Origin: Stagnimonas sp.
GTDB taxonomy: Bacteria > Pseudomonadota > Gammaproteobacteria > Nevskiales > Nevskiaceae
NCBI GenBank assembly: GCA_030652575.1
Contig: JAUSQI010000123.1
Span: 1-64,000 of the forward strand
Direction of reading: 5' to 3'
DNA: 64,000 bases
The notes under the pieces were generated by a model that was not told the DNA's origin, ran no database searches, and saw nothing but the letters and a program-made list of their open reading frames with translations. The position numbers were made by a program, and so were the translations under genes. Below, one piece after another: positions 1 through 64,000 of this stretch (the stretch's first letter is position 1; each line of letters begins with the position of its first letter).

Positions 1-338
1 AGCAGCAGCGGCAGCTCGACGTTCTCGAAGGCGTTCAACACCGGCATCAGGTTGTAGAACTGGAACACGAAGCCGACATTGCCCGCGCGCCAGGCAGCGA
101 GGTCGTCATCGGGCAGCGCGGCGATGTCGACACCGTCGATCAGCAGGGTACCGCTGGTGGGCTTGTCGATGCCGGCGATGAGGTTGAGCAGCGTGCTCTT
201 GCCGGAGCCGGAAGGCCCCATCAGCGAGACGTAATCACCGGCCTCGATTTCCAGATCGACCCCGAGCAGCACCGGCACGGGTTGTAGCCCGCGCCGATAG
301 GTCTTGTTGATCTGCCGGATGCTGATGAGCGCCGTCAT
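1..338 (-). CDS. MacB/LolD-type ABC transporter ATPase (partial)
   Basis: This is the N-terminal ~112 residues of an ABC ATPase; the rest lies beyond the left edge. The Walker A motif GPSGSGKST is at about residues 40-48, and the Q-loop region VFQFYNLMPV is typical of the MacB/LolD family, which energises export of lipids, peptides or macrolides with a periplasmic adaptor. The ATG at 338 overlaps the TAA of the upstream adaptor gene by one base, so the two are translationally coupled. As the last visible gene of the synthase operon, it probably drives a tripartite exporter for the product. A permease should follow outside the window. Confidence 0.9.
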   Translation of the reverse strand, partial: MTALISIRQINKTYRRGLQPVPVLLGVDLEIEAGDYVSLMGPSGSGKSTLLNLIAGIDKPTSGTLLIDGVDIAALPDDDLAAWRAGNVGFVFQFYNLMPVLNAFENVELPLL

Positions 339-1555
339 TACTTGCTCGCGGCCAGCGCGACGCGTGACTGGTCCTTGAGCTTGCCGGCCGGGCCGATGGC
401 CAGGCTGTCGCCGACCTTCAGGTCGCCGACGATCGCGCGCACGCCGCCCAGCACGGCACCGGCCTGCACCGGGACTTCCAGCACGCGGCCGTCCGCGCCG
501 AGCTTGTAGACGAAGCTCTTGCCGTCGCGCTCCACCAGCGCCTCGGGGTTGACCGCCATGACCGGTTTTTCGCGGGCCGAATCGACCGCCTGCGAAAGGA
601 AGGCCACACGCGCGCCCATGTCCGGCAGCACTTTCGGATCGGGATCGAGGAACTTCACCTTGGTGGTGACGGTGGCGCTGGCGCGGTTGACCGTCGGCAC
701 CACCACGCTCACCTCACCGCGAAAGCGCTGGTCGGGGAAGGCATCCAGCACGATCTCGCAGGGCTGACCCTGCTGGATGGAGCCGAGCGAGGACTCGGAG
801 ACATCGGCATCGACCTCCAGCGAGCCCATGTCGGCGATCACCACCGCAGCGCCCTTGGCATCGGCGGCGGACGACAGCGAGCTGACGATGTCGCCGACGC
901 TGGCGTTGCGCGAGATCACCACACCGTCGAAGGGCGCGATCATCTGCGTGTAGTCGACGGCGCGCTGCGCGTACAGCTCGTTGGCGCGCGCGGCCTCGAG
1001 CGAGGCCTTGGCACTCATGTAGCTCGCATTGGCGCGGTTGTGGCGCGACTGCGCCTCTTGAAGATTGACCGTGGACATCAGCTTCTTGCCGAACAGGATG
1101 TTGACGCGGTCGAGGTTGCGCTGGGCGTCGTCCAGCTCGCTCTTGGAGCCGGTGATGGCCGCCGCCGCCACCGCCGAGTTGGCTTTCGCAGCTTGGAAGC
1201 TCGCCTCCACGTCCAATGCTTCAAGCCGGGCGACGACTGTGCCGGCCTTGACGAAATCACCCTCGTTGACGCCGATCCATTCCACCCGGCCGGTGCCCTT
1301 GGGTGCTACCGCCGCCTTGCGCCGGGCGGTGACATAGCCGGTGGCGTTGAGCACCACGTACTGCTGCGAGGGCCAGGCGGTGACGACCTGGGTCGCCTGC
1401 ACCGCGACCGCCTTGGGCCACAGCAGCCAGACGCCGATGACGAGCGCAGCGCCGATCAGCCAGAGGTTGCGGGTACTCAGGCGCTTGCGGTTGGGCACGC
1501 TGCGGATCGTGCCGTCGCGATTCACTTTCAGCTTGCCGAGATCGAGGTCTTTCAA
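338..1555 (-). CDS. HlyD/MacA-type periplasmic adaptor subunit
   Basis: This 405-residue membrane fusion protein bridges an inner-membrane ABC transporter to an outer-membrane channel. A single membrane anchor is near residues 30-46. It is followed by a split biotinyl-lipoyl-like domain (GTGRVEWIGVNEGDFVKAG, later IAPFDGVVISRNASVGDIV), an alpha-helical hairpin rich in Ala and Asn between them, and a beta-barrel. The reading frame is open further upstream, but the best start is TTG at 1555. It overlaps the preceding TGA as TTGA and has AGCAGGA about 7 nt upstream. This gives a normal family length. It pairs with the MacB-like ATPase that follows. Confidence 0.88.
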   Translation of the reverse strand: MKDLDLGKLKVNRDGTIRSVPNRKRLSTRNLWLIGAALVIGVWLLWPKAVAVQATQVVTAWPSQQYVVLNATGYVTARRKAAVAPKGTGRVEWIGVNEGDFVKAGTVVARLEALDVEASFQAAKANSAVAAAAITGSKSELDDAQRNLDRVNILFGKKLMSTVNLQEAQSRHNRANASYMSAKASLEAARANELYAQRAVDYTQMIAPFDGVVISRNASVGDIVSSLSSAADAKGAAVVIADMGSLEVDADVSESSLGSIQQGQPCEIVLDAFPDQRFRGEVSVVVPTVNRASATVTTKVKFLDPDPKVLPDMGARVAFLSQAVDSAREKPVMAVNPEALVERDGKSFVYKLGADGRVLEVPVQAGAVLGGVRAIVGDLKVGDSLAIGPAGKLKDQSRVALAASK

Positions 1556-2850
1556 GTGGAACGTCCTGCTGAATGGGGAGATGAGAAGTGTTGTTGGAAC
1601 GCCGTGACCAGCGCATCGAACTGGCCGTGGTCGTTGAATGCCGCCGGGCTGGCAAAACTGACGCAGACGTGGTCGGGATAGTTGACGAAGATCAGGTTGA
1701 GCTTGCCCACCGCACCGGGGATGCCGTAGCTGCGCTCGGCCTTGAAGCCGGGGAAGTCGAACTGCTCGGGCTTGAGGCTGCCCATCGACACCACGCCGCC
1801 CGTGGGCAGTGCGGGCGTTACGGTGTAGAGCACCGTGTTGATCTTCGGCTTGAGGCCCCGGAGCATCCACCACACCGGCAGCCAGACGATGGCGCGGATG
1901 CCGGGGAAGCTGCGGCAATCGGCATAGGCCTTGATGCGGTGCCCGAGCTGCACCATCAGGCTGCGCGCGCTCGCCCCTTCGGCCACCACCAGGCGCAGAT
2001 AGCCGGTGAGGTTGCCGATGCCCATCTCCTGGATGCGGAAGCCGCGGTAGTCGACCGGGATGGTGAAGCCGACTTCGCCCGGGCCGTTCTGGCGCGCCCG
2101 CTCGGCCAACCAGGCGGCGGCCTTGGTCAGCAGTTGCGGCACGTCGCGGTCGAGCAACACGCGCCGCCAGAGATAGCGCAGCGGCCCGGCCGCACCTTCG
2201 GCGGCACCGGCTTGCGGCAGCAGCACCGGGATGCAGTGCTGCGGCGGGATGTCGGAGTCCGGCGGGATCTTGTCGGCATAGAGATCCTGCACGTCGAGAT
2301 CGGTCAGCACCGAGTCGGAACCCTGCAGCGGCTCACCGCGCAGGGCGCGGCAGACCTCGGTCATCCAGTGGATGCAGCCGCGACCATCGATGGCCGCATG
2401 CAGGGTGCGGAACACGATGCGGGTGCGGCCGTCGGTGCAGGGCACCAGCAGGATGTCGGCCACCGCCTGGCGCGGCTTGAGACGCTCGTCGAGGAAGGGT
2501 GCGTTCTGCTCGCTGCTGCCGTCCCATGCCGAGAGTGCCTGCACGCGCACCCGAGGCGCTCTGCCGCCATCGACCCAGCGGCACCACTTGAGCACGCCGC
2601 GCAGCCGCACGCGGATTGCGGGGTTGGCCGCGGCGGCGCGATCGACCGCCGCCTGCAAGACCAGCGGATCGACCGTGCCGACGCCTTCGACGATGCCGTC
2701 GACGTGATAGCGATAGGCGCCGTGCAGCACCAGCGAGTAGCGCTCCAGCGCCGAGATCGGGCGCACGTAGCGCTTGCGCATCGCCGGCCTGTTTTCGATG
2801 TTGCTGGAAGCTGGAGCAGCGACGGGTGCAGTCAAGAGGGCGTCGTTCAT
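1552..2850 (-). CDS. Condensation-fold (PapA/WS-DGAT-like) acyltransferase
   Basis: This 432-residue protein resembles condensation-domain acyltransferases, which join an activated acyl chain to an alcohol or amine. The sequence LHAAIDGRG near residue 150 keeps the second His and Asp of the family motif HHxxxDG; the first His is replaced by Leu. The C-terminal half has the PVDYRG and GNLTGYL stretches seen in alcohol acyltransferases of the wax-ester/PapA group. The ATG at 2850 overlaps the hydrolase stop (ATGA). An alternative upstream start would add about 41 residues inside the hydrolase gene and was not chosen. In this operon it plausibly acylates or releases the synthase product (inference). 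Confidence 0.7.
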   Translation of the reverse strand: MNDALLTAPVAAPASSNIENRPAMRKRYVRPISALERYSLVLHGAYRYHVDGIVEGVGTVDPLVLQAAVDRAAAANPAIRVRLRGVLKWCRWVDGGRAPRVRVQALSAWDGSSEQNAPFLDERLKPRQAVADILLVPCTDGRTRIVFRTLHAAIDGRGCIHWMTEVCRALRGEPLQGSDSVLTDLDVQDLYADKIPPDSDIPPQHCIPVLLPQAGAAEGAAGPLRYLWRRVLLDRDVPQLLTKAAAWLAERARQNGPGEVGFTIPVDYRGFRIQEMGIGNLTGYLRLVVAEGASARSLMVQLGHRIKAYADCRSFPGIRAIVWLPVWWMLRGLKPKINTVLYTVTPALPTGGVVSMGSLKPEQFDFPGFKAERSYGIPGAVGKLNLIFVNYPDHVCVSFASPAAFNDHGQFDALVTAFQQHFSSPHSAGRST

Positions 2851-3662
2851 GGCAGGGCAGCCTCGGCAGTCGGCGCAATGGCGGCAGAGGAGTGCAGCTG
2901 GGATGAAATCAGAAACGCTTCGAGCGCGGCGAGCAGGGCCTTCGGCGCTTCCTCCGGGATGTAATGGCCGCAATCGAGTTGCGCCAGCGTGGCGCGCGGC
3001 AGCACCCGCAGCAGATGCTTGCCGACGGCGAGGCAGGGCGATTGCCGGCCATAGACCAGCAGCACCGGCAGCGCCAGGGCGGCAAGCCCCGCCTCCGGTT
3101 CGGACTGCATGGCCAGTACGTCCTGCACCAGCGTCGATTCGAAGAACAGGGCATTGAGCCGGTTCAGCAGCTTCTCGCGGCGGCGGCCGCCGTGGCCCAT
3201 CACGGCGGACAACTCCTTTTCGGCGTAGGCGGCGAGCGCCTCGCGCGAATGCACGCCCTTGAGGCTGGGGGCGACATACTCGCAGGCCGGCATCGGCGCA
3301 TCGACCAGCACCAGCCGCCGCAGCTGCTGCGGGTGGCGCAGCGCAAAGTGCAGCGCCACCAGCGCCCCCATGCTGTGGCCGACCAGATCGAAAGGCTCGG
3401 CATCGAGCCCGTGGTGGGCGATCACCGCCTCCAGATCATCGGCCTGGGTATCGAGGTCGTAACCGCTGGCCGGCACGCTGCTGCCGCCGTGGCCGCGCTG
3501 GTCGTAGAGCACCACGCGATGATTGGCGGCGAGCGGCGAGGCGAAGCTGGAATACCAGGTGGCCATGTTGCCGGTGGCCAGCCCGTGCAGCATCACCACC
3601 GCCGGCCCCTGGCCGAGGCTCATGGAGGAGAGTTCGCCACCGGCGACGGGAATGTTTTCCAT
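2847..3662 (-). CDS. Alpha/beta hydrolase
   Basis: This 271-residue alpha/beta hydrolase has an oxyanion HG motif (VVMLHGLATG, residues 22-31), the nucleophile elbow GHSMG with Ser97, and a C-terminal GHYIPEEAP carrying the likely catalytic His. The usual acid position after strand 6, normally GxxD, reads GRQSP here, so the catalytic Asp must lie elsewhere or is missing. It starts 2 bp after the glycosyltransferase stop and overlaps the acyltransferase start by 4 bp. No signal peptide is seen. It could be a thioesterase or esterase that releases or trims the synthase product; its substrate cannot be read from sequence. Confidence 0.8.
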   Translation of the reverse strand: MENIPVAGGELSSMSLGQGPAVVMLHGLATGNMATWYSSFASPLAANHRVVLYDQRGHGGSSVPASGYDLDTQADDLEAVIAHHGLDAEPFDLVGHSMGALVALHFALRHPQQLRRLVLVDAPMPACEYVAPSLKGVHSREALAAYAEKELSAVMGHGGRRREKLLNRLNALFFESTLVQDVLAMQSEPEAGLAALALPVLLVYGRQSPCLAVGKHLLRVLPRATLAQLDCGHYIPEEAPKALLAALEAFLISSQLHSSAAIAPTAEAALP

Positions 3663-3664
3663 GC

Positions 3665-4855
3665 TCAGGCCACCTGCCGCAGTGCGGGCTTTGCGGCCGC
3701 CTGTGCAGCGAGTTGCAGGATCCGCTCGGCCGCACCTTTCGCACCGGGTGCGGCGCGCAGGTCTTCGGCCAGGCGACGCGCATTCTCGGCCAGCGACGAC
3801 GTGCCGAGCAGCTGCGTGATGAGCGTCTTCGCCATCGCCGGCGTGACCTTGCCGTGGCGCATGAACAGCCCGGCGCCGGCGTCGATCACCTGCCGCGCGA
3901 TTACCGGCTGGTCGTCGCGGATGGGGGCGACGATCAGCGGCAGGCCGCGGCTCAGCGCCTCGCAGACGGTGTTGTGGCCGCCGTGGCAGATCACCGCATG
4001 CACGCAATCCAGCAGCTCCAGCTGCGGCACGTAGTCGCGCACCAGCACGTTGGGCGGGGCCGAGGCGGCGAGCGATTCGGGCGCAACCATGACCGCCTGC
4101 ACGTCGGGCATCTCGGCCAGCGCCGCCATCATCACCTCAAAGAAGCGCGTATCGCGGTCGCGGCTGACGGTGCCCAGCGACACCAGCAGCTTGCGCGAGC
4201 CGGGTTGCAGCCAATCCCAGGGGAAGGCCACCGCGCGGCGACCATCGCCCTTGGCGGGACCGACGAAGGCATAGGGTGCCGCGATGCGCTCGTGGGTCGT
4301 GCCCACCAGACTCTCGGTGGAAAACACCACCGCCAGATGCGGCGAGAAATCCGGCCGCTCGACCGTCAGCTCCGCCGGCAGATAGCGGCGCTGCAAGCCG
4401 AGATACTGGTTCTCGACCCAGGCATCGATCATCGGCGACATCTTCAGGATCGAAGCACTGGTGGTGATCAGGGTGGCCCAGGGCAGGCCGAGCTTGCGGG
4501 CCACCAGCGCACCGCCCGGCAGCTGGTGGTCGACCACCATCACGTCGGGCTGAAAGCTGCGGGCAATCGCCTCCAGCGGCAGCAGCATGCGCTCGGCGAT
4601 CGGCAGTGTGTAGTCCTCGAAGAACAGGCGCACGCTCTCCAGCCCGCGCACCTGCGGGTCGGCGATGCCGCTGTCCACCGGGTCCTCGGCATCGAGCGGA
4701 TACACGCAGGCGCGCGGCGGCAGCTTGTCGCGCAACTGCCGCGCATGCACCGCCCAGGCCACCTTGTGGCCCTGGGCGCTCAGGGCATCGGCCACCGCCA
4801 GCGCCGGGTTGAGATGCCCGGTGAGCGGCGGCACGGTGAACAGGATGCGGGCCAT
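3665..4855 (-). CDS. UGT/MGT-type glycosyltransferase
   Basis: This 396-residue GT-B glycosyltransferase is of family 1 (macrolide and zeaxanthin glycosyltransferase type). The N-terminus FTVPPLTGHLNPALAVADAL is the acceptor-domain signature. The donor-binding signature HGGHNTVCEALSRGLP, then PIRDDQ, lies near residues 288-312. Such enzymes move a sugar from an NDP-sugar to a lipid or polyketide hydroxyl in the cytoplasm. It sits 8 bp downstream of the ACP gene and 2 bp upstream of the hydrolase gene, so it is firmly part of the synthase operon. It predicts that the product is a glycolipid or glycosylated polyketide (inference). Confidence 0.88.
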   Translation of the reverse strand: MARILFTVPPLTGHLNPALAVADALSAQGHKVAWAVHARQLRDKLPPRACVYPLDAEDPVDSGIADPQVRGLESVRLFFEDYTLPIAERMLLPLEAIARSFQPDVMVVDHQLPGGALVARKLGLPWATLITTSASILKMSPMIDAWVENQYLGLQRRYLPAELTVERPDFSPHLAVVFSTESLVGTTHERIAAPYAFVGPAKGDGRRAVAFPWDWLQPGSRKLLVSLGTVSRDRDTRFFEVMMAALAEMPDVQAVMVAPESLAASAPPNVLVRDYVPQLELLDCVHAVICHGGHNTVCEALSRGLPLIVAPIRDDQPVIARQVIDAGAGLFMRHGKVTPAMAKTLITQLLGTSSLAENARRLAEDLRAAPGAKGAAERILQLAAQAAAKPALRQVA

Positions 4856-4863
4856 GTGTCGGC

Positions 4864-5157
4864 TCAGGCCTGGGCGGGTTCGGTCGCTGCGGCGATGTAG
4901 TCGACCAGATCGCCTACCGAGAGGCCGATCAGCTCGTGGATGCTCTTGCCCGAGAGCCAGTCGATGATCGCCAGCCGCGTGCCGTAGTGCTTCTGCAGCG
5001 CCTCGGCGATCTTCACGAACTCGATGCTCTCCAGTTCCAGGTCGTCGTTGAAGCGCGTCTCGCGGTCGATCTCGAAGTCCGCGATCCAGTCTTCGTTGAC
5101 GGTGCTGCGGATGTGGTCGATGACCAGGGCGAGGGTATGTTCTTGATGGCTGCTCAT
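4864..5157 (-). CDS. Acyl carrier protein
   Basis: This 97-residue acidic four-helix carrier protein has the phosphopantetheine serine in DDLELESIEFVKI (Ser near residue 43), where most family members have DSL. The discrete ACP follows two multidomain synthases, one of which carries its own phosphopantetheinyl transferase. It may supply a starter or extender unit, or accept the finished chain for the glycosyltransferase and acyltransferase. The chosen ATG at 5157 gives a normal length. The gene lies 35 bp after the second synthase gene. Confidence 0.88.
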   Translation of the reverse strand: MSSHQEHTLALVIDHIRSTVNEDWIADFEIDRETRFNDDLELESIEFVKIAEALQKHYGTRLAIIDWLSGKSIHELIGLSVGDLVDYIAAATEPAQA

Positions 5158-5192
5158 GGCGCGGATCGGTGAGAGGCTTGGATGCTGTGGGT

Positions 5193-8100
5193 TCAGGCGG
5201 ACTTGGCAACTGACGCAACGCTGTCGGTGGAGAGTTCGGGCAGGGCCGACACCGAAGGCGGTGAAAGGCTCCAGCCGACGATGCAGCCGCGCAGCGGATG
5301 GGTGACCACCCAGTGGTCGTTGACGCAGAGGCAGTCGCCATCGCGGGCGGTGATGACGAAATCGCGCGGGCGACCCTGCAGGCCGGTGCCGCGCGCCTTG
5401 GCGGCAACCTCTTTGGCAACCCAGCCGCGGGTGTACTCGGTGGCGGCATCCGGCCCGGCCAGCAGGATGCGCTCGGCCTCGCTGTAGGTGAGTTGCAGGA
5501 AACCCTCGTCGCGCGGCTCGATGGTTTCCAGATCGATGCCCACCGGGTGCTCGCCGACGATGGCCACGGCCAGCGTGGTGCCCTGCAGGTTCTTGTGGGC
5601 GATGGAAACGTGCAGGCCGTCCGGCACCGTATCGGTGACGTTGGCGAAGAGCCGTGGCGCACCGGCCTCGTCGTTGACGATGCAGAGCTCCTGCGGATAG
5701 ATCGACTCCACGCCGCGATGCCGGCGCAGCCAGGCGCGTACCGCATCCTTGGCGGCGACGCGCCCGGCCAGCCATTGGCGGCGACGGCGCGGCGACAGGC
5801 CGTCGTAGACCGTGCGCTCGCTGGTGCTGAGGTAACGGCGTGCCAGGTAGTCGCGCAGGATCGCCGTGTCGTAGCGGTCCTCGAACAGCGCCACGTTCGG
5901 CGGCACGCCTTGCGAGGCCTCGAAGTGCGAGAGCTTGCGGCTCGCCACCCAGAAAGCCTTGTCCATCTGGTAGCGGCGCGTGCGCCAGCCGTCGATGGCG
6001 ATGGCGACCTGGCCCTGCGGGTTGCGCAGCTGGTGGGTGGTGACGCAGTTGAGGGCGTCGAGCACATTCACCCGCACGGCGGCCCGGCAGATCTCGCCCG
6101 GCAGCGGATCGGGCGCGAAGAAGCGGATGCGATCGACGCCGATCGGCATCGCGAGGCAATCCTGCGGCTGCTCCATCACCCAGTAGCCGGCGAGCTGGCC
6201 CATGTTGTCGAGCAGCGCGCCCTTGCCCTCGGGCACCCGCAGCGTGCCGTCGATGCCGTTGTCGCCGATCGCCTCGAAGGCCGCCACGCCCTGATAGGCC
6301 GGGCCGTGGAACATCCAGCCCTCACGGTAGAGCGAGTCGGCATCCACCGCCGTGGCGCGCGGGTTCAGCAGCGGTGCCGGCGCTTCGAGCGCGGCCGCCG
6401 GGTAGTGCGTCGCCACCGTCACCCGCGCCTTGAAGTAACCGACGATCTCGACATCGAAGCGCTCGGCATCCACCGGCTCCAGGCTGATCTCGACCGTCAG
6501 CGCCTCGCTCACGGCGAGCCAGTTGTAGGCCTGGATCAGCCCGACTTCGATCACGACCTGGCCGGGCAAGGCCTCTTCGACGGCCTCGCGCACCAGCATC
6601 ACTTCCATCGTCATCGGCACCACCGGGTGGCGGTCGGCGACGATGGGCCAGCCCGGACGCTGCGGATACAGCTCGTGATCCTTGACGTAGGGGATGGTGC
6701 GGTCGATGTCGAGGCGGCGCTGCACGCGCCGCGACAGCAGTGTCGGGGCCGCCGCCCTCTGGGCAGAAGTCGCGGCCACGGGCGGTGCGGCACGGTGCTG
6801 CTGCCAGAGCGCGAGCACCTCGCGGCCGGCGCGCTCGATATCGCCCAGCATGTCGTGCACCAGTCTGCCGACCGCGTCGTTGGCGGCGGCGGGTGGCAGG
6901 GCGGCGCTGAGGGCCGGCATGCGCAGGGACGACGGCAGCAGGGCGGCCTCAAGCGGCTTGGGCAGCCGCACCAGCGGCACGCCGAGTGCCAGCTTGCGGG
7001 TGCTGGCGGTGACCACCGGTGACGACAGCGTCTGCGGCTCGGCCAGCGGGCTTGCGGCCAGCAGTCGGGTGTCGAACGTTGCCCCCTCGACCCACAGCGC
7101 CGCACTCAGCTGTTGCAGCTGTGCCAGTCCGCTGCGCGCCTCGTGGTTGGCGCGCAATGCCAGGTGCGGCCGGCTGCCCAGGGTGTCGCCGATGAAGCCG
7201 GTGAGCGAGCCGGTGCCGACCTCGATGAATACGCGGAAACCTTCGTCGTGCAGCCGCTCGGTGAGCGCGCGGAAGCGCACCGGTTGCAGCAGGTGATCAA
7301 GCGCCAGCTGCTGCTTTTCTGCCATGCCGCGGGGGAAGCGCTCGGTGGTGGTCGCCGACCACACCGGCACCGTGGGCTCCTGCAGGTCGGCCGCCTCGAA
7401 GAAGTCGCGATACCAGCCCATGTGCTCGGCGAACAGCGGCGAGTGAAAGCCCGAGACGAAGGGCAGCACGCTGGCGAAGACGGGCAGGGCGCGCAGCCGC
7501 TCGGCCAGGATGGCAATCGACTCGCGGGCGCCGCAGGCGATGACCTGATGCGGGCAGTTGTCGTGCGAGAGTGCGATGCGCGGCAGCCCCTCCATCGCCT
7601 TCAGAATCTGCGCCTCGTCGCAGCTGGCGGCGAGAAACTGCACGTCGGGGAACTTCACGGCATCGAAGTCCAGGTCCGCATTGGTTTTGTCCGACAGCGC
7701 CTGATCCATCATGCCGCTGCACAGCATCGCGCTCCACTCGCCGACGCTGTGCCCGGCATAACCATCGGCGTGCAGGCCCAGGTCGCCGAGGCGATCGAAC
7801 AGATAGCGGTTGAAACCCAGGAGGCCCACCACCACGCGGCTCAGGCTCTGGCTCGGGTCCTGCGGTTCGCAGTGCGGCGGCAGAGGGGCGGCAAAGTACT
7901 CCGCAAGGTCGACGGCCTGCGGCGCGAAGCTCGAGTCCACACCGGGGAAGACATAAGCGAGCTTGCCGCCGCCCTCGCCCAAGAGGCCGGCCGGCGTGAA
8001 CCAGATCTGCTGGCGGCCCTGCCAGGGCTTGCCGCTGGCGATGGCCTTGCGCGCGGTGGCGAGCTTCTTGGCATCGGGTGCGAGCACGACCAGGCGGCAG

Positions 8101-9605
8101 CGTCCGGGTTGCGGCACGACGTCGCGCTCGCCGGCATCGAAGCGGGCCAGCAACAGCGCGGGCGTGTCGGCTGCCAGCATCAGCACGGGGGCGAGATTGG
8201 CGTGCGCGGTGGGCAGTGCGGCGGCTTGTGGCAGACCACGCAGCACCACATGCGCATTGATGCCGCCGAAGCCGAAGGCATTGAGTGCCGCCACGCGCTG
8301 CTCGCGGGCTTGCGGCCAGGGTTCGCTCGCCGCGACGGTGCGGAAGCGCGTGGCTGCCAACTTGCTGTGGGGGCGGTCGCAGTGCAGCGTCGGCGGCAGC
8401 ACGCCGTGATAGATCGACAGCGCCATCTTGATGAGGCTGGCCATGCCCGAGGCCGGCATGGCGTGGCCGATCATCGACTTCACGGAACCGATCACGGGCC
8501 GCGCGGCGGCACCCTCGTGCGGGCCGAAGAAAGCGCCCAGGGTTTCCAGCTCGACGCCGTCGCCGGTTGGCGTGCCGGTGCCGTGGGCTTCGACCAGACC
8601 AATCGCGTCGCGCGCGAACGGCACCTTGGCCCAGGCTTTTTCGAGTGCGAGGCGCTGGCCGCCGACCGAGGGCGCGACCAGGCTGGCGCTGCGGCCGTCG
8701 CTGGATGAGCCCACGCCCTCGATCACGGCGTAGATGCGGTCACCGTCCCGCTCGGCATCTTCCAGCCGCTTGAGTACGCTCATGCCGACGCCTTCGCCGG
8801 CCAGGATGCCGTCGGCGTCGTCTGCCAGCGGCCGCACCACGCCCGTGCGCGAGAGCGCGCCAAGCTGGCAGAACGTGGCCCAGAAGGTGAGGTCGTGGGT
8901 GAGGTGCGCACCGCCCACCAGCATCAGGTCGGTTTCATGGCGGGCCAGCGCCGCGCAGCCCTGCTCCAGCGCGATCAGCGAGCTGGCGCAGGCGGCATCC
9001 ACCGTGAATGCCGGGCCGTGCAGATCGAGCCGGTTGGCCAGCCGCGAGGCCAGCAGGTTGGGGATCATGCCGACCGCGACATCGGGGCCGTAGTAGGCGA
9101 ACTGCTCCTGTAGCCGCGCGCGCACAGCGGCGAGTGCCTCAGGCCCGAGATCTGGAAACAGGTCGCCGAGCGTCTGCAAGATCTGCGGCAGCAGGCGCAC
9201 GTGCTCCTGCAGCCGCAGCACGCCAGCCCCGATGTAGTTGCCGCGGCCGACGATCACGCCGGTGCGGTCCCGCGCGAAGGGCTTGTCGGCATAGCCTGCG
9301 TCGGCCAGCGCCTCGAAGCCGACCTTCAACGTCAGCAGCTGGTCCGGCTCCACCGATTCGGCGGTGTTCGGCATCACGCCAAAGGGCAAGGGGTCGAAGT
9401 CGGTATAGGCATCGACGAAGCCGCCGCGCTTGCAGTAGAAGCGGTCGATGGCCTTCGAGGTCGGGTCGTAGAAACTCGCGTCCCAGCGTCCCGCCGGCAC
9501 TTCGCTGATGGCATCGACGCCATCGACGATGTTGCGCCAGAACTGCGACAGGTTGGGCGCGCCCGGGAACAGGCAGCCCAGGCCGATGATGGCGATCCGA
9601 CTCAA
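5193..9605 (-). CDS. Multidomain synthase KS-AT-DH-PPTase
   Basis: This 1470-residue polyketide/secondary-lipid synthase reads in order: ketosynthase (1-430, active Cys in VDAACASSL near 205, EAHGTGT and GSVKSMIGH His motifs); acyltransferase (about 540-850, nucleophile Ser in GHSVGE near 620); hot-dog dehydratase (about 960-1230, VKDHELYPQRPG, DRHPVVPMTM and DNMGQ); and a Sfp-like phosphopantetheinyl transferase (about 1260-1450, VGIDLETIEP and WVAKEVAAKARG). A C-terminal PPTase allows self-activation of the carrier domains. The KS-DH pairing is shared with Pfa-type PUFA synthases. The TTG start at 9605 overlaps the previous TGA (TTGA) and has GAGG upstream. Enzyme order and product are inferred. 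Confidence 0.9.
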   Translation of the reverse strand: MSRIAIIGLGCLFPGAPNLSQFWRNIVDGVDAISEVPAGRWDASFYDPTSKAIDRFYCKRGGFVDAYTDFDPLPFGVMPNTAESVEPDQLLTLKVGFEALADAGYADKPFARDRTGVIVGRGNYIGAGVLRLQEHVRLLPQILQTLGDLFPDLGPEALAAVRARLQEQFAYYGPDVAVGMIPNLLASRLANRLDLHGPAFTVDAACASSLIALEQGCAALARHETDLMLVGGAHLTHDLTFWATFCQLGALSRTGVVRPLADDADGILAGEGVGMSVLKRLEDAERDGDRIYAVIEGVGSSSDGRSASLVAPSVGGQRLALEKAWAKVPFARDAIGLVEAHGTGTPTGDGVELETLGAFFGPHEGAAARPVIGSVKSMIGHAMPASGMASLIKMALSIYHGVLPPTLHCDRPHSKLAATRFRTVAASEPWPQAREQRVAALNAFGFGGINAHVVLRGLPQAAALPTAHANLAPVLMLAADTPALLLARFDAGERDVVPQPGRCRLVVLAPDAKKLATARKAIASGKPWQGRQQIWFTPAGLLGEGGGKLAYVFPGVDSSFAPQAVDLAEYFAAPLPPHCEPQDPSQSLSRVVVGLLGFNRYLFDRLGDLGLHADGYAGHSVGEWSAMLCSGMMDQALSDKTNADLDFDAVKFPDVQFLAASCDEAQILKAMEGLPRIALSHDNCPHQVIACGARESIAILAERLRALPVFASVLPFVSGFHSPLFAEHMGWYRDFFEAADLQEPTVPVWSATTTERFPRGMAEKQQLALDHLLQPVRFRALTERLHDEGFRVFIEVGTGSLTGFIGDTLGSRPHLALRANHEARSGLAQLQQLSAALWVEGATFDTRLLAASPLAEPQTLSSPVVTASTRKLALGVPLVRLPKPLEAALLPSSLRMPALSAALPPAAANDAVGRLVHDMLGDIERAGREVLALWQQHRAAPPVAATSAQRAAAPTLLSRRVQRRLDIDRTIPYVKDHELYPQRPGWPIVADRHPVVPMTMEVMLVREAVEEALPGQVVIEVGLIQAYNWLAVSEALTVEISLEPVDAERFDVEIVGYFKARVTVATHYPAAALEAPAPLLNPRATAVDADSLYREGWMFHGPAYQGVAAFEAIGDNGIDGTLRVPEGKGALLDNMGQLAGYWVMEQPQDCLAMPIGVDRIRFFAPDPLPGEICRAAVRVNVLDALNCVTTHQLRNPQGQVAIAIDGWRTRRYQMDKAFWVASRKLSHFEASQGVPPNVALFEDRYDTAILRDYLARRYLSTSERTVYDGLSPRRRRQWLAGRVAAKDAVRAWLRRHRGVESIYPQELCIVNDEAGAPRLFANVTDTVPDGLHVSIAHKNLQGTTLAVAIVGEHPVGIDLETIEPRDEGFLQLTYSEAERILLAGPDAATEYTRGWVAKEVAAKARGTGLQGRPRDFVITARDGDCLCVNDHWVVTHPLRGCIVGWSLSPPSVSALPELSTDSVASVAKSA

Positions 9606-12600
9606 GCACCGACCTCGTCGCTGGGCTTCGCGGCTGCGCGGCCATCAAAGCTCTCCGGCTTGCCGCACATCAGCACCACCTGCGAGTCGCCGCCCTTGTT
9701 GCTGAGTTCGCGCAGCAGTGCATCCACACCCTCTTGCTGCGGGATCAGGCCGATGCCCTTGCGCTGGTACTCGTTCTTGAGCGATTCCGAGACCATGCCG
9801 GTGTCGGCCCAGGGCCCCCAGTTGACCGACAGCACGCGGCCGGCGATACGCTGCTGCCAGCTGTAGGCGAGCTTGTCGAGCACGTCGTTGGCGCTGGCGT
9901 AGTCGACCTGGCCGCGGTTGCCGAAGGCACTGGCAACGCTGCTGAAGAACACCACGAACTTGACGTCGTCGCGGATGCGCCGACGCAGCGCCAGCGCGCC
10001 GCCGACCTTGGTGTCGAACACCCGGCCAAAGCTCTCGTCGGTCTTGTCGCGCACCAGCTTGTCCTCGACCACGCCCGCGCCGTGGATGACGCCGTCGATA
10101 CGGCCGCGACGGCTGTAGACCTGGTCGATGAAGCCGAGGAAGGCCTTGCTGTCGCGCACGTCCATCTGCGTGAACATCAGGCTGCCGCCAGCGGCGATCA
10201 CCTGCGCATAGGTCTCGCGCGCGGCGCGGTCGGCCAGGATGCGGCGCGTCAGCTGCTCGATCTCGGCCGGGCGCAGGACCGGGTCGGCGGCGAGCAGCGC
10301 CTGGCGCAGCTTGCGCGGGTCGTCGATGCCGCGCGTGACGGCGCTCTCCTCGCCCTTGGGCATCGGTGAGCGGCCGACCACTTCCAGATGGCAGCGGTAG
10401 CGCTTGGCCAGTTCAATCGCGATCAGCGCGGTGATGCCGCGCGCGCCGCCGGTGATGAGCACGGTGCTTTCGGGCGTCAGCGGCAGGCCGTCGAGCGAGC
10501 CGCTGGTGAGCTCGGTATGCACCACGTCGCGCGCGTAACGACGGCCACCCTGGTAGGCGACTTCCGGCAGCGGATTCTCCGCCAGCAGTTCCTGTTCGAT
10601 GGAGCGGGCGATGGCGTCCAGCGATTCGCTGAGGTCGAAGTCCACCCAATGCGCGCGCAGCTCGGGAAACTCCTTCGCCACCGACTTCACCATGCCGGCG
10701 AGGCCACCACCGCGGCGGAAGTTGCCGCCCTCGCCAGAGGCACCGAAATCACCGCCGAGGGCGGTCGCCACCATCAGGTGCCGCGCCTTCTTCTGCAGCG
10801 AGGCGCGCACCACCGCGAAGAAGCGCTTGACATCGCGTGCGCGGCTGTTGGGGTTGAGGCTCCAGAGGTGGATCAGCCCGTCGATCTGGTCCAGATCAGC
10901 CGGGATGGTGGTGGCACTGGGGAAATCCACGATCTCGGCCGTGGCACCCCGGCTGTGCAGCAGCGAGGCGACTTTCTCGGCCAGGCCCAGGCGGTCGTCG
11001 CTGATGAGGAAGTGCTTGCCCTGCAGATCGAGATCGGCGGGCACGGTGGGCGGCGCGTCCTGCCGGCGCAGCACGTAGCGCTCCAGCGGGATGGCCGGCG
11101 TCTTGGCGGTGACCGCCAGCGCCATCACCCCGGCGGCGACGGCGGCGACGGGAGCCTGGCGCGCCTCCAGCCAGCCGATCATGGCGCGCAGGGTCTTCAG
11201 CGCCGAAAGCTGTTCGAGCATCGCGTCCTTGCCGCTGCCAGGGCCGCCGGCGATGCCAAGCCGGTCGGTGAGCTGGCCGACCACTTCGAGCCGCTTGATG
11301 GAGTCGATGGAGAGATCGGCTTCGAGGTCGAGATCGAGATCGAGCGACTCCGGCGGATAGCCGGTGCTGGCGCTGACGATGTCGAGCAGCACCTGGGCGA
11401 TGTTCTGCGCGGCGGTGACCGGGGCGGGGGCTTCGGCTACCACGGCGGTCACGGCGGTCGTTGCAGCAACCGCCGCGGGCGCGGGTAGTTTCTCGGCCAG
11501 CCAGCCGAGCACCGCACGCAGGGTTTTCTGCGCCGCCAGCTGTTCCAGTAAAGCATCGGCGTCGGCACCGATGGCGTTGCGGAGCGACAGCCGCTGCGAC
11601 AGCTCGCCGATGATCTCCAGCCGCTTGATGGAGTCGATGGAGAGATCGGCTTCGAGGTCGAGATCGAGGTCGAGCATCTCGGCCGGGTAGCCGGTGCGGT
11701 CGGCGACGATGGCCAGCAGCACGTCGCGGCTGTCGGGTGCGGCGGCAGGCGGTGCGGTGTTGACCGCATCGGCGACGACGGCCGCCGGTACGGGTCTGGC
11801 CGCCTGAACCGCCACCGGTGGCGGCAGTGCGACGGCGGCAGTGGCCGGGCGATAGTCCACCGCCCGCGCCGGCGTCTGGTTGCCGGGCGTGCCGAAGAAG
11901 CCCAGCAGCACATCGCGCTGTGCGTTGACCAGCTCGCGCATGTTGGAGAGATAACCGACCAGCACCTGCTCGCCAGCGGTGGTCGTCTGCACAACCGAGG
12001 GCGCGGCAACCGCAGGGGCTGACGGTGCGGCGTTGAGTGCCGCCGCGAGATCGATCACCGGCTCGATGACGACCGCCGCCGCATGGGCGGGCAATTTGCC
12101 CTTGAGCGGCCAGGCACGGCCGCCGTTGACCATCCAGGTGGTGGCGGCGAGCCGGCGCGGCTTGGCGAAATCGAGCACGGCGGCACGCGCGGTGAACAGC
12201 GCGCCGGCATCGAAGCCGGGTAGCAGCACCGCGAGCTGTGCCAGGGGTTCCATGAGGCTGGCGAAGCCACGGTCTTCCGGGTCGATGGCGATGGCGGTGT
12301 GCGGCTGGTCCTTGAGGATGCGACCGAGCAGGCCGGTGAGCACCTTGCGCGGGCCGACCTCGATGAACACGCGCGCGCCGTCGGCGTGCATGCGCTCGAT
12401 CTCGTCGACGAAACGCACCGGGCTGACGATGTGGCTGGCGAGGCTGGCACGGACCTGGGCTGCCTCTCCGGCATGCGGCGCCGCACTGCTGTTGGAATAC
12501 ACCGGCCAGGCCAGCGGCCCCACGGCCTGACTCTTGAGCGCTTGCGCGTAGTGCGCTTCGGCGGCGGCCATCATCGGCGAATGGAAGGCGCAGTCGGTGT

Positions 12601-15600
12601 CGATGCGCTTGTAGCCGACGTTGTGCTGGCCGAGAAAGGCGCAGGCCGCCTCGACATCGCTGGTCGGGCCCGAGATCACGGTCTGGATCGGGCTGTTCTG
12701 GTTGGCCATCACCACGCTGGGGAAGCCCTCCAGCAGCGGCTTCAAGGCGGCGGTATCGAGGCGCACCGCGGCCATCGCACCGCTGTCGCCACTGCCCAGC
12801 GCCGAGAGCATGGCGGTGGCGCGGGCGCGGGAGAGCGACAGTAAGGTTTCGGCATCAAACGCACCGGCGCTCGCCAGTGCTGCCAACTCACCATAGCTGT
12901 GGCCGGCAGCCATGTCAGGCTTGATGCCGAGCGACAGCAGCCAGTCGGCGGCGACCAGTTCCACCAGGCCGAGCGCCGGTTGCGCGCAACGGGTATCGGT
13001 CATTGCCAGCTGCTGGCGCTTGGTGGTCTCGGCGTCGTAGGCGGTGGCGGGATACAGCACGCCCAACTCCGGGCCTGCCGCCGCCAGCAGCGAAGGCGAT
13101 GGCGGGAAGTACACCAGCAAGTCCCGCAGCATGCCGGGGTACTGGCTGCCCTGACCGGGGAACAGGAAGGCCACCTTGCCCGAAGGCTGGCTGCAGTCCC
13201 TGAAGTGAATGCCGCTAACGGCCTGGCCCGTGCGGGCGCTGTGCAGGCGCGTGCGCAGCTCGGCGAGGTCGCTGGCGACGAAGGCGATCTGCACGGCACC
13301 TTCACCCGCCTGCCACAGCGTGCGGGCGAGGTCGCGCAAGGCCAGCGGGGCATCGGACGCCGCCAGGAAATCGGCGAGCAGGCCGAGCGTCAGTTGGGCT
13401 GCGGCCAGGTTGTCGGCACGCACGGCAAACAGCTCGGCCGGCAACTCGGCCGCGCCTACGGCGCACTGGTGTGCCGGGTAGGCCGAAAGAATGGTGTGGA
13501 AGTTGGTGCCGCCGAACCCGAAGGCGCTGACCGCCGCGCGTGCGACGCTGCCGCTGGCGAGCCAGGGTGCGGGTTTGCGATTGAGCTGGAAGGGGCTGCT
13601 GCCGGCGCGCCAGGCGGCATTGGGCTGCGTGATCTGCCCGGTGGGCGGCAGCACGCGGTGGTGCAATGCCTTGGCGACCTTGATGACGCCGGCGATGCCA
13701 GCCGCGCACTTGGTGTGGCCGATCTGGCTCTTCACCGAGCCGAGTGCTGCCTGTGCCGGCACTGCACCGCTGGCGGTGTAGACCTCGGTCAGCGTCTTGA
13801 GCTCGGTGCGGTCGCCCACCACCGTGCCGGTGCCATGCGCCTCCACCAGACCAACGTCGGCGGGCAGCACGCCGGCCTGCCAGTAGGTGCGTTCGAGTGC
13901 GCGCTTCTGGCCTTCCTTGCGCGGGGCAGTGAGGCCCAGGCCCTTGCCGTCGCTGCTGCCGGCGATACCGTCGATGACGGCGTAGATGCGATCGCCATCG
14001 CGCTCGGCGTCGCTCAAACGCTTGAGCACCACTACGCCGACACCTTCACCGAGGCAGATGCCATCGGCCTGGTTGTCGAAAGAGCGGCAACGCCCCTTGG
14101 CCGAGAGCGCACCGACCGACGAGAACATCAGGAAATCCGAGATGCCGTTGTGGAAGTCCGCACCACCGGCCAGCACCATGTCGCTGCTGCCGGCGCGCAG
14201 TTCCTTCACGCCCAGTTCGATGGCGGTGAGCGAGCTGGCGCAGGCCGAGGTCACCGAATAGTTCACGCCGCCCAGACCCAGGCGGTTGGCGATGCGGCCG
14301 GAGATGACGTTGACCAGCATGCCGGGGAAGGAATCCTCCGTCAGTGCCGGCAGCGCCTTGGCCAGCGCCTCGGGCATCTCGCCGCAGTACTGCGTGTAGA
14401 GGTTGCGGAAGGTGTACTGGTTGCCGAGGTCCATGCCGGCTTCGGCGCCGAAGATCACCGAGGTCTTCTCGCGGTCGAAGTAGCGCGTGGCGTAGCCGGC
14501 GTCTTTCAACGCCTGCTGGGTGATTTCGAGCGACAGCAGCTGCACCGGTTCGATGGCGGCGAGCGAGGCGGGCGGGATGCCGAATTGCAGCGGGTCGAAC
14601 GGCGTGTCGCTGATGAAGCCGCCCCATTTGCTCACACTCTTGTCGTTGGGCGCGTCGGCACCGCGGTAATAGCGCTCCACGCTCCAGCGATCGGCCGGCA
14701 CTTCGGTGACCAGATCGCGGCCTTCGAGGATGTTGCTCCAGAAACTTTCGAGATCCGGCGAGCCGGGATAGAGACAGGCCATGCCGACCAGCGCCACCGG
14801 CTCGGCATGCGTCGCATGGCGCAGCGCGGGTGTGCGCACGCTGGCCAGATGGGCAACGGCACCGGCGGTGACCTGCTCATGAAGGGCGGCAATGGTGGTG
14901 ACCGCCTGCTTCATGGCGATGACCTGGCCGATCATGTACATGCCTTCGGCCTGCTGGGTGGCGATATCGATGGCGGCCAGCTTGCCGTCGACGTAATCGA
15001 CTCCTTTGGTGGCGATGCGCAGGCGGCCGACGGTGAGCGACTCGAGCTGCTTCCAGGCTTCCTTGGTGTCGACGCCTTCGCGATGCAGGCGGGCCTTTTC
15101 GCGGGCGAACAGATCCATGAAGCCCGAGGGCACGCAGCGGATGGCATGGCCGGGAGCCGTCTCGACCAACGCCGTGGTTTCGCCTTCGAGCGCCTTGGTC
15201 TGGAAATCTTTCAGCACGGCACCGCAGGCCACGGCCTCTTCGGTCGCGATGTAGGCCGTGCCCATCAGCACGCCGATCTTCGCGCCGCGCGCCGCGAGCG
15301 GGGCGGCGATGGCGGCCACCATCGCGCTGGAGCGTTCGTCGTGAATGCCGCCGGCGAACAGCACATGCAGCCGCTCGGGGTTCTCGCTCTGCATCAGCAG
15401 GTTGATGGCCTGCTCCCACAGCACGAAGCTGTAGCGCGGGCCGACATGGCCGCCGCATTCGCGGCCCTCGAAGATGAAGTGGGTGGCACCGTCCTTGAGA
15501 AACAGATCCAGCAGGCCGGGCGAGGGCACGTGCAGATAGGTCGGTATGCCCATGTCGATGAAAGGCCGAGCCTGCGACGGCCGGCCACCGGCCAGCACCA

Positions 15601-16816
15601 GCACCGTGGGTTTGAACTCTTTCACCAGGGCCAGCTGCGGGTCGAGAATCTCCGGTGCTGCAAAGCCCAGCAGGCCGACACCCCAGGGCTTGCTGCCGAT
15701 TTGTGCGACGGTGGCCTGCAACAGTTCACGCGAGGGCTGCTCGCGCATCAGCGACAGCGCCAGAAAGGGCAGGCCGCCACCATCGGCCACCGCCACTGCG
15801 AACTCGGCCGTGTCGCTCACGCGGGTCATCGGCCCTTGCGCCACCGGGTAACGGGTGCCGTGCGAACGGGCCCAGGCATTGCCGGCGTCGAGCACGCGCA
15901 GCTTCTGCGCCTGCAGCACCTGACCGGCAACGCGCAGGCGCAGGGTGTTGACGAGTGCTTCGATGTTGGAGCACTCGCCCATCACCAGACGGGCGAGTGC
16001 GGCGTCCTGCCCGATCGGCAGCAGCTCGCCTGCGGTGAGGGCGGCGCGCACGGCATCGGCATCCAGCCCTTCGAGCGCCAGCACATCCTTTTGTCCGCGC
16101 GCATAGACGTGATAGCCCGCCACTTCGCGGGCCTCGCTGCCGTCCATCGACAGCAGCTGGTTCTTCAGGGCGTCCGGCAGGCTGCATTCGGCATACACGG
16201 CCAGCACCGAATCCAGCACCACGCCAAAGGCGCCGCCGACATGCGCACCGGCAGCGGTGTTGAGCGCGATGCCGCCCTGGCACCAGACCGGCACCGGTTC
16301 TGCATCACCGGCTGTCTCTGCGGCCAGTGCCACGATTCTTTGCAGCAGCACGAAGCTGCTTTCGTCGGCAATGCGACCGCCGCTCTCCTGGCCTTTGGCG
16401 ATGAGACCACTGGCACCGGCAGCCAGCGCACGGCGGGCCTCGTGCAGCGAACACACCTGGGCCAGCACCGGCACCGTGCGCCAGCTGGCGGGCAGGGCGG
16501 CCACGTCACCGTCCAGCACGACGAATCCAATGCAGGCGGGCAGGGCAAGTTCGGGAGCGGCGACACCATCGGCGAGCCGCAAACCCAGGCCGCGGCTCTG
16601 CTCGGTTGCGAGTTGCGCCCACAGCACAGGCCACGCCGCGGGGTCGCGCCCGAGGTCGATGGCGACGGCAGCACCGTGACGGCAGAGCCGGCGCGCCAGG
16701 GCGAGGTCGGGCCGCTCCAGCGGCGTGACGGCCAGCAGGCGGAAGCGCTCGGCATCGGCACGAATACGTGAGGCCATGCTGGCCGTTTCAGCTTTTGTCT
16801 CAGATCGCTTGACCAT
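9602..16816 (-). CDS. Multidomain synthase ER(NPD)-KS-AT-ACP-ACP-KR
   Basis: This 2404-residue type I synthase starts with two nitronate-monooxygenase-like barrel segments: AKGQESGGRIADESS near 145, then EGRECGGHVG within about 290-640. These resemble PfaD/FabK enoyl reductases. Next come a ketosynthase (670-1115, Cys in SACASSL near 855, EAHGTGT, GSVKSQIGH), an acyltransferase (1180-1510, GHSYGE near 1305), two carrier domains (LSIDSIKRLE near 1725 and 1837) and a ketoreductase (2115-2380, GGARGIT, SSV and YASAND). The tandem carriers with DSIKR and the NPD reductase are marks of the Pfa/secondary-lipid synthase group. The ATG at 16816 has a strong AGGAG 7 nt upstream. Together with the next gene it covers a full reducing cycle. 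Confidence 0.92.
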   Translation of the reverse strand: MVKRSETKAETASMASRIRADAERFRLLAVTPLERPDLALARRLCRHGAAVAIDLGRDPAAWPVLWAQLATEQSRGLGLRLADGVAAPELALPACIGFVVLDGDVAALPASWRTVPVLAQVCSLHEARRALAAGASGLIAKGQESGGRIADESSFVLLQRIVALAAETAGDAEPVPVWCQGGIALNTAAGAHVGGAFGVVLDSVLAVYAECSLPDALKNQLLSMDGSEAREVAGYHVYARGQKDVLALEGLDADAVRAALTAGELLPIGQDAALARLVMGECSNIEALVNTLRLRVAGQVLQAQKLRVLDAGNAWARSHGTRYPVAQGPMTRVSDTAEFAVAVADGGGLPFLALSLMREQPSRELLQATVAQIGSKPWGVGLLGFAAPEILDPQLALVKEFKPTVLVLAGGRPSQARPFIDMGIPTYLHVPSPGLLDLFLKDGATHFIFEGRECGGHVGPRYSFVLWEQAINLLMQSENPERLHVLFAGGIHDERSSAMVAAIAAPLAARGAKIGVLMGTAYIATEEAVACGAVLKDFQTKALEGETTALVETAPGHAIRCVPSGFMDLFAREKARLHREGVDTKEAWKQLESLTVGRLRIATKGVDYVDGKLAAIDIATQQAEGMYMIGQVIAMKQAVTTIAALHEQVTAGAVAHLASVRTPALRHATHAEPVALVGMACLYPGSPDLESFWSNILEGRDLVTEVPADRWSVERYYRGADAPNDKSVSKWGGFISDTPFDPLQFGIPPASLAAIEPVQLLSLEITQQALKDAGYATRYFDREKTSVIFGAEAGMDLGNQYTFRNLYTQYCGEMPEALAKALPALTEDSFPGMLVNVISGRIANRLGLGGVNYSVTSACASSLTAIELGVKELRAGSSDMVLAGGADFHNGISDFLMFSSVGALSAKGRCRSFDNQADGICLGEGVGVVVLKRLSDAERDGDRIYAVIDGIAGSSDGKGLGLTAPRKEGQKRALERTYWQAGVLPADVGLVEAHGTGTVVGDRTELKTLTEVYTASGAVPAQAALGSVKSQIGHTKCAAGIAGVIKVAKALHHRVLPPTGQITQPNAAWRAGSSPFQLNRKPAPWLASGSVARAAVSAFGFGGTNFHTILSAYPAHQCAVGAAELPAELFAVRADNLAAAQLTLGLLADFLAASDAPLALRDLARTLWQAGEGAVQIAFVASDLAELRTRLHSARTGQAVSGIHFRDCSQPSGKVAFLFPGQGSQYPGMLRDLLVYFPPSPSLLAAAGPELGVLYPATAYDAETTKRQQLAMTDTRCAQPALGLVELVAADWLLSLGIKPDMAAGHSYGELAALASAGAFDAETLLSLSRARATAMLSALGSGDSGAMAAVRLDTAALKPLLEGFPSVVMANQNSPIQTVISGPTSDVEAACAFLGQHNVGYKRIDTDCAFHSPMMAAAEAHYAQALKSQAVGPLAWPVYSNSSAAPHAGEAAQVRASLASHIVSPVRFVDEIERMHADGARVFIEVGPRKVLTGLLGRILKDQPHTAIAIDPEDRGFASLMEPLAQLAVLLPGFDAGALFTARAAVLDFAKPRRLAATTWMVNGGRAWPLKGKLPAHAAAVVIEPVIDLAAALNAAPSAPAVAAPSVVQTTTAGEQVLVGYLSNMRELVNAQRDVLLGFFGTPGNQTPARAVDYRPATAAVALPPPVAVQAARPVPAAVVADAVNTAPPAAAPDSRDVLLAIVADRTGYPAEMLDLDLDLEADLSIDSIKRLEIIGELSQRLSLRNAIGADADALLEQLAAQKTLRAVLGWLAEKLPAPAAVAATTAVTAVVAEAPAPVTAAQNIAQVLLDIVSASTGYPPESLDLDLDLEADLSIDSIKRLEVVGQLTDRLGIAGGPGSGKDAMLEQLSALKTLRAMIGWLEARQAPVAAVAAGVMALAVTAKTPAIPLERYVLRRQDAPPTVPADLDLQGKHFLISDDRLGLAEKVASLLHSRGATAEIVDFPSATTIPADLDQIDGLIHLWSLNPNSRARDVKRFFAVVRASLQKKARHLMVATALGGDFGASGEGGNFRRGGGLAGMVKSVAKEFPELRAHWVDFDLSESLDAIARSIEQELLAENPLPEVAYQGGRRYARDVVHTELTSGSLDGLPLTPESTVLITGGARGITALIAIELAKRYRCHLEVVGRSPMPKGEESAVTRGIDDPRKLRQALLAADPVLRPAEIEQLTRRILADRAARETYAQVIAAGGSLMFTQMDVRDSKAFLGFIDQVYSRRGRIDGVIHGAGVVEDKLVRDKTDESFGRVFDTKVGGALALRRRIRDDVKFVVFFSSVASAFGNRGQVDYASANDVLDKLAYSWQQRIAGRVLSVNWGPWADTGMVSESLKNEYQRKGIGLIPQQEGVDALLRELSNKGGDSQVVLMCGKPESFDGRAAAKPSDEVGA

Positions 16817-16881
16817 AAATCACTCCTGCGTCCATCCATGAACGGCCGGGCGAACACCGGCCCTGAGCACCACGTTTTGAA

Positions 16882-17907
16882 TCAGTCCTGTGTCCAGCGG
16901 AACATCGCGGCCCCCAACGCCAGAAACAGCGCGGTCATGCCCGAGAGAATCAACAAGGGTTTTGCAATATCGGCAATGCCGGCGCCATCGAGCATCACGG
17001 CGCGTGCCGCGTCGAGCATGTGCGTGAGCGGGAAGACCGCCGCCAGGTTCTGCACGAACACCGGCGCGCCATCGAGCGAGAAGAACACGCCCGAAAGCAC
17101 CAGCATCGGCCAGGAGATGAGATTGAGCAGACCGCCCGAAAGCTCCTCACTAGAGATGCGCGCCGACACCAGCAGGCTCATCGCGATCATCGTCATCGAG
17201 CCCAGCGTGGTGACCAGCAGCAGCGTGAGATAGCTGCCTTCCATGCGCAGATGCAGCAGCGCATTGCAGGCGGCGAAGATGACGGCCGACACCAGCACCG
17301 CGAGCAGCAGGCAGGCGATGAGCTGCGCGCTGATGAACTCCACTGCCCGCAACGGCGTGCCGTTGAGGCGCTTGAGATAGCCCGACTTGCGGTAGCGCAC
17401 GATGACGTGGCCGATGGCGAACAGGCTGGAGAACATGATGTTCAATGCAAGGAGCCCCGGTACCAGCCAGTCGGCGTAGCGGATGCGCGCGCCGGTCACC
17501 GGCTGCGCCGCGGCATCGGGCTGCTTGGCCAGCAACAGCTGTTGCAGCAGGCGGCCCTTGGGGGATTCGTCGTTGAGCCAGTAGCGCGGTGGGCTGCTGT
17601 TCAAATCCAGCAGCAGGTCGATGCGCTGGCGCTGCACCTTGGCAATCGCCTTCTCCGCATCAGTCTCGCGATAGAACTCGACGGCCGGTGTCGCCAGAAA
17701 GGGGCTGGTCGCCGGGATCAACGGCGCGTCACCCAGCACGCCGACCTTGGCGACGGTCTGCGGCCCGCTGGAGAACACCGTGGCCATGCCGATCACCAGC
17801 AGCGGGGCAAACAAGAGATTCCAGGCGAGGGCAGAGCGGTCACGCACGACTTCCAGCAACCGCGCCTTGATCATGGCGATGACGCGCTTCACATGCGGGT
17901 GACTCAT
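16882..17907 (-). CDS. ABC-2 type transporter permease
   Basis: This 341-residue permease has one N-terminal membrane segment (near 28-45), a large extracytoplasmic loop and about five C-terminal membrane segments, ending in the ABC-2 motif ISWPMLVLSGVFF followed by FPLTHMLDAAR. Such permeases export lipids, polysaccharides or drugs with a DrrA/NodI-like ATPase, which is the gene just upstream. The ATG at 17907 gives MSHPHVKR and has GGAG 9 nt upstream. A GTG at 17934 would add nine residues. It lies between the ATPase and the first synthase gene on the same strand, so it is probably the exporter of the product. Confidence 0.88.
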   Translation of the reverse strand: MSHPHVKRVIAMIKARLLEVVRDRSALAWNLLFAPLLVIGMATVFSSGPQTVAKVGVLGDAPLIPATSPFLATPAVEFYRETDAEKAIAKVQRQRIDLLLDLNSSPPRYWLNDESPKGRLLQQLLLAKQPDAAAQPVTGARIRYADWLVPGLLALNIMFSSLFAIGHVIVRYRKSGYLKRLNGTPLRAVEFISAQLIACLLLAVLVSAVIFAACNALLHLRMEGSYLTLLLVTTLGSMTMIAMSLLVSARISSEELSGGLLNLISWPMLVLSGVFFSLDGAPVFVQNLAAVFPLTHMLDAARAVMLDGAGIADIAKPLLILSGMTALFLALGAAMFRWTQD

Positions 17908-18013
17908 GCGCTGGGGCTCCGGTGGGTCGTCCACAAGCCGGCGCAGACGAGTCGCCCGAGGCGCGCATTCGCCTTGCGCGTGATCCCCCTGCGGGGGTCC
18001 CTCACGCGGTGGC

Positions 18014-18892
18014 TCATGCGCGCAGCTCCTTGCCGGTGAGCTGTATGAAGAGGTCTTCGAGCGTGCGCGGACGAATCTTCAGATGTGCGAGCGATAGGCC
18101 GGCATCCAGCAGTTTTCGCACGGCGCCGTTGACATCCTTGCTGAAGATTTCGACGCGATCTTCGCGATGCACCAGCGGCAGGTCGATGCTGCGGCCTTCG
18201 ACTTCGTTGGCGGGCAGCTCCAGCACGCTGTCGTTGAAATGCTCTGCCAGCAGGTTCTGCGGCGAGCCGCGCGCGACGATCTTGCCCTGGTCCATGATCG
18301 CGATGTCATCGCTGAGCAGATAGGCCTCGTCCATGTAGTGCGTGGTCAGCACCACCGTTGTGCCGCGTGCCTTGACGGCGCGCACCAACTCCCAGAAGTT
18401 GCGACGCGCCTGTGGATCGAGTCCGGTGGTGGGTTCATCCAGAAACACCAGATCGGGATTGTTGACCAGCGCAATCGCCAGCAGCATGCGCTGGCGCTGG
18501 CCGCCCGAGAGCTTGCGGTGGTCGCGGTCGAGAAAGTCTTCAAGCCGGCAGGCATGGATCAGCTCATCCAGTGGCAGGGTGTGCTGGTAGAGCGAACGGA
18601 AGAACTCGAGGTTTTCGCGCACGGTGAGAAAATCCTGCAGCGCCGTGTTCTGAAACTGCATGCCCACTCGTTCGTGGTAGTCGGCATCAAGTGGCTTGCC
18701 GCGATAAAGAATCTCGCCGGAGGTGGGCTTCACCAAGCCCTCAAGCATTTCGACGGTGGTGCTTTTGCCGGCACCATTCGGCCCCAAAAGGCCGAGACAG
18801 GTGCCTTCTTCGACATTGAAACTCACCCCGTTGACGGCCTGCACCTTGGGGTAATGCTTTTGCAGTTCGCGTACCGAAAGAACATTGGACAT
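18014..18892 (-). CDS. ABC-2 type transporter ATPase (DrrA/NodI-like)
   Basis: This 292-residue ATPase has Walker A GPNGAGKST near 37-45, a Q-loop at VGMQFQNTALQDFLTV, signature LSGGQRQR near 128, Walker B LVFLDEPTTGLDP and the H-loop in LTTHYMDEA. The C-terminal extension after residue 215 is typical of DrrA-like multidrug/lipid exporters. The ATG at 18892 is preceded by GGAG at 7 nt. It is the first gene of the synthase operon, 106 bp before the permease. A perfect 16-bp palindrome lies about 36 bp before its start and may control the whole cluster. Confidence 0.92.
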   Translation of the reverse strand: MSNVLSVRELQKHYPKVQAVNGVSFNVEEGTCLGLLGPNGAGKSTTVEMLEGLVKPTSGEILYRGKPLDADYHERVGMQFQNTALQDFLTVRENLEFFRSLYQHTLPLDELIHACRLEDFLDRDHRKLSGGQRQRMLLAIALVNNPDLVFLDEPTTGLDPQARRNFWELVRAVKARGTTVVLTTHYMDEAYLLSDDIAIMDQGKIVARGSPQNLLAEHFNDSVLELPANEVEGRSIDLPLVHREDRVEIFSKDVNGAVRKLLDAGLSLAHLKIRPRTLEDLFIQLTGKELRA

Positions 18893-18927
18893 GGAGTTAC
18901 TCCATCACGTCAGGTTGGCGCTTAACC

Positions 18928-18943
18928 CTGGGCAATTGCCCAG
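18928..18943. promoter_or_regulatory. Perfect palindrome, candidate operator of synthase operon
   Basis: The 16-bp sequence CTGGGCAATTGCCCAG reads the same on both strands. It lies 36-51 bp upstream of the ATPase start codon, where an operator for a dimeric regulator would sit. No regulator gene is adjacent, so the binding protein is unknown. Confidence 0.45.
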
Positions 18944-18999
18944 CGGTTCGCCCCGCGCAGGACCAAGCATTGCCTGTAGGCCGTGACGAGTCAGTCAAG

Positions 19000-19052
19000 A
19001 TCATTCGAGTGTGTGGAGTATCCATTCGTATGCTGCTTTGCGAATCCATTCG
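19000..19052. repeat. Three direct repeats ATC(C)ATTCG upstream of synthase operon
   Basis: ATCATTCG at 19000-19007, ATCCATTCG at 19020-19028 and ATCCATTCG at 19044-19052 are spaced by about two helical turns. They lie 110-160 bp before the ATPase start, a position compatible with an activator. Short repeats like this can occur by chance, so the regulatory reading is weak. Confidence 0.3.
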
Positions 19053-19680
19053 CTGATGCCGTGACTCAAGACCAGCAGCTCCACACCGCCAGTTGTTCCG
19101 TGGCCTTTCCGGCCTATCTCTATTTCCAGATGCGTCAGTGCCTTCAACTATCTACAGGCATGCTTCGCGCCAATTTGCGATTCGGGCATTTTGTCAAGCA
19201 AAAAAAACCACTTACTTCAGGCTTTTCAAGCCTCTGCTGAATTGTGCCTTGATGAGTAGACGTTATGAACTGGCAGATTGAGTTATTTTTTTATATGTCT
19301 TCCACAAGGCATGATTGACACATCCGAGAAATAGATTTTCTGGCAATTTGCGTCAGTTTTTATCCAAGCAGTTCGTGCCGCCGACTGAAAGGCAACTCTG
19401 AAGTATCCGGTCGCCATTGCCTGTGAGCTATCTCTCACTATTTTCGCGAAGCCCTTCAATATCAGGAAGCGATGGCCGTGTTCTCGGCACTCGTGCACGG
19501 ACCCAGCGCCAGAGAACACGCCTAAAGGCGACGGAACAGTGATGGATGGACCTGCGGCCACCACTCAAGCAGATCAAAGGGCTTGCTGATATCGCGCGCA
19601 GAGTGAGACCCGCCCACGGCTATATCCCCGATTCGCTACGTCCGAGTTGGGGTGTTGGCGGCTGAAAACTTTGGGCTGGA

Positions 19681-19934
19681 CTGCGCAACATCGCGGATGA
19701 GACGCGGGTGCGTGTGGCGGTGGCCTTCGGCGCGCCGGACATGGCGATCAACAGCGCCGGCATCGTCGGCAACTACTCCTACGCCGCCTACGGCACGTCG
19801 AAATTCGGTGTGGTGGGTCTGGCGACGACGCTACGCTACGAGTACGAGCCGCGCGGCTCCACATCAGCTGCATCCGTCCGCCGGAAGTGAAGAAGACGCC
19901 GCTGGTGGTGCAGCGAACGATGGCCGCCCGGTAA
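19681..19934 (+). pseudogene. Short-chain dehydrogenase remnant, deleted and frameshifted
   Basis: A plus-strand frame encodes a piece of an SDR: GAPDMAINSAGIVG joins directly to NYSYAAYGTSKFG. In a normal SDR about 70 residues separate the NNAG motif from the YxxxK active site (YGTSK here). After EYEPRG the frame shifts. A second frame then continues with ISCIRPPEVKKTPLVVQ, the usual SDR continuation, to a TAA at 19932. The N-terminal cofactor-binding part is absent. The gene is therefore dead. It lies opposite to both neighbours and looks like a relic of an earlier gene content. Confidence 0.75.
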
Positions 19935-19971
19935 CGCTGCTGCCGCTACCAAGGCGACCTCATCGGTGCCT

Positions 19972-20862
19972 TCAGGACTTCGGTGCAACCGCTTGACGGC
20001 TGAAAATTCCGATCATTGTCGTGCCGTGGGCGCGCATGGCCGGCTCGATGCGCCGATGCAGCGCGTGATAGCGGTAGAACGGGACGCGCGGAAACAGGTG
20101 GTGCACCGAGTGGAGGTTCTGTCCCATCCAGAACCACTCGAGCGGCTTCATCCAGGTCGGCATGATCAGGCTGTTGGTGTTGCGGTAACGCGCCGGCTCG
20201 TCATAGGGGTGGTGCGGCCGGTAGGCGAACCAATACACCGTGAAGAACGCGCCGATCAGATAGCCCACCACGAGCAGCAGCACGGTATGTTCGCGCGCCA
20301 CGGCGAGCGCAAAGGCCAGTCGCCAGCCCAGCGCGAACGTCACCTCCGCCACGTAGGCGGCGCGCTCGCGCAACGGCGCCGTCGGCCAGTAGTCGCGGAA
20401 CAGGAAGGTGTTCTGCACCCACAGGAAGCGCACGCCATAGACGAAGAAAGCCAGAAGCCCATGCCGCATGCCGCTGATGACGTGGTCCGGATCTTTTTCT
20501 GGCTGATTGGTGAAGCGGTGATGCGTGAAGTGCTCCACCCGGTGGGTGGAGAACGGCACCATGATCAACGGTGCCACCAGGTAGCCACAGAGGTTGTTTA
20601 ACCATTGCAGCCGGTCGTGGCCGCCGTGGATATTGCCGTGCGCCGCCTCATGCAGCGGCGTGTAGGACATATAGGTCAGCACGGCATAGATCAGAATTGC
20701 CCCCCACAGCGGCATGATGCCCTCAGCGAACAGCCAGAGGTTGGCGATGAAGGCTGCGATCACGCCCAATGCAAGCACTAGGGTCGGCCAAGCCAGCTTG
20801 CCCGTGTATTCCTTCGATATGGCGATGGCTTGCTTGTTTAGCGAGACGAGATCGTGCTGCAT
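19972..20862 (-). CDS. Membrane di-iron fatty acid desaturase / hydroxylase
   Basis: This 296-residue integral membrane enzyme has the three His boxes of the desaturase/hydroxylase superfamily: HEAAHGNIHG (71-80), HRVEHFTHHRFTN (107-119) and NLHSVHHLFP (249-258). These bind two irons for O2-dependent desaturation or hydroxylation of an acyl chain or terpenoid. Four to five membrane segments surround them. The end HHLFPRVPFYRY also resembles CrtR-type carotene hydroxylases, so the substrate is uncertain. The ATG at 20862 has AGGAG 6 nt upstream. It follows the AraC-type regulator gene on the same strand, and a direct-repeat motif shared with that gene's own upstream region lies about 120 bp before this start. 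Confidence 0.85.
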   Translation of the reverse strand: MQHDLVSLNKQAIAISKEYTGKLAWPTLVLALGVIAAFIANLWLFAEGIMPLWGAILIYAVLTYMSYTPLHEAAHGNIHGGHDRLQWLNNLCGYLVAPLIMVPFSTHRVEHFTHHRFTNQPEKDPDHVISGMRHGLLAFFVYGVRFLWVQNTFLFRDYWPTAPLRERAAYVAEVTFALGWRLAFALAVAREHTVLLLVVGYLIGAFFTVYWFAYRPHHPYDEPARYRNTNSLIMPTWMKPLEWFWMGQNLHSVHHLFPRVPFYRYHALHRRIEPAMRAHGTTMIGIFSRQAVAPKS

Positions 20863-20975
20863 GGCTGACTCCTGCGCGAGTAATGATGGATCGCACCGTA
20901 TCCTCTGGGCCCTGCGCCTGGCAGGGCATTACTGGCCTTCCGCCATGCATTTGGGGACAGCTTGCGGGATAGCTG

Positions 20976-21006
20976 AAATCCGCTCTTGCCGAAATCCGCT
21001 TTTGGC
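20976..21006. promoter_or_regulatory. Tandem operator-like repeats upstream of the desaturase gene
   Basis: AAATCCGCTCTTGCC (20976-20990) is followed one base later by AAATCCGCTTTTGGC (20992-21006): 13 of 15 bases match, with a 16-bp period. The same core, CCGCTCTTGCC then AATCCGCT, recurs upstream of the adjacent AraC-type gene. Direct repeats are the usual binding geometry of AraC-family proteins, so this is a likely regulator site. Confidence 0.6.
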
Positions 21007-21057
21007 ACCCCGTCGCCGATGACCATCGGCGCAGCCCAGTCCGTTGCGGGAATTCGG

Positions 21058-22074
21058 TTACCAGCCTTGCGCCTTGCGGTACTCACCGGGCGCGCGGCCG
21101 AGCCAGCGGCGGAAGGCGCGGGTGAAGCTGGCGGTATCGCCGTAGCCGAGTTGCAGGGCTATTTCGTCGATCTTCATCTCGGTGCCTTCCAGCAGTTGCA
21201 GGGCCACCTGCTTTCGCTCGGCCTCGACCAGATCGCGAAAGCTGATGCCTTCTTCCTCCAGTCGGCGGCGCAGACTGCGGGGCGCCATGGCCAGTTGCTG
21301 CGCCACGTCCTCCAGCGAGGCGAGCAGGCCGAGAGGGCCTAGCAACTGGCTGCGCACTTGTCCCGTAACGCCTGCGATCTGGCGGCGCTCGAGCTGGATG
21401 CGGCACTGATCTTCGAGCAGGCGCACCAGGCGGGCATCGAACATCGGCAGCGGGGTTTCGGCATCTTCGCGCCGCAGCACCAGCGCGTTGCGCGCGCAGC
21501 CGTATTGCGGCGCGATGCCGCAGAGTTCCTGGATGCGTCCGGCATGCTCGGGTGCCTTGCCCTGAAACTCCAGCCGCTGTACGCGCAGTCCCCGAAGGCC
21601 AAGCTCGTGCAGCAGATTGACGGCGGTGGCCATGTCGCGTTCGAGCAGGAACTGGCGCAAATGCTGGGGGATGGCAACCGGCTCTGCGCTGAGGCTGAAC
21701 TCGCGTTCGTCGGAGAACAGCGAGAGCTGGCAGTACGCGGTGCTCAGCGGCAGATAGCGCAGGGCGCTCTGCAGGGCCTCGCGCAGGTTGCGGCTGATGC
21801 GCATCACGAAGCCCCAGATGCCGAAAGTGGCGACGTTGTATTGCAGACCGAGCTCGAAGCCGAGCGCCGGAACCTTCGGCAGCGCCAGCATCAGGTTTTC
21901 CACCAGGCGCATCTCCTGTTCGCGCGCGATCAGCGCATCCGCCTCGTGCAGCTGGGCCTCGGTGATGCCGGTGCCCAGCAGGCAGGTTGCCGCATCGACG
22001 CCATGCCCAGCGGCGAAGTTGACCATCACCTGGGCCATGACAACGGGGTGCTGGAAGCGTGCCTCGGCGGGCAT
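21058..22074 (-). CDS. AraC/OruR-type transcriptional regulator
   Basis: This 338-residue regulator has an N-terminal arabinose-operon-regulator-like ligand domain (about 15-200) and a C-terminal double helix-turn-helix (about 245-335), including MAPRSLRRRLEEEGISF and IALQLGYGDTASFTRAFRRW. Proteins of this type often sense fatty acids or other hydrophobic compounds and activate the neighbouring operon. It is immediately upstream of, and in line with, the desaturase gene. Matching operator-like repeats before both genes suggest autoregulation plus control of the desaturase (inference). Confidence 0.9.
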   Translation of the reverse strand: MPAEARFQHPVVMAQVMVNFAAGHGVDAATCLLGTGITEAQLHEADALIAREQEMRLVENLMLALPKVPALGFELGLQYNVATFGIWGFVMRISRNLREALQSALRYLPLSTAYCQLSLFSDEREFSLSAEPVAIPQHLRQFLLERDMATAVNLLHELGLRGLRVQRLEFQGKAPEHAGRIQELCGIAPQYGCARNALVLRREDAETPLPMFDARLVRLLEDQCRIQLERRQIAGVTGQVRSQLLGPLGLLASLEDVAQQLAMAPRSLRRRLEEEGISFRDLVEAERKQVALQLLEGTEMKIDEIALQLGYGDTASFTRAFRRWLGRAPGEYRKAQGW

Positions 22075-22185
22075 GGCGGAGTCCTAAACAGGCCAGGTGT
22101 AATCGGGCCAGCGTACGGTATTGATCCACACGCTGGATAAGGTTGCGCTTGAGCCTGTACCCGGATCTGCTCCCTGCATGGGCTA

Positions 22186-22213
22186 ACCCGCTCTTGCCAA
22201 TCCGCTGATCGCT
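22186..22213. promoter_or_regulatory. Operator-like repeat upstream of the AraC-type gene
   Basis: CCGCTCTTGCC at 22188-22198 followed by AATCCGCT at 22199-22206 repeats almost exactly the motif found upstream of the desaturase gene. It is about 115 bp before this regulator's ATG, nearly the same distance as in the desaturase case, which supports a shared binding protein. Confidence 0.58.
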
Positions 22214-22267
22214 TACTGCAAGATCTTCGGCCGGGCTTCTGCTATCGCGTTGTCAGCTTTGCTCACA

Positions 22268-23920
22268 TCACCCAACCGCTTCTTCTTCTGCACGGCGCAC
22301 CGCGTTGGTCTTGGTCGGGAGCGAATCTGGAATGAACGACATCGCGCGCTCCGCGAGGGCGGTAATGGTGAGGCTTGGATTGACGCCCAAGTTGGCAGCG
22401 AGCATCGAACCGTCCACCACGAAGAGGTTCCGGTAGCCGAAAACTCGGTTCTGGGCGTCTATGACCCCCTTTTCCGCCGTGGCGGCCATCGCGCATCCGC
22501 CCATGCAGTGCGCAGTCATCGGCACGTTGAAAAAGATCTCGGGCATCGAACTGCCGGCGATACCTCCGGTGGCCGCAGCCGCTTTCTCGGCAAAGGCGTT
22601 CGCTTCCGGGATGAAGGTTGGAATACGGTCACCGCTGCTCGACAGACTGCGGCTAAACGGCCAGTACCAAGGGCGTTTGAGAGTCATGTTGATATGACCA
22701 TCGACGGTCTGCATGCACAGGAAGATCACCGTCTGCACTGCGAACCCGAACGGCAGCAGGAACCGCAGTCCCTTGATCGGACGGGTCAGCAACAGCTTTG
22801 CGAGCGCTGCGAGCCAGGATAGCGGCCGTGACCAGCCCGGCTTTCCATTCGTCAGCACCGTAAACAGCCCGCCCATCACGTCAGAGCCGGCGGGATAACG
22901 CACCGCTTCGATGTGCGTGTGGTCATCGATGTAAATGCCGGAACCGATCGCGATGCCCTTGGACAAATCCTTCTTTCCACCGGGATAGCGGACGCAGAGA
23001 ATCGACTCCGCGTTGGTGCGCACCCGTTTGCCCAGATCATCCGAGATGTTCGGCAGCGCGCCGTCCTGCTTCAGGCGCATCAGCAGCTCCTGAGTACCCA
23101 GCGACGAGCCCGCGAAGATGACGTTGCGGGCGGTATAGGTTCGCTGTGGTTTGAACAGTCCGAAGGTTGGCACTGTCGTCACGGCATAGCCAAGGCTGCC
23201 GTCGGCGGCATCGCCAAGCGGGCGCACGTCGATCACCTTGGTTTCGGCGTGGACTTTGGCCCCGCCAGCCTCCGCCAGGTAGAGATAATTCTTGTCCAGC
23301 GTGTTCTTGGCATCGTGCCGACAGCCCACCATGCAGGCGCCGCAGCCGATGCAAGCCTTTCGGGCAGGCCCCTTGCCGCCGAAGTAGGGGTCTGGCACCT
23401 CAGTGCCGGCCGCCTCGCCGCGCGAGAAATACACGCCCACATCGGTGGGATAGAAGGTATGCCCAACGCCTGCCGCTTCGGCCATTTTCTTCAGCAGTAC
23501 ATCTGCCGGACCAAGCATCGGGTTGCGCGTGACGCCGAGCATGCGTTTGGCCGTGGCGTAGTGCTGCGGCATCTGCCGGGTCCAGTCGTCCAGACCCGCC
23601 CAGGAGCCGTCGCTCCAGATGCGGTCTGCCGGGACGAGCAGCGTCTGGGCGTAGGAGATGGAGCCGCCGCCCACGGCATTGCCATGCAGAACCATCACGT
23701 GGCGGAACAGCCGCAGGCTCAGGAAGCCACGCAGTCCAAGGAACGGCATCCAGAAGTAGTTGCGCAGGTTCCAGTTGGTTTTGGGCAGGTTGTCCGGTGT
23801 CCAGCGACGACCCATCTCCATGACGCCCACCGAGTAGCCTTTCTCGGTCAGGCGATGCGCCGAAACGCTGCCGCCAAAGCCGGAACCGATGACGATGTAG
23901 TCGTAATCGAACTCACTCAT
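22268..23920 (-). CDS. GMC-family FAD oxidoreductase (alcohol/cholesterol oxidase type)
   Basis: This 550-residue flavoenzyme has the FAD dinucleotide motif GSGFGGS (12-18), the GMC stretch NAVGGGSISYAQTL and the C-terminal substrate-side region MTAHCMGGCAMA. A cysteine group, CIGCGACMVGC (about 190-200), followed by KNTLDKNYLYLAE, is characteristic of the cholesterol-oxidase-like branch and resembles an Fe-S ligand set. It begins 2 bp after the acyl-CoA ligase stop, so the two are co-transcribed. With AlkB upstream it may oxidise long-chain alcohols to aldehydes; a steroid substrate is the main alternative. No signal peptide is evident. Confidence 0.85.
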   Translation of the reverse strand: MSEFDYDYIVIGSGFGGSVSAHRLTEKGYSVGVMEMGRRWTPDNLPKTNWNLRNYFWMPFLGLRGFLSLRLFRHVMVLHGNAVGGGSISYAQTLLVPADRIWSDGSWAGLDDWTRQMPQHYATAKRMLGVTRNPMLGPADVLLKKMAEAAGVGHTFYPTDVGVYFSRGEAAGTEVPDPYFGGKGPARKACIGCGACMVGCRHDAKNTLDKNYLYLAEAGGAKVHAETKVIDVRPLGDAADGSLGYAVTTVPTFGLFKPQRTYTARNVIFAGSSLGTQELLMRLKQDGALPNISDDLGKRVRTNAESILCVRYPGGKKDLSKGIAIGSGIYIDDHTHIEAVRYPAGSDVMGGLFTVLTNGKPGWSRPLSWLAALAKLLLTRPIKGLRFLLPFGFAVQTVIFLCMQTVDGHINMTLKRPWYWPFSRSLSSSGDRIPTFIPEANAFAEKAAAATGGIAGSSMPEIFFNVPMTAHCMGGCAMAATAEKGVIDAQNRVFGYRNLFVVDGSMLAANLGVNPSLTITALAERAMSFIPDSLPTKTNAVRRAEEEAVG

Positions 23921-23922
23921 GG

Positions 23923-25530
23923 CTAGCTCCTGAGCTCGCGACGAAGGATCTTGCCCACCGGCGACTTGGGCAGCTCCGCAAGGAAATGAACCTGGCGTGG
24001 CACCTTGTAGGCAGCCAGATTCTGGCGGCAGTGCTCGATCAGGCTGCCTTCGGTCAGGCTGGGATCGCGCTTGACCACGAACACTTTCACTGCCTCGCCG
24101 GTCTTCTCGTCGGGAATGCCGACGCAGGCGCTTTCAAGCACGCCAGCGTGCTCGGCGCATACGGCTTCAACCTCGTTGGGGTACACGTTGAAACCGGATA
24201 CCAGCACCATGTCCTTCTTGCGGTCGACGATATGGAAATAGCCTTCCTCGTCCTGCATCGCGACATCGCCGGTGCGAAAATAGCCGTCGTCCGTGAAGGC
24301 CTTGGCGGAATCGTCCGGACGATTCCAATAACCGCGCATGACCTGAGGGCCGCGGGCACAGAGTTCCCCGGCCTCGCCGGGCGCCACAGGCCTACCTTCG
24401 TCGTCACGGATGGAAATATCGGTAGACGGCAACGGCAGACCGATGCCACTTCGGAACTCCTGCTGATCAAGACGGTTGACGGTCAGGACAGGAGAGGTTT
24501 CGGAGAGACCATAGCCCTCGACGATCGGTTTTCCAGTCACTTCCTGCCAGCGGCGAGCGACGGCCGGCTGCACCGCGGCACCGCCACCCATAGCCAAGCG
24601 CAGGCAGGAGAAGTCCAAGTCGGCGAAGCCCGGCGTATTCAGCAGTCCGTTGAACAGCGTGTTGACGCCGGTGATGGCCGTGAACCGCTCGCGCTTCATC
24701 GCTGCAACCAATCCAGGCAGGTCGCGCGGGTTGGGGATCAGCACGTTTGTCGCGCCGCGGCCGAAGAAGCTGAGGAAATTCACTGTGAACGCGAAGATGT
24801 GGTACAGCGGCAGTGCGGTGATGATCACATCCTGTGTGGGCGTATTGGCTGTCGATGTCCAGGTCCAGAACTGTTCCAGGTTCGACAAGATGTTGCCTTG
24901 CGTCAGCTCAGCCCCTTTGGATAGTCCAGTCGTGCCGCCGGTGTACTGAATCACGGCGGGGTCGGTGTAATGACGAGGCCTCGACATCGGTTTGTAGGAT
25001 GAGGCCAGCGCGGTTGCGAGCGGCACGGTGTCTGCGCTGTCACAGTCCGGCGCCTTGCCGGGAGCCGGCGCAACGATGATGGTCTTGATCGAGGTCTCGT
25101 GGAGCACCGCCTTGACGGTATCCAGGTAGGGCTCCGCAACAATGATCGCCCGAGCGCCTGAGTCCCGGAGTTGGTGTCGCAACTCACGAGGGGTGTACAG
25201 CGGGTTGACATTGACGACCACACAGCCGGCCCGCAACACGCCGCAGATGCCGATGGGGTATGCCAGTACATTTGGCATCATCAGTGCAACGCGGTCGCCG
25301 GCGTTTAGCCCCAGCTCTGACACCAGGTAGGCCACGAGCGCGCCGCTCTTCTCCAACAGTTGGCGGTAGCTCAGGTTTTCCCCGCCTTCAACAACGGCGA
25401 CGCGCTCACCATGAAGAAGACAGCACTCTTCGATCATTTCCGCCAAGCTGCGGAAGCGCAGCTCTGCGATGGCGTGCGGCATGCCCGGGGGGTAGCTTTT
25501 CTTGAAGACTTCCTCTTTTGCTGCGTTCAT
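23923..25530 (-). CDS. Long-chain acyl-CoA ligase (FadD-like)
   Basis: This 535-residue AMP-forming ligase carries the P-loop-like motif YTGGTTGLSKGAELT near residue 195, the A5 motif GYGLSETSP near 341, the A7/A8 region YFRTGDVAMQDEEGY and the C-terminal catalytic lysine context KSPVGKILRRELR. It activates carboxylic acids to acyl-CoA in two steps. Long-chain fatty acid is the likely substrate given FadD-like features and the alkane-oxidation context. The frame is open for 19 more codons upstream, but the ATG at 25530 gives the standard N-terminus. It directly precedes the GMC oxidoreductase gene. Confidence 0.88.
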   Translation of the reverse strand: MNAAKEEVFKKSYPPGMPHAIAELRFRSLAEMIEECCLLHGERVAVVEGGENLSYRQLLEKSGALVAYLVSELGLNAGDRVALMMPNVLAYPIGICGVLRAGCVVVNVNPLYTPRELRHQLRDSGARAIIVAEPYLDTVKAVLHETSIKTIIVAPAPGKAPDCDSADTVPLATALASSYKPMSRPRHYTDPAVIQYTGGTTGLSKGAELTQGNILSNLEQFWTWTSTANTPTQDVIITALPLYHIFAFTVNFLSFFGRGATNVLIPNPRDLPGLVAAMKRERFTAITGVNTLFNGLLNTPGFADLDFSCLRLAMGGGAAVQPAVARRWQEVTGKPIVEGYGLSETSPVLTVNRLDQQEFRSGIGLPLPSTDISIRDDEGRPVAPGEAGELCARGPQVMRGYWNRPDDSAKAFTDDGYFRTGDVAMQDEEGYFHIVDRKKDMVLVSGFNVYPNEVEAVCAEHAGVLESACVGIPDEKTGEAVKVFVVKRDPSLTEGSLIEHCRQNLAAYKVPRQVHFLAELPKSPVGKILRRELRS

Positions 25531-25554
25531 TGTGCTTAACCCAGTTCTACGTCT

Positions 25555-25585
25555 ATTTAATAAAGGGGCTGGCTTTGCAGACCCC
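25555..25585 (-). terminator. Possible terminator after the YCF48-like gene
   Basis: On the minus strand GGGGTCTGC-AAA-GCCAGCCCC (25585-25565) forms an imperfect hairpin with a two-base internal mismatch. TTTATT follows at once. It lies 24 bp past the YCF48-like stop codon and before the acyl-CoA ligase gene, so it may separate these transcripts, perhaps only partly. Confidence 0.4.
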
Positions 25586-25608
25586 AAGCATGGATGAAGT
25601 CGGCTGTT

Positions 25609-26574
25609 TTATTGCCGTGGAAGCGTCAGCTTCAAGACGCCTTTGTCGCCGCCCACGATCATCAAATTGCTGTTCATCTGGATCGCCGCGAAGACTTGAT
25701 CGCGGTTCATGCCCTTGACGTTGATGACCGAGGTTTTCCGCTGGCTGCCGCTGATGCGGAGGATCGCACCGTCAGCACCGACCAAGATGATGTCCTCACC
25801 CAGCAGCGCACCAGCGAACAGGCTGGACGTCGTACCGGTTTCCACCTTCGTCCACTGGCCGGTTTCGGGCGCGTCTGAGACATAGACATTGCCGCGCATG
25901 CCAAACACCGCCGCGCCACGCTCACCCAGCGGCAGCACGCCGAACAGCGAGCCCTCGTACGGCAGGGCGATACGCTGCCACTCGCGCCCGTCGCTGGAAA
26001 GTCCCACAAGGCCTCGCTCGCCGACGACGGCCATGCGGCCATCGTGCAGCCGGGCGATGGCATTGAGGTGGTTCTTCTCGCCGGTGATGGTGGGTGCGTC
26101 GACATCGACCCAGGTCTTGCCGCCGTCCGCGCTGGTCTTGATGGTGCCGAAAGCCCCGACGGTGATGATCTCCTGGGCACTGAGCGGCAGCACGGCGAAC
26201 AGCGGGGCGTTTTGCTCCGGCTGCCAGTTCTGCAAAGCCCAGGTCGCACCGCCATCGGCGCTGTGCAGAATCGCGCCGTCGTGGCCCACGGCCCAGCCAT
26301 CGCTGGCATCGGCGAAGGCGAGGCCAGTGAGCGTGGAGTCCACGGGGCTGGCCACCTGCTTGAAGTCCTTGCCGTCTACCGCGCGCAGAATCACGCCATT
26401 GCCACCCACGGCAATACGGCTCGTCCCCGCAGCCGCCAGCCCCAGCAGCAGGCCCTGGGTGGCTTTGGGGCTGACGAGCGCGGGCAGCGGTTTGGGCTCG
26501 GCAGTTTGGGCGAAGACGGGCGTGGCCTGTGCAAAGGCCAAGGCAGTGAGGGCGATCAGAGAGAGCTTGTTCAT
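25609..26574 (-). CDS. YCF48/BNR-repeat beta-propeller periplasmic protein
   Basis: This 321-residue exported protein has a signal peptide (1-22, cleavage near VFAQTAEP) and a chain of beta-propeller blades with Asp-box-like SADGGATW, SADGGKTW and repeated VGxxGxI motifs, as in YCF48/HCF136 photosystem II assembly factors. In non-phototrophs this family is regularly encoded beside RND transporters with DUF1302 and DUF1329 proteins, exactly as here. Its start codon overlaps the RND stop (ATGA). A role as a periplasmic accessory of the RND export or import complex is likely, but its biochemical function is not established. Confidence 0.82.
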   Translation of the reverse strand: MNKLSLIALTALAFAQATPVFAQTAEPKPLPALVSPKATQGLLLGLAAAGTSRIAVGGNGVILRAVDGKDFKQVASPVDSTLTGLAFADASDGWAVGHDGAILHSADGGATWALQNWQPEQNAPLFAVLPLSAQEIITVGAFGTIKTSADGGKTWVDVDAPTITGEKNHLNAIARLHDGRMAVVGERGLVGLSSDGREWQRIALPYEGSLFGVLPLGERGAAVFGMRGNVYVSDAPETGQWTKVETGTTSSLFAGALLGEDIILVGADGAILRISGSQRKTSVINVKGMNRDQVFAAIQMNSNLMIVGGDKGVLKLTLPRQ

Positions 26575-29165
26575 GCGTGCGCACCGGCAGCGTGGGTTTT
26601 AGCAGGAACCTTCATCAGCAGGCTCGCAAAGGCGGGCAGCATGACGAGGGCGGCGACGGCATTGGCGAGGAACATGATGGTGAGCAGAATGCCCATGTCG
26701 ATCTGGAATTGAAGATCAGACATTACCCAGGTCGCCACGCTCGCCGAGAGCGCGATGGCGGTGACCACCACCGCCTTGCCGGTCTGGTGCAGGGTATCGG
26801 CGTAGGCCTCGCGCAGGGACATGCCCTTCATCTTCACGTTCTCTTCGAGCACGCTGTAGATGTAGATGCCGTAGTCCACGCCAATGCCGGCCGCGAAGGC
26901 CGCCACCGGCAGTGTCGCCACCGTCTGGCCAATGCCAAGCCAGACCATGATCGCGTAGGTGAACACCGAAACCGCAGCGAGCGGCACCACGATGCAGATG
27001 ATGCCGGTGAGGCCACGGAAGCTCGCATACACGCAGATGATGATCGCCGCGAACAGCCAGAACAGCACCTTGAACTCGGTTTCAGCAATCACCTCGTTGG
27101 TGGCTGCCATCACGCCGACGTTGCCGCCCGCGAGCGTGAACTTGACCGGGCTGTCGGCCCCCTGCTCGGCGTTGTAGCTCTTGATGGCCTTGAGGATGCC
27201 GTCGATGGTGGTGGCGCGATGGTCGGCGGTGAAGAGGTAGGTCGGCATCACCGAGCAGTCTTCGTTCAACAGGCCCGTGGAGGTGGTGAACTGCTGGCCC
27301 GCGAGGATGAGGCCATCCTCGGAGCGTGGCAGCTGCAACCAGCGCGGATTGCTCTCGTTCATCTTGTTCCACACCAGCTTGTCCATGATCGGCATCGAGA
27401 CCGTGGAGACGATGCCCGGAACGCCCTGCATGTACCAGCCGAAGCGGTCGATCTGGTTCATCACGGCATAGTCGATGCAGCCGTTCGTCTTGGTCTCGGC
27501 ATAGATCTGCAGGATGTCGACGCCGATGGCGTAGTTCTTCGAGACAAAAGCAGAATCCTGGTTGTAGCGGGAGTCGGGCTTGAGCGCCGGCACACCCTCG
27601 TGCAGCTCGCCGATCTGCAAGTCCTTGGCAACCGTCAAGGCACCGGCTGAGGCCAGCGCCAGCACCACCAGCACGCCCACAGCCATTCCACGATTGGTGA
27701 GTGCGGAGAAGCTCCACCACAAAGGTTTCAGGCGCTCGTCGCGGCGGCGCTGAAAGCTGCGGAAACCCTCAGGGTCAGGCAGCTTGGCGTACGAGAGCAG
27801 GCAGGGCAGCAGGATCTTCTTGCAGACGATGACGGCCAGCAGACCGAACATGGCGTTGACCGCCATCTCCTGCACGATGCCGATCGGGATCAGCAAAATC
27901 GTGCCGAAGCCGATCACGTTGGTGACCAGCGCGGTGATGCCGGGGATGACCAGACGGCGGTAGGTCGCACGCGAGGCATCGAAGCTGTTGAGGCCGCGAT
28001 CCGCCACTTCCAGCAGCCAGAAACTGGTGATCTGGATGCCGTGGCTGACGCTGATCGCCAGCACCAGAAAGGGTACGAGGATGGCGAAGGGATCCAGCGC
28101 ATAACCTGCGAGATGCAGGATGCCCAGCTCCCACACCACTGCGAGCAGACCGCAGCTCAGCGGGTAGAGCGCCACCACGAACGAGCCCATGTACCAGGCG
28201 AGCACGAACCATACGAGCAGCACCGTGATGCCGAAGAAGGTGACGACGCCGAAGGAGGCATTGGCGACGTCGCCGATCACCTTGGCGAAGCCGATGATCT
28301 GCACGTCGATGTCGGGGTTGTAGTCGGGGTTCTTCGATTCGACGACTTCGAGATCGCTGCCGGAGAAGCGGCGATCAACCGTCTCGCCATCAGCGGCGAC
28401 GGCGGAACCGTGGAAGCCCTTGTAGTTGAACAGCAGCCCGCGCGGGTCTTCATACAGGGCCAGCACGCGCGTGCCAGCGGCGAGCGGCGCGCTTTCGGCC
28501 TTGAGCTTCAACTCATAGAGCATCGGCTGGGTCAGACGCCCCCGGATGTTCTCGAACTGGTGTGCTGCGCGGATGGTGTCGAGCTTTTCCTGAGTGCGCG
28601 GATTGGTCTCGACCAATTCGGAGGCGACGATGGCCGAACGTTGGTCGTTGGAGACGAGGCGGCCGATGATGGTCGCCTTGCGTACATTGTCCTTGATGGT
28701 TTCGAGCGTCTCGGGTGTGGGCTTGAAGCCCGAAGGCACCACGTTGCCGCCCTGGAAACCGCCTTCCACCACCTCGAGATAGCGGGTGTTGGGCGTGAAC
28801 ATCGAGCTGACGCGGGTGCGATCGACCCCCGGCAGATAAAACACCGCGTCGGTCGCGGTCTTGAGCGAGGCGAGGAAGGGGCCGTTGTAGATGTCGCCCT
28901 TGCCCTCTTTTTGTGACACGGCAAGCAACACTGTGTTGCCACCGCCGAACTGCGCCTGGTGCTGGCGCAGCACCTGGATGTAAGGGTGATCCTTGGGCAG
29001 CTGCTTGTCGAAGCCGGAGTCGAGCTTGAGTTGAGAAGCCTGCCAGCCGAGCAAGACCGTCATCAGGGTGATGACGGTGAGTGTGAGGGGGCGCTTCGAG
29101 AAAATCAGGGGTTCGGTGATCTTGACGAAAAAGGTCGAGAACCAGCCGCGTGGATCGCCGTGCAT
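26571..29165 (-). CDS. RND superfamily (MMPL-like) transporter
   Basis: This 864-residue RND protein has the expected pattern: a first membrane segment near 24-42, a large periplasmic domain, five grouped membrane segments, then a second repeat of the same layout. Its two sterol-sensing-like membrane blocks, with GIGVDYGIYIYSVLEE in the second, place it in the MmpL/HpnN-type lipid or hydrocarbon transporter group rather than the trimeric AcrB group. It overlaps the YCF48-like gene and follows DUF1329 after a strong hairpin. It is probably an inner-membrane component for hydrophobic substrates in the alkane context (inference). Confidence 0.87.
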   Translation of the reverse strand: MHGDPRGWFSTFFVKITEPLIFSKRPLTLTVITLMTVLLGWQASQLKLDSGFDKQLPKDHPYIQVLRQHQAQFGGGNTVLLAVSQKEGKGDIYNGPFLASLKTATDAVFYLPGVDRTRVSSMFTPNTRYLEVVEGGFQGGNVVPSGFKPTPETLETIKDNVRKATIIGRLVSNDQRSAIVASELVETNPRTQEKLDTIRAAHQFENIRGRLTQPMLYELKLKAESAPLAAGTRVLALYEDPRGLLFNYKGFHGSAVAADGETVDRRFSGSDLEVVESKNPDYNPDIDVQIIGFAKVIGDVANASFGVVTFFGITVLLVWFVLAWYMGSFVVALYPLSCGLLAVVWELGILHLAGYALDPFAILVPFLVLAISVSHGIQITSFWLLEVADRGLNSFDASRATYRRLVIPGITALVTNVIGFGTILLIPIGIVQEMAVNAMFGLLAVIVCKKILLPCLLSYAKLPDPEGFRSFQRRRDERLKPLWWSFSALTNRGMAVGVLVVLALASAGALTVAKDLQIGELHEGVPALKPDSRYNQDSAFVSKNYAIGVDILQIYAETKTNGCIDYAVMNQIDRFGWYMQGVPGIVSTVSMPIMDKLVWNKMNESNPRWLQLPRSEDGLILAGQQFTTSTGLLNEDCSVMPTYLFTADHRATTIDGILKAIKSYNAEQGADSPVKFTLAGGNVGVMAATNEVIAETEFKVLFWLFAAIIICVYASFRGLTGIICIVVPLAAVSVFTYAIMVWLGIGQTVATLPVAAFAAGIGVDYGIYIYSVLEENVKMKGMSLREAYADTLHQTGKAVVVTAIALSASVATWVMSDLQFQIDMGILLTIMFLANAVAALVMLPAFASLLMKVPAKTHAAGAHA

Positions 29166-29188
29166 AGGAATGTCCGAGAGAAAAGGTG

Positions 29189-29222
29189 CCCTGCGCCGCA
29201 GCAGTCTGGCTGCGGCGCAGGG
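29189..29222 (-). terminator. Perfect 14-bp intercistronic hairpin
   Basis: CCCTGCGCCGCAGC (29189-29202) and its exact complement (29209-29222) enclose the 6-nt loop AGTCTG. On the minus strand, which is the direction of transcription, it is followed by CACCTTTTCTCTC. It sits between DUF1329 and the RND gene. It may be an attenuating terminator or an mRNA-stabilising hairpin that raises DUF1329 expression over the RND gene. Confidence 0.65.
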
Positions 29223-29237
29223 TGAGGGTGGTGCGGC

Positions 29238-30605
29238 TTACTTCGAGGCGCGCTGCTGCACGGCGCTGTCGGTGAAGAAGCCGTCCGGGTAGTCCACGCT
29301 GTAGTCGTTGGGCGCGCCCTGAGCGGAGAGCGCGGTGACGAAATAGCGGCCCGAGTCGAAGTGGTAGATCACCTCTGGCACGGTGAAGTGGGTCAGCACG
29401 TTGCGCTGTGGCGTGCCCATGCCTTCCTGGAAGTTGAACAGCCCGCCCTGGCCGTCGTAGAGGTCCACCATCATGATGCTCCAGCTGTCTTCATCCACGT
29501 AGAACACGCGCTTGGCGTAGGTGTGGCGCTCGCCGGGTTTCAGTGTGGCTTCGACCACCCAGACGCGGTGCGCCTCGTAGCGCGGCAGCTCGGCATTGAC
29601 ATGGTTGGGCTTGGCGAGCGTGTCGTACTTGGCGCGGGCGATCTTGAAGTTGTTGTACGGCACCAGCATGTCGCGCTTGCCCACCAGCTTCCAGGTGTAG
29701 CGTTCGAGCACGCCGTTGAACATGTCCACCTGGTCGTAGAACTGCTGACCATCGGTGCCCTCGTACGGGTTGTCACAGCACACCGCCGGCGCGCGGCGGA
29801 TGCGCTTGAGCGCCGGTGCATAGAGCCAGGCCGCGCGGCCGGTGGCCCCGGTGCCGCCGCTCTCGTTGACGAGAATCATGGTGCCCGCCGTGCGGGAGGG
29901 GGCGATGATCTTCGAGAGGTAGTAGAGGAACAAACCCTTGCCATTGGTGAGCGGCACCGGGTTCTTCTCGTTGGCGTAGAGAAACTTCACATCCTCCACC
30001 AACTGGGCAAGCTGAAACTTGCCGCTGGCATCGACGTTCATCTGGTCGTTGTTGCGGCGCACGGTGTTGCCGCGCCACTTGATGCGGTGATTCCAGATCA
30101 CCTCCGCGCCCGTCTTGGGGATCGGATACGGGAAGCCCTGGACGCACTTGTCCGGGTTGTCGGTGCCGATCAACTCGCAGGTGGTGGCATTGACGGCGGT
30201 GGACTTGTAGATGAAATCCGGCCAGGACACGGTGCGGTGACTGGGGTAGACCTGCATCTTGTAGCTCGGGAAGGTCTTCAGCAGATACTTGTGGCCCTCG
30301 CTGAGCTTGCCGGTATGTTTGGCGGCGTCAGCGCCTGTGATCGTGTAGATCGGCTTTTCCGCCTCGATCTTGGGGTCGCTGGCGTACTCGCCGGACAACT
30401 TGCCGGCCTGCTTCGCAGGCGTCCACGCCGGAATGCTGCCGTCCTTGTTGGGGCCAGCCTCGGCACCGATGGGCGTGAGCTCCTTGCCGAGCTTGGCGGC
30501 TTCGGCTGCGGTGGCCTTGGCGAGCGCAGTATTCGAGAGCGGCAAGAGTGCCGCTGCAATCAGTGCCAGTCTGAGCGCTGGGGTGCGCCATTGTGCTGGG
30601 TTCAT
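29238..30605 (-). CDS. DUF1329 family periplasmic/outer-membrane protein
   Basis: This 455-residue exported protein has an N-terminal signal peptide (cleavage near TALAKAT) and the DUF1329 (LolA-like fold) body, with stretches such as RIRRAPAVCCDNPYEGTDGQ and YAKRVFYVDEDSW. The family is nearly always encoded next to a DUF1302 protein and, in many hydrocarbon or aromatic degraders, an RND transporter with a YCF48-like protein. A role in moving hydrophobic compounds across the envelope is proposed for the set but not proven. The ATG at 30605 is preceded by GGAGG. It follows DUF1302 by 24 bp. Confidence 0.87.
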   Translation of the reverse strand: MNPAQWRTPALRLALIAAALLPLSNTALAKATAAEAAKLGKELTPIGAEAGPNKDGSIPAWTPAKQAGKLSGEYASDPKIEAEKPIYTITGADAAKHTGKLSEGHKYLLKTFPSYKMQVYPSHRTVSWPDFIYKSTAVNATTCELIGTDNPDKCVQGFPYPIPKTGAEVIWNHRIKWRGNTVRRNNDQMNVDASGKFQLAQLVEDVKFLYANEKNPVPLTNGKGLFLYYLSKIIAPSRTAGTMILVNESGGTGATGRAAWLYAPALKRIRRAPAVCCDNPYEGTDGQQFYDQVDMFNGVLERYTWKLVGKRDMLVPYNNFKIARAKYDTLAKPNHVNAELPRYEAHRVWVVEATLKPGERHTYAKRVFYVDEDSWSIMMVDLYDGQGGLFNFQEGMGTPQRNVLTHFTVPEVIYHFDSGRYFVTALSAQGAPNDYSVDYPDGFFTDSAVQQRASK

Positions 30606-30629
30606 GTTCTTCCTCCGGGGTGATGGTGA

Positions 30630-33083
30630 TTAAAACGAGTACTTCGCAAAGGCTTTGATGGTGTCGCGATCACGGAACAGGTTGGCGTTGCCGGCACCGC
30701 TCCACAGCTGGTAGCCAATGTTGAAAGAGGTCTTGTCGCGGTAGCGCATCTCGATGTTGGTATCCCACAGCGTGCGGCCCTCCACGTAGTTGGAGAGATA
30801 GCCCGGCGAGTGGCCGAACAGGTCGTGCTTGAAGATGATCTGCGGCGCGATGCTGATGTCTGGCAGCACGTTCTCCCAACGGATCAGCCAGACAAAGCCG
30901 AGGCCGCCGGAGAACTTGGTGGGGTAGAGATTCAGCGGTGCCTGGTGTGGATTGAAGCGCAGGCCATCCGCGCCATACACGCAGGCCTGGTTGCTGGAGC
31001 AGGCCTGCTGGGAGCCGTCGGCACCCGAACCATCGGCACCGGCGGTGGGGCTGGTGAAGGTGCCGGGCACAGCGAGAGCCAGTTCTTCCAGATGCGGAAT
31101 GCCCACATAGCGGAAGCCGATCTCTGGCAGCCAGATCACCTGGTCGGCGCCGAGCAGGCGGGCGGTGAAATCGGTGTTGCCCTCGACGTAGGTGGCACCG
31201 AAATCGAGCGAGAGCGTCTTGAAGGTTTCCCAGCCGCGGATATAGCTGTTGGCTGGGTTGGTGCCCAGTGTGCCGCCGCGGTACGGAATGATGAAGTTGG
31301 GGAAGGAACGCCCCGAACCTGGCAGATGGCCGACGACGAGATCGAAAGTGTCTGGGAAGGCGCCTGCACCATTTGCCGTGGTGTAGTTGCTGGACGGATA
31401 GAGCCCAGTCGAACCATCGGCCTGGGTTCCGGTGCCGACGGTGCTGCCGGCGCAGCCCGGTGCCAGATGACAGTTGGTGAGCGTTGGCCCCAAACCCGCA
31501 AAGACGAGGTCGACGATGTCCACCTGCAAAGGGTCATGGGGCCGGTAGGCCGCCTCACCCTGAAACGAGACATCGCCAAAGCTGGTGTTGAAACTAAAGC
31601 CGAACATCTTGATGTTGCGCGGGTATTCGAGCTGTACCTTCACCGTGTCCAAGGAGAGCGCAGTGTCTGTGGCCCTGGCCGGATCGTTGGCCGGCAGGTT
31701 AAGCAGCGGAATATCGGGGCAGTCCGCCAGGAACTCGAGTGTGCTGGTGGAGTGCTTCGAGCAGGCCTCGTCGGCAGAGAACACGCTCACGATCGGAATG
31801 CGTGAGGTGTAGTTGGCAAAGTAGAAGCCCAGGTTGGTGCCGTTGTTGAGCCAGTCGGCGGTGTAGGTGAGCTTGAGGCCGTAGTTGTTGTCGATGTCCT
31901 TGGGGTTGTCGTCCCGCAAGCGCTGGGCGCGCGAGGTGGTGTTGGTGATGAGCGTCAGCGGGTTGTCGATGAGCCTGCCCACGCCATCCTCATCCGGCGT
32001 GAGGTTGCCGAAACTGATGCTGATGTAGTCCGGCCCTTCGTTGAGCGTGCCGAGATTGACGGGTGAGTAGAAGCCGCCATAAGCCGGCAGCTCGACGGGG
32101 CGAAACTCCAGGGCATACCAGCCGGAGATGTTGGTGTTGTCGGTGGGATTGGTGCCGAAGCTGAAGGCATTGAGTGGCTGGTAGAAGTCATCCAGCCCAT
32201 TGCCGCCGACGCGGAAGAAGTTGTTGAGATCCGGCGGGTTCAGCACGTTGATGGAGTCGAAGAACTGCAAGGTCGCCTCACCCCAGATCACCTGCTGCTT
32301 GCCGAGGCGCACCGCGACATCGAGCGTATCGAAGAAATTGATCGAGCCAGTGACGTTGATGTCGAGTAGCTGGATACCGAGCCCGATCTCGCGATCGACC
32401 CGGCTGCCGCGCTGACGCTCGACCCGGCCGCCCGGCCCGTAGACGATGCCGCAAGGCAGGCCGAGCGGGTTGCGATTGGCCGGGCAGGGCGTGGAATCGG
32501 TGCGCGCACCAAGGACCGGCAGCGCGATGCTGCCGGGAAATGTGGTGTAACCCACATCCTGGAAGTTCTCGTCGGTGATGAGGTTGGGGTGGGTCTGTTT
32601 GAAGCGGTAGTTGACCGGGTCGTAGATCGCAATGGCCTTGGCGAACACGAACCAGTCATTCCAGCCGAAGGTGACATCCTGATTGAGGCGGAACAGGCCC
32701 TGAGCGAGATCCCACTGCTCGTAGTTGATATTGCCTTGGTCGAAATTGGGACTGAAGGACCCAGGCGCTGCGGCGAGGTGCTCGGCGGCAAAGCTCTGCC
32801 CGGTGAACAGCCCCTGACAGGCTTGGTAATAGCTGCTGGTGCCAGTACGCCCGCAGACCTCGGGATCAAGATTGTTCTTGGAAATGGTGGATTTATCTTG
32901 CGGTTCTGCACGAACCGCAACACCGCCGATGAAGGTGCTGTTGTAAACCAGATCGATCGGCTGGTCGCCGAAGAAGGGAATCTTGACCTGACCAGCACCC
33001 GCATTCTGCACAGCAAGCCCTAACAACAGCGCGGCCAATCCCTGCACTTTGCATGAACGCAATCCCTGCGACTTCTTCGCCAT
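30630..33083 (-). CDS. DUF1302 family outer-membrane protein
   Basis: This 817-residue protein has a signal peptide (about 1-30), many alternating beta-strand segments and a C-terminal aromatic residue (KAFAKYSF), as expected for an outer-membrane beta-barrel. Motifs such as KQQVIWGEATLQFFDSINVLNP mark the DUF1302 family. The protein is longer than many members (roughly 600 residues), mostly through extra loops. Together with the DUF1329, RND and YCF48-like products it probably forms an envelope transport system for hydrophobic molecules. The ATG at 33083 has GGAGG at an ideal distance. It lies 88 bp downstream of alkB. Confidence 0.85.
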   Translation of the reverse strand: MAKKSQGLRSCKVQGLAALLLGLAVQNAGAGQVKIPFFGDQPIDLVYNSTFIGGVAVRAEPQDKSTISKNNLDPEVCGRTGTSSYYQACQGLFTGQSFAAEHLAAAPGSFSPNFDQGNINYEQWDLAQGLFRLNQDVTFGWNDWFVFAKAIAIYDPVNYRFKQTHPNLITDENFQDVGYTTFPGSIALPVLGARTDSTPCPANRNPLGLPCGIVYGPGGRVERQRGSRVDREIGLGIQLLDINVTGSINFFDTLDVAVRLGKQQVIWGEATLQFFDSINVLNPPDLNNFFRVGGNGLDDFYQPLNAFSFGTNPTDNTNISGWYALEFRPVELPAYGGFYSPVNLGTLNEGPDYISISFGNLTPDEDGVGRLIDNPLTLITNTTSRAQRLRDDNPKDIDNNYGLKLTYTADWLNNGTNLGFYFANYTSRIPIVSVFSADEACSKHSTSTLEFLADCPDIPLLNLPANDPARATDTALSLDTVKVQLEYPRNIKMFGFSFNTSFGDVSFQGEAAYRPHDPLQVDIVDLVFAGLGPTLTNCHLAPGCAGSTVGTGTQADGSTGLYPSSNYTTANGAGAFPDTFDLVVGHLPGSGRSFPNFIIPYRGGTLGTNPANSYIRGWETFKTLSLDFGATYVEGNTDFTARLLGADQVIWLPEIGFRYVGIPHLEELALAVPGTFTSPTAGADGSGADGSQQACSSNQACVYGADGLRFNPHQAPLNLYPTKFSGGLGFVWLIRWENVLPDISIAPQIIFKHDLFGHSPGYLSNYVEGRTLWDTNIEMRYRDKTSFNIGYQLWSGAGNANLFRDRDTIKAFAKYSF

Positions 33084-33170
33084 GTGCTCTCCTCCTCTCT
33101 ATTAGTTTTTTTGGTTATTTCTAAACTGGTCAGGTGTTACCCCTGGCTCAGGTGCCGCTAACAGCTCGCT

Positions 33171-34643
33171 CTAATGCATTACCACGAAGTCCTGTTTCTC
33201 GCGTACTGCGCAATGCGGACAGGGCCAATTTCCGGGCAGTGAAAGCCAGCTTGTGCCCGGTGCATATCCCTCCCCGGGGTGGCCCTTGGCAGGGTCATAG
33301 ACGTAGCTGCAATTCGGACATTGGTGTTTGGCATTTGCAGCCGCATTTGTGGGCAGCGCGCCCGGCTGCGCATTGCCTGTTGGGACAAGGACATCGGTCT
33401 TGCAAGGCCAGCGGCGCAGCAATGCTTCACGCCGTGACGGTTGCAGATTGGCAAGACGCAGATCGCCGCCGTGATGCGCGACGACCTTCGGGTCCATGAG
33501 GCGATACCAGAGTGGCGGCAGGTAAGCGATGAGGATCATGGCCGCATAGCCAGAAGGCAGCTGGGGGCTGTCCTCGAAATGCCGCAAGCCCTGATAGCGG
33601 CGTGTCGGGTTGGCGTGGTGATCGGAATGCCGCTGCAACTGGTACAGAAAGAGATTGGTGACGATGTGATTGCTGTTCCAGGAATGGCGCGGCTGGCAGC
33701 GTTCGACGCGGCCACTGGAGTCCTTCAAACGCAACAAGCCGTAGTGCTCCAGGTAGTTCACCACCTCCAGCAGGCTGAAGCCGTAGATTGCCTGCGCGAT
33801 GAGAAACACCAGCGCCCAAGGGCCCAGCCACACCGTGAGTGCGGCGAACAGCACTACCGTCATCGACCAGGCCTGCAGGTTTTCGTTGTGGTGCGACCAC
33901 ACCGGTTGTCCCTTGCGTTCCAGCCGCTCACGTTCGATACCCCAGGCAGACTTCAGGCTACCCACCACCGTGCGTGGCCAGAAAGCCCAGAAGCTCTCGC
34001 CCATGCGCGAGCTGGCCGGATCATCGAAGGTCGCCACATTCTTGTGATGGCCCTTGTTGTGCTCGATGAAGAAATGTCCGTAGGCCACCGGTGCAAGCGT
34101 GATCTTCGCCAGCCAGCGTTCCAGCACATTGGTCTTGTGGCCCAGCTCGTGCGCGGTGTTGATGCCCACGCCGTTGACCATGCCGACTGCCACCAGCAAA
34201 CCGATGAGTGAAACCACATCCAGCGTGCCCTGCACCGATAGCCAGGCCCCGGCAATGGTGGCCAGATACTGGCTGGGAATGTAGGCATAGACGATGCGCG
34301 AATAGTAGCGATCCTGATCCAGCCGACCTACGGCTGATTCCGGTGCGTTGACTACGTCTTCACCGAGAGCCCAATCAAACAGGGGAACAATGCCGTAGAA
34401 CACAAAGGGCAGGCTCCACAGGAGCCAGCCCGGCGCCCCGAGAGCGACTGCAAATATCGACAGAAAGCCAGTCAGTGGCAGCGCTGGACTCAATAGCCAG
34501 TACCACCGCTTGCCGTCCACCCACAAAGATTCAGACCGAGCCCCAGAGTTAAACTGAGACTCGACATTAATAGTTTTAGTGATCAACTTACTCTTCTTCC
34601 ACACCGCCAACTCTGGAGATATCGGGTAGATTGCGCCTGTCAT
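33171..34643 (-). CDS. alkB: Alkane 1-monooxygenase fused to rubredoxin
   Basis: This 490-residue membrane di-iron hydroxylase converts alkanes to 1-alkanols. The His boxes are HELGHK (near 165), EHNKGHHK (near 192) and LQRHSDHH (near 338), with the AlkB signature NYLEHYGL between the last two. A C-terminal rubredoxin (about 435-490) has CPNC and CPHC iron ligands, so the electron donor is fused in cis. Two starts are possible: ATG at 34643, with AAGG 6 nt before it and chosen here, or ATG at 34664. The divergent regulator begins only about 50 bp away. Neighbouring GMC oxidoreductase and acyl-CoA ligase could carry the alcohol onward. Confidence 0.93.
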   Translation of the reverse strand: MTGAIYPISPELAVWKKSKLITKTINVESQFNSGARSESLWVDGKRWYWLLSPALPLTGFLSIFAVALGAPGWLLWSLPFVFYGIVPLFDWALGEDVVNAPESAVGRLDQDRYYSRIVYAYIPSQYLATIAGAWLSVQGTLDVVSLIGLLVAVGMVNGVGINTAHELGHKTNVLERWLAKITLAPVAYGHFFIEHNKGHHKNVATFDDPASSRMGESFWAFWPRTVVGSLKSAWGIERERLERKGQPVWSHHNENLQAWSMTVVLFAALTVWLGPWALVFLIAQAIYGFSLLEVVNYLEHYGLLRLKDSSGRVERCQPRHSWNSNHIVTNLFLYQLQRHSDHHANPTRRYQGLRHFEDSPQLPSGYAAMILIAYLPPLWYRLMDPKVVAHHGGDLRLANLQPSRREALLRRWPCKTDVLVPTGNAQPGALPTNAAANAKHQCPNCSYVYDPAKGHPGEGYAPGTSWLSLPGNWPCPHCAVREKQDFVVMH

Positions 34644-34694
34644 TAGACGCCTTTGTGTTGTCATATCAAGCCAGTTAATCCGCGAGCCGAAGAT

Positions 34695-35732
34695 ATGTCG
34701 AAGAACACGCTTTTCGTCCCTGCGCGTTACTACATGCGCCTTGCCGACCTGGTCGCGGAGCGCGGCTTTGAGATTGCGCCACTGTTGCGCACGCTCAATC
34801 TTCCGATTCAATCTCTCGCCGAGCCGGATGCCCAGGTGAGCTGGGCGCAGGTCGAGTCTCTGCTGGCAAAGCTGCGAATTCTCACGGGGCGCTCAGATTT
34901 GGGCTTCGAACTCGGAAAGTTGTTAACGGTCAGCGCACACAGCATTGTCGGCTTCGGCATGCTGAACAACCCCAATGTCGAGGATGCGCTGCGATTCTTG
35001 GCGCAGTATTTCAGCCTGGTGATGCCCAGCTTCCGGATGCAATACATTGCAGGGGAAGATTTCGGAGAGCTTCAGTTCTCACCGACCACGCCAATGTCGG
35101 AAGAGTGCCTCGCGTTTCATGTGGAGGCGATTGGCATGGCTGCCTTGCGTGAAGTGCGCGACCTCGCCAGCGACCGGCGCTTCAGGGTGCAGCTGCATAT
35201 CGCCATCCCGCCGCCGCCGCACGCCAGCCGCTACGGACTGATTCCTGATCTTGAAACGGAATTTCACGCAGAGTTTGGAGCCGTCGTGCGTCTGCGCTGC
35301 ATGGTGTGTCTTCACACCATCCCACTTGCCGCAGCAGACAAGAACGCCCTGAAGGTTGCAGAAGAACACTGCCGGCTGCTGGTCCAGAAAATCATCAAGG
35401 TCGGCGGTTTCGCTGACTTGATTGCCATCACGCTGAGCGGGGCCAGCAAGGCGCCGCTTTCGGAAGACGAAGTCGCGGCCATGTTCAATATCAGCAAGCG
35501 CACTCTGGTTCGAAATCTTCAACGTGAGAAAACCAGCTTCCGCGCCATCACCCGCCAAGTGCTGCACGACACAGCGAGGCAGCGGTTGCTAGTCAGCACC
35601 ATGAGCATCACCCAGGTTTCTTACTCGCTCGGATTCAGAGACACATCGAACTTCACACGCGCGTTTCGCAACGTCGAAGGCTGTTCTCCGAGCGAGTTCA
35701 GGCGAAGGGCGACGTCCTCCGGTTTTGAATAG
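34695..35732 (+). CDS. AraC/OruR-type regulator divergent from alkB
   Basis: This 345-residue regulator has the arabinose-operon-type sensor domain starting VPARYYMRLADLVAERG and a C-terminal AraC DNA-binding domain, with FNISKRTLVRNLQRE and VSYSLGFRDTSNFTRAFRN. Its divergent position next to alkB suggests it senses alkanes or their products and activates alkB (inference, by analogy with alkane regulators of this family). ATG 34695 was chosen because the sensor domain begins there; an upstream TTG would add 14 residues with no similarity. The two genes share an unusually small intergenic gap. Confidence 0.88.
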   Translation: MSKNTLFVPARYYMRLADLVAERGFEIAPLLRTLNLPIQSLAEPDAQVSWAQVESLLAKLRILTGRSDLGFELGKLLTVSAHSIVGFGMLNNPNVEDALRFLAQYFSLVMPSFRMQYIAGEDFGELQFSPTTPMSEECLAFHVEAIGMAALREVRDLASDRRFRVQLHIAIPPPPHASRYGLIPDLETEFHAEFGAVVRLRCMVCLHTIPLAAADKNALKVAEEHCRLLVQKIIKVGGFADLIAITLSGASKAPLSEDEVAAMFNISKRTLVRNLQREKTSFRAITRQVLHDTARQRLLVSTMSITQVSYSLGFRDTSNFTRAFRNVEGCSPSEFRRRATSSGFE

Positions 35733-35845
35733 CGTGCTTCGATACCTGAAAAGCCCGCTCAGCTTCAACGCGACTCGTGCAACTGGGTTTTACCCCGTTA
35801 GCGCGGACACATCTCAAAGAGGGTTGACGATGGCCATAGTGCCGT

Positions 35846-35918
35846 CGGGCACTGTGGCGATAACGCCGCCTGCGAAGGCTTCTTCGGCATGCTCAAAACC
35901 CGAGGGCTGTGCAATCAG
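35846..35918 (+). pseudogene. IS3-family transposase fragment
   Basis: A short frame reads GDNAACEGFFGMLKT followed by RGLCNQ. This corresponds to the conserved glutamate region of IS3-family OrfB (DNAxxEsFFgxLKtE). Only about 24 codons remain, with no other transposase parts or inverted repeats nearby, so it is a relic between the AraC-type regulator and the nitrate genes. The rest of 35733-35999 contains no gene. Confidence 0.65.
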
Positions 35919-35952
35919 CTTGTGTTAGACAAGCCAAACCCCCTCCTTCCCA

Positions 35953-35968
35953 CGGCATCGAAATTGCT
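35953..35968 (+). promoter_or_regulatory. Possible sigma-54 promoter of nasT
   Basis: CGGCATCGAAATTGCT keeps GG and GC exactly 12 bases apart (G35954 to G35966) and a full TTGCT -12 element. The -24 half deviates from TGGCACG at three positions. A start about 12 nt downstream would leave a leader of some 20 nt before nasT. It is weaker than the nirB and narK elements but has the same spacing. Confidence 0.45.
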
Positions 35969-35999
35969 TGTGGTTGCATAAAAATAGGATCCTTGACCA

Positions 36000-36569
36000 A
36001 TGCGCGTGATGCTGGTGGACGATGATGCCCATCGATCAGAAATACTAGCTGGCGCTTTGAAAAGTACAGGCCACCACGTCGTTGCCCATTGCCGAACGGT
36101 CGATGATTTATTGGCCGCGACGCGGGCGGCAAAGCCAGACATAGTTTTAATCGACGTTGACTCCCCCGGCCGCGACATGCTGGAGTCGCTCGCACAAATC
36201 AACCTCAACGACCCCATGCCAGTGGCGCTATTCGCGGCGAAGAGCGATGTCGAGAGCATTCGCCGCGCCATGCGGGCAGGGGTCTGCGCCTATGTCGTCG
36301 ATGGTCTCACGCCCACCCGCCTGCAGCCGGTGATGGAGGTCGCCATTGCCCGCTTCGCCGAGTATCAGGCCTTGAAGCGTGAACTGGACGACACCAAGAG
36401 CCGGCTCAGTGACCGCAAGGACATCGACCGCGCCAAGGGGCTGCTGATGGCGCGCCGCAATCTCACCGAGGAGCAGGCTTATGAGCAGTTGCGCAAGGCG
36501 GCGATGAACCGCAATCTCAAGATCGGTGATGCGGCACGTGCCGTGATCGCCGCGGCCGATCTGCTATGA
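36000..36569 (+). CDS. nasT: NasT, ANTAR-domain antiterminator/response regulator
   Basis: This 189-residue protein has an N-terminal receiver-like domain (1-120, with the VDDDA acidic pocket and IDVDSPG) and a C-terminal ANTAR RNA-binding domain (about 130-187, with DIDRAKGLLMARRNLTEEQAYEQLR read as two blocks). NasT proteins bind two-hairpin leaders with hexaloops and prevent termination when nitrate or nitrite frees them from NasS. Two such leaders are present downstream (before nirB and before narK). The nasT stop overlaps the nasS ATG (ATGA), as usual for this pair. Confidence 0.93.
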   Translation: MRVMLVDDDAHRSEILAGALKSTGHHVVAHCRTVDDLLAATRAAKPDIVLIDVDSPGRDMLESLAQINLNDPMPVALFAAKSDVESIRRAMRAGVCAYVVDGLTPTRLQPVMEVAIARFAEYQALKRELDDTKSRLSDRKDIDRAKGLLMARRNLTEEQAYEQLRKAAMNRNLKIGDAARAVIAAADLL

Positions 36570-37726
36570 GCAAGCCCGCACTGGAATGCCCGCAGCTGAC
36601 GCTGGGCGTGATTCCGCTCACCGACTCCGCACCTCTGGTGGTGGCTGAAGCTGCCGGCTTCTTTGCGGCGGAAGGGCTGGATGTTGCACTTGCCACCGTG
36701 CGCTCCTGGGCGGCGATGCGCGACAAGCTGGCCTCGGGGCGCATCGAGGGGGCAACCCTGTTGGCCCCCATGCCACTCGCCGCCGCCTTCGGGCTCGACC
36801 CGGTGGCGACACCCATCCTCACGGTGAAGGCCCTGAGCCAGGGCGGCAGCGGCTTCTGTGTGACACCCGAGCTGCATGCCCGCCTGCTCGAACACGGCGC
36901 CACCCCGCATGCCACACCGCTCGAATGGGCGGCGGCGATGCGCCGGCTGGTGGAGGCCGGACGCGGCAGCCGCACCGCGCCGACGCTGGCGCATGTGTAC
37001 CCGTATTCCACGCACCACTACGAGCTGCGCTACTGGCTGGCGAGTGTCGGCCTGCACCCGGAACTCGACCTCAATCTCGTCACCGTGCCGCCGCCCCTGA
37101 TGGTGCAGCAGCTCGAAGCCGGTCGCATCGACGGCGCCTGGGTGGGCTCGCCCTGGCCCGCACTCGCCGCGGCCCGCGGTGCTGCCACGGTGCTGTTCGA
37201 CAAGCGCCAGTTCTGGAACGGCGGACCGGAGAAAGTCTTCGCCGTCGCCCAGCCCTGGGCTGAGGCGCACCCCGAAACCCTGGCGGCATTGCTGCGGGCC
37301 CTGATCGCCGCTGGCCGCTGGCTGGATGACCCTGCCAACCATGCACAGGCTGCCCACTGGCTGCAGGCCACGCTGATGCCGGATGTATCGCCTGAACTGC
37401 TGGCGCGCGAGCTGAAGACCCTTCGCTTTCACGCCGGGCTGGCCGGCTTCCCCTGGCGTTCCCACAGCCGCTGGCTCTTGGAGCAGATGCGCCGCTGGAA
37501 ACACCTGCCGGCGTCCGCCGATGTGGAACGTGCCGCCGCCAGCTGCCGCTCTGACCTCTACCGCAGCGTGGCGCGCGCGCTGGGCGAGCCGCTGCCACTC
37601 AGCGACGAGAAGCCCGAAGGCGTGCACGACCTGCCATACCTGGTGCCGGGCGAGTCTGGCGCGCTGCAACTGCCGGCCGATCGGATCATGGGCGGTATGA
37701 GCTACGAGGCCACGGGAATGGCATGA
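36566..37726 (+). CDS. nasS: NasS, cytoplasmic nitrate-sensing NrtA/CmpA-like protein
   Basis: This 386-residue protein belongs to the NrtA/CmpA substrate-binding family but has no signal peptide, which is the mark of NasS. It sequesters NasT until it binds nitrate or nitrite. Stretches such as GVIPLTDSAPLVVAEAAGFF and LAHVYPYSTHHYELRYWL (each near family-wide conserved blocks) support this. The ATGA overlap with nasT suits a stoichiometric complex. A sigma-54 type element for the next transcript overlaps the last codons and stop of this gene. Confidence 0.92.
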   Translation: MSKPALECPQLTLGVIPLTDSAPLVVAEAAGFFAAEGLDVALATVRSWAAMRDKLASGRIEGATLLAPMPLAAAFGLDPVATPILTVKALSQGGSGFCVTPELHARLLEHGATPHATPLEWAAAMRRLVEAGRGSRTAPTLAHVYPYSTHHYELRYWLASVGLHPELDLNLVTVPPPLMVQQLEAGRIDGAWVGSPWPALAAARGAATVLFDKRQFWNGGPEKVFAVAQPWAEAHPETLAALLRALIAAGRWLDDPANHAQAAHWLQATLMPDVSPELLARELKTLRFHAGLAGFPWRSHSRWLLEQMRRWKHLPASADVERAAASCRSDLYRSVARALGEPLPLSDEKPEGVHDLPYLVPGESGALQLPADRIMGGMSYEATGMA

Positions 37727-37734
37727 GCATTGCT
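37719..37734 (+). promoter_or_regulatory. Sigma-54 type promoter of nirB
   Basis: TGGCATGAGCATTGCT matches the consensus TGGCACG-N4-TTGCT with one change (T for C). GG and GC are 12 bases apart. It overlaps the nasS stop codon. The expected start, about 12 nt after the -12 GC, falls at the foot of the first ANTAR-target hairpin (37746). Confidence 0.7.
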
Positions 37735-37745
37735 TGAAACAAGCC

Positions 37746-37807
37746 AGCGCCAACGACGGCGCTACCGCGCACCTTCACCGGATGCGCACGAGACAAAGGC
37801 GTCTCGT
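37746..37807 (+). promoter_or_regulatory. NasT (ANTAR) RNA target, two hexaloop hairpins, nirB leader
   Basis: Hairpin 1 pairs AGCGCC (37746-37751) with GGCGCT (37758-37763) around the loop AACGAC. Hairpin 2 pairs ACGAGAC (37788-37794) with GTCTCGT (37801-37807) around AAAGGC. Both stems are perfect, and both hexaloops have A at position 1 and G at position 4, the hallmark of RNAs bound by ANTAR proteins such as NasR, NasT and EutV. The loop and 3' arm of hairpin 2 contain the 5' arm of the following terminator, so NasT binding should block termination. Confidence 0.85.
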
Positions 37808-37853
37808 CCTTGCTGGCTTTGAAAAAAGCCGTGTTGGGGCGAACGCCTTTTTT
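37795..37853 (+). terminator. Conditional terminator in the nirB leader
   Basis: AAAGGCGT (37795-37802) can pair with ACGCCTTT (37843-37850), ending in a T run (37848-37853). The enclosed bases form a small inner hairpin, GGCTTT-GAAA-AAAGCC (37815-37830). The 5' arm overlaps ANTAR hairpin 2, so the two structures exclude each other. It ends 38 bp before nirB. Confidence 0.7.
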
Positions 37854-37891
37854 GTTGTCCGTCGTTTTTGCTGCTGCCGGAGTTTGATCCG

Positions 37892-40441
37892 ATGTTTGAT
37901 TCCCCCCGCCCCAAATTGGTGCTTGTTGGCCACGGCATGGTTGGCCAGAAGTTTCTGGAACAGCTGCATGCCCAGTCACCGGGCGCCTTCGAGGTGACCG
38001 TGCTCTGCGAAGAGCCGCGCCCCGCCTACGACCGTGTGCATCTGTCGAGCTACTTCAGCGGCACCACGGCGCAGCAGCTCTCGCTCACGCCGGATGATTT
38101 CTTTGCCTGCAGCGGCTATGCGCTGAATCTCGGCGAGGGTGCGGCCAGCATCGACGCGTGCGCAAAAACACTCGTCACCACCAAGGGCCGCACGCTCGCC
38201 TACGACACGCTTGTGCTCGCCACTGGCAGCTATCCCTTCGTCCCACCCTTGCCCGGCAAGGACCGCGCGCACTGCCTGGTCTACCGCACCATCGAAGACC
38301 TCGAAGCGATTGCCGCCTCAGCCAAGGTGAGCAAGATCGGCACCGTCGTCGGCGGTGGCCTGCTCGGCCTCGAAGCCGCCAAGGCGCTGAAGGATCTCGG
38401 CCTCACCACGCATGTAGTCGAGTTCGCACCGCGCCTGATGGCTGTGCAGATCGACGACCTCGGCGGCCGTCTGCTGCGCCGCAAGATCGAGCAGCTGGGC
38501 GTCACCGTCCACACCCAGAAGAACACCAAGGAAATCATCGACGGCGAGACCGCGCACCACCGCATGGTGTTCGCCGATGGTGGCCATCTGGAAACCGACC
38601 TCATCCTGTTCTCCGCAGGCATCCGCCCGCGCGACGAGCTGGCCAAGTCCTCCGGCCTCGCCATGGGCGAGCGTGGCGGCATTTGCATCGACAACCACTG
38701 CCGCACCTCCGATGCCAGCATCTACGCCATCGGCGAGTGCGCGCTGTGGGAGAAGAAGATTTATGGGCTGGTGGCACCGGGCTATCAGATGGCCGAAGTC
38801 GCTGCAAAGCAGATCGCGCAGTCCAGTACCCCATCCCCCGTCCCCCATCCCCCAGTTTTCACTGGTGCGGACATGTCCACCAAGCTCAAGCTCATGGGCG
38901 TGGACGTGGCGAGCATCGGCGACGCCCACGCGGCAACGCCCGGCTCGCTCAACTACGTCTACAGCGACGAGGTGGCGGGCATCTACAAGAAGCTCGTCGT
39001 GAGCGCCGACAGCAAGATCCTGCTCGGCGCGGTGCTAGTGGGCGAGGCCGAGGACTACGGCAATCTCTTGCAGTTCGCGCTCAACGCGATCCCGCTCGCC
39101 GCCAACCCCGAAGACCTGATTCTGCCGGTGCGCGAAGGGGGCGCGAAGAAAGGTCTTGGTGTCGATCTGCTGCCCGCGAGCGCCACCATCTGCTCCTGCA
39201 ACAACGTCAGCAAAGGCGCGCTCTGCGCCGCGATTGATGCGGGCAACACCTCGATCGGCGCACTGAAGAAATGCACGAAGGCCGGCACTACCTGCGGCGG
39301 CTGCTCGCCGCTGGTGAAGCAGGTGCTCGATGCCGAGCTGAAGGCGCGCGGCTTCACGGTGGAGAACCATCTCTGCGAGCACTTTGCCCACTCGCGTCAG
39401 GGCCTGTTCCATCTCATCAAGATGGGCAGCATCAAGAGCTTCGACGCCGCACTCATCGCCCACGGCAAGGGTCGCGGCTGCGACATCTGCAAGCCGGCGG
39501 TTGCAAGCATCCTCGCCTCGCTGTGGAACGAGCACATCCTGATGCCGAAGCATCAGGCCATCCAGGACACCAACGACTACTACCTCGCCAACCTGCAAAA
39601 AGACGGCACCTACAGCGTGGTGCCGCGCATTCCGGGCGGCGAGATCACGCCGGAAAAACTCATCGTCATCGGCGAGGTCGGCAAGAAGTACGGCCTCTAC
39701 ACCAAGATCACCGGCGGCCAGCGCATCGACCTGTTCGGTGCGCGCGTCGAGCAGCTGCCGCTGATCTGGAAGGAGCTGGTCGATGCCGGCTTCGAGAGCG
39801 GCCACGCCTACGGTAAATCGCTGCGTACGGTGAAGAGCTGTGTGGGCAGCAACTGGTGCCGCTTTGGCGTGCAGGATTCGGTCGGCATGGCGATCCTGCT
39901 GGAGCACCGTTATCGCGGCCTGCGCAGCCCGCACAAGATCAAGTTCGGTGTGTCGGGCTGCACCCGTGAATGCGCCGAGGCGCAGAGCAAGGACGTGGGC
40001 GTGATCGCCACCGAAAAAGGCTGGAACCTGTTCGTCAGCGGCAACGGCGGCATGAAGCCGCGCCACGCCACGCTCTTGGCGATGGACCTCGATGACGCGA
40101 CGATGATCCAGTTCATCGACCGCTACCTGATGTTCTACGTGCGCACCGCCGACCGCCTGCAACGCACCAGCACCTGGCTGGACAATCTCGAAGGCGGCAT
40201 CGATTACGTGAAGCAGGTGGTCTGCGAAGACTCGCTGGGCATTGCCGCCGAACTCGAAGCCGAGATGCAGGGTCTCGTGGACACCTACGAATGCGAGTGG
40301 AAGAAGGCGATCAACGACGAGGAGACGCTCAAGCGCTTCAAGCACTTCGTCAATTCGCCGGAGCCGGACAGCAACATCCAGTTCGTCGACGAGCGCGGGC
40401 AGATCAAGCCGCGCAATGCGTTGACGAAGGAGACGGTGTGA
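37892..40441 (+). CDS. nirB: NirB, assimilatory nitrite reductase large subunit
   Basis: This 849-residue siroheme enzyme reduces nitrite to ammonium with NAD(P)H. An N-terminal FAD/NAD oxidoreductase module (GHGMVG near 10; GGGLLGLEAA) is followed by a BFD-type [2Fe-2S] region (CSCNNVSKGAL and TCGGC) and the sulfite/nitrite reductase domain, with siroheme/[4Fe-4S] ligands in CVGSNWCRFG and VSGCTRECAEAQ. The ATG at 37892 has GGAG upstream. It shares one base with nirD. An unusual Pro-rich insertion (STPSPVPHPPV, about 313-323) is encoded by a C-run repeat. Confidence 0.95.
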   Translation: MFDSPRPKLVLVGHGMVGQKFLEQLHAQSPGAFEVTVLCEEPRPAYDRVHLSSYFSGTTAQQLSLTPDDFFACSGYALNLGEGAASIDACAKTLVTTKGRTLAYDTLVLATGSYPFVPPLPGKDRAHCLVYRTIEDLEAIAASAKVSKIGTVVGGGLLGLEAAKALKDLGLTTHVVEFAPRLMAVQIDDLGGRLLRRKIEQLGVTVHTQKNTKEIIDGETAHHRMVFADGGHLETDLILFSAGIRPRDELAKSSGLAMGERGGICIDNHCRTSDASIYAIGECALWEKKIYGLVAPGYQMAEVAAKQIAQSSTPSPVPHPPVFTGADMSTKLKLMGVDVASIGDAHAATPGSLNYVYSDEVAGIYKKLVVSADSKILLGAVLVGEAEDYGNLLQFALNAIPLAANPEDLILPVREGGAKKGLGVDLLPASATICSCNNVSKGALCAAIDAGNTSIGALKKCTKAGTTCGGCSPLVKQVLDAELKARGFTVENHLCEHFAHSRQGLFHLIKMGSIKSFDAALIAHGKGRGCDICKPAVASILASLWNEHILMPKHQAIQDTNDYYLANLQKDGTYSVVPRIPGGEITPEKLIVIGEVGKKYGLYTKITGGQRIDLFGARVEQLPLIWKELVDAGFESGHAYGKSLRTVKSCVGSNWCRFGVQDSVGMAILLEHRYRGLRSPHKIKFGVSGCTRECAEAQSKDVGVIATEKGWNLFVSGNGGMKPRHATLLAMDLDDATMIQFIDRYLMFYVRTADRLQRTSTWLDNLEGGIDYVKQVVCEDSLGIAAELEAEMQGLVDTYECEWKKAINDEETLKRFKHFVNSPEPDSNIQFVDERGQIKPRNALTKETV
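38829..38853 (+). repeat. Heptamer C-run repeat inside nirB
   Basis: Four C-runs of 4 to 5 bases are separated by AT, GT and AT, forming an imperfect CCCCCAT heptamer array. It is translated in frame as Pro/Ser/His-rich residues just before the conserved FTGADMSTK block. The complementary strand has four G-runs with 2-nt spacers, a G-quadruplex pattern. Confidence 0.75.
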
Positions 40442-40794
40442 TGACCGAGCAAGCTCAATGGACAGAGGTTTGCGCGCTGGCCGACATCATTCCCAATGCC
40501 GGTGTCTGCGCCAAAGTCGGTAGCGCGCAGGTCGCGGTGTTCCGCCTTGTCTCGCCGCAAGGTGTGGAAGAGGGCGTGTTCGCCCTCGGTAATTTCGAGC
40601 CCAAGTCCCAGGCCAACGTGCTGTCGCGCGGGCTGGTGGGCGACTTGGGCGGTGTCTCAGTGGTCGCCTCGCCGGTCTATAAAAATCACTACGCCCTCAC
40701 GACCGGCGCCTGTCTGGAGGAAGAAGGCCTCAGCGTGCCGGTGTATGCGGTGCGCGTGGTCGAGGGCTTGGTACTCGTCGGCGCGGCTGTATGA
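40441..40794 (+). CDS. nirD: NirD, nitrite reductase small subunit
   Basis: This 117-residue Rieske-like small subunit is of the NirD family, which stabilises NirB. It lacks the Cys-His pairs of true Rieske proteins, as expected for NirD, and has the typical LGNFEPKSQANVLSRGLVGD and VVASPVYKNHYAL blocks (each within the family core). It starts on the last base of the nirB stop (TGATG) and overlaps the next gene as ATGA. Confidence 0.93.
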   Translation: MTEQAQWTEVCALADIIPNAGVCAKVGSAQVAVFRLVSPQGVEEGVFALGNFEPKSQANVLSRGLVGDLGGVSVVASPVYKNHYALTTGACLEEEGLSVPVYAVRVVEGLVLVGAAV

Positions 40795-42125
40795 AACCGC
40801 GCCTGATTCTGGTCGGTAACGGCATGGCGGGCGTGCGCACGCTTGAGGAGTTGCTCAAGCGCGCGCCCGGCCAGTACGACATCACCGTGTTCGGCGAAGA
40901 GCCGTACGGCAACTACAACCGCATCCAGCTCTCGCCCGTGCTCGCAGGCGAGAAGACCATCGCACAGATCATCACGCATGCACCGGAGTGGTACGCCGCC
41001 AACGGCATCAAGCTCCTCACCGGCGACGCGGTGGTTGCCATCGACCGCGAGGCGAAAACCGTCACCTCCGCGAAGGGCGTCACCGCAGCGTATGACGTGC
41101 TGCTGCTGGCCACCGGCAGCAAGCCTTTTGTGCTGCCGGTGCCCGGCAAGGAGCTGCCGGGCGTGATCGCCTTCCGCGACATCGCGGACGTGGACTCCAT
41201 GCTGAGCGCGAGCCGCACCTACACCCACGCGGTGGTGATCGGCGGCGGCCTGCTCGGCCTCGAAGCCGCCAATGGTTTGGTGAAGCGCGGCATGACGGTG
41301 AGCGTGGTGCATCTCTCCGACATCATCATGGAGCGCCAGCTCGACAGGCCCGCCGCCGTGCTGCTGCAACGCAGTCTTGAATCGCGCGGCATCAAGTTTC
41401 TGCTGAAAGCGGCAACCGCCGAACTGCTTGGCGAGACGCGCGTCGAAGCCGTGCGTTTCAAGGACGGCCGCGAAGTGCCTGCCGATCTCGTGGTGATGGC
41501 CGCCGGCATCATCCCCAATGCCGCACTCGCCAAGGCGAGCGGGCTGGAGTGCGAGCGTGGCATCGTCGTCGACGACGCACTGCGCAGCAGCGACCCCAGC
41601 ATCTATGCCGTCGGCGAATGCGCCCAGCATCGCAAGATTTGCTATGGGCTGGTCGCACCTCTGTGGGATCAGGCCATCGTCTGCGCCGAGCATCTGGCTG
41701 CGGTTTCGACAGCAGCCTACGAAGGCTCGGTGGTCTCCACCAAGCTCAAGGTGACGGGTATTGATCTGTTCTCCGCCGGCAACTTCCAGGGCGGGGAGGG
41801 CAGCGAGGAGCTGGTCTTCCGAGACCCCAAGCGCGGCATCTATAAAAAGCTGGTTGTGCGCGATGGCCGGCTCGATGGCGCCGTGCTGGTCGGCGATACG
41901 CGCGATGGCGGCTGGTACTACGAGCTGATCCAGCAGAAGGCCCACGTCGGCCACTGGCGCAACAAGCTCGTGTTTGGCCGCAGCTTCTGTGAGCAGCCGC
42001 TTGAGCGACCCGGCGAGGGACCCGCCAACGGCGGGATCGACGGCAACGCGAATGCGGCCAGGCGCCTAGGCAGCACCACGATAGAAAGGCGCAACCCGCC
42101 AGCGCCAGAGGCGCAAGCCGCATGA
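40791..42125 (+). CDS. FAD-dependent reductase, nitrate reductase electron-transfer partner (NasB-like)
   Basis: This 444-residue two-dinucleotide-fold flavoprotein has GNGMAG near residue 9 for FAD, GGGLLGLEAA near 145 for NAD(P)H and VYAVGEC-type IYAVGECAQH near 275. It resembles the N-terminal half of NirB and stand-alone NasB/rubredoxin-reductase-like enzymes. Placed between nirD and nasA with 4-bp overlaps on both sides, it most likely passes electrons from NAD(P)H to NasA. The last about 45 residues are low-complexity and not conserved in appearance. A function independent of NasA cannot be excluded. Confidence 0.82.
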   Translation: MKPRLILVGNGMAGVRTLEELLKRAPGQYDITVFGEEPYGNYNRIQLSPVLAGEKTIAQIITHAPEWYAANGIKLLTGDAVVAIDREAKTVTSAKGVTAAYDVLLLATGSKPFVLPVPGKELPGVIAFRDIADVDSMLSASRTYTHAVVIGGGLLGLEAANGLVKRGMTVSVVHLSDIIMERQLDRPAAVLLQRSLESRGIKFLLKAATAELLGETRVEAVRFKDGREVPADLVVMAAGIIPNAALAKASGLECERGIVVDDALRSSDPSIYAVGECAQHRKICYGLVAPLWDQAIVCAEHLAAVSTAAYEGSVVSTKLKVTGIDLFSAGNFQGGEGSEELVFRDPKRGIYKKLVVRDGRLDGAVLVGDTRDGGWYYELIQQKAHVGHWRNKLVFGRSFCEQPLERPGEGPANGGIDGNANAARRLGSTTIERRNPPAPEAQAA

Positions 42126-44893
42126 GCGATGGTGGTGCGCCTGCACTAAAAACGACCTGCACCACCTGCCCGTACTGCGGCGTGGGCTGCGGCGTGCTCG
42201 CCACGCCCAAGCCGGATGGCACGGTCGAGATTGCGGGTGACCCTGCGCATGGCGCGAACTTGGGGCGGCTCTGCGTCAAGGGTTCGGCACTGGGCGAAAC
42301 GGTGGGACTCGAAGACCGCCTGCTGTATCCGATGCTGCACCGCGAAGGTGTGGCACAGCGTGCGAGCTGGGACGAGGCGCTCGCGCAGGTCGCCGAAGGC
42401 TTCAAAAAAACCATCGCCGAACATGGCCCCGATGCGGTGGCCTTCTATGTCTCCGGCCAGCTGCTCACCGAGGACTACTACGTCGCCAACAAGCTGATGA
42501 AGGGCTACATCGGCTCGGCGAACATCGACACCAATTCACGGCTCTGCATGTCCTCCGCCGTCGCCGGCCACAAGCGCGCCTTCGGCGAAGACCTGGTGCC
42601 GGGCTGCTACGAAGATTTCGAGGAGGCCGACCTCGTCGTGCTGGTCGGCAGCAACACCGCCTGGTGCCATCCGGTGCTGTTCCAGCGCTTGGTCGCGGCC
42701 AAGAAGGCGCGGCCGGAAATGCAGATCGTGGTGATCGACCCCCGCCACACCGCCACCTGCGAACTCGCCGACCTGCACCTGCCGCTCGCACCCGGCAGCG
42801 ACGTGCGCCTGTTCAACGGCCTGCTCGCCTGGCTGCACGAACATGGCGTGATGGATGCCGAGTTCGTCGAAGCGCATACCGAAGGTGCCGACAAGGCCGT
42901 TGCCCTCGCTTTGCAAACGGGCGGCTCGCTCGCGCATGTGGCCAAGGCCTGCAAGCTGTCGGAAGAAAAGCTGCGTCAGTTCTACGCGCTGTGGGCGCGC
43001 ACCGAAAAGGTGGTTACGGCCTTTTCGCAGGGTGTGAACCAGTCGAGCAGCGGCACCGACAAGGTCAACGCCATCATCAACTGCCACCTCTACACGGGGC
43101 GCATCGGCAAGCCGGGTGCCACGCCCTTTTCCATCACCGGCCAGCCCAATGCGATGGGTGGTCGCGAGGTGGGCGGGCTGGCCAACATGCTCGCGGCGCA
43201 CCTTGACATCGCAAGCCCAGAGCACCGGGCGCTGGTGCAAGACTTCTGGCAGTCGCCGGTGATTGCCGATCAGCAGGGCTTGAAGGCGGTCGATCTGTTC
43301 GAGGCGATTCACAGCGGCAAGGTGAAGGCGGTGTGGATCATGGCGACCAACCCGGTGGTCTCGCTGCCCGACGCTGATCGCGTGCGAGAGGCGTTGCTGA
43401 AATGCCCGCTCGTGGTGGTGAGCGAAGTGATGGCCCGCACCGACACCGCCGACCTGGCCCATGTGCTGCTGCCGGCGCTGGCCTGGGGCGAGAAGGACGG
43501 CAGCGTCACCAACAGCGACCGTCGCATCTCGCGCCAGCGCGCCTTTCTGCCCGTACCGGGCGAGGCGAAAGCCGACTGGTGGGCGCTGGCTGAAGTTGGC
43601 AAGCGCATGAGTTTCGGCGAGAGCTTCGAGTTCAGCAGCGCACACGAAATCTTTGTCGAGCACGCGGCACTGACGGCATACGGAAACGCGGGGGCAGGGG
43701 GCAGGGGACAGGGTATGGAGGCGGTGCCGCGCATGCTCAATCTCGCCGGACTCGTGCCCCTCACTGCGGAGGCCTACGACGATCTGCAACCGCTGCAATG
43801 GCCGGTGTCGCAAGTCCCCATCCCCCATCCCCCATCCCCCATCCCCGCTTCTCGTCTCTTCAGCGATGGCAGATTCGCCCACGCCGATGGTCGTGCCCGC
43901 CTGCTGCCGCTGCTGCCGCGCGACCCGGTCAACAAGATCAACGACGACTGGCCGCTGGTGCTCAACACCGGCCGCGTGCGCGACCACTGGCACACGATGA
44001 CGCGTACCGGCAAGTCGCCCAAGCTCGCCGATCACACCAGCGAACCCTTCGTCGAAATCCACCCGCAGGATGCGATGGGCTGGGGCGTGCAGAACGACCG
44101 CCTCGCGCGTGTCGTCACCGCTTGGGGCAGCTGCGTGGTGCGCGTGCGCACCACCAGCGCCGTCGCACGCCGTCAGCTGTTCGTGCCCATCCACTGGAAC
44201 GGCACCACCGCCTCCGATGCGCGCGTGGGCAGCCTGGTGAACCCGGTGGTCGACCCCATTTCCGGCGAGCCGGAGTTCAAGCACACGCCCGCGCGCATCG
44301 AGCCCTTCTTCGTGCAGTGGTACGGCTTCGTGCTCAGCCGCCAGCCGCTCAATGAAACGACGCTGCGCACCCTGCCGCATCTCGCCTGGTGGACGCGCGT
44401 GCAGGGCACGCAGTTCATCCGCACCGAGTTCGCCGGCCGCGGCGAGCCTGCGGATTGGAGCACTTGGGCGCATCAGTTGCTGGGTGCATCGAGCGACGAT
44501 CCGGACTGGCTCGACACCCGCGATGCGAGCGAGGGCCTGTATCGCGGCGCACTGATCGAGGGCGAATGCTTAAGCGCCTGCGTGTTCCTTTCACCGCGCC
44601 CAGAAGACCTGCCCGCACGCCGCTGGCTCAGTGGCCTGTTCGCGCAAGAATCATTGAGTGACATGGATCGCATGTCCCTGCTCGCAGGCCAGGCGGCGAC
44701 ACCGGGCGTGGATGCGGGGGCAACGATCTGCTCCTGCTTCGGCATCGGCCGCAACCCGATTGCCGCCGCCATCCGCGAAGGCTGCGCCACACCCGAAGCG
44801 CTGGGCGCGAAGCTCAAGTGCGGTACCAACTGCGGCAGCTGCGTGCCGGAGTTGCGGCAGTTGATTGCGCTGGTCAAGGCCGAGCGTCAGTAG
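42122..44893 (+). CDS. nasA: NasA, assimilatory nitrate reductase catalytic subunit
   Basis: This 923-residue molybdopterin enzyme reduces nitrate to nitrite in the cytoplasm. The N-terminal [4Fe-4S] ligands are in CPYCGVGC (16-23) plus Cys51. The Mo-bis-MGD core follows, with the likely Mo-ligand Cys in NSRLCMSSA, and a C-terminal BFD-like [2Fe-2S] domain has CSCFG and CGTNCGSC. No Tat signal is present, as expected for the assimilatory type. Two unusual insertions are encoded by homopolymer-rich repeats: AGAGGRGQG near 523-531 and VPIPHPPSPIP near 565-575. It starts with an ATGA overlap. Confidence 0.95.
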   Translation: MSDGGAPALKTTCTTCPYCGVGCGVLATPKPDGTVEIAGDPAHGANLGRLCVKGSALGETVGLEDRLLYPMLHREGVAQRASWDEALAQVAEGFKKTIAEHGPDAVAFYVSGQLLTEDYYVANKLMKGYIGSANIDTNSRLCMSSAVAGHKRAFGEDLVPGCYEDFEEADLVVLVGSNTAWCHPVLFQRLVAAKKARPEMQIVVIDPRHTATCELADLHLPLAPGSDVRLFNGLLAWLHEHGVMDAEFVEAHTEGADKAVALALQTGGSLAHVAKACKLSEEKLRQFYALWARTEKVVTAFSQGVNQSSSGTDKVNAIINCHLYTGRIGKPGATPFSITGQPNAMGGREVGGLANMLAAHLDIASPEHRALVQDFWQSPVIADQQGLKAVDLFEAIHSGKVKAVWIMATNPVVSLPDADRVREALLKCPLVVVSEVMARTDTADLAHVLLPALAWGEKDGSVTNSDRRISRQRAFLPVPGEAKADWWALAEVGKRMSFGESFEFSSAHEIFVEHAALTAYGNAGAGGRGQGMEAVPRMLNLAGLVPLTAEAYDDLQPLQWPVSQVPIPHPPSPIPASRLFSDGRFAHADGRARLLPLLPRDPVNKINDDWPLVLNTGRVRDHWHTMTRTGKSPKLADHTSEPFVEIHPQDAMGWGVQNDRLARVVTAWGSCVVRVRTTSAVARRQLFVPIHWNGTTASDARVGSLVNPVVDPISGEPEFKHTPARIEPFFVQWYGFVLSRQPLNETTLRTLPHLAWWTRVQGTQFIRTEFAGRGEPADWSTWAHQLLGASSDDPDWLDTRDASEGLYRGALIEGECLSACVFLSPRPEDLPARRWLSGLFAQESLSDMDRMSLLAGQAATPGVDAGATICSCFGIGRNPIAAAIREGCATPEALGAKLKCGTNCGSCVPELRQLIALVKAERQ
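43690..43713 (+). repeat. G-run repeat inside nasA (coding-strand quadruplex pattern)
   Basis: Four G-runs (5, 5, 4 and 3 bases) are separated by CA, CA and ACA. They stay in frame and encode Gly/Ala/Arg-rich residues not expected in NasA. The G-runs are on the coding strand, so the mRNA itself could fold as a quadruplex. Confidence 0.75.
43816..43846 (+). repeat. Perfect CCCCCAT heptamer array inside nasA
   Basis: Five C-runs separated by AT form a nearly perfect heptamer array, translated as a run of Pro with Ile, His and Ser. A three-unit period (21 bp) keeps the frame. The template strand carries five G-runs with 2-nt loops. The unit matches that in nirB, 5 kb away. Confidence 0.8.
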
Positions 44894-44909
44894 TGGCACG
44901 GCCATTGCT
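44894..44909 (+). promoter_or_regulatory. Sigma-54 promoter of narK-type gene
   Basis: TGGCACGGCCATTGCT, immediately after the nasA stop codon, is an exact match to the sigma-54 consensus TGGCACG-N4-TTGCT. The predicted start lies at about 44920, where the first ANTAR-target hairpin begins. This implies nitrogen-limitation (NtrC) control. Confidence 0.82.
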
Positions 44910-44920
44910 TTAGTGAATAT

Positions 44921-44962
44921 GTGGCCAACGGCGGTCACGGAAGCGCGAGCAAAGCAGCTCGC
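44921..44962 (+). promoter_or_regulatory. NasT (ANTAR) RNA target, two hexaloop hairpins, narK leader
   Basis: Hairpin 1 pairs GTGGCC (44921-44926) with GGTCAC (44933-44938), with one G-U pair, around AACGGC. Hairpin 2 pairs GCGAGC (44945-44950) with GCTCGC (44957-44962) around AAAGCA. Both hexaloops again have A1 and G4. The linker is only 6 nt, against 24 nt in the nirB leader. No T-tract terminator lies in the 31 nt between hairpin 2 and the ATG, so the mode of control may differ. Confidence 0.75.
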
Positions 44963-44993
44963 TTAAGAACTCCACCTCTTCAAGGGACCGCCA

Positions 44994-46352
44994 ATGAAAT
45001 CCGCCAAAGCCACAAAAATCGATCTATTCAGTTTTGCCACGCCCCAGATGCGCGCCTTCCACATGACGTGGGCGGCGTTCTTCGTCTGCTTCTTCGCGTG
45101 GTTTGCCATCGCCCCGCTCATGCCCGCGATCAAGGGCGAATTCGGGTTCACCAAAGACCAGATCGCCAACATGAACATCGCGGCCGTGGCCGTGACCATT
45201 CTGGTGCGCCTGCTCATCGGGCCGCTGTGCGACAAGTTTGGCCCGCGCCGCGCCTACACTGGGTTGCTCGCCTTTGGTGCGCTGCCAGTGCTCGGCATCG
45301 CCTTTGCGCAGACCTATGAAGCCTTCCTGTTCCTGCGCCTTTGCATCGGTGCGATTGGTGCGAGCTTCGTCATCACGCAGTACCACACGAGCGTGATGTT
45401 CGCGCCCAATGTGGTGGGCACCGCCAACGCCGCCGCTGCGGGTTGGGGCAACGCCGGTGGTGGTGCCACGCAAACACTGATGCCGCTCATCCTCGCCGCC
45501 ATTCTCTATTTCGGTGCAGATGCCGCCTTCGGTTGGCGCATCGCCCTCATCGTGCCGGGCGTGCTCATGCTGCTGATGGCCGTGGCCTACTGGCGTTACA
45601 CGCAGGACACGCCAGAAGGCGACATTGTCGATCTGCGCGCGCAGGGCCGTGCGCCGGAGAGTGCGAAGAAGGGCGGCTGGAAAAACTTCAAGCGCGCGGC
45701 CGGCAACTATCGCGTGTGGCTGCTGTTCGTCACTTACGCGGCCTGCTTCGGCGTGGAGATCACCATCCACAACATCGCGGCGCTCTACTACACGGATCGT
45801 TTCCAGCTGGACCTGAAAACGGCGGGCCTGGCCGCCGGCAGCTTCGGCCTGCTGGCACTGTTCGCACGCGCACTCGGCGGCATCGTGTCGGATCGCGTCG
45901 CCAGGACCAAGGGCCTCGATGGCCGCAGTAAGTTGCTGTTCGCGCTCATCGTCGGCGAGGGCGTTGGCCTGCTGCTGTGGGCGGGCAGCGACTCGCTCGC
46001 GCTGGCCATCCCGATGATGCTGATCTTCGGTCTGTTCACCCACATGGCCTGCGGTGCCACCTACAGCCTCGTGCCCTTCATCGACCGTGATGCGCTCGGC
46101 GGTGTCGCGGGCATCATCGGTGCGGGCGGCAATGTCGGCGCGGTGGCGGCGGGCTTCCTGATGAAGGGCTCCGGGTCAATCGAATCGGGCCTGCATATCA
46201 TGGGCATCTGCGTACTCATCGCAGCAATCGCAGCGATTGGCGTGCGCTTCACCGCCGAGCACAAGGCGCGCGAGGCCAAGCTCTATGAGGATGCCTTGAA
46301 CGAGCGCGCGGCTGCCGCTCGCACGCAGCTCTCCACGCCGCTCGCCGCCTAA
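44994..46352 (+). CDS. MFS nitrate/nitrite transporter (NNP family)
   Basis: This 452-residue, 12-segment transporter has the nitrate-nitrite porter signature GWGNAGGGATQTLMP (near 145-160) and a second Gly-rich copy, GIIGAGGNVGAVAAG, near 375. It imports nitrate for the reductase encoded upstream. The ATG at 44994 has AGGGA at 8 nt. It is transcribed from its own sigma-54 type element with an ANTAR-type leader, or by readthrough from nasA. It resembles NarK/NasA-type transporters; without a tree the exact subgroup is not assigned. Confidence 0.92.
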   Translation: MKSAKATKIDLFSFATPQMRAFHMTWAAFFVCFFAWFAIAPLMPAIKGEFGFTKDQIANMNIAAVAVTILVRLLIGPLCDKFGPRRAYTGLLAFGALPVLGIAFAQTYEAFLFLRLCIGAIGASFVITQYHTSVMFAPNVVGTANAAAAGWGNAGGGATQTLMPLILAAILYFGADAAFGWRIALIVPGVLMLLMAVAYWRYTQDTPEGDIVDLRAQGRAPESAKKGGWKNFKRAAGNYRVWLLFVTYAACFGVEITIHNIAALYYTDRFQLDLKTAGLAAGSFGLLALFARALGGIVSDRVARTKGLDGRSKLLFALIVGEGVGLLLWAGSDSLALAIPMMLIFGLFTHMACGATYSLVPFIDRDALGGVAGIIGAGGNVGAVAAGFLMKGSGSIESGLHIMGICVLIAAIAAIGVRFTAEHKAREAKLYEDALNERAAAARTQLSTPLAA

Positions 46353-46362
46353 AGGAGACGCC

Positions 46363-47628
46363 ATGAACCGTCTCACTCTGGCCCTCGCGGCCACGGCCTT
46401 CTGCGGCCTGTCGTCTGCCGCTTCGCTGCCTGATGCGCTGTTGCAAGGCACACCGACACTCGATCTGCGACTGCGGTACGAGTCCGTCGAGCAGGGCAAC
46501 CTTGCCAGCGATGCCCATGCCACCACCCTGCGCGGCGCGCTCGGCTACACCACCAAGCCCTGGCAGGGCTTTGATGCGCGTGCGGAGTTGGAGGGCGTGA
46601 TCGCTGCCAACAGCGATCTCTACAACTCCACCGGCAATGGCATCGGCAATCGCCCGGTGGTGGCAGACCCCGAAACGCTCGGGTTCAATCAGGCCTGGCT
46701 GCGCTACACCTTACCCAACAAGATCAGCCTCACGGCGGGCCGCCAGCGCCTCAGCTTCGACAACGCGCGCTTCATCGGCACCGTCGGCTGGCGGCAGGAC
46801 GAGCAGACCTACGATGGCGCGCTGCTCGTCGCACCACTGGGCAAGGACTTCGTGGCGCAGCTCGCGCACATCGGCAACGTCAACAGCTTCCGCCGCTTCG
46901 GGCCCAACCTCATCGCCGCCTGCGCGGTGAGCGGACCTTGCTCGGCAGACTTGAGCCTGAACGGGCAGGCGCTCAATCTCGCCTACAGCAGCAGCCCGAA
47001 ACTGAAGCTCGTCGGCTACAGCTACTGGCTGGATTTCACGGCCAACACTGCCGCCCGGCGCGACACCCGCACCCTCGGTGTGCGCGCCACGGGCCGCTGG
47101 CCGATGACGGCAGGCAAGGAGGCCTTAAGCCTCGACTACACGCTCGAAGCCGCCGAGCAGCAACGCTATGGTGATTCGCCACAAAGTGTCGATGCCGAGT
47201 ATCGGCTGGCAGAGCTGGGCCTGAGCCAGGGCGTGTTCAATGGCAAGCTGGGCTACGAGGTGCTGGGCGGCGATGGCATCTATGGCTTCCAGACGCCGCT
47301 CGCCTCGCTGCATGCCTTTCAGGGCTGGGCAGATGTCTTCCTCGCCACGCCGGCCATGGGCATCCGCGATGCCTACGTGCAGGTGGGCGGCACGCTCGCC
47401 AAAACCGCGCTGCAAGCCAGCTACCACGACTACAAGGCCGACTCGCGCAATCTCGACTACGGCAAGGAGATCAACGTGCAGGCCACGCGTCCGTTGGTCC
47501 CCTTGTTCGGCAAGCCGCTGACACTGGGTTTGAAGGCGGCGTTCTACGAGGCCGAAGGTTTTCCGGTGGCCGCTGGCAAGCCCTACGACACCACTAAACT
47601 ATGGGCATGGCTGCAATACAAACTCTGA
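46363..47628 (+). CDS. Outer-membrane porin (alginate-export-like)
   Basis: This 421-residue exported protein has a signal peptide (about 1-20, ending SSAAS), many amphipathic beta-strands and a C-terminal LQYKL, as in outer-membrane barrels. Blocks such as TAGRQRLSFDNARFIG resemble the alginate-export/AlgE-like porin family often linked to nitrate operons. It starts 10 bp after the transporter stop behind AAGGAGA, so it is co-transcribed and probably aids nitrate or nitrite entry (inference). Its 3' end overlaps mobA by 28 bp. Confidence 0.8.
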   Translation: MNRLTLALAATAFCGLSSAASLPDALLQGTPTLDLRLRYESVEQGNLASDAHATTLRGALGYTTKPWQGFDARAELEGVIAANSDLYNSTGNGIGNRPVVADPETLGFNQAWLRYTLPNKISLTAGRQRLSFDNARFIGTVGWRQDEQTYDGALLVAPLGKDFVAQLAHIGNVNSFRRFGPNLIAACAVSGPCSADLSLNGQALNLAYSSSPKLKLVGYSYWLDFTANTAARRDTRTLGVRATGRWPMTAGKEALSLDYTLEAAEQQRYGDSPQSVDAEYRLAELGLSQGVFNGKLGYEVLGGDGIYGFQTPLASLHAFQGWADVFLATPAMGIRDAYVQVGGTLAKTALQASYHDYKADSRNLDYGKEINVQATRPLVPLFGKPLTLGLKAAFYEAEGFPVAAGKPYDTTKLWAWLQYKL

Positions 47629-48194
47629 GTCTCCACGCGCAGATCACCGGCGGCATCCTCGCGGGCGGCGAGGGCCGTCGGCTGGCCGGGGCGGACAAGG
47701 GTCTGGTGCGCTGGCGGGGGCAGTCGCTGGTGCAGCATGTGCTCACCGCACTCAAGCCGCAGACGGCCGCACAGCGCATCAGCGCCAACCGCAATCTCGA
47801 TGTCTACGCCTGCTTCGGCGCGCCTGTGGTGCGCGATGGCGATGGTAGCGGTCCGCTCGCAGGCTTGGCCGCATTGCTCGCCGCCACCGAAACCGACTGG
47901 CTGCTGTGCGTGCCCTGCGATGCGCCGCTGCTGCCGGCTGATCTGGCGCACCGCCTGCTGGCAAGAGCGGTGGAAACCCATGCATTGGCGAGCTTTCTGC
48001 ACGATGGAGAACGCGCCCATCCCACCTTCTGCCTCGTACATCGCAGCCTCACCGCCAGCGCCCACGAGGCCGCTGTGCAGAGCCTGGGCCTGGGCGCATG
48101 GCTGAATGCGCGAGGTGCAGTACCCTTGGCGGCGATGGCCCCGCTCAATCTCAACACCGCCGAAGACTTCGCTGCACTGGACGCTGCGCCATGA
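47601..48194 (+). CDS. mobA: MobA, molybdenum cofactor guanylyltransferase
   Basis: This 197-residue nucleotidyltransferase adds GMP to molybdopterin to make the MGD cofactor that NasA needs. The signature GGILAGGEGRRLAGADKGL (17-35) binds GTP, and DAPLLP matches the conserved metal-binding block. Two ATGs are close together (47601 and 47607); both lie inside the end of the porin gene. The stop overlaps moaA as ATGA. Confidence 0.92.
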   Translation: MGMAAIQTLSLHAQITGGILAGGEGRRLAGADKGLVRWRGQSLVQHVLTALKPQTAAQRISANRNLDVYACFGAPVVRDGDGSGPLAGLAALLAATETDWLLCVPCDAPLLPADLAHRLLARAVETHALASFLHDGERAHPTFCLVHRSLTASAHEAAVQSLGLGAWLNARGAVPLAAMAPLNLNTAEDFAALDAAP

Positions 48195-49183
48195 CTGGCC
48201 CGGCGCCCACGGCGGTGGTGGACGCGCGTGGCCGCATCAAACGCAAGCTGCGCGTCTCGCTCACCGACCGCTGCAACCTGCGCTGCCACTACTGCATGCC
48301 GGAGCATCCACGCTGGCTGCCGCGTGCCGAGCTGATGAGCAATGCCGAGCTGCTGAGACTGGTCGGCCTTTTCGTGCGCACGCTGGGCATCACCGAGCTG
48401 CGCCTCACCGGCGGCGAGCCGCTGCTGCGTGCCGATGTACCCGCACTCGTGAGCGAACTCGGTGCGCTGCGCAGCGAGGGCTTGCAGCGTATCGCCCTCA
48501 CCAGCAATGGCGTGCGGCTTGCACCCGTCGCGCAGGCCTTGCTCGATGCGGGGCTGGACGATCTCAACGTCAGCCTCGACTCGATCACGCCCGCTGTCTT
48601 CACGGCGCTGACGCGCGGCCAGATCGAGCCGGTGTTGCAGGGCATCGAGGCCGCGATGGCGGCGGGCCTGCCGCTCAAGCTCAACAGCGTCGTCATCAAG
48701 GGTGCCAACGAGGGCGAGGTGCTGCCGCTGATGCAGTGGGCCAAGGCGCGCGGGTTGCCGCTGCGCTTCATCGAGTTCATGCCGCTCGATGGCCGCCAGG
48801 GCTGGGCGAACGACAAGGTGGTGACCGAGGACGAAATCATCGCCCACTTGGCACCTCACCATCGCCTCGAAAAACTGCCGCGCAGCAGCGATCCGGCGAC
48901 TTATTACCGCGTCGATGGCGATTACCGCATTGGTGTGATCAGCACCATCAGCAAGCCCTTCTGCGCCAGCTGTGACCGCTTGCGGCTGGATGCGCGCGGC
49001 CGGCTCTATACCTGCCTGTTCTCGGCCGTCGAGACTGACCTGCTCACGCCGCTGCGTGCCGGTGCGAGCGATGCCGAGCTGCTGGCGCTGATCCGCACGG
49101 CGGTGTGGAACAAGCCCGCTGGTTATGCCGAACAGCCGGGCTATGTCGAGCGGCCCATCACCATGCATCACCTGGGTGGATGA
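48191..49183 (+). CDS. moaA: MoaA, GTP 3',8-cyclase
   Basis: This 330-residue radical-SAM enzyme performs the first step of molybdopterin synthesis from GTP. The N-terminal cluster ligands are in DRCNLRCHYCMP, the C-terminal cluster in FCASCDRLRLDARGRLYTCL, and the protein ends HHLGG with the catalytic Gly-Gly tail. It is coupled to mobA by ATGA and lies directly before moaD. Confidence 0.95.
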   Translation: MTGPAPTAVVDARGRIKRKLRVSLTDRCNLRCHYCMPEHPRWLPRAELMSNAELLRLVGLFVRTLGITELRLTGGEPLLRADVPALVSELGALRSEGLQRIALTSNGVRLAPVAQALLDAGLDDLNVSLDSITPAVFTALTRGQIEPVLQGIEAAMAAGLPLKLNSVVIKGANEGEVLPLMQWAKARGLPLRFIEFMPLDGRQGWANDKVVTEDEIIAHLAPHHRLEKLPRSSDPATYYRVDGDYRIGVISTISKPFCASCDRLRLDARGRLYTCLFSAVETDLLTPLRAGASDAELLALIRTAVWNKPAGYAEQPGYVERPITMHHLGG

Positions 49184-49187
49184 GCGC

Positions 49188-49433
49188 GTGCAAGTGACGG
49201 TGGAGTGCTGTGGTGTCGCCAGCCGCATCGCGGGGGCAGAGCGCCTCGCCGTGGCGCTGCCCGAGGCGGCCACGGTGCTCGATCTGTTCGAAGTGCTCGC
49301 CGAACGCTCGACCGAGATGGCCGAGCTGCTCAGCCGGTGCGCCTGTGCGCGCGGCGATGCCATCGTGCCGCGCGGCACGGTGCTGGCCGATGGCGACGAG
49401 CTGGCCGTGCTGCCGCCAGTCGCCGGAGGTTGA
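49188..49433 (+). CDS. moaD: MoaD, molybdopterin synthase small (sulfur-carrier) subunit
   Basis: This 81-residue ubiquitin-fold protein ends VAGG, the Gly-Gly that is adenylated and thiocarboxylated. The start is inferred as GTG 49188 (MQVTVECCGVASRIAG), which gives the usual length with GGTGG upstream; GTG 49176, overlapping the moaA stop, is an alternative. It lies 1 bp before moaE, its partner subunit. Confidence 0.85.
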   Translation: MQVTVECCGVASRIAGAERLAVALPEAATVLDLFEVLAERSTEMAELLSRCACARGDAIVPRGTVLADGDELAVLPPVAGG

Positions 49434-49434
49434 G

Positions 49435-49935
49435 ATGCAGCAGCAGGACACGCCGCGCATCCAGTCCACGCCGCTGTCGCTCGATGCGCTGCTGGCGCAC
49501 ACCGAGCGGGCCGACTGCGGCGCGCTCGCCATCTTCGCCGGCACCGTGCGCGACCACCACGAGGGCCGCGCGGTGCGCTCGCTCACCTACTCGTCCTACG
49601 CGCGCGTCGCTGAAAAACTCATCCGCGACATCGAGACCGAGATCGCTGCGCGCTTCCACGTGCCGGTGTGCCGGGCCGTGCATCGTGTGGGCGCACTCGC
49701 CATCGGCGAGACCGCCATCCTCGCCATCGCGCGCGGTGCGCATCGTGCCGAGACCTTCGCCGCCATGCAGGCGCTGGTCGAGGCGGTGAAGCACCGCGTG
49801 CCGATCTGGAAGGAAGAGTTCTACGCCGACGGCTCCAGCGCCTTCGTCAACGGCTGCACCCTGGTCGCACCGGAAGATCTGCCACCCGCTGAATCGCGCC
49901 TGCACTGCACGCCGACACAGAGCATCGCCCCATGA
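49435..49935 (+). CDS. moaE: MoaE, molybdopterin synthase catalytic subunit
   Basis: This 166-residue subunit transfers sulfur from MoaD to precursor Z. Family landmarks are CGALAIFAGTVRDHHEGR, HRVGALAIGETAI and the catalytic lysine context VPIWKEEFYADG. The start ATG is 1 bp after moaD and the stop overlaps the moaC-moaB fusion (ATGA). Confidence 0.94.
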   Translation: MQQQDTPRIQSTPLSLDALLAHTERADCGALAIFAGTVRDHHEGRAVRSLTYSSYARVAEKLIRDIETEIAARFHVPVCRAVHRVGALAIGETAILAIARGAHRAETFAAMQALVEAVKHRVPIWKEEFYADGSSAFVNGCTLVAPEDLPPAESRLHCTPTQSIAP

Positions 49936-50861
49936 AAGACATCACCCTGAAACCACCCAGCCTGCGCAGTGCCACGGCTGAGGGCCGCGTGCAGCTCTCG
50001 GCCACTGGCCTGGCGATGATTGCGGAGGGCCGCGTCGACAAGGGCAATGTCACGGAGTGCGCGCGCATTGCGGGCCTCATGGCCGTGAAGCGCACCAGCG
50101 ACTGGCTGCCGCACTGCCATCCCATCCCCATCCTCGACGCCGAGCTGCGCTTCACGCTGGAAGAAAGCGCACTCCTCATCGAAGCCAAGGTGCGCACCAT
50201 CGCCTCGACCGGCGTGGAGATGGAAGCACTAACGGCCGTGAGTGCAGCCGCACTCACCGTCTACGACATGATGAAGCCGCATGTGCCGGCCGCCGAGATG
50301 CGTATCGATGGCATTCACCTCAAGGAGAAGACCGGCGGCAAGTCCGACTTCGCGCGCACGGTCAACGGTGCAACCGCCGCCGTGCTGGTGATGTCCGACA
50401 CGGTGGCGGCGGGTCGCAAGCCCGACACCGCCGGCAAGTCGGTGGCCGATGGTCTCGCCAAGGCGGGCTTCACCATCGCCGCCTACGAGGTGATGCCGGA
50501 CGAACCCGTGCAGATTGCCGCGCGCGTCTCGCACTGGCTGTCCGCGAGCGCGGCCCTGATCGTCACCGTCGGTGGCACGGGTGTGGGGCCGCGCGACAAG
50601 ACCATCGAGGCCGTACGCCCGCTGCTGGTCACCGAGTTGCCGGGCCTGATGGAAGCCGCGCGCAACTTCGGCCAGCAGCGCACGCCCTACGCCATGCTCT
50701 CGCGCGGCATCGCCGGCCTGGCGGGGCAGAATTCGGTGGTGATGACCTTTCCCGGCAGCCGCAAGGGCGCGGAGGAATCGCTAGCCGCCGTGCTGCCCGG
50801 CTTGGTACATCTCATCAAGGCTTGCCGCTGGGGACAGCCACACAAAGGGGGCTACACATGA
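49932..50861 (+). CDS. MoaC-MoaB fusion protein
   Basis: This 309-residue protein joins two cofactor enzymes. Residues 1-150 are MoaC (cyclic pyranopterin phosphate synthase; KRTSDWLPHCHPIPI, VRTIASTGVEMEALTAVS and DGIHLKEKTGGKSD regions). Residues about 155-305 are MoaB/MogA-like (molybdopterin adenylyltransferase; VMSDTVAAGRKPDTAG, TVGGTGVGPRDKTIEA). Such MoaCB fusions are known, and couple an early and a late step. The gene overlaps moaE and the TSUP gene by ATGA. Confidence 0.93.
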   Translation: MKDITLKPPSLRSATAEGRVQLSATGLAMIAEGRVDKGNVTECARIAGLMAVKRTSDWLPHCHPIPILDAELRFTLEESALLIEAKVRTIASTGVEMEALTAVSAAALTVYDMMKPHVPAAEMRIDGIHLKEKTGGKSDFARTVNGATAAVLVMSDTVAAGRKPDTAGKSVADGLAKAGFTIAAYEVMPDEPVQIAARVSHWLSASAALIVTVGGTGVGPRDKTIEAVRPLLVTELPGLMEAARNFGQQRTPYAMLSRGIAGLAGQNSVVMTFPGSRKGAEESLAAVLPGLVHLIKACRWGQPHKGGYT

Positions 50862-51601
50862 ACGAGCTTGCCGATACCTTGCCCTGGCTGATCGCGGGTG
50901 TGCTGGTCATCGCGGTGCTGTATTCCAGCGTCGGTCATGCAGGGGCATCGGGCTACATCGCCGTGATGAGCCTGCTCGCGGTCGCCCCAGCCACCATCAA
51001 GCCGGTGGCGCTCATGCTCAATGTCGCGGTCGCCCTCATCGGCACCACGCAGTTCTACCGTGCCGGCCACTTTCGCTGGCCGCTGTTCTGGCCGTTTGCC
51101 GTCGTCGCCGTGCCTGCCGCCGCGCTCGGCGGCTATCTGCAACTGCCCGCCGAGACCTTCAAATTGTTGGTGGGACTGGCCCTGCTGCTCTCTGCCGCCA
51201 ACCTCCTGCTGCGCGCGCCGGCAGACGGCCCGACGCAAGCGCCGCCACTGTTCGTTGCCCTTGCGGTCGGCGGAGTGCTGGGTTTGTTGGCAGGCCTCAC
51301 CGGTACGGGTGGCGGCATCTATCTCACGCCCCTGATGCTGTTTCTTCGTTGGGCGCCGATGCGGCAGGTGGCGGCGGTGTCCGCCCCCTTCATCCTGCTG
51401 AATTCGGCATCAGGACTGGCAGGGCATTTGATGGCTGGCAAAATCGTTCCCGCGCTTACCTGGCCGCTGTTATCGGCGGTGGTTGTTGGTGGGGCGTTGG
51501 GAGCAACCTTGGGCGCGCTGTATCTACCGGTGCCCGTCATCAAGCGCGTATTGGCGCTAGTGCTGCTGATCGCGGCAGTCAAACTGCTCGGGCTGATATG
51601 A
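50858..51601 (+). CDS. TSUP (TauE/SafE) family membrane permease
   Basis: This 247-residue protein has about eight membrane segments in two repeats, each beginning with a Gly-rich turn (YSSVGHAGASGYIAVM and LTGTGGGIYLTPLM), the hallmark of the TauE/SafE anion exporter family. It is embedded between moaCB and moeA with 4-bp overlaps on both sides, so it is certainly co-expressed with cofactor genes. Movement of a sulfur oxyanion, or of molybdate or another anion, is possible; the substrate is not evident. Confidence 0.88.
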   Translation: MNELADTLPWLIAGVLVIAVLYSSVGHAGASGYIAVMSLLAVAPATIKPVALMLNVAVALIGTTQFYRAGHFRWPLFWPFAVVAVPAAALGGYLQLPAETFKLLVGLALLLSAANLLLRAPADGPTQAPPLFVALAVGGVLGLLAGLTGTGGGIYLTPLMLFLRWAPMRQVAAVSAPFILLNSASGLAGHLMAGKIVPALTWPLLSAVVVGGALGATLGALYLPVPVIKRVLALVLLIAAVKLLGLI

Positions 51602-52812
51602 GCTTCGATTCTCCAATGATCTCGGTGGACGAGGCGCTTCGGCGGGTGGTATCCGCCGCGCCGCCGATAGGCTGCGAGAGTCTGCCGTTGGCTGTCGCAC
51701 GCGGTCGCGTGCTGTCCGCAGACGTCTACACGCACCATGCAATGCCGTCTTTCACGCAGAGCGCTGTAGACGGTTACGCAGTCCGGCACGCCGATCTGCA
51801 CGTTTTGCCTTGCACGCTGCCACTGGGGCCGCCGATCGCGGCCCGCGCGCACGCTGAACTGCCGGTGCTCCCCTCGGCCGGCGCGGTGCGCATTCTCACT
51901 GGTGGTTTGCTGCCATACGGGGCCGACACCGTAGTGCGACAGGAACATACCGAACATACCGCCGATGCCGTAAAAATACTGCACGAGGTTGCCGCGGGTG
52001 CAGACATTCGTCATGCCGGTGAAGAGATGCCGCCGGGCGCCCGCTTGGCTGTAGCCGGGCAACTAGTCACCCCAGGATTGATCGGCGCGCTGGCGCTGGC
52101 CGGCGTTGATCAGGTTCCTGTCTGGCGTCTGCCGCGCGTGATCGTGCTGGTGACCGGCGATGAGCTGGTGCCTGCTGGCACATGCCTAAAGCTCGGCCAA
52201 GTCCCGGATGCCAACGGGCCCATGTTGCAGGCCTTTCTCAGCGCGTGGGGCGTGCCGCCACTCCGCATCGAAGCCGTTGCCGACAACCAACCTGCTGTGC
52301 GGAATGCGCTGACACGTGCATTCGCGGACGCAGACTTGGTGCTGACCACCGGCGGTGTCTCGGTTGGCGATCACGACTACGTTCCTGCTGTAGCAGAGGC
52401 GCTTGGGAGCCAACGAGTTCTATGGAAAGTGGCTCAAAAGCCAGGTATGCCGCTATATGTCGCGCGCCACAGAGACACACTGTTGTTCGGTCTGCCGGGC
52501 AATCCCGCCTCGGTGCTTGTAAACCTGTTGGTCTATGTCCGGGCCGCACTCGACAACAAACAGGGCCTTGATCCCCAAAGCCGATGGCATCCCATTTCCA
52601 TGCGCGAACAGCCAAAGCGCGACGCACTCAAAACCCTCTGGCTTAGGGCCATTCATCGGAGCACAGACGAACTGTTGCCCTCAGCACACATTCTGCAGGG
52701 CCAGGCCTCGCACATGCTCGGCAATCTGGCAGAGGCCAATCTACTTTTGCGTGTCCAGCCCCAGTCTCAGTCCATCCCGGGTGGCAACAATTTATGCTGC
52801 GTTATTCAATAG
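51598..52812 (+). CDS. moeA: MoeA, molybdopterin molybdenumtransferase
   Basis: This 404-residue enzyme inserts molybdate into adenylylated molybdopterin. Landmarks are PSFTQSAVDGYAVR (near 43-56), GGLLPYGADTVVRQE, VTGDELVPAG, LTTGGVSVGDHDYV and GLPGNPASVLVN. The start ATG 51598 overlaps the TSUP stop (ATGA); an open frame upstream is not coding. It ends the molybdenum operon. The gene looks slightly less GC-rich than its upstream neighbours. Confidence 0.94.
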   Translation: MSFDSPMISVDEALRRVVSAAPPIGCESLPLAVARGRVLSADVYTHHAMPSFTQSAVDGYAVRHADLHVLPCTLPLGPPIAARAHAELPVLPSAGAVRILTGGLLPYGADTVVRQEHTEHTADAVKILHEVAAGADIRHAGEEMPPGARLAVAGQLVTPGLIGALALAGVDQVPVWRLPRVIVLVTGDELVPAGTCLKLGQVPDANGPMLQAFLSAWGVPPLRIEAVADNQPAVRNALTRAFADADLVLTTGGVSVGDHDYVPAVAEALGSQRVLWKVAQKPGMPLYVARHRDTLLFGLPGNPASVLVNLLVYVRAALDNKQGLDPQSRWHPISMREQPKRDALKTLWLRAIHRSTDELLPSAHILQGQASHMLGNLAEANLLLRVQPQSQSIPGGNNLCCVIQ

Positions 52813-53210
52813 CAAAGTCGTCAGCTCCTTCATGCCGAATTAGTCGGCAAGCCGCCAGAACCGCCACACGCATTCCAGCGTCCTTATCCCATCATTTGAC
52901 GCTTCATTAGTTTGTTCATAATGTATATTATGTAAAATTATGGAAACAAGATGTGCCGTTGCGGTTGCGCTTAGTGATCAGCTTGGGGTCGCTCAAAGAT
53001 GAAGCCAAAAACTCCCCACATCCCTCGTAACTTATTGATTTTTAAGAATTAACTTATAATCCTATTTTTTCAATAAAATCAGTTAGTTGCGTTCTTTGCC
53101 CCAGCAATCACCTTCACTTTAGCGCCTTTTCTGGTGGCGTGCTCGCCATTCCCGTCAGGACTTAGTTGAACCCTGAAAAGGTGCGCTAGCCGCAGCACTT
53201 CCCCGCGTGC
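52813..53210. other. AT-rich gap at the border with mobile DNA
   Basis: About 400 bp without a gene. A short hairpin (TGCCGA 52833-52838 with TCGGCA 52844-52849) just after moeA lacks a T run, so it is at most a weak terminator. The stretch 52910-53090 is distinctly AT-rich compared with both sides. It marks the transition from the molybdenum operon to plasmid/transposon sequence. Confidence 0.5.
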
Positions 53211-53775
53211 TCAGACCAGCTTGCCGTCAACAGGCTTGCCTGCCGCATCAGATTTCGCCCGCACAGCCGCCAACTCGCCCCTTAAATCTTCGAGCTGGCC
53301 CAAAAGCGCAGTAGCCTTGCCCTCTTGTCTTGCCGCTTCACGGATCGCGTCATCCCGGTCCTGCCGCAGTTGCTTGATAGCGGACTGCTCGAATGCGATC
53401 TCACCTTTCAAACGCTCTCGCTCGACGGTCCAGAGTTGCTGGTCCTTTAACAGGCGCTCTTGAGCGTTCGAGACCGCCAATTCTGCTTCAGCCCGAACGC
53501 CTCGCTCATGAGCTAGATCGCGCTGCACAGTGGCTAGGTCGCTGCGAATAGCCGCGAGTGCCTTGTTCGCCTCTGATGCCGCGACTTCCAAGGCTGCGAT
53601 CCTCGTCTGAGCCGCTGCGGATTCCTTCTCGCGCTCGCTTGAAATGCGCTTGTTCTGCATCTTTTGATCCTCGATCCGCGCCAGCAGATGGCGTTCGTTG
53701 CCCTCTGCTTGCTCACGAAGATGTGTGACTTCAGCCGCGTGCTTTGTGGCTGCCCGCTCCCGTTCCTCGGTAGCT
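53211..53775 (-). pseudogene. KfrA-like plasmid protein, 5' end cut by Tn3 insertion
   Basis: The minus-strand frame encodes a long charged coiled coil (heptads rich in Ala, Glu, Arg, Gln; includes QNKRISSEREKE and LKGEIAFEQSAIKQLRQ) ending GKPVDGKLV. This matches the C-terminal part of KfrA-type plasmid partition/replication-region proteins. The frame stays open past the internal ATG at 53660 up to the transposon end at 53776, where the N-terminal DNA-binding part is lost. The gene is therefore disrupted by the Tn3 element. A complete N-terminal half is not visible elsewhere in the window. Confidence 0.7.
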
Positions 53776-53813
53776 GGGGAGGTTTGACGAAAGGGAAATT
53801 AAAGTACGTTAAG
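53776..53813. repeat. Tn3-family 38-bp terminal inverted repeat (tnpA end)
   Basis: The segment begins GGGGAGGTTTGACG and ends TACGTTAAG, exactly 38 bp, the length and boundary pattern (GGGG...TAAG) of Tn3-family ends. It contains the tnpA stop codon. The outer flank is TAGCT, which would be the 5-bp target duplication. The matching end was not found in the window. Confidence 0.85.
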
Positions 53814-56775
53814 CCTTTGGAATTGGTAGTAACGGCCTGAATCCGCCTTTCTCGACCCTCCGATGCTGTTTCCAGGCGTAGTCGCCAGTCAGATTGATAT
53901 GGTTCCAGTGAATCGGCGCAACATGCTTGAGCAACGCCTCATCAATGGGATATTCCTGGGCACGCATCGCGTTGACTGCCCGTTCCAAGTAGACCGTATT
54001 CCACAAGATAATCGCCGCCACAACCAGATTGAGGCCACTGGCTCGGTGACGTTGAAGCTCGTAGGTGCGATCCCGGATTTCGCCAAGCCGGTTGAAGCAT
54101 ACGGCGCGAGCCAATGTGTTTTTCGCCTCACCCTTGTTCAGGCCGGCAGTCACGCGCTGGCGCAAGCGCGGGTCGAGCAGCCAGTCCAGCGCAAAAATAG
54201 TGCGCTCGATGCGCCCAATTTCGCGCAGTGCAAGCGCCAGGCCGTTTTGTCGTGGATAGCTGGCAAGCTTGCGCAACATCAGCGATGCTGTCACGGTGCC
54301 TTGTTTGATTGACGTGACCAGGCGCAGATATTCCTGCCATTGCGTCAGAATAATTTTCTGATTGATTTTTTCACCAAGAAAGTTCGCCAGCGCCGGGTAA
54401 TTCTTCGGGTCATCGGGTACGAACAGGTTCTTGTCCTTGAGGTCACGAATACGGGGTGCGAAGCGGAAGCCAAGTGGCGGGCACAATGCAAATATGTGAT
54501 CGGTAAAGCCGTTGGTGTCCGTATAGTGTTCCTCGATGTTCAGTTCCGATTCGTGGTACAGCAAACCATCCAGCACATGCGTCGCGTCGCGTATTGTTGA
54601 GGTGATGGCCTTGATGTGATACGGCGCGTATTGGTCGGAAATATGCGTATAGAAGTTGATTCCGGGATCTGAACCGTACCGTAAGTTGACCTGTCCGGTT
54701 TGCCCGCCACGACCGCCAACCTTGTAGTTCTGACCATCCGATGAAGAAGTCTTGCCCGTGCCCCAATGCGACGCGAACGGCAATCGATGCTGGTAGTTGA
54801 CCAATTCGGCCAACCCTTTTGAATACGATTCATCACGAACGTGCCAGGCGCGCACGGTATCAAGTTTGTTGAACGTCGTTCCCGGACATGCCTCCGCCAT
54901 TTTTGTCAGCCCCAGGTTGATGGCGTCGGCCAGGATCACTGTCAGCAATGCCGACCTGTCCTTGGGCAGCGCATCGGTGCGCAGGTGCGTAAAGTGCCGG
55001 GTAAAGTCCGTCCATTGATCGACCTCAAGCAGCAGTTCGGTAATCTTGGGGCGAGGCATCACGCCAAAAATGTGTTCTTCAAGCCGTTCCGCTTCTTCCG
55101 GTACGCTTTTGGTCAGTGGCTTGATCTTTAACAATTCGTTGGCGATTTCTGCGTCAGGCAATTCACCGGCAGCGGCCAGGCGGTTCACTTCAACCAATTT
55201 CTCTTTGAGTAGCGCCAGTCGGTCCTGCAGATAGCGTTCGCCATCGGTGTCGATTGCCAGCGACAAATCGCCCGCATTGCGCAGCGCCGCAAATCGGTTT
55301 GGTGGCAAAAGGTATTCCTCGAAGTCCTTGAACTGCCGCGAACCTGGCACCCATACATCGCCCGACCGTAACGCATTTTTCAGTTCGGACAATGCGCACA
55401 GTTCATAGAAGCGGCGGTCAATGCCATCATCTTTCACGACATATTGTTCCCAGCGTGGTTTGATGAATTCGACCGGTGCATCTTTCGGCATCGACCGGGC
55501 GTTAGCCGCATTCATGGCTTTGATCGTGTCGATACCGTCCAGCACCTTTTGCGCGACCGGTGCTGCCTTGAACGCGAACGCTTCCAGCAAACGGGGCGAA
55601 TAGCGCCGCACCTGGCTATAACCCTCCTCGATTAGATGAAGATGATCGAACGATTCCGGCTGCGCCAGCTTTTCTGCTTCCGTGATGCTTTGCGTGAAGG
55701 TCTCCCAGGGGATGACCGCTTCGATTGCCGTAAACGGATTGGTGCCGGTCTTGCGCGCATCAATCAGTGCATGGCCCACACGCGAATACAGCCGCACCTT
55801 GTCGTTGATCGCCTTGCCCTTGTTGTGGAACGATTCCGCATGCTTGCGTTTCGCATCGGAGAACATCTTGCCGATGATCCTGTCGTTCAAATCCAGTATC
55901 TGGTCGATGACGGTAGCCTGGGTATCGATCAGCATGGCCACCAGTGTCGCGTGCCGGCGCGTTGCTTCCAGATCGCGCAGATGTTGAATACTCATCTGCG
56001 TCCCTTCGCGGGCCAATTGCGTCAGTCGGCCTTGATGCACCATTTTATCAAGACCGACCGGCAAGCCGACCTCACGAATGGCATCAAGGCGACCAAGATG
56101 CAGCAGGATGCGCCTTGCCTTCGCTTCGCCGGGCGGCTGGCGCAGCCAGGTCAATACAATGGTGCGCACGTCATCGCGTGGCGTGAGCAGCTTGTCCAGT
56201 TGTTTGCGATGTGTGGCGTCCAATTCATCCGTCAATCGTTGGTAGAACAAGCGCGTGCCACGCGCCAATGCTTCCGCGCATAAACGGTCGATGACTCCTG
56301 CGGGCGGCAAAATGATGTGGTGCTTGCGCAGTATTTCAATCAACTGCTCGGCGATCACCATCCCTTTGTTTGTCTGGAGCGCCAGTTCCGTCAACGTGCC
56401 GCGTTGCTTCCGGTATTCCCCGGTAGAGAACGGACGATAGCCAAATGCCGCCTGCAATTCGAGCGCATGTTCGCGCCGGGTCTCGTCGCGCTGAGCATAT
56501 TCGGCCCATGCTGCCGGATTGATGCGCAACTGCCGCGATACATGCGACAGAAGGGCATCCGGCGGCGTGGTATCGGCGGCCATCGCGTAGCCGGGGTAGC
56601 GCAGGTAGCACAGTTGAACAGCGAAGCCGATCCGGTTATGCGCCCCACGCCGCTGGCGAATGATCGACAGATCGCGCTCATCGAAGGTGTAATACCGCGC
56701 AATCTCCACATCGGAGCCAGGGAAGGCAAACAGCGCTTCCTGTTGGACGGTCGTCAAGAGTGATCGGCGTGGCAT
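53809..56775 (-). CDS. tnpA: Tn3-family transposase TnpA
   Basis: This 988-residue transposase has the family N-terminus (PRRSLLTTVQQEALFAFP) and DDE catalytic landmarks: Asp in ILADAINLGLTKMAEA (near 617), Asp in SSDGQNYKVGG (near 677) and Glu in WNTVYLERAVNAM (near 928). It has full family length and no frameshift, so it is probably active. The ATG at 56775 follows a short stretch that still encodes the tail of an earlier resolvase. Confidence 0.95.
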   Translation of the reverse strand: MPRRSLLTTVQQEALFAFPGSDVEIARYYTFDERDLSIIRQRRGAHNRIGFAVQLCYLRYPGYAMAADTTPPDALLSHVSRQLRINPAAWAEYAQRDETRREHALELQAAFGYRPFSTGEYRKQRGTLTELALQTNKGMVIAEQLIEILRKHHIILPPAGVIDRLCAEALARGTRLFYQRLTDELDATHRKQLDKLLTPRDDVRTIVLTWLRQPPGEAKARRILLHLGRLDAIREVGLPVGLDKMVHQGRLTQLAREGTQMSIQHLRDLEATRRHATLVAMLIDTQATVIDQILDLNDRIIGKMFSDAKRKHAESFHNKGKAINDKVRLYSRVGHALIDARKTGTNPFTAIEAVIPWETFTQSITEAEKLAQPESFDHLHLIEEGYSQVRRYSPRLLEAFAFKAAPVAQKVLDGIDTIKAMNAANARSMPKDAPVEFIKPRWEQYVVKDDGIDRRFYELCALSELKNALRSGDVWVPGSRQFKDFEEYLLPPNRFAALRNAGDLSLAIDTDGERYLQDRLALLKEKLVEVNRLAAAGELPDAEIANELLKIKPLTKSVPEEAERLEEHIFGVMPRPKITELLLEVDQWTDFTRHFTHLRTDALPKDRSALLTVILADAINLGLTKMAEACPGTTFNKLDTVRAWHVRDESYSKGLAELVNYQHRLPFASHWGTGKTSSSDGQNYKVGGRGGQTGQVNLRYGSDPGINFYTHISDQYAPYHIKAITSTIRDATHVLDGLLYHESELNIEEHYTDTNGFTDHIFALCPPLGFRFAPRIRDLKDKNLFVPDDPKNYPALANFLGEKINQKIILTQWQEYLRLVTSIKQGTVTASLMLRKLASYPRQNGLALALREIGRIERTIFALDWLLDPRLRQRVTAGLNKGEAKNTLARAVCFNRLGEIRDRTYELQRHRASGLNLVVAAIILWNTVYLERAVNAMRAQEYPIDEALLKHVAPIHWNHINLTGDYAWKQHRRVEKGGFRPLLPIPKA

Positions 56776-56778
56776 GGG

Positions 56779-56835
56779 TTATTCGGTTGTTGTCCGCAAA
56801 TATTGGTAGAGCGTTTCCCGGCTGATGCCGAATTC
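56779..56835 (-). pseudogene. Orphan C-terminal tail of an older resolvase
   Basis: Directly after the tnpR TGA, and in the same frame, 18 codons read EFGISRETLYQYLRTTTE before a TAA. ISRETLYQYLR is the typical helix-turn-helix end of Tn3-family resolvases. The current tnpR already has a complete but different HTH and tail, so this is a remnant of the resolvase that originally adjoined tnpA. Confidence 0.7.
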
Positions 56836-57465
56836 TCAGCTTACATGTGTGCCAGGCGGGCCAGCGCGAGTGTCATTTTCAGAAGTCGGGGCGCTGCTAT
56901 CCTTGGGTGCTGGCTGTGTAGTGCTTAATGCCACGTAAAGCGCAGTCTTTCCAATCTTGAGTCGTAGCGCGGCCTCGCGAACGTTGAGCCCTTGAGCTAG
57001 TAGCATCCTGGCCTTCTGCAATTTCTCGTCCGTCACCACGGGCTTTCGCCCTCCCTTGCGGCCACGTGCAGCGGCGGCGGACAAACCTGCCTTGGTGCGC
57101 TCACGGATCAGATCGCGCTCAAATTGTCCGAGCGCGCCAAATACGTGAAAGATGAGGCGACCGCCGGGTGTCGTGGTGTCGATGGCTTCGGTCAGGGAGC
57201 GAAATCCCACACCACGCGCCTCCAGTCCGGCGACAACCTCGATCAGATGAGGCAAGGAACGGCCCAGCCGATCAAGTCGCCAAACCCCAAGAACATCACC
57301 TTCACGCAGGAACGCCAGTGCCGATGACAGGCCGGGCCGTTCCGATGTAGAACCGGAAACCGTGTCCTCAAATATGCGCTCGCATCCGGCCTTGCGAAGC
57401 GCATCCGTCTGCAAGGCAGTATCCTGTTCCGCGGTCGATACACGTGCATAGCCAATCAATGCCAT
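56836..57465 (-). CDS. tnpR: Serine resolvase TnpR
   Basis: This 209-residue serine recombinase has the N-terminal catalytic motif YARVSTAEQD (Ser near residue 10), the GVWRLDRLGRS block, the E-helix region and a C-terminal HTH (LNVREAALRLKIGKTALY). It resolves cointegrates at res, which lies just upstream of its start. Its C-terminal tail (after about residue 185) is not typical, and an orphan resolvase tail follows the stop, suggesting recombinational replacement. Confidence 0.93.
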   Translation of the reverse strand: MALIGYARVSTAEQDTALQTDALRKAGCERIFEDTVSGSTSERPGLSSALAFLREGDVLGVWRLDRLGRSLPHLIEVVAGLEARGVGFRSLTEAIDTTTPGGRLIFHVFGALGQFERDLIRERTKAGLSAAAARGRKGGRKPVVTDEKLQKARMLLAQGLNVREAALRLKIGKTALYVALSTTQPAPKDSSAPTSENDTRAGPPGTHVS

Positions 57466-57597
57466 TTCTGAGCTTTTTGTCCGTTATTCCGTCCGACAAT
57501 TATATTGTCCGACTTCTCGCTAAATCAACATCTTTACGGACAATATTGGCGCGGCCGTTAGACGATCATTTGACGGACAGGGCCGGAAGGGCTAAGT
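57466..57597. other. Candidate res (resolution) site
   Basis: Between tnpR and the toxin-antitoxin genes is an AT-rich stretch with an inverted repeat around GTCCGACAAT-TATATTGTCCGAC (57491-57513) and further TCCG/CGGA half-sites near 57535-57545 and 57573-57580. This is the expected layout of three resolvase-binding subsites. The crossover subsite was not assigned. Confidence 0.6.
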
Positions 57598-57622
57598 TAT
57601 CACTAGGTATTACCAAGTGATA
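57598..57622. promoter_or_regulatory. Palindromic operator before the antitoxin gene
   Basis: TATCACT (57598-57604) and AGTGATA (57616-57622) are exact inverted repeats, with inner GGTA and TACC also complementary. The palindrome ends 11 bp before the antitoxin ATG, overlapping the likely promoter, as expected for autorepression by a ribbon-helix-helix antitoxin. Confidence 0.65.
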
Positions 57623-57633
57623 GGAGAACAGCA

Positions 57634-57906
57634 ATGGCAACATCGCTCAAGATTGAAGAGGCGCTGAAGGGCCGCGTCCAACACCTCGCCAGTCAGCGCC
57701 GCCGCTCGCCGCACTGGATCATGCTCGAAGCCATCCAGCAATACGTCGAACGGGAGGAAGCCCGCGAGAGCTTCAAACAGGAAGCCTTAGCTTCCTGGGC
57801 GGCCTATCAGGAAACCGGACGGCACTTGACCGGCCAGGAAGTGCGCACCTGGTTGAACACCTGGGGCACCGAAGACGAAAAGGCGATGCCTGAGTGCCAC
57901 ACGTAA
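57634..57906 (+). CDS. CopG/ParD-type antitoxin
   Basis: This 90-residue protein has an N-terminal ribbon-helix-helix (ATSLKIEEALKGRVQHLASQ) for DNA binding and a C-terminal acidic part that would wrap the toxin. It is preceded by AGGAG and a palindrome. It overlaps the toxin gene by 13 bp. Toxin-antitoxin pairs next to the resolution site are a known passenger type in Tn3-family transposons. Confidence 0.85.
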   Translation: MATSLKIEEALKGRVQHLASQRRRSPHWIMLEAIQQYVEREEARESFKQEALASWAAYQETGRHLTGQEVRTWLNTWGTEDEKAMPECHT

Positions 57907-58187
57907 TCGTCACCGAAGGCGCGGCGGATGGTTTGGAACGATGTCGGCAGTTCCTGGTCGCCAAGGCCCCGGAAGCCGCCAGGCGGGCCGGCCAGGCCAT
58001 TGAGCGGCACTTCCTGCTGCTGGAAACGGCCCCAGACATTGGCCGACCGCTCCCTGACATGCCGGAGTTGCGCGAGCTGGTGATTACCTACGGGGATTCC
58101 GGCTATGTGGCCTTGTACCGCCACGAACCGGCGGCCGATGCGGTCTATGTCATGGCATTCCGTCACCAGAAAGAGGCGGGCTACTGA
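57894..58187 (+). CDS. RelE/ParE-type toxin
   Basis: This 97-residue protein of the RelE/ParE superfamily has the pattern of two N-terminal helices (ADGLERCRQFL, EAARRAGQAIERHF) followed by DIGRPLPDMPELRELVI and VALYRHEPAADAVYVMAFRHQKEAGY (split core). It starts at GTG 57894 inside the antitoxin gene. Either a gyrase poison (ParE) or an mRNA endonuclease (RelE) activity is possible. A 14-codon frame following it (MSMNEFRRLVRNIT) looks like a cut gene start. Confidence 0.83.
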   Translation: MPHVIVTEGAADGLERCRQFLVAKAPEAARRAGQAIERHFLLLETAPDIGRPLPDMPELRELVITYGDSGYVALYRHEPAADAVYVMAFRHQKEAGY

Positions 58188-58325
58188 TGAGCATGAACGA
58201 ATTCCGCCGATTGGTGCGGAATATCACGTGAGTTGACCATGAATTCTCACCAAATATAACCAGCAAATATCAGGCGCCTGACCAACTTGGCATAGTTACA
58301 ATGAAATTATCATCAGGCAACTGCC

Positions 58326-58347
58326 GGCCCAGAGTGTGTAAAAACGT
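58326..58347. repeat. IS1182-family left inverted repeat
   Basis: GGCCCAGAGTGTGTAAAAAC and two more bases match the reverse complement of 59935-59956 at 21 of 22 positions. It lies 100 bp outside the transposase stop and defines the left end of the insertion sequence. Confidence 0.8.
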
Positions 58348-58447
58348 AGCGGGAATTTTGCAGGCCTGACGTGCGGTTGGGCCGTCGCGATGGGGAATTG
58401 GTGGAATTGGGTAGTAAAACGACAGACCGGTTCGAATTAAGGCCTTT

Positions 58448-59878
58448 TCAGGCCCGCATTGCTTCCATCAGGGACTCATTGCCCAGGATTTTCATCACAC
58501 GCTTCAAATTGTAGGCGAGCACATGTAATCCCATCTCCGTGCTCACCCGATCCAGTGTTCTGGTCAAGAAGTGCGCGCTGCCCATCCACAACTTGAGCGT
58601 TCCGAAGGGATGCTCCACCGTCTGACGCCGGATACGCATGCTGTCGGGTGCGTGATCCAGTCGGTTTTGCATGGCCATAAGCACACCCTCATGTTCCCAT
58701 CGAGTGATGCGTCGTTTCGTACTGGGGGTGCATTTCTCCTTGATGGCACATCGCTGGCAGTTTGAACTCCAGTACCGATTTTGCAGCAAGCCGTCCTGCC
58801 GACTCGCGTATCGCCAGATCAGGTGGTCTCCGGCCGGGCAGCAGTATTCATTTTTCTCCGCATCGTAAATGAAGTCAGCCCGGTCAAATCGTCCCGCCGC
58901 CTTAGCGCCGGAAGTGGTCGTTTTGGGAACAATGGCATGAATGCCCGCTTCGTGGCAGGCCAAAATTTCTTCGCCCTTGAAATAACCCCGGTCGGCAATC
59001 ACGGTGAGGTCTGCCACGCCCATCGCCGCACGAGCGCTCTTGGCCATGGAACTCAGCTGGTCTCGGTCAATGCCGATGTTGGTGACCTCATGCGCAACAA
59101 TGAGGTGATGCTTGGCATCCACTGCTGTCTGGACGTTGTAGCCGACGATCCCCGTGCCACGGGTCTTCATCGAACGGGCATCCGGATCGGTCAGGGAAAT
59201 CTGCTTGTCCGGTGTTGCATTGAGTTGAACCTCAATGGCCTGAAGTTCTTTCATCTGTGCCTTCAGGGTAGCGATCTTGTCCTGTAGTCGCTCTGACCTG
59301 GCTTGCGCCACAGCCGGTTCTTGGCGGTCGGCGGTGTCAAGTTCAGTCAGGTAGCGATTGATACTTGATTCGATTTCCTCCATCCGCCGTTGCAGCTTGG
59401 CGCTGGTGAAATTCCGATCACGATTATTCACGGCCTTGAATTTGCTGCCGTCGATGGCGACCAAGGCTTCGGTGAAGAAACTTAATTGCTGACACAGGAC
59501 AACGAATTGACGGCAAACATTCCGGATGGACTTGCCATTGTCCTTGCGGAAATTGGCGATAGTCTTGTGGTCAGGCGTGAGACGTCCCGTCAGCCACATC
59601 AGTTCTACATTACGCTGAGCCTCTCGCTCTAACCTCCGGCTCGACTGGATGCGGTTGAGGTAGCCGTAGATATAGAGTTTCAGCAGTACCGATGGATGGT
59701 AGGCCGGCCGCCCCGTCTCTGCCGGATCAACACCTTCGAAACCTAGTTTGCCTAGCGACAGTTCATCGACGAAGACATCAATCACACGGACTGGATTTGA
59801 TTCGGAAATATAGTCATCGAGTAGCTCCGGCAACAATGTGCTTTGAGTCCGGCTCTCGCCTTGAACGAAACGCTTCAT
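58448..59878 (-). CDS. IS1182-family transposase
   Basis: This 476-residue DDE transposase has an N-terminal DUF772-like part (YHPSVLLKLYIYGYLNRIQSSR split by motif), VAIDGSKFKAVNN for the first Asp, VIADRGYFKGEE for the second, a Cys-rich patch (CPAGDHL, CQRCAIKEKC) and the C-terminal Glu region VEHPFGTLKLWMG. ATG 59878 gives the usual MKRFVQGE start; the upstream extension is not typical. The frame is intact. Confidence 0.92.
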   Translation of the reverse strand: MKRFVQGESRTQSTLLPELLDDYISESNPVRVIDVFVDELSLGKLGFEGVDPAETGRPAYHPSVLLKLYIYGYLNRIQSSRRLEREAQRNVELMWLTGRLTPDHKTIANFRKDNGKSIRNVCRQFVVLCQQLSFFTEALVAIDGSKFKAVNNRDRNFTSAKLQRRMEEIESSINRYLTELDTADRQEPAVAQARSERLQDKIATLKAQMKELQAIEVQLNATPDKQISLTDPDARSMKTRGTGIVGYNVQTAVDAKHHLIVAHEVTNIGIDRDQLSSMAKSARAAMGVADLTVIADRGYFKGEEILACHEAGIHAIVPKTTTSGAKAAGRFDRADFIYDAEKNEYCCPAGDHLIWRYASRQDGLLQNRYWSSNCQRCAIKEKCTPSTKRRITRWEHEGVLMAMQNRLDHAPDSMRIRRQTVEHPFGTLKLWMGSAHFLTRTLDRVSTEMGLHVLAYNLKRVMKILGNESLMEAMRA

Positions 59879-59934
59879 CTCAGTCGCCCCCAGTAAATGC
59901 CTACTGCATTGACCTGGCAAGGCGAAATTCGTTC

Positions 59935-59956
59935 ACGTTTTTACACAGTCTGGGCC
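59935..59956. repeat. IS1182-family right inverted repeat
   Basis: Read on the minus strand, it contains CCCAGACTGTGTAAAAACGT, matching the left end with one mismatch (C for G). It lies 57 bp upstream of the transposase start and so would carry its promoter region. Confidence 0.8.
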
Positions 59957-60168
59957 AAGAGCTGCCGGTCGCCTCTTCTCCTGAGTGGTCATCGGACCGA
60001 CCGCTTGACTCTGAAACCTGCCGGAAAGCCTACGCGAGCAACTCGGCGTTATCGGTCATTGGGTGCGAGCAGATTTAGCGGCAGCTACAGCCTCCATTGC
60101 CGCCTTTCAACTACGTCCAACAGAATACTCTCAGATGACGAATCTGAGCGGCTGCTTGTCGAATTTCG
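59957..60168. other. Gap between the IS and ptxE
   Basis: About 210 bp with no credible gene. No Tn3-type end (TAAG/CTTA with GGGG/CCCC 38 bp apart) is found here, nor in the stretch between the toxin gene and the IS. Confidence 0.5.
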
Positions 60169-61098
60169 CTACTCACCCAATGGCCAGCGCGCTGGATGAA
60201 CCTGGACATTTTTTTGATGCGATAACGCGGCTGATTCAACCAGCCAAGTCCCGAATCGACAAGCCGCATGCTCATCGCTGAGCGAATCCCGCCAAACCAC
60301 CTGAAGGGCCTTGCGTGGTGGCGGGTTTCCTTCCAGCGGGATGGCGACTAGCTTCCCTGATCTTGTCTCATCATCGACAGTTCCGGCAAGTGCCAACGAC
60401 ACACCCATCCCCGCTTTCACCCATTGCTTGACGGCATCGGTTGAACCCAGGCGTGCACCGATTGATAGCTCTGCCAATTCGATACCCAGATACTCCGCCA
60501 GAAGCCGTCCAGTACCCGTACCGGGCTCGCCGCCAAGCATCGGCGTCTGCCTTAATTGGCTGCAACTCAAATAGGGCAATCCTGCCCAGGGATGTTCAGG
60601 CGCAACGATGACAACCATTTCCTCTGTTCGCCAGACGCGCGAGACATAGCCTGGACGCTCGTCCCACCATTCCATGAGAGCGACATCAATCTCGCCTTTG
60701 GCGAGTTGTTCGGCAACCACCAGGTTTCGGCTAATCTGGATGTCAATGCTTGCCCCGCTTTCGTCGCCATACGCCTTGAGATAAGGGTGGAGCAGATAGA
60801 TGCCAATATTGCTGCTGGCGCCGACGACAAGGCGACGCTCTCGAAATGTGTTGAGCGCATTGTTGGCGAGGCGGTGGAGATCTCGGGCATGACCTTCGAA
60901 CTCCCGCCCTTCCACCGTCAACCGACAGCCCTTGGGGTCCCGCTCGACAAGACGGGCACCCAGTAGGCGCTCCAGCTTTTGTAATTGCTGTGAGATGGCC
61001 CCCTGGGAAATCCCCAGCTCTTGCGCCGCTGCACGAAAGCTGCCCAGTCGGGCGATAGCGAGAAAACTCGCAACCTGGTCGAGGTTGAGTGTGTTCAG
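60169..61098 (-). CDS. ptxE: PtxE, LysR-type regulator of the phosphite operon (CTG start)
   Basis: This 309-residue LysR regulator has an N-terminal winged HTH ([20 protein letters not shown] and [15 protein letters not shown]) and a LysR substrate-binding domain. No ATG, GTG or TTG occurs in frame before the HTH. The only start giving the family N-terminus (MNTLNLDQ) is CTG at 61098, which overlaps the ptxD stop as CTGA. The next usable start (TTG 60921) would remove the DNA-binding domain. Its place directly after ptxD matches the ptxABCDE order. Confidence 0.85.
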
Positions 61099-62102
61099 GC
61101 TGCGACCTTTGCTACCGGGCGATTGACTGCACCTTGCGGTTCCTGGCCAGCCAAGGCCTGCAGGATATTGGTCGTTGCCTCCATTTCAATCGCCAGGCGG
61201 ACGGAGTCCACGGCAGAGCCAATATGTGGTGTGAACAGCGTTCGCTCGGAATCCGCCAGCAGACGTCCGGATATATTCGTCGGTCGATCCGGCCGGGCCC
61301 ACTCCTCGAGTTCGAAGACATCCGCGGCATACCCGGCGAGCTTGCCGGCAGCAAGCGCATCAGCCACCGCCTCCTCATCGACGACGGAACCACGACAGGC
61401 ATTGACGAGGAACGCTCCGGCTTTCATGGTTGTGATCGCATCGGCGTCGATCAGGTGAAGCGTTTCTTCGCTGATCGGAAGCATCGGAACGACATAGTCG
61501 CTTTCCGCCAGCAATTGATCCACAGCGACACGGCGCAGACCAAGGCGAGCCTCTATCTCGGGGGGCAAAGGTCGGGGGTCGGCGTACAACAGCTTTAGTT
61601 CATAGCCTTGCAAGCGGGCAACGATGGCCTGTCCCACAGCACCCATGCCGATGATGCCTAAAGTTCGGCCTGTCAGGCCGGCGCCGTAAAGCACAGGTCG
61701 CCATCCGTCGAAGGAACCGCTGCGGACCAGTTGATCGCCCTGAATAATCTTCCTGGTAAGTCCGATCAACAGGCCGATCGTCAGTTCCGCTGTCGGAATG
61801 GTCAGCAGATCGGGCACATTGGTGAGCCAGATGCCATGCTGGGTACAGGCATCGACATCGTAGTTGTCATAACCCTTCAAGGCACAGCCGACGACTTTCA
61901 GACGGGGACAGGAAGACAGAAACTCTTGGTCGACGCTGTCGGTCATGAAGGTCATGATCGCATCTGCATCCTTGGCGCGACTCAGGATTTCCTCTCTGGA
62001 GAGGCGCTCGCGAGTCGTATTGGGAACTACGTCGCAATGTTCAGCCAGCCGATTGATGACTTCCGGATGCACCCAGCTGGTAAGGACGACTTTAGGCTTC
62101 AT
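61095..62102 (-). CDS. ptxD: PtxD, NAD-dependent phosphite dehydrogenase
   Basis: This 335-residue D-2-hydroxyacid dehydrogenase family enzyme oxidises phosphite to phosphate. It aligns without gaps over long stretches with my recollection of the Pseudomonas stutzeri enzyme, including [29 protein letters not shown], the Rossmann [17 protein letters not shown] (Arg), [14 protein letters not shown] (Glu) and TPHIGSAV (His). The residue that selects NAD (Glu175 in that enzyme) aligns with Asp in YADPRP. ATG 62102 has GGAG at 5 nt and matches the family start; ATG 62117 overlaps the ptxC stop. Confidence 0.93.
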
Positions 62103-62113
62103 ATTGTCTCCAT

Positions 62114-62920
62114 TCATTTGAAGCGTTTTCTGAGCGTGCTGCTGAATGTATCAACCAGCGTAACCATGAGCAGGATCACAAGCAGGATGGCCGAGACCTC
62201 CTGATACTGCATGATGCGCAGAGAACCCATGAGCTCGAAGCCAATGCCGCCAGCGCCCACCATGCCCATGACAGTCGAGGCACGGAAGTTGTATTCCCAG
62301 CGATAGATCGAGATGTCCGCCATTTGCGGCAGCACTTGCGGGATAACCCCGTGCAGGAGAACCTGGATAGGCGTGGCGCCAGCGGCACGAGCTGCCTCAA
62401 TGGGCGCTTCGTCGGCATGCTCGATGGCTTCGGCAAAGAACTTGCCGATCATGCCTACAGAGTGCAAGCCCAAAGCCAGTACGCCAGGCAGCGCGCCAAA
62501 GCCAACCGCAGCAACGAAAATGATGCCCAGGATCAGTTCGGGAATCGAGCGCAGCGCATTCAGGGTGGCTCGGGCCACCTGATAGATCACCGGATGCGGC
62601 GTGGTGTTGCGGGCCGCGAGGAAGGCCAGGGGAATAGATAGCACGACCGCCAGAGCGGTACCGGCCACGCTCATGGCCAGCGTATCGATCAGCGGTTTGA
62701 GCCAACTGCGGGCGTTCTGAAAGTCCGGCGGGAACATTTCACTGAGTAAAAGGAGGATGGCAGGGCCTCCGTCAGCTAGGCGCTCCCCGTCGAACAGTCC
62801 GACATAGTGGATGCATAGGCCGATGACAAGAAGCATCGTCACCAGTCGCAGCGCGCCGCTGTTCCAGGCGCGCTGCTGTTGATCAATGATCACATTGTGA
62901 TCGAGGCTGCGAGTATTCAT
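62114..62920 (-). CDS. ptxC: PtxC, phosphite ABC transporter permease
   Basis: This 268-residue PhnE-type permease has about six membrane segments and the EAA loop [20 protein letters not shown] (near 170-190), which contacts the ATPase. It belongs to the phosphonate/phosphite uptake branch. It starts 2 bp after ptxB and is followed directly by ptxD, the usual order of the operon. Confidence 0.92.
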
Positions 62921-62922
62921 GC

Positions 62923-63780
<858 letters not shown>

Positions 63781-64000
63781 TTAGTCCTCAATGATGGCTA
63801 GGTCAAGCGATGGATTGTTTAGGAGGTGAGCATTTTTGGTGGGCCGCGTGGGCACTGGCGTCGTCTGGTCGTAGATCATGTCAAGCACACCCTCGGTCAG
63901 CGCATCGGGCGACCCATCGAAGACGATGCGGCCTTGGGCCAGGCCGATCACCCGGTCGGCGTACTCTATGGCGAATTCGACCTGGTGCAGACTGACCACG
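63781..64000 (-). CDS. ptxA: PtxA, phosphite ABC transporter ATPase (C-terminal part)
   Basis: The visible 72 residues are the C-terminal end of a PhnC/PtxA-type ATPase, including the H-loop in VVSLHQVEFAIEYADRVIGLAQGRIVFDG (quoted in part: SLHQVEFAIEYADRVIGL). The rest, with Walker motifs, lies beyond the right edge. It is the first gene of the ptx operon, so the operon promoter is also outside the window. Confidence 0.9.
   Translation of the reverse strand, partial: VVSLHQVEFAIEYADRVIGLAQGRIVFDGSPDALTEGVLDMIYDQTTPVPTRPTKNAHLLNNPSLDLAIIED

Follow-up and report, generated by a model that had tools for sequence, protein, structure and literature searches.

ANTAR proteins are usually taught as transcription antiterminators, and the capability to bind and hold paired hexaloop hairpins is established for these proteins, NasT included. 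In the leaders controlled by NasT or NasR (Klebsiella nasF, Paracoccus nasA and the nirB leader of the genome studied here), two hairpins with A1/G4 hexaloops precede nitrate assimilation genes, and an intrinsic terminator overlaps, or is mutually exclusive with, the second hairpin (P2). The Enterococcus eut leaders bound by EutV (PMC3369931, PMC8934654) share the two A1/G4 hexaloops and a short linker (5–12 nt; PMC3369931) and act by antitermination. It was suggested from sequence that ANTAR matches lacking terminators might control translation (PMC3369931), so a translational ANTAR mode in general is not new. According to PMC8164766 and the mycobacterial study cited there, control has likewise been proposed at translation for actinobacterial ANTAR RNAs, in which the motif overlaps the ribosome-binding site (RBS) and binding is repressive.

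Here we analyse a leader before narK in a 64-kb stretch of a Nevskiaceae metagenome-assembled genome (Stagnimonas sp., GCA_030652575.1, contig JAUSQI010000123.1, positions 1–64,000), hereafter the window. What is new is a conserved terminator-less class of ANTAR leaders before narK, its contrast with an antitermination leader within one genome, and a competition between the start region and the ANTAR fold. The original prediction had spoken of a less described mode for ANTAR proteins. This wording stands, while "undescribed" would be wrong in view of PMC3369931 and the mycobacterial repression cited in PMC8164766.

The narK leader and its counterpart before nirB

The narK promoter is an exact TGGCAC-N5-TTGCW match (Table 1) and is abutted by the nasA stop codon (ORF end 44893, promoter start 44894). 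Counted from the -12 GC, transcription is expected to start at about 44920, and P1 would therefore form the extreme 5' end of the narK RNA. With two tandem A1/G4 hexaloop hairpins and a short linker (6 nt, within the range of the eut leaders), the leader appears from its sequence to be an ANTAR-target RNA. Between the end of P2 and the narK ATG (44994) lie 31 nt (44963–44993); P2 ends (44962) 20 nt upstream of the Shine-Dalgarno (SD) sequence, and the RBS and start codon are outside the dual hairpin. A pattern scan of 44800–45200 around narK found no terminator-like site. In these respects the leader differs from the NasT/NasR and eut antitermination leaders, which depend on a terminator, and from the actinobacterial RNAs of PMC8164766, since its motif is upstream of the ribosome site and activation is predicted. 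The promoter TGGCACGGCCATTGCT, the hexaloops AACGGC and AAAGCA, the distance of 31 nt and the lack of a T-tract had all been proposed beforehand and were recovered exactly.

Table 1. Coordinates of the genes and leader elements in the window
Feature	Position	Strand	Basis
nasT, response-regulator receiver and ANTAR domain	36000..36569	+	PF00072 2.3e-13, PF03861 1.2e-20
nasS, periplasmic-binding-like nitrate/nitrite sensor	36566..37726	+	PF13379 2.6e-66
sigma-54 promoter of nirB leader, TGGCATGAGCATTGCT	37719..37734	+	sequence, scan
nirB leader P1, AGCGCC-AACGAC-GGCGCT	37746..37763	+	sequence, scan
nirB leader P2, CGAGAC-AAAGGC-GTCTCG	37789..37806	+	sequence, scan
nirB leader terminator 3' part, ...CGAACGCC-TTTTTT	37836..37853	+	pattern scan (site 37836-37849, then T's)
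nasA, assimilatory nitrate reductase gene	42122..44893	+	NCBIfam NasC/NasA-type matches, 6.5e-133
sigma-54 promoter of narK, TGGCACGGCCATTGCT	44894..44909	+	sequence, scan
narK leader P1, GTGGCC-AACGGC-GGTCAC, 6 bp, loop A1/G4	44921..44938	+	sequence, scan
predicted OFF helix 5' arm, GGCGGTC (P1 loop and 3' arm)	44930..44936	+	MFE fold
inter-hairpin linker, GGAAGC, 6 nt	44939..44944	+	sequence
narK leader P2, GCGAGC-AAAGCA-GCTCGC, 6 bp, loop A1/G4	44945..44962	+	sequence, scan
Shine-Dalgarno sequence, AAGGGA	44982..44987	+	sequence
predicted OFF helix 3' arm, GACCGCC (over SD end and SD-ATG spacer)	44986..44992	+	MFE fold
narK, NarK-family nitrate/nitrite MFS transporter	44994..46352	+	TIGR00886 4.4e-93

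The nirB leader has the same promoter spacing: as originally noted, in each of the two P1 begins at the 13th nucleotide past the -12 GC, which ends at 44908 before narK and at 37733 before nirB. It also bears a terminator, whose element ACGCCTTT is complementary to AAAGGCGT of its P2. Its P1–P2 linker (37764–37787) is 24 nt long and holds a small hairpin of its own; this exceeds the 5–12 nt of the eut leaders, and long linkers also occur in many Burkholderiales leaders. The genome has two rpoN genes (G000 C96 and C42) and a single PF03861 match, that of nasT, located in the same cluster. As the sole ANTAR gene of the genome, nasT encodes the only plausible regulator of the narK leader.

Elsewhere in the window, the ORFs 3' of narK (47601–52812) resemble molybdenum cofactor genes when their translations are read, which would suit a nitrate reductase cluster, and a 988-aa ORF on the reverse strand (53809–56775) reads like a Tn3-family transposase.

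Chance expectation and the Rfam narK RNA

The 64 kb contain two pairs of A1/G4 hexaloop hairpins with 6-bp stems and a loop distance of 20–48 nt, precisely in the nirB and narK leaders, against 0.04 expected from first-order Markov shuffles. Both stand behind sigma-54 sites, and none of 100 shuffles produced a sigma-54 site with P1 at the observed spacing. In the 3.4-Mb genome the strict form of the sigma-54 pattern, which ends in TTGCW, has four sites.

A search with Rfam RF03032 ("narK RNA") at a relaxed threshold gave a full-length match (model 1–72) at 44895–44962 with the same promoter-P1-P2 layout. It is a weak one (27.2 bits, E 0.00097 for 141 bases), below the gathering score of 43.2. 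The nirB leader (37720–37805) scored 28.2 bits, and at E ≤ 0.1 the whole genome gave no third match. The RF03032 consensus shows GGCaCA..UUGCU followed by P1 and CGACAAAGACGUCGC, with the P1 hairpin loop AACGGC, and CGAC-AAAGAC-GUCG is drawn unpaired. Judged by its letters, this consensus reads as a sigma-54 -24/-12 promoter and two ANTAR hairpins, P2 being left unpaired. The RF03032 model thus appears to take in promoter DNA. The gammaproteobacterial matches to the family that we inspected mostly have terminators.

Conservation of the hairpins, absence of the terminator

The closest record, a Nevskiaceae metagenome-assembled genome (G001, locus L005) with 94% NarK identity, has a different gene upstream of narK and keeps the leader, including the same P1 and again no T-run terminator; its nirB leader (L290) does have a terminator. 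Within the window genus, G000, G001 and G004 have terminators in their nirB leaders, and in G000 and G001 the narK leader has none.

Upstream-of-narK sequences of about 110 loci, compared by eye, fell into three groups: (i) Burkholderiales leaders in which a T-tract terminator accompanies P1 and P2; (ii) leaders with P1 and P2 and no terminator, in Nevskiaceae (Nevskia, Solimonas, Panacagrimonas, lineages G009/G020 and G028, and the window genus) and Moraxellaceae; and (iii) a few loci (L087, L088, L092, L101, L107) with a sigma-54 promoter near narK and the hairpins absent. In Acinetobacter, the P2 pattern is found in 115 of 119 distinct upstream regions, and in 105 of the 108 leaders parsed, the interval from P2 to the ATG lacks a run of five T. 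The P1 stem covaries there (GC 63, AT 41), and RNAalifold on the Acinetobacter alignment recovered P1 and P2 and nothing else. The proposed layout before narK thus recurs in Acinetobacter (about 110 leaders) and in more than one clade of Nevskiaceae. The A1/G4 loops, whose loss from related leaders would have spoken against function in the original prediction, are conserved in the terminator-less leaders of both. In Nevskiales, P2 ends 24–33 nt before the ATG, so that the motif leaves the ribosome site uncovered. In many Nevskiaceae narK heads its cluster, directly before nirB. A class-wide narK search was too sparse to add any clade, and a plasmid search gave no match.

Several further features of these leaders were observed. 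At the second position of the P2 stem, Acinetobacter leaders never have a standard pair, and the adjacent positions always pair; of 110 distinct leaders, from L146–L251 and the earlier Acinetobacter loci, 100 show C.U and 10 show U.C. In Nevskiaceae this second position is C.A, C.U, U.C, A.C or G.A, whereas leaders of the terminator type pair normally there. The mismatch may keep P2 weak or serve recognition by NasT. The Acinetobacter interval between P2 and SD contains a conserved helix, CUGA/UCAG, around a sequence-variable hairpin. Three Acinetobacter narK copies (L252, L254, L255) are devoid of any sigma-54-ANTAR leader.

Competition between the start region and the ANTAR fold

In the free minimum-free-energy (MFE) fold of the window leader, P1 opens and GGCGGUC pairs with GACCGCC near the AUG (Table 1); P2 stays. 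The free fold of most terminator-less leaders joins P1 or P2 to the start region, the partner being P1 in Nevskia and Panacagrimonas and P2 in Solimonas, G009/G020, G028 and Moraxellaceae. The linker and P2 of one Acinetobacter lineage can together pair with GGCC-AUG-UCUUCAAAUUU, and in lineage A the duplexes AAAUUUG/CAAAUUU, AAGAC/GUCUU and GGCC/GGCC across the AUG are possible. A pairing of CCAATGG (P2) with CCATTGG (SD), present in L006-like Nevskia leaders, was rejected as not conserved in L007, L096 and L102.

As a check for an effect beyond composition, we exchanged the native sequence from -14 to +15 for the start regions of other genes from within the clade, with the pooled start regions of the collected loci as null, and measured the cost of forcing P1 and P2. 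The native start region was costlier in nine of nine clades (Fisher 8.8e-4, Stouffer 6.5e-5), while 31 terminator-type leaders showed no effect (median p 0.57, minimum 0.126). For Acinetobacter leaders collected after the hypothesis had been formed, the median p was 0.048 and 59 of 60 were below 0.5, although these 60 count as few events because they are related; several of the Acinetobacter leaders (e.g. L146, L154) had no swap effect. Eleven lineages combined gave Fisher 5e-5. The statistic was picked after viewing three related ones, a weakness that affects the first set more than the later Acinetobacter set. In the terminator-less class, then, competition with the ANTAR fold is stronger for the native start region than for the start regions of other genes.

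The single window leader, with its 7-bp helix, does not discriminate, since its swap p of 0.062–0.068 compares with 0.244 for its nearest relative L005 and 0.059 for the terminator-bearing window nirB leader, which served as a control. Sequestration of the start region in this leader alone is suggestive, as a predicted fold. The mean unpaired probability of SD and AUG was not significantly lower than with other genes' start regions (median p 0.39), and its change on forcing P1 and P2 was likewise non-significant (median p 0.32); burial of the SD as such is accordingly not claimed. RNAduplex with dinucleotide shuffles supported the window leader (0.04), L059, L044 and L055 only, not most clades, and was dropped as too weak a test.

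A possible NasT-controlled switch and its alternatives

We lean, with some reserve, towards reading the leader (44920–44993) as a NasT-controlled translational switch. The chances appear even for the wider proposal that NasT activates narK translation in Nevskiaceae and Acinetobacter, with P1 and P2 competing against a fold that closes SD and AUG, so that one protein would act at two steps (antitermination at nirB, translation at narK). The RNA would be started by sigma-54 with P1 at its 5' end, as the spacing suggests. In response to nitrate or nitrite NasS would release NasT, which would bind P1 and P2 at their A1/G4 hexaloops and hold both, leaving SD and AUG open for NarK to be made. In the predicted fold without NasT, P1 would open and its segment 44930–44936 would pair with 44986–44992 beside the AUG, lowering initiation. 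In other clades P2, or the P1–P2 linker with P2, would take the role of the window P1. Untranslated transcripts may in addition fall to Rho or decay; in operons headed by narK, this would bring the nir genes under control as well. Of the modes offered in the original prediction (translation, RNA stability or sequestration), the comparative evidence, itself drawn from sequences, favours translation, by way of an alternative fold of the start region; the window leader taken by itself is only suggestive.

Activation as the direction is inferred from the known positive role of NasT. In Bradyrhizobium japonicum, expression of a narK-lacZ fusion requires NasT during aerobic growth on nitrate (PMC4724949). 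The fusions in that study are transcriptional, which counts against the translational reading, and under denitrifying conditions a Bradyrhizobium nasT mutant shows raised narK-bjgb-flp expression (PMC6759348), which counts against activation. The latter result would agree with NasT repressing narK translation, in the way that ANTAR binding is reported to repress translation in mycobacteria (PMC8164766). This we consider highly improbable, as the mycobacterial RNAs, according to the same text, hold the RBS or start inside the motif while P2 in the window ends well ahead of the SD, and the aerobic narK-lacZ result points the opposite way.

NasT could still act on transcription elongation, with the C-rich, G-poor segment CTCCACCTCTTC (44970–44981) after P2 loading Rho (or an unconventional terminator taking its part) and the NasT complex or translation acting as a shield. 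Control of the whole operon would suit the narK-nirB clusters of many relatives, and in Nevskia a conserved CUCACG, with complementarity to the P1 3' arm plus GAG, stands ahead of a pyrimidine tract, similar to a degenerate terminator. We nevertheless regard it as unlikely: the pattern scan detected no terminator-like site, the sequences after P2 diverge strongly between clades, and the start-region competition would be left unexplained. That competition is equally unaccounted for if the NasT-P1-P2 complex at the 5' end merely shields the mRNA from decay, a quite improbable reading. The start of P1 at about +1 of the sigma-54 transcript, a spacing that recurs widely, would agree with such a role, but terminator-type leaders have the same spacing, which thus does not mark out the terminator-less class. 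Finally, the leader could be a remnant that lost its terminator, NasT binding being irrelevant and sigma-54 alone controlling narK, as the group iii loci might suggest. This also seems improbable, given that several terminator-less clades have kept the hexaloops, the stems and the linker length and that the P1 stem of Acinetobacter covaries.

If the translational switch is real, NasT would also be a translation activator, using two mechanisms within one genome, and the Rfam "narK RNA" would acquire a function.
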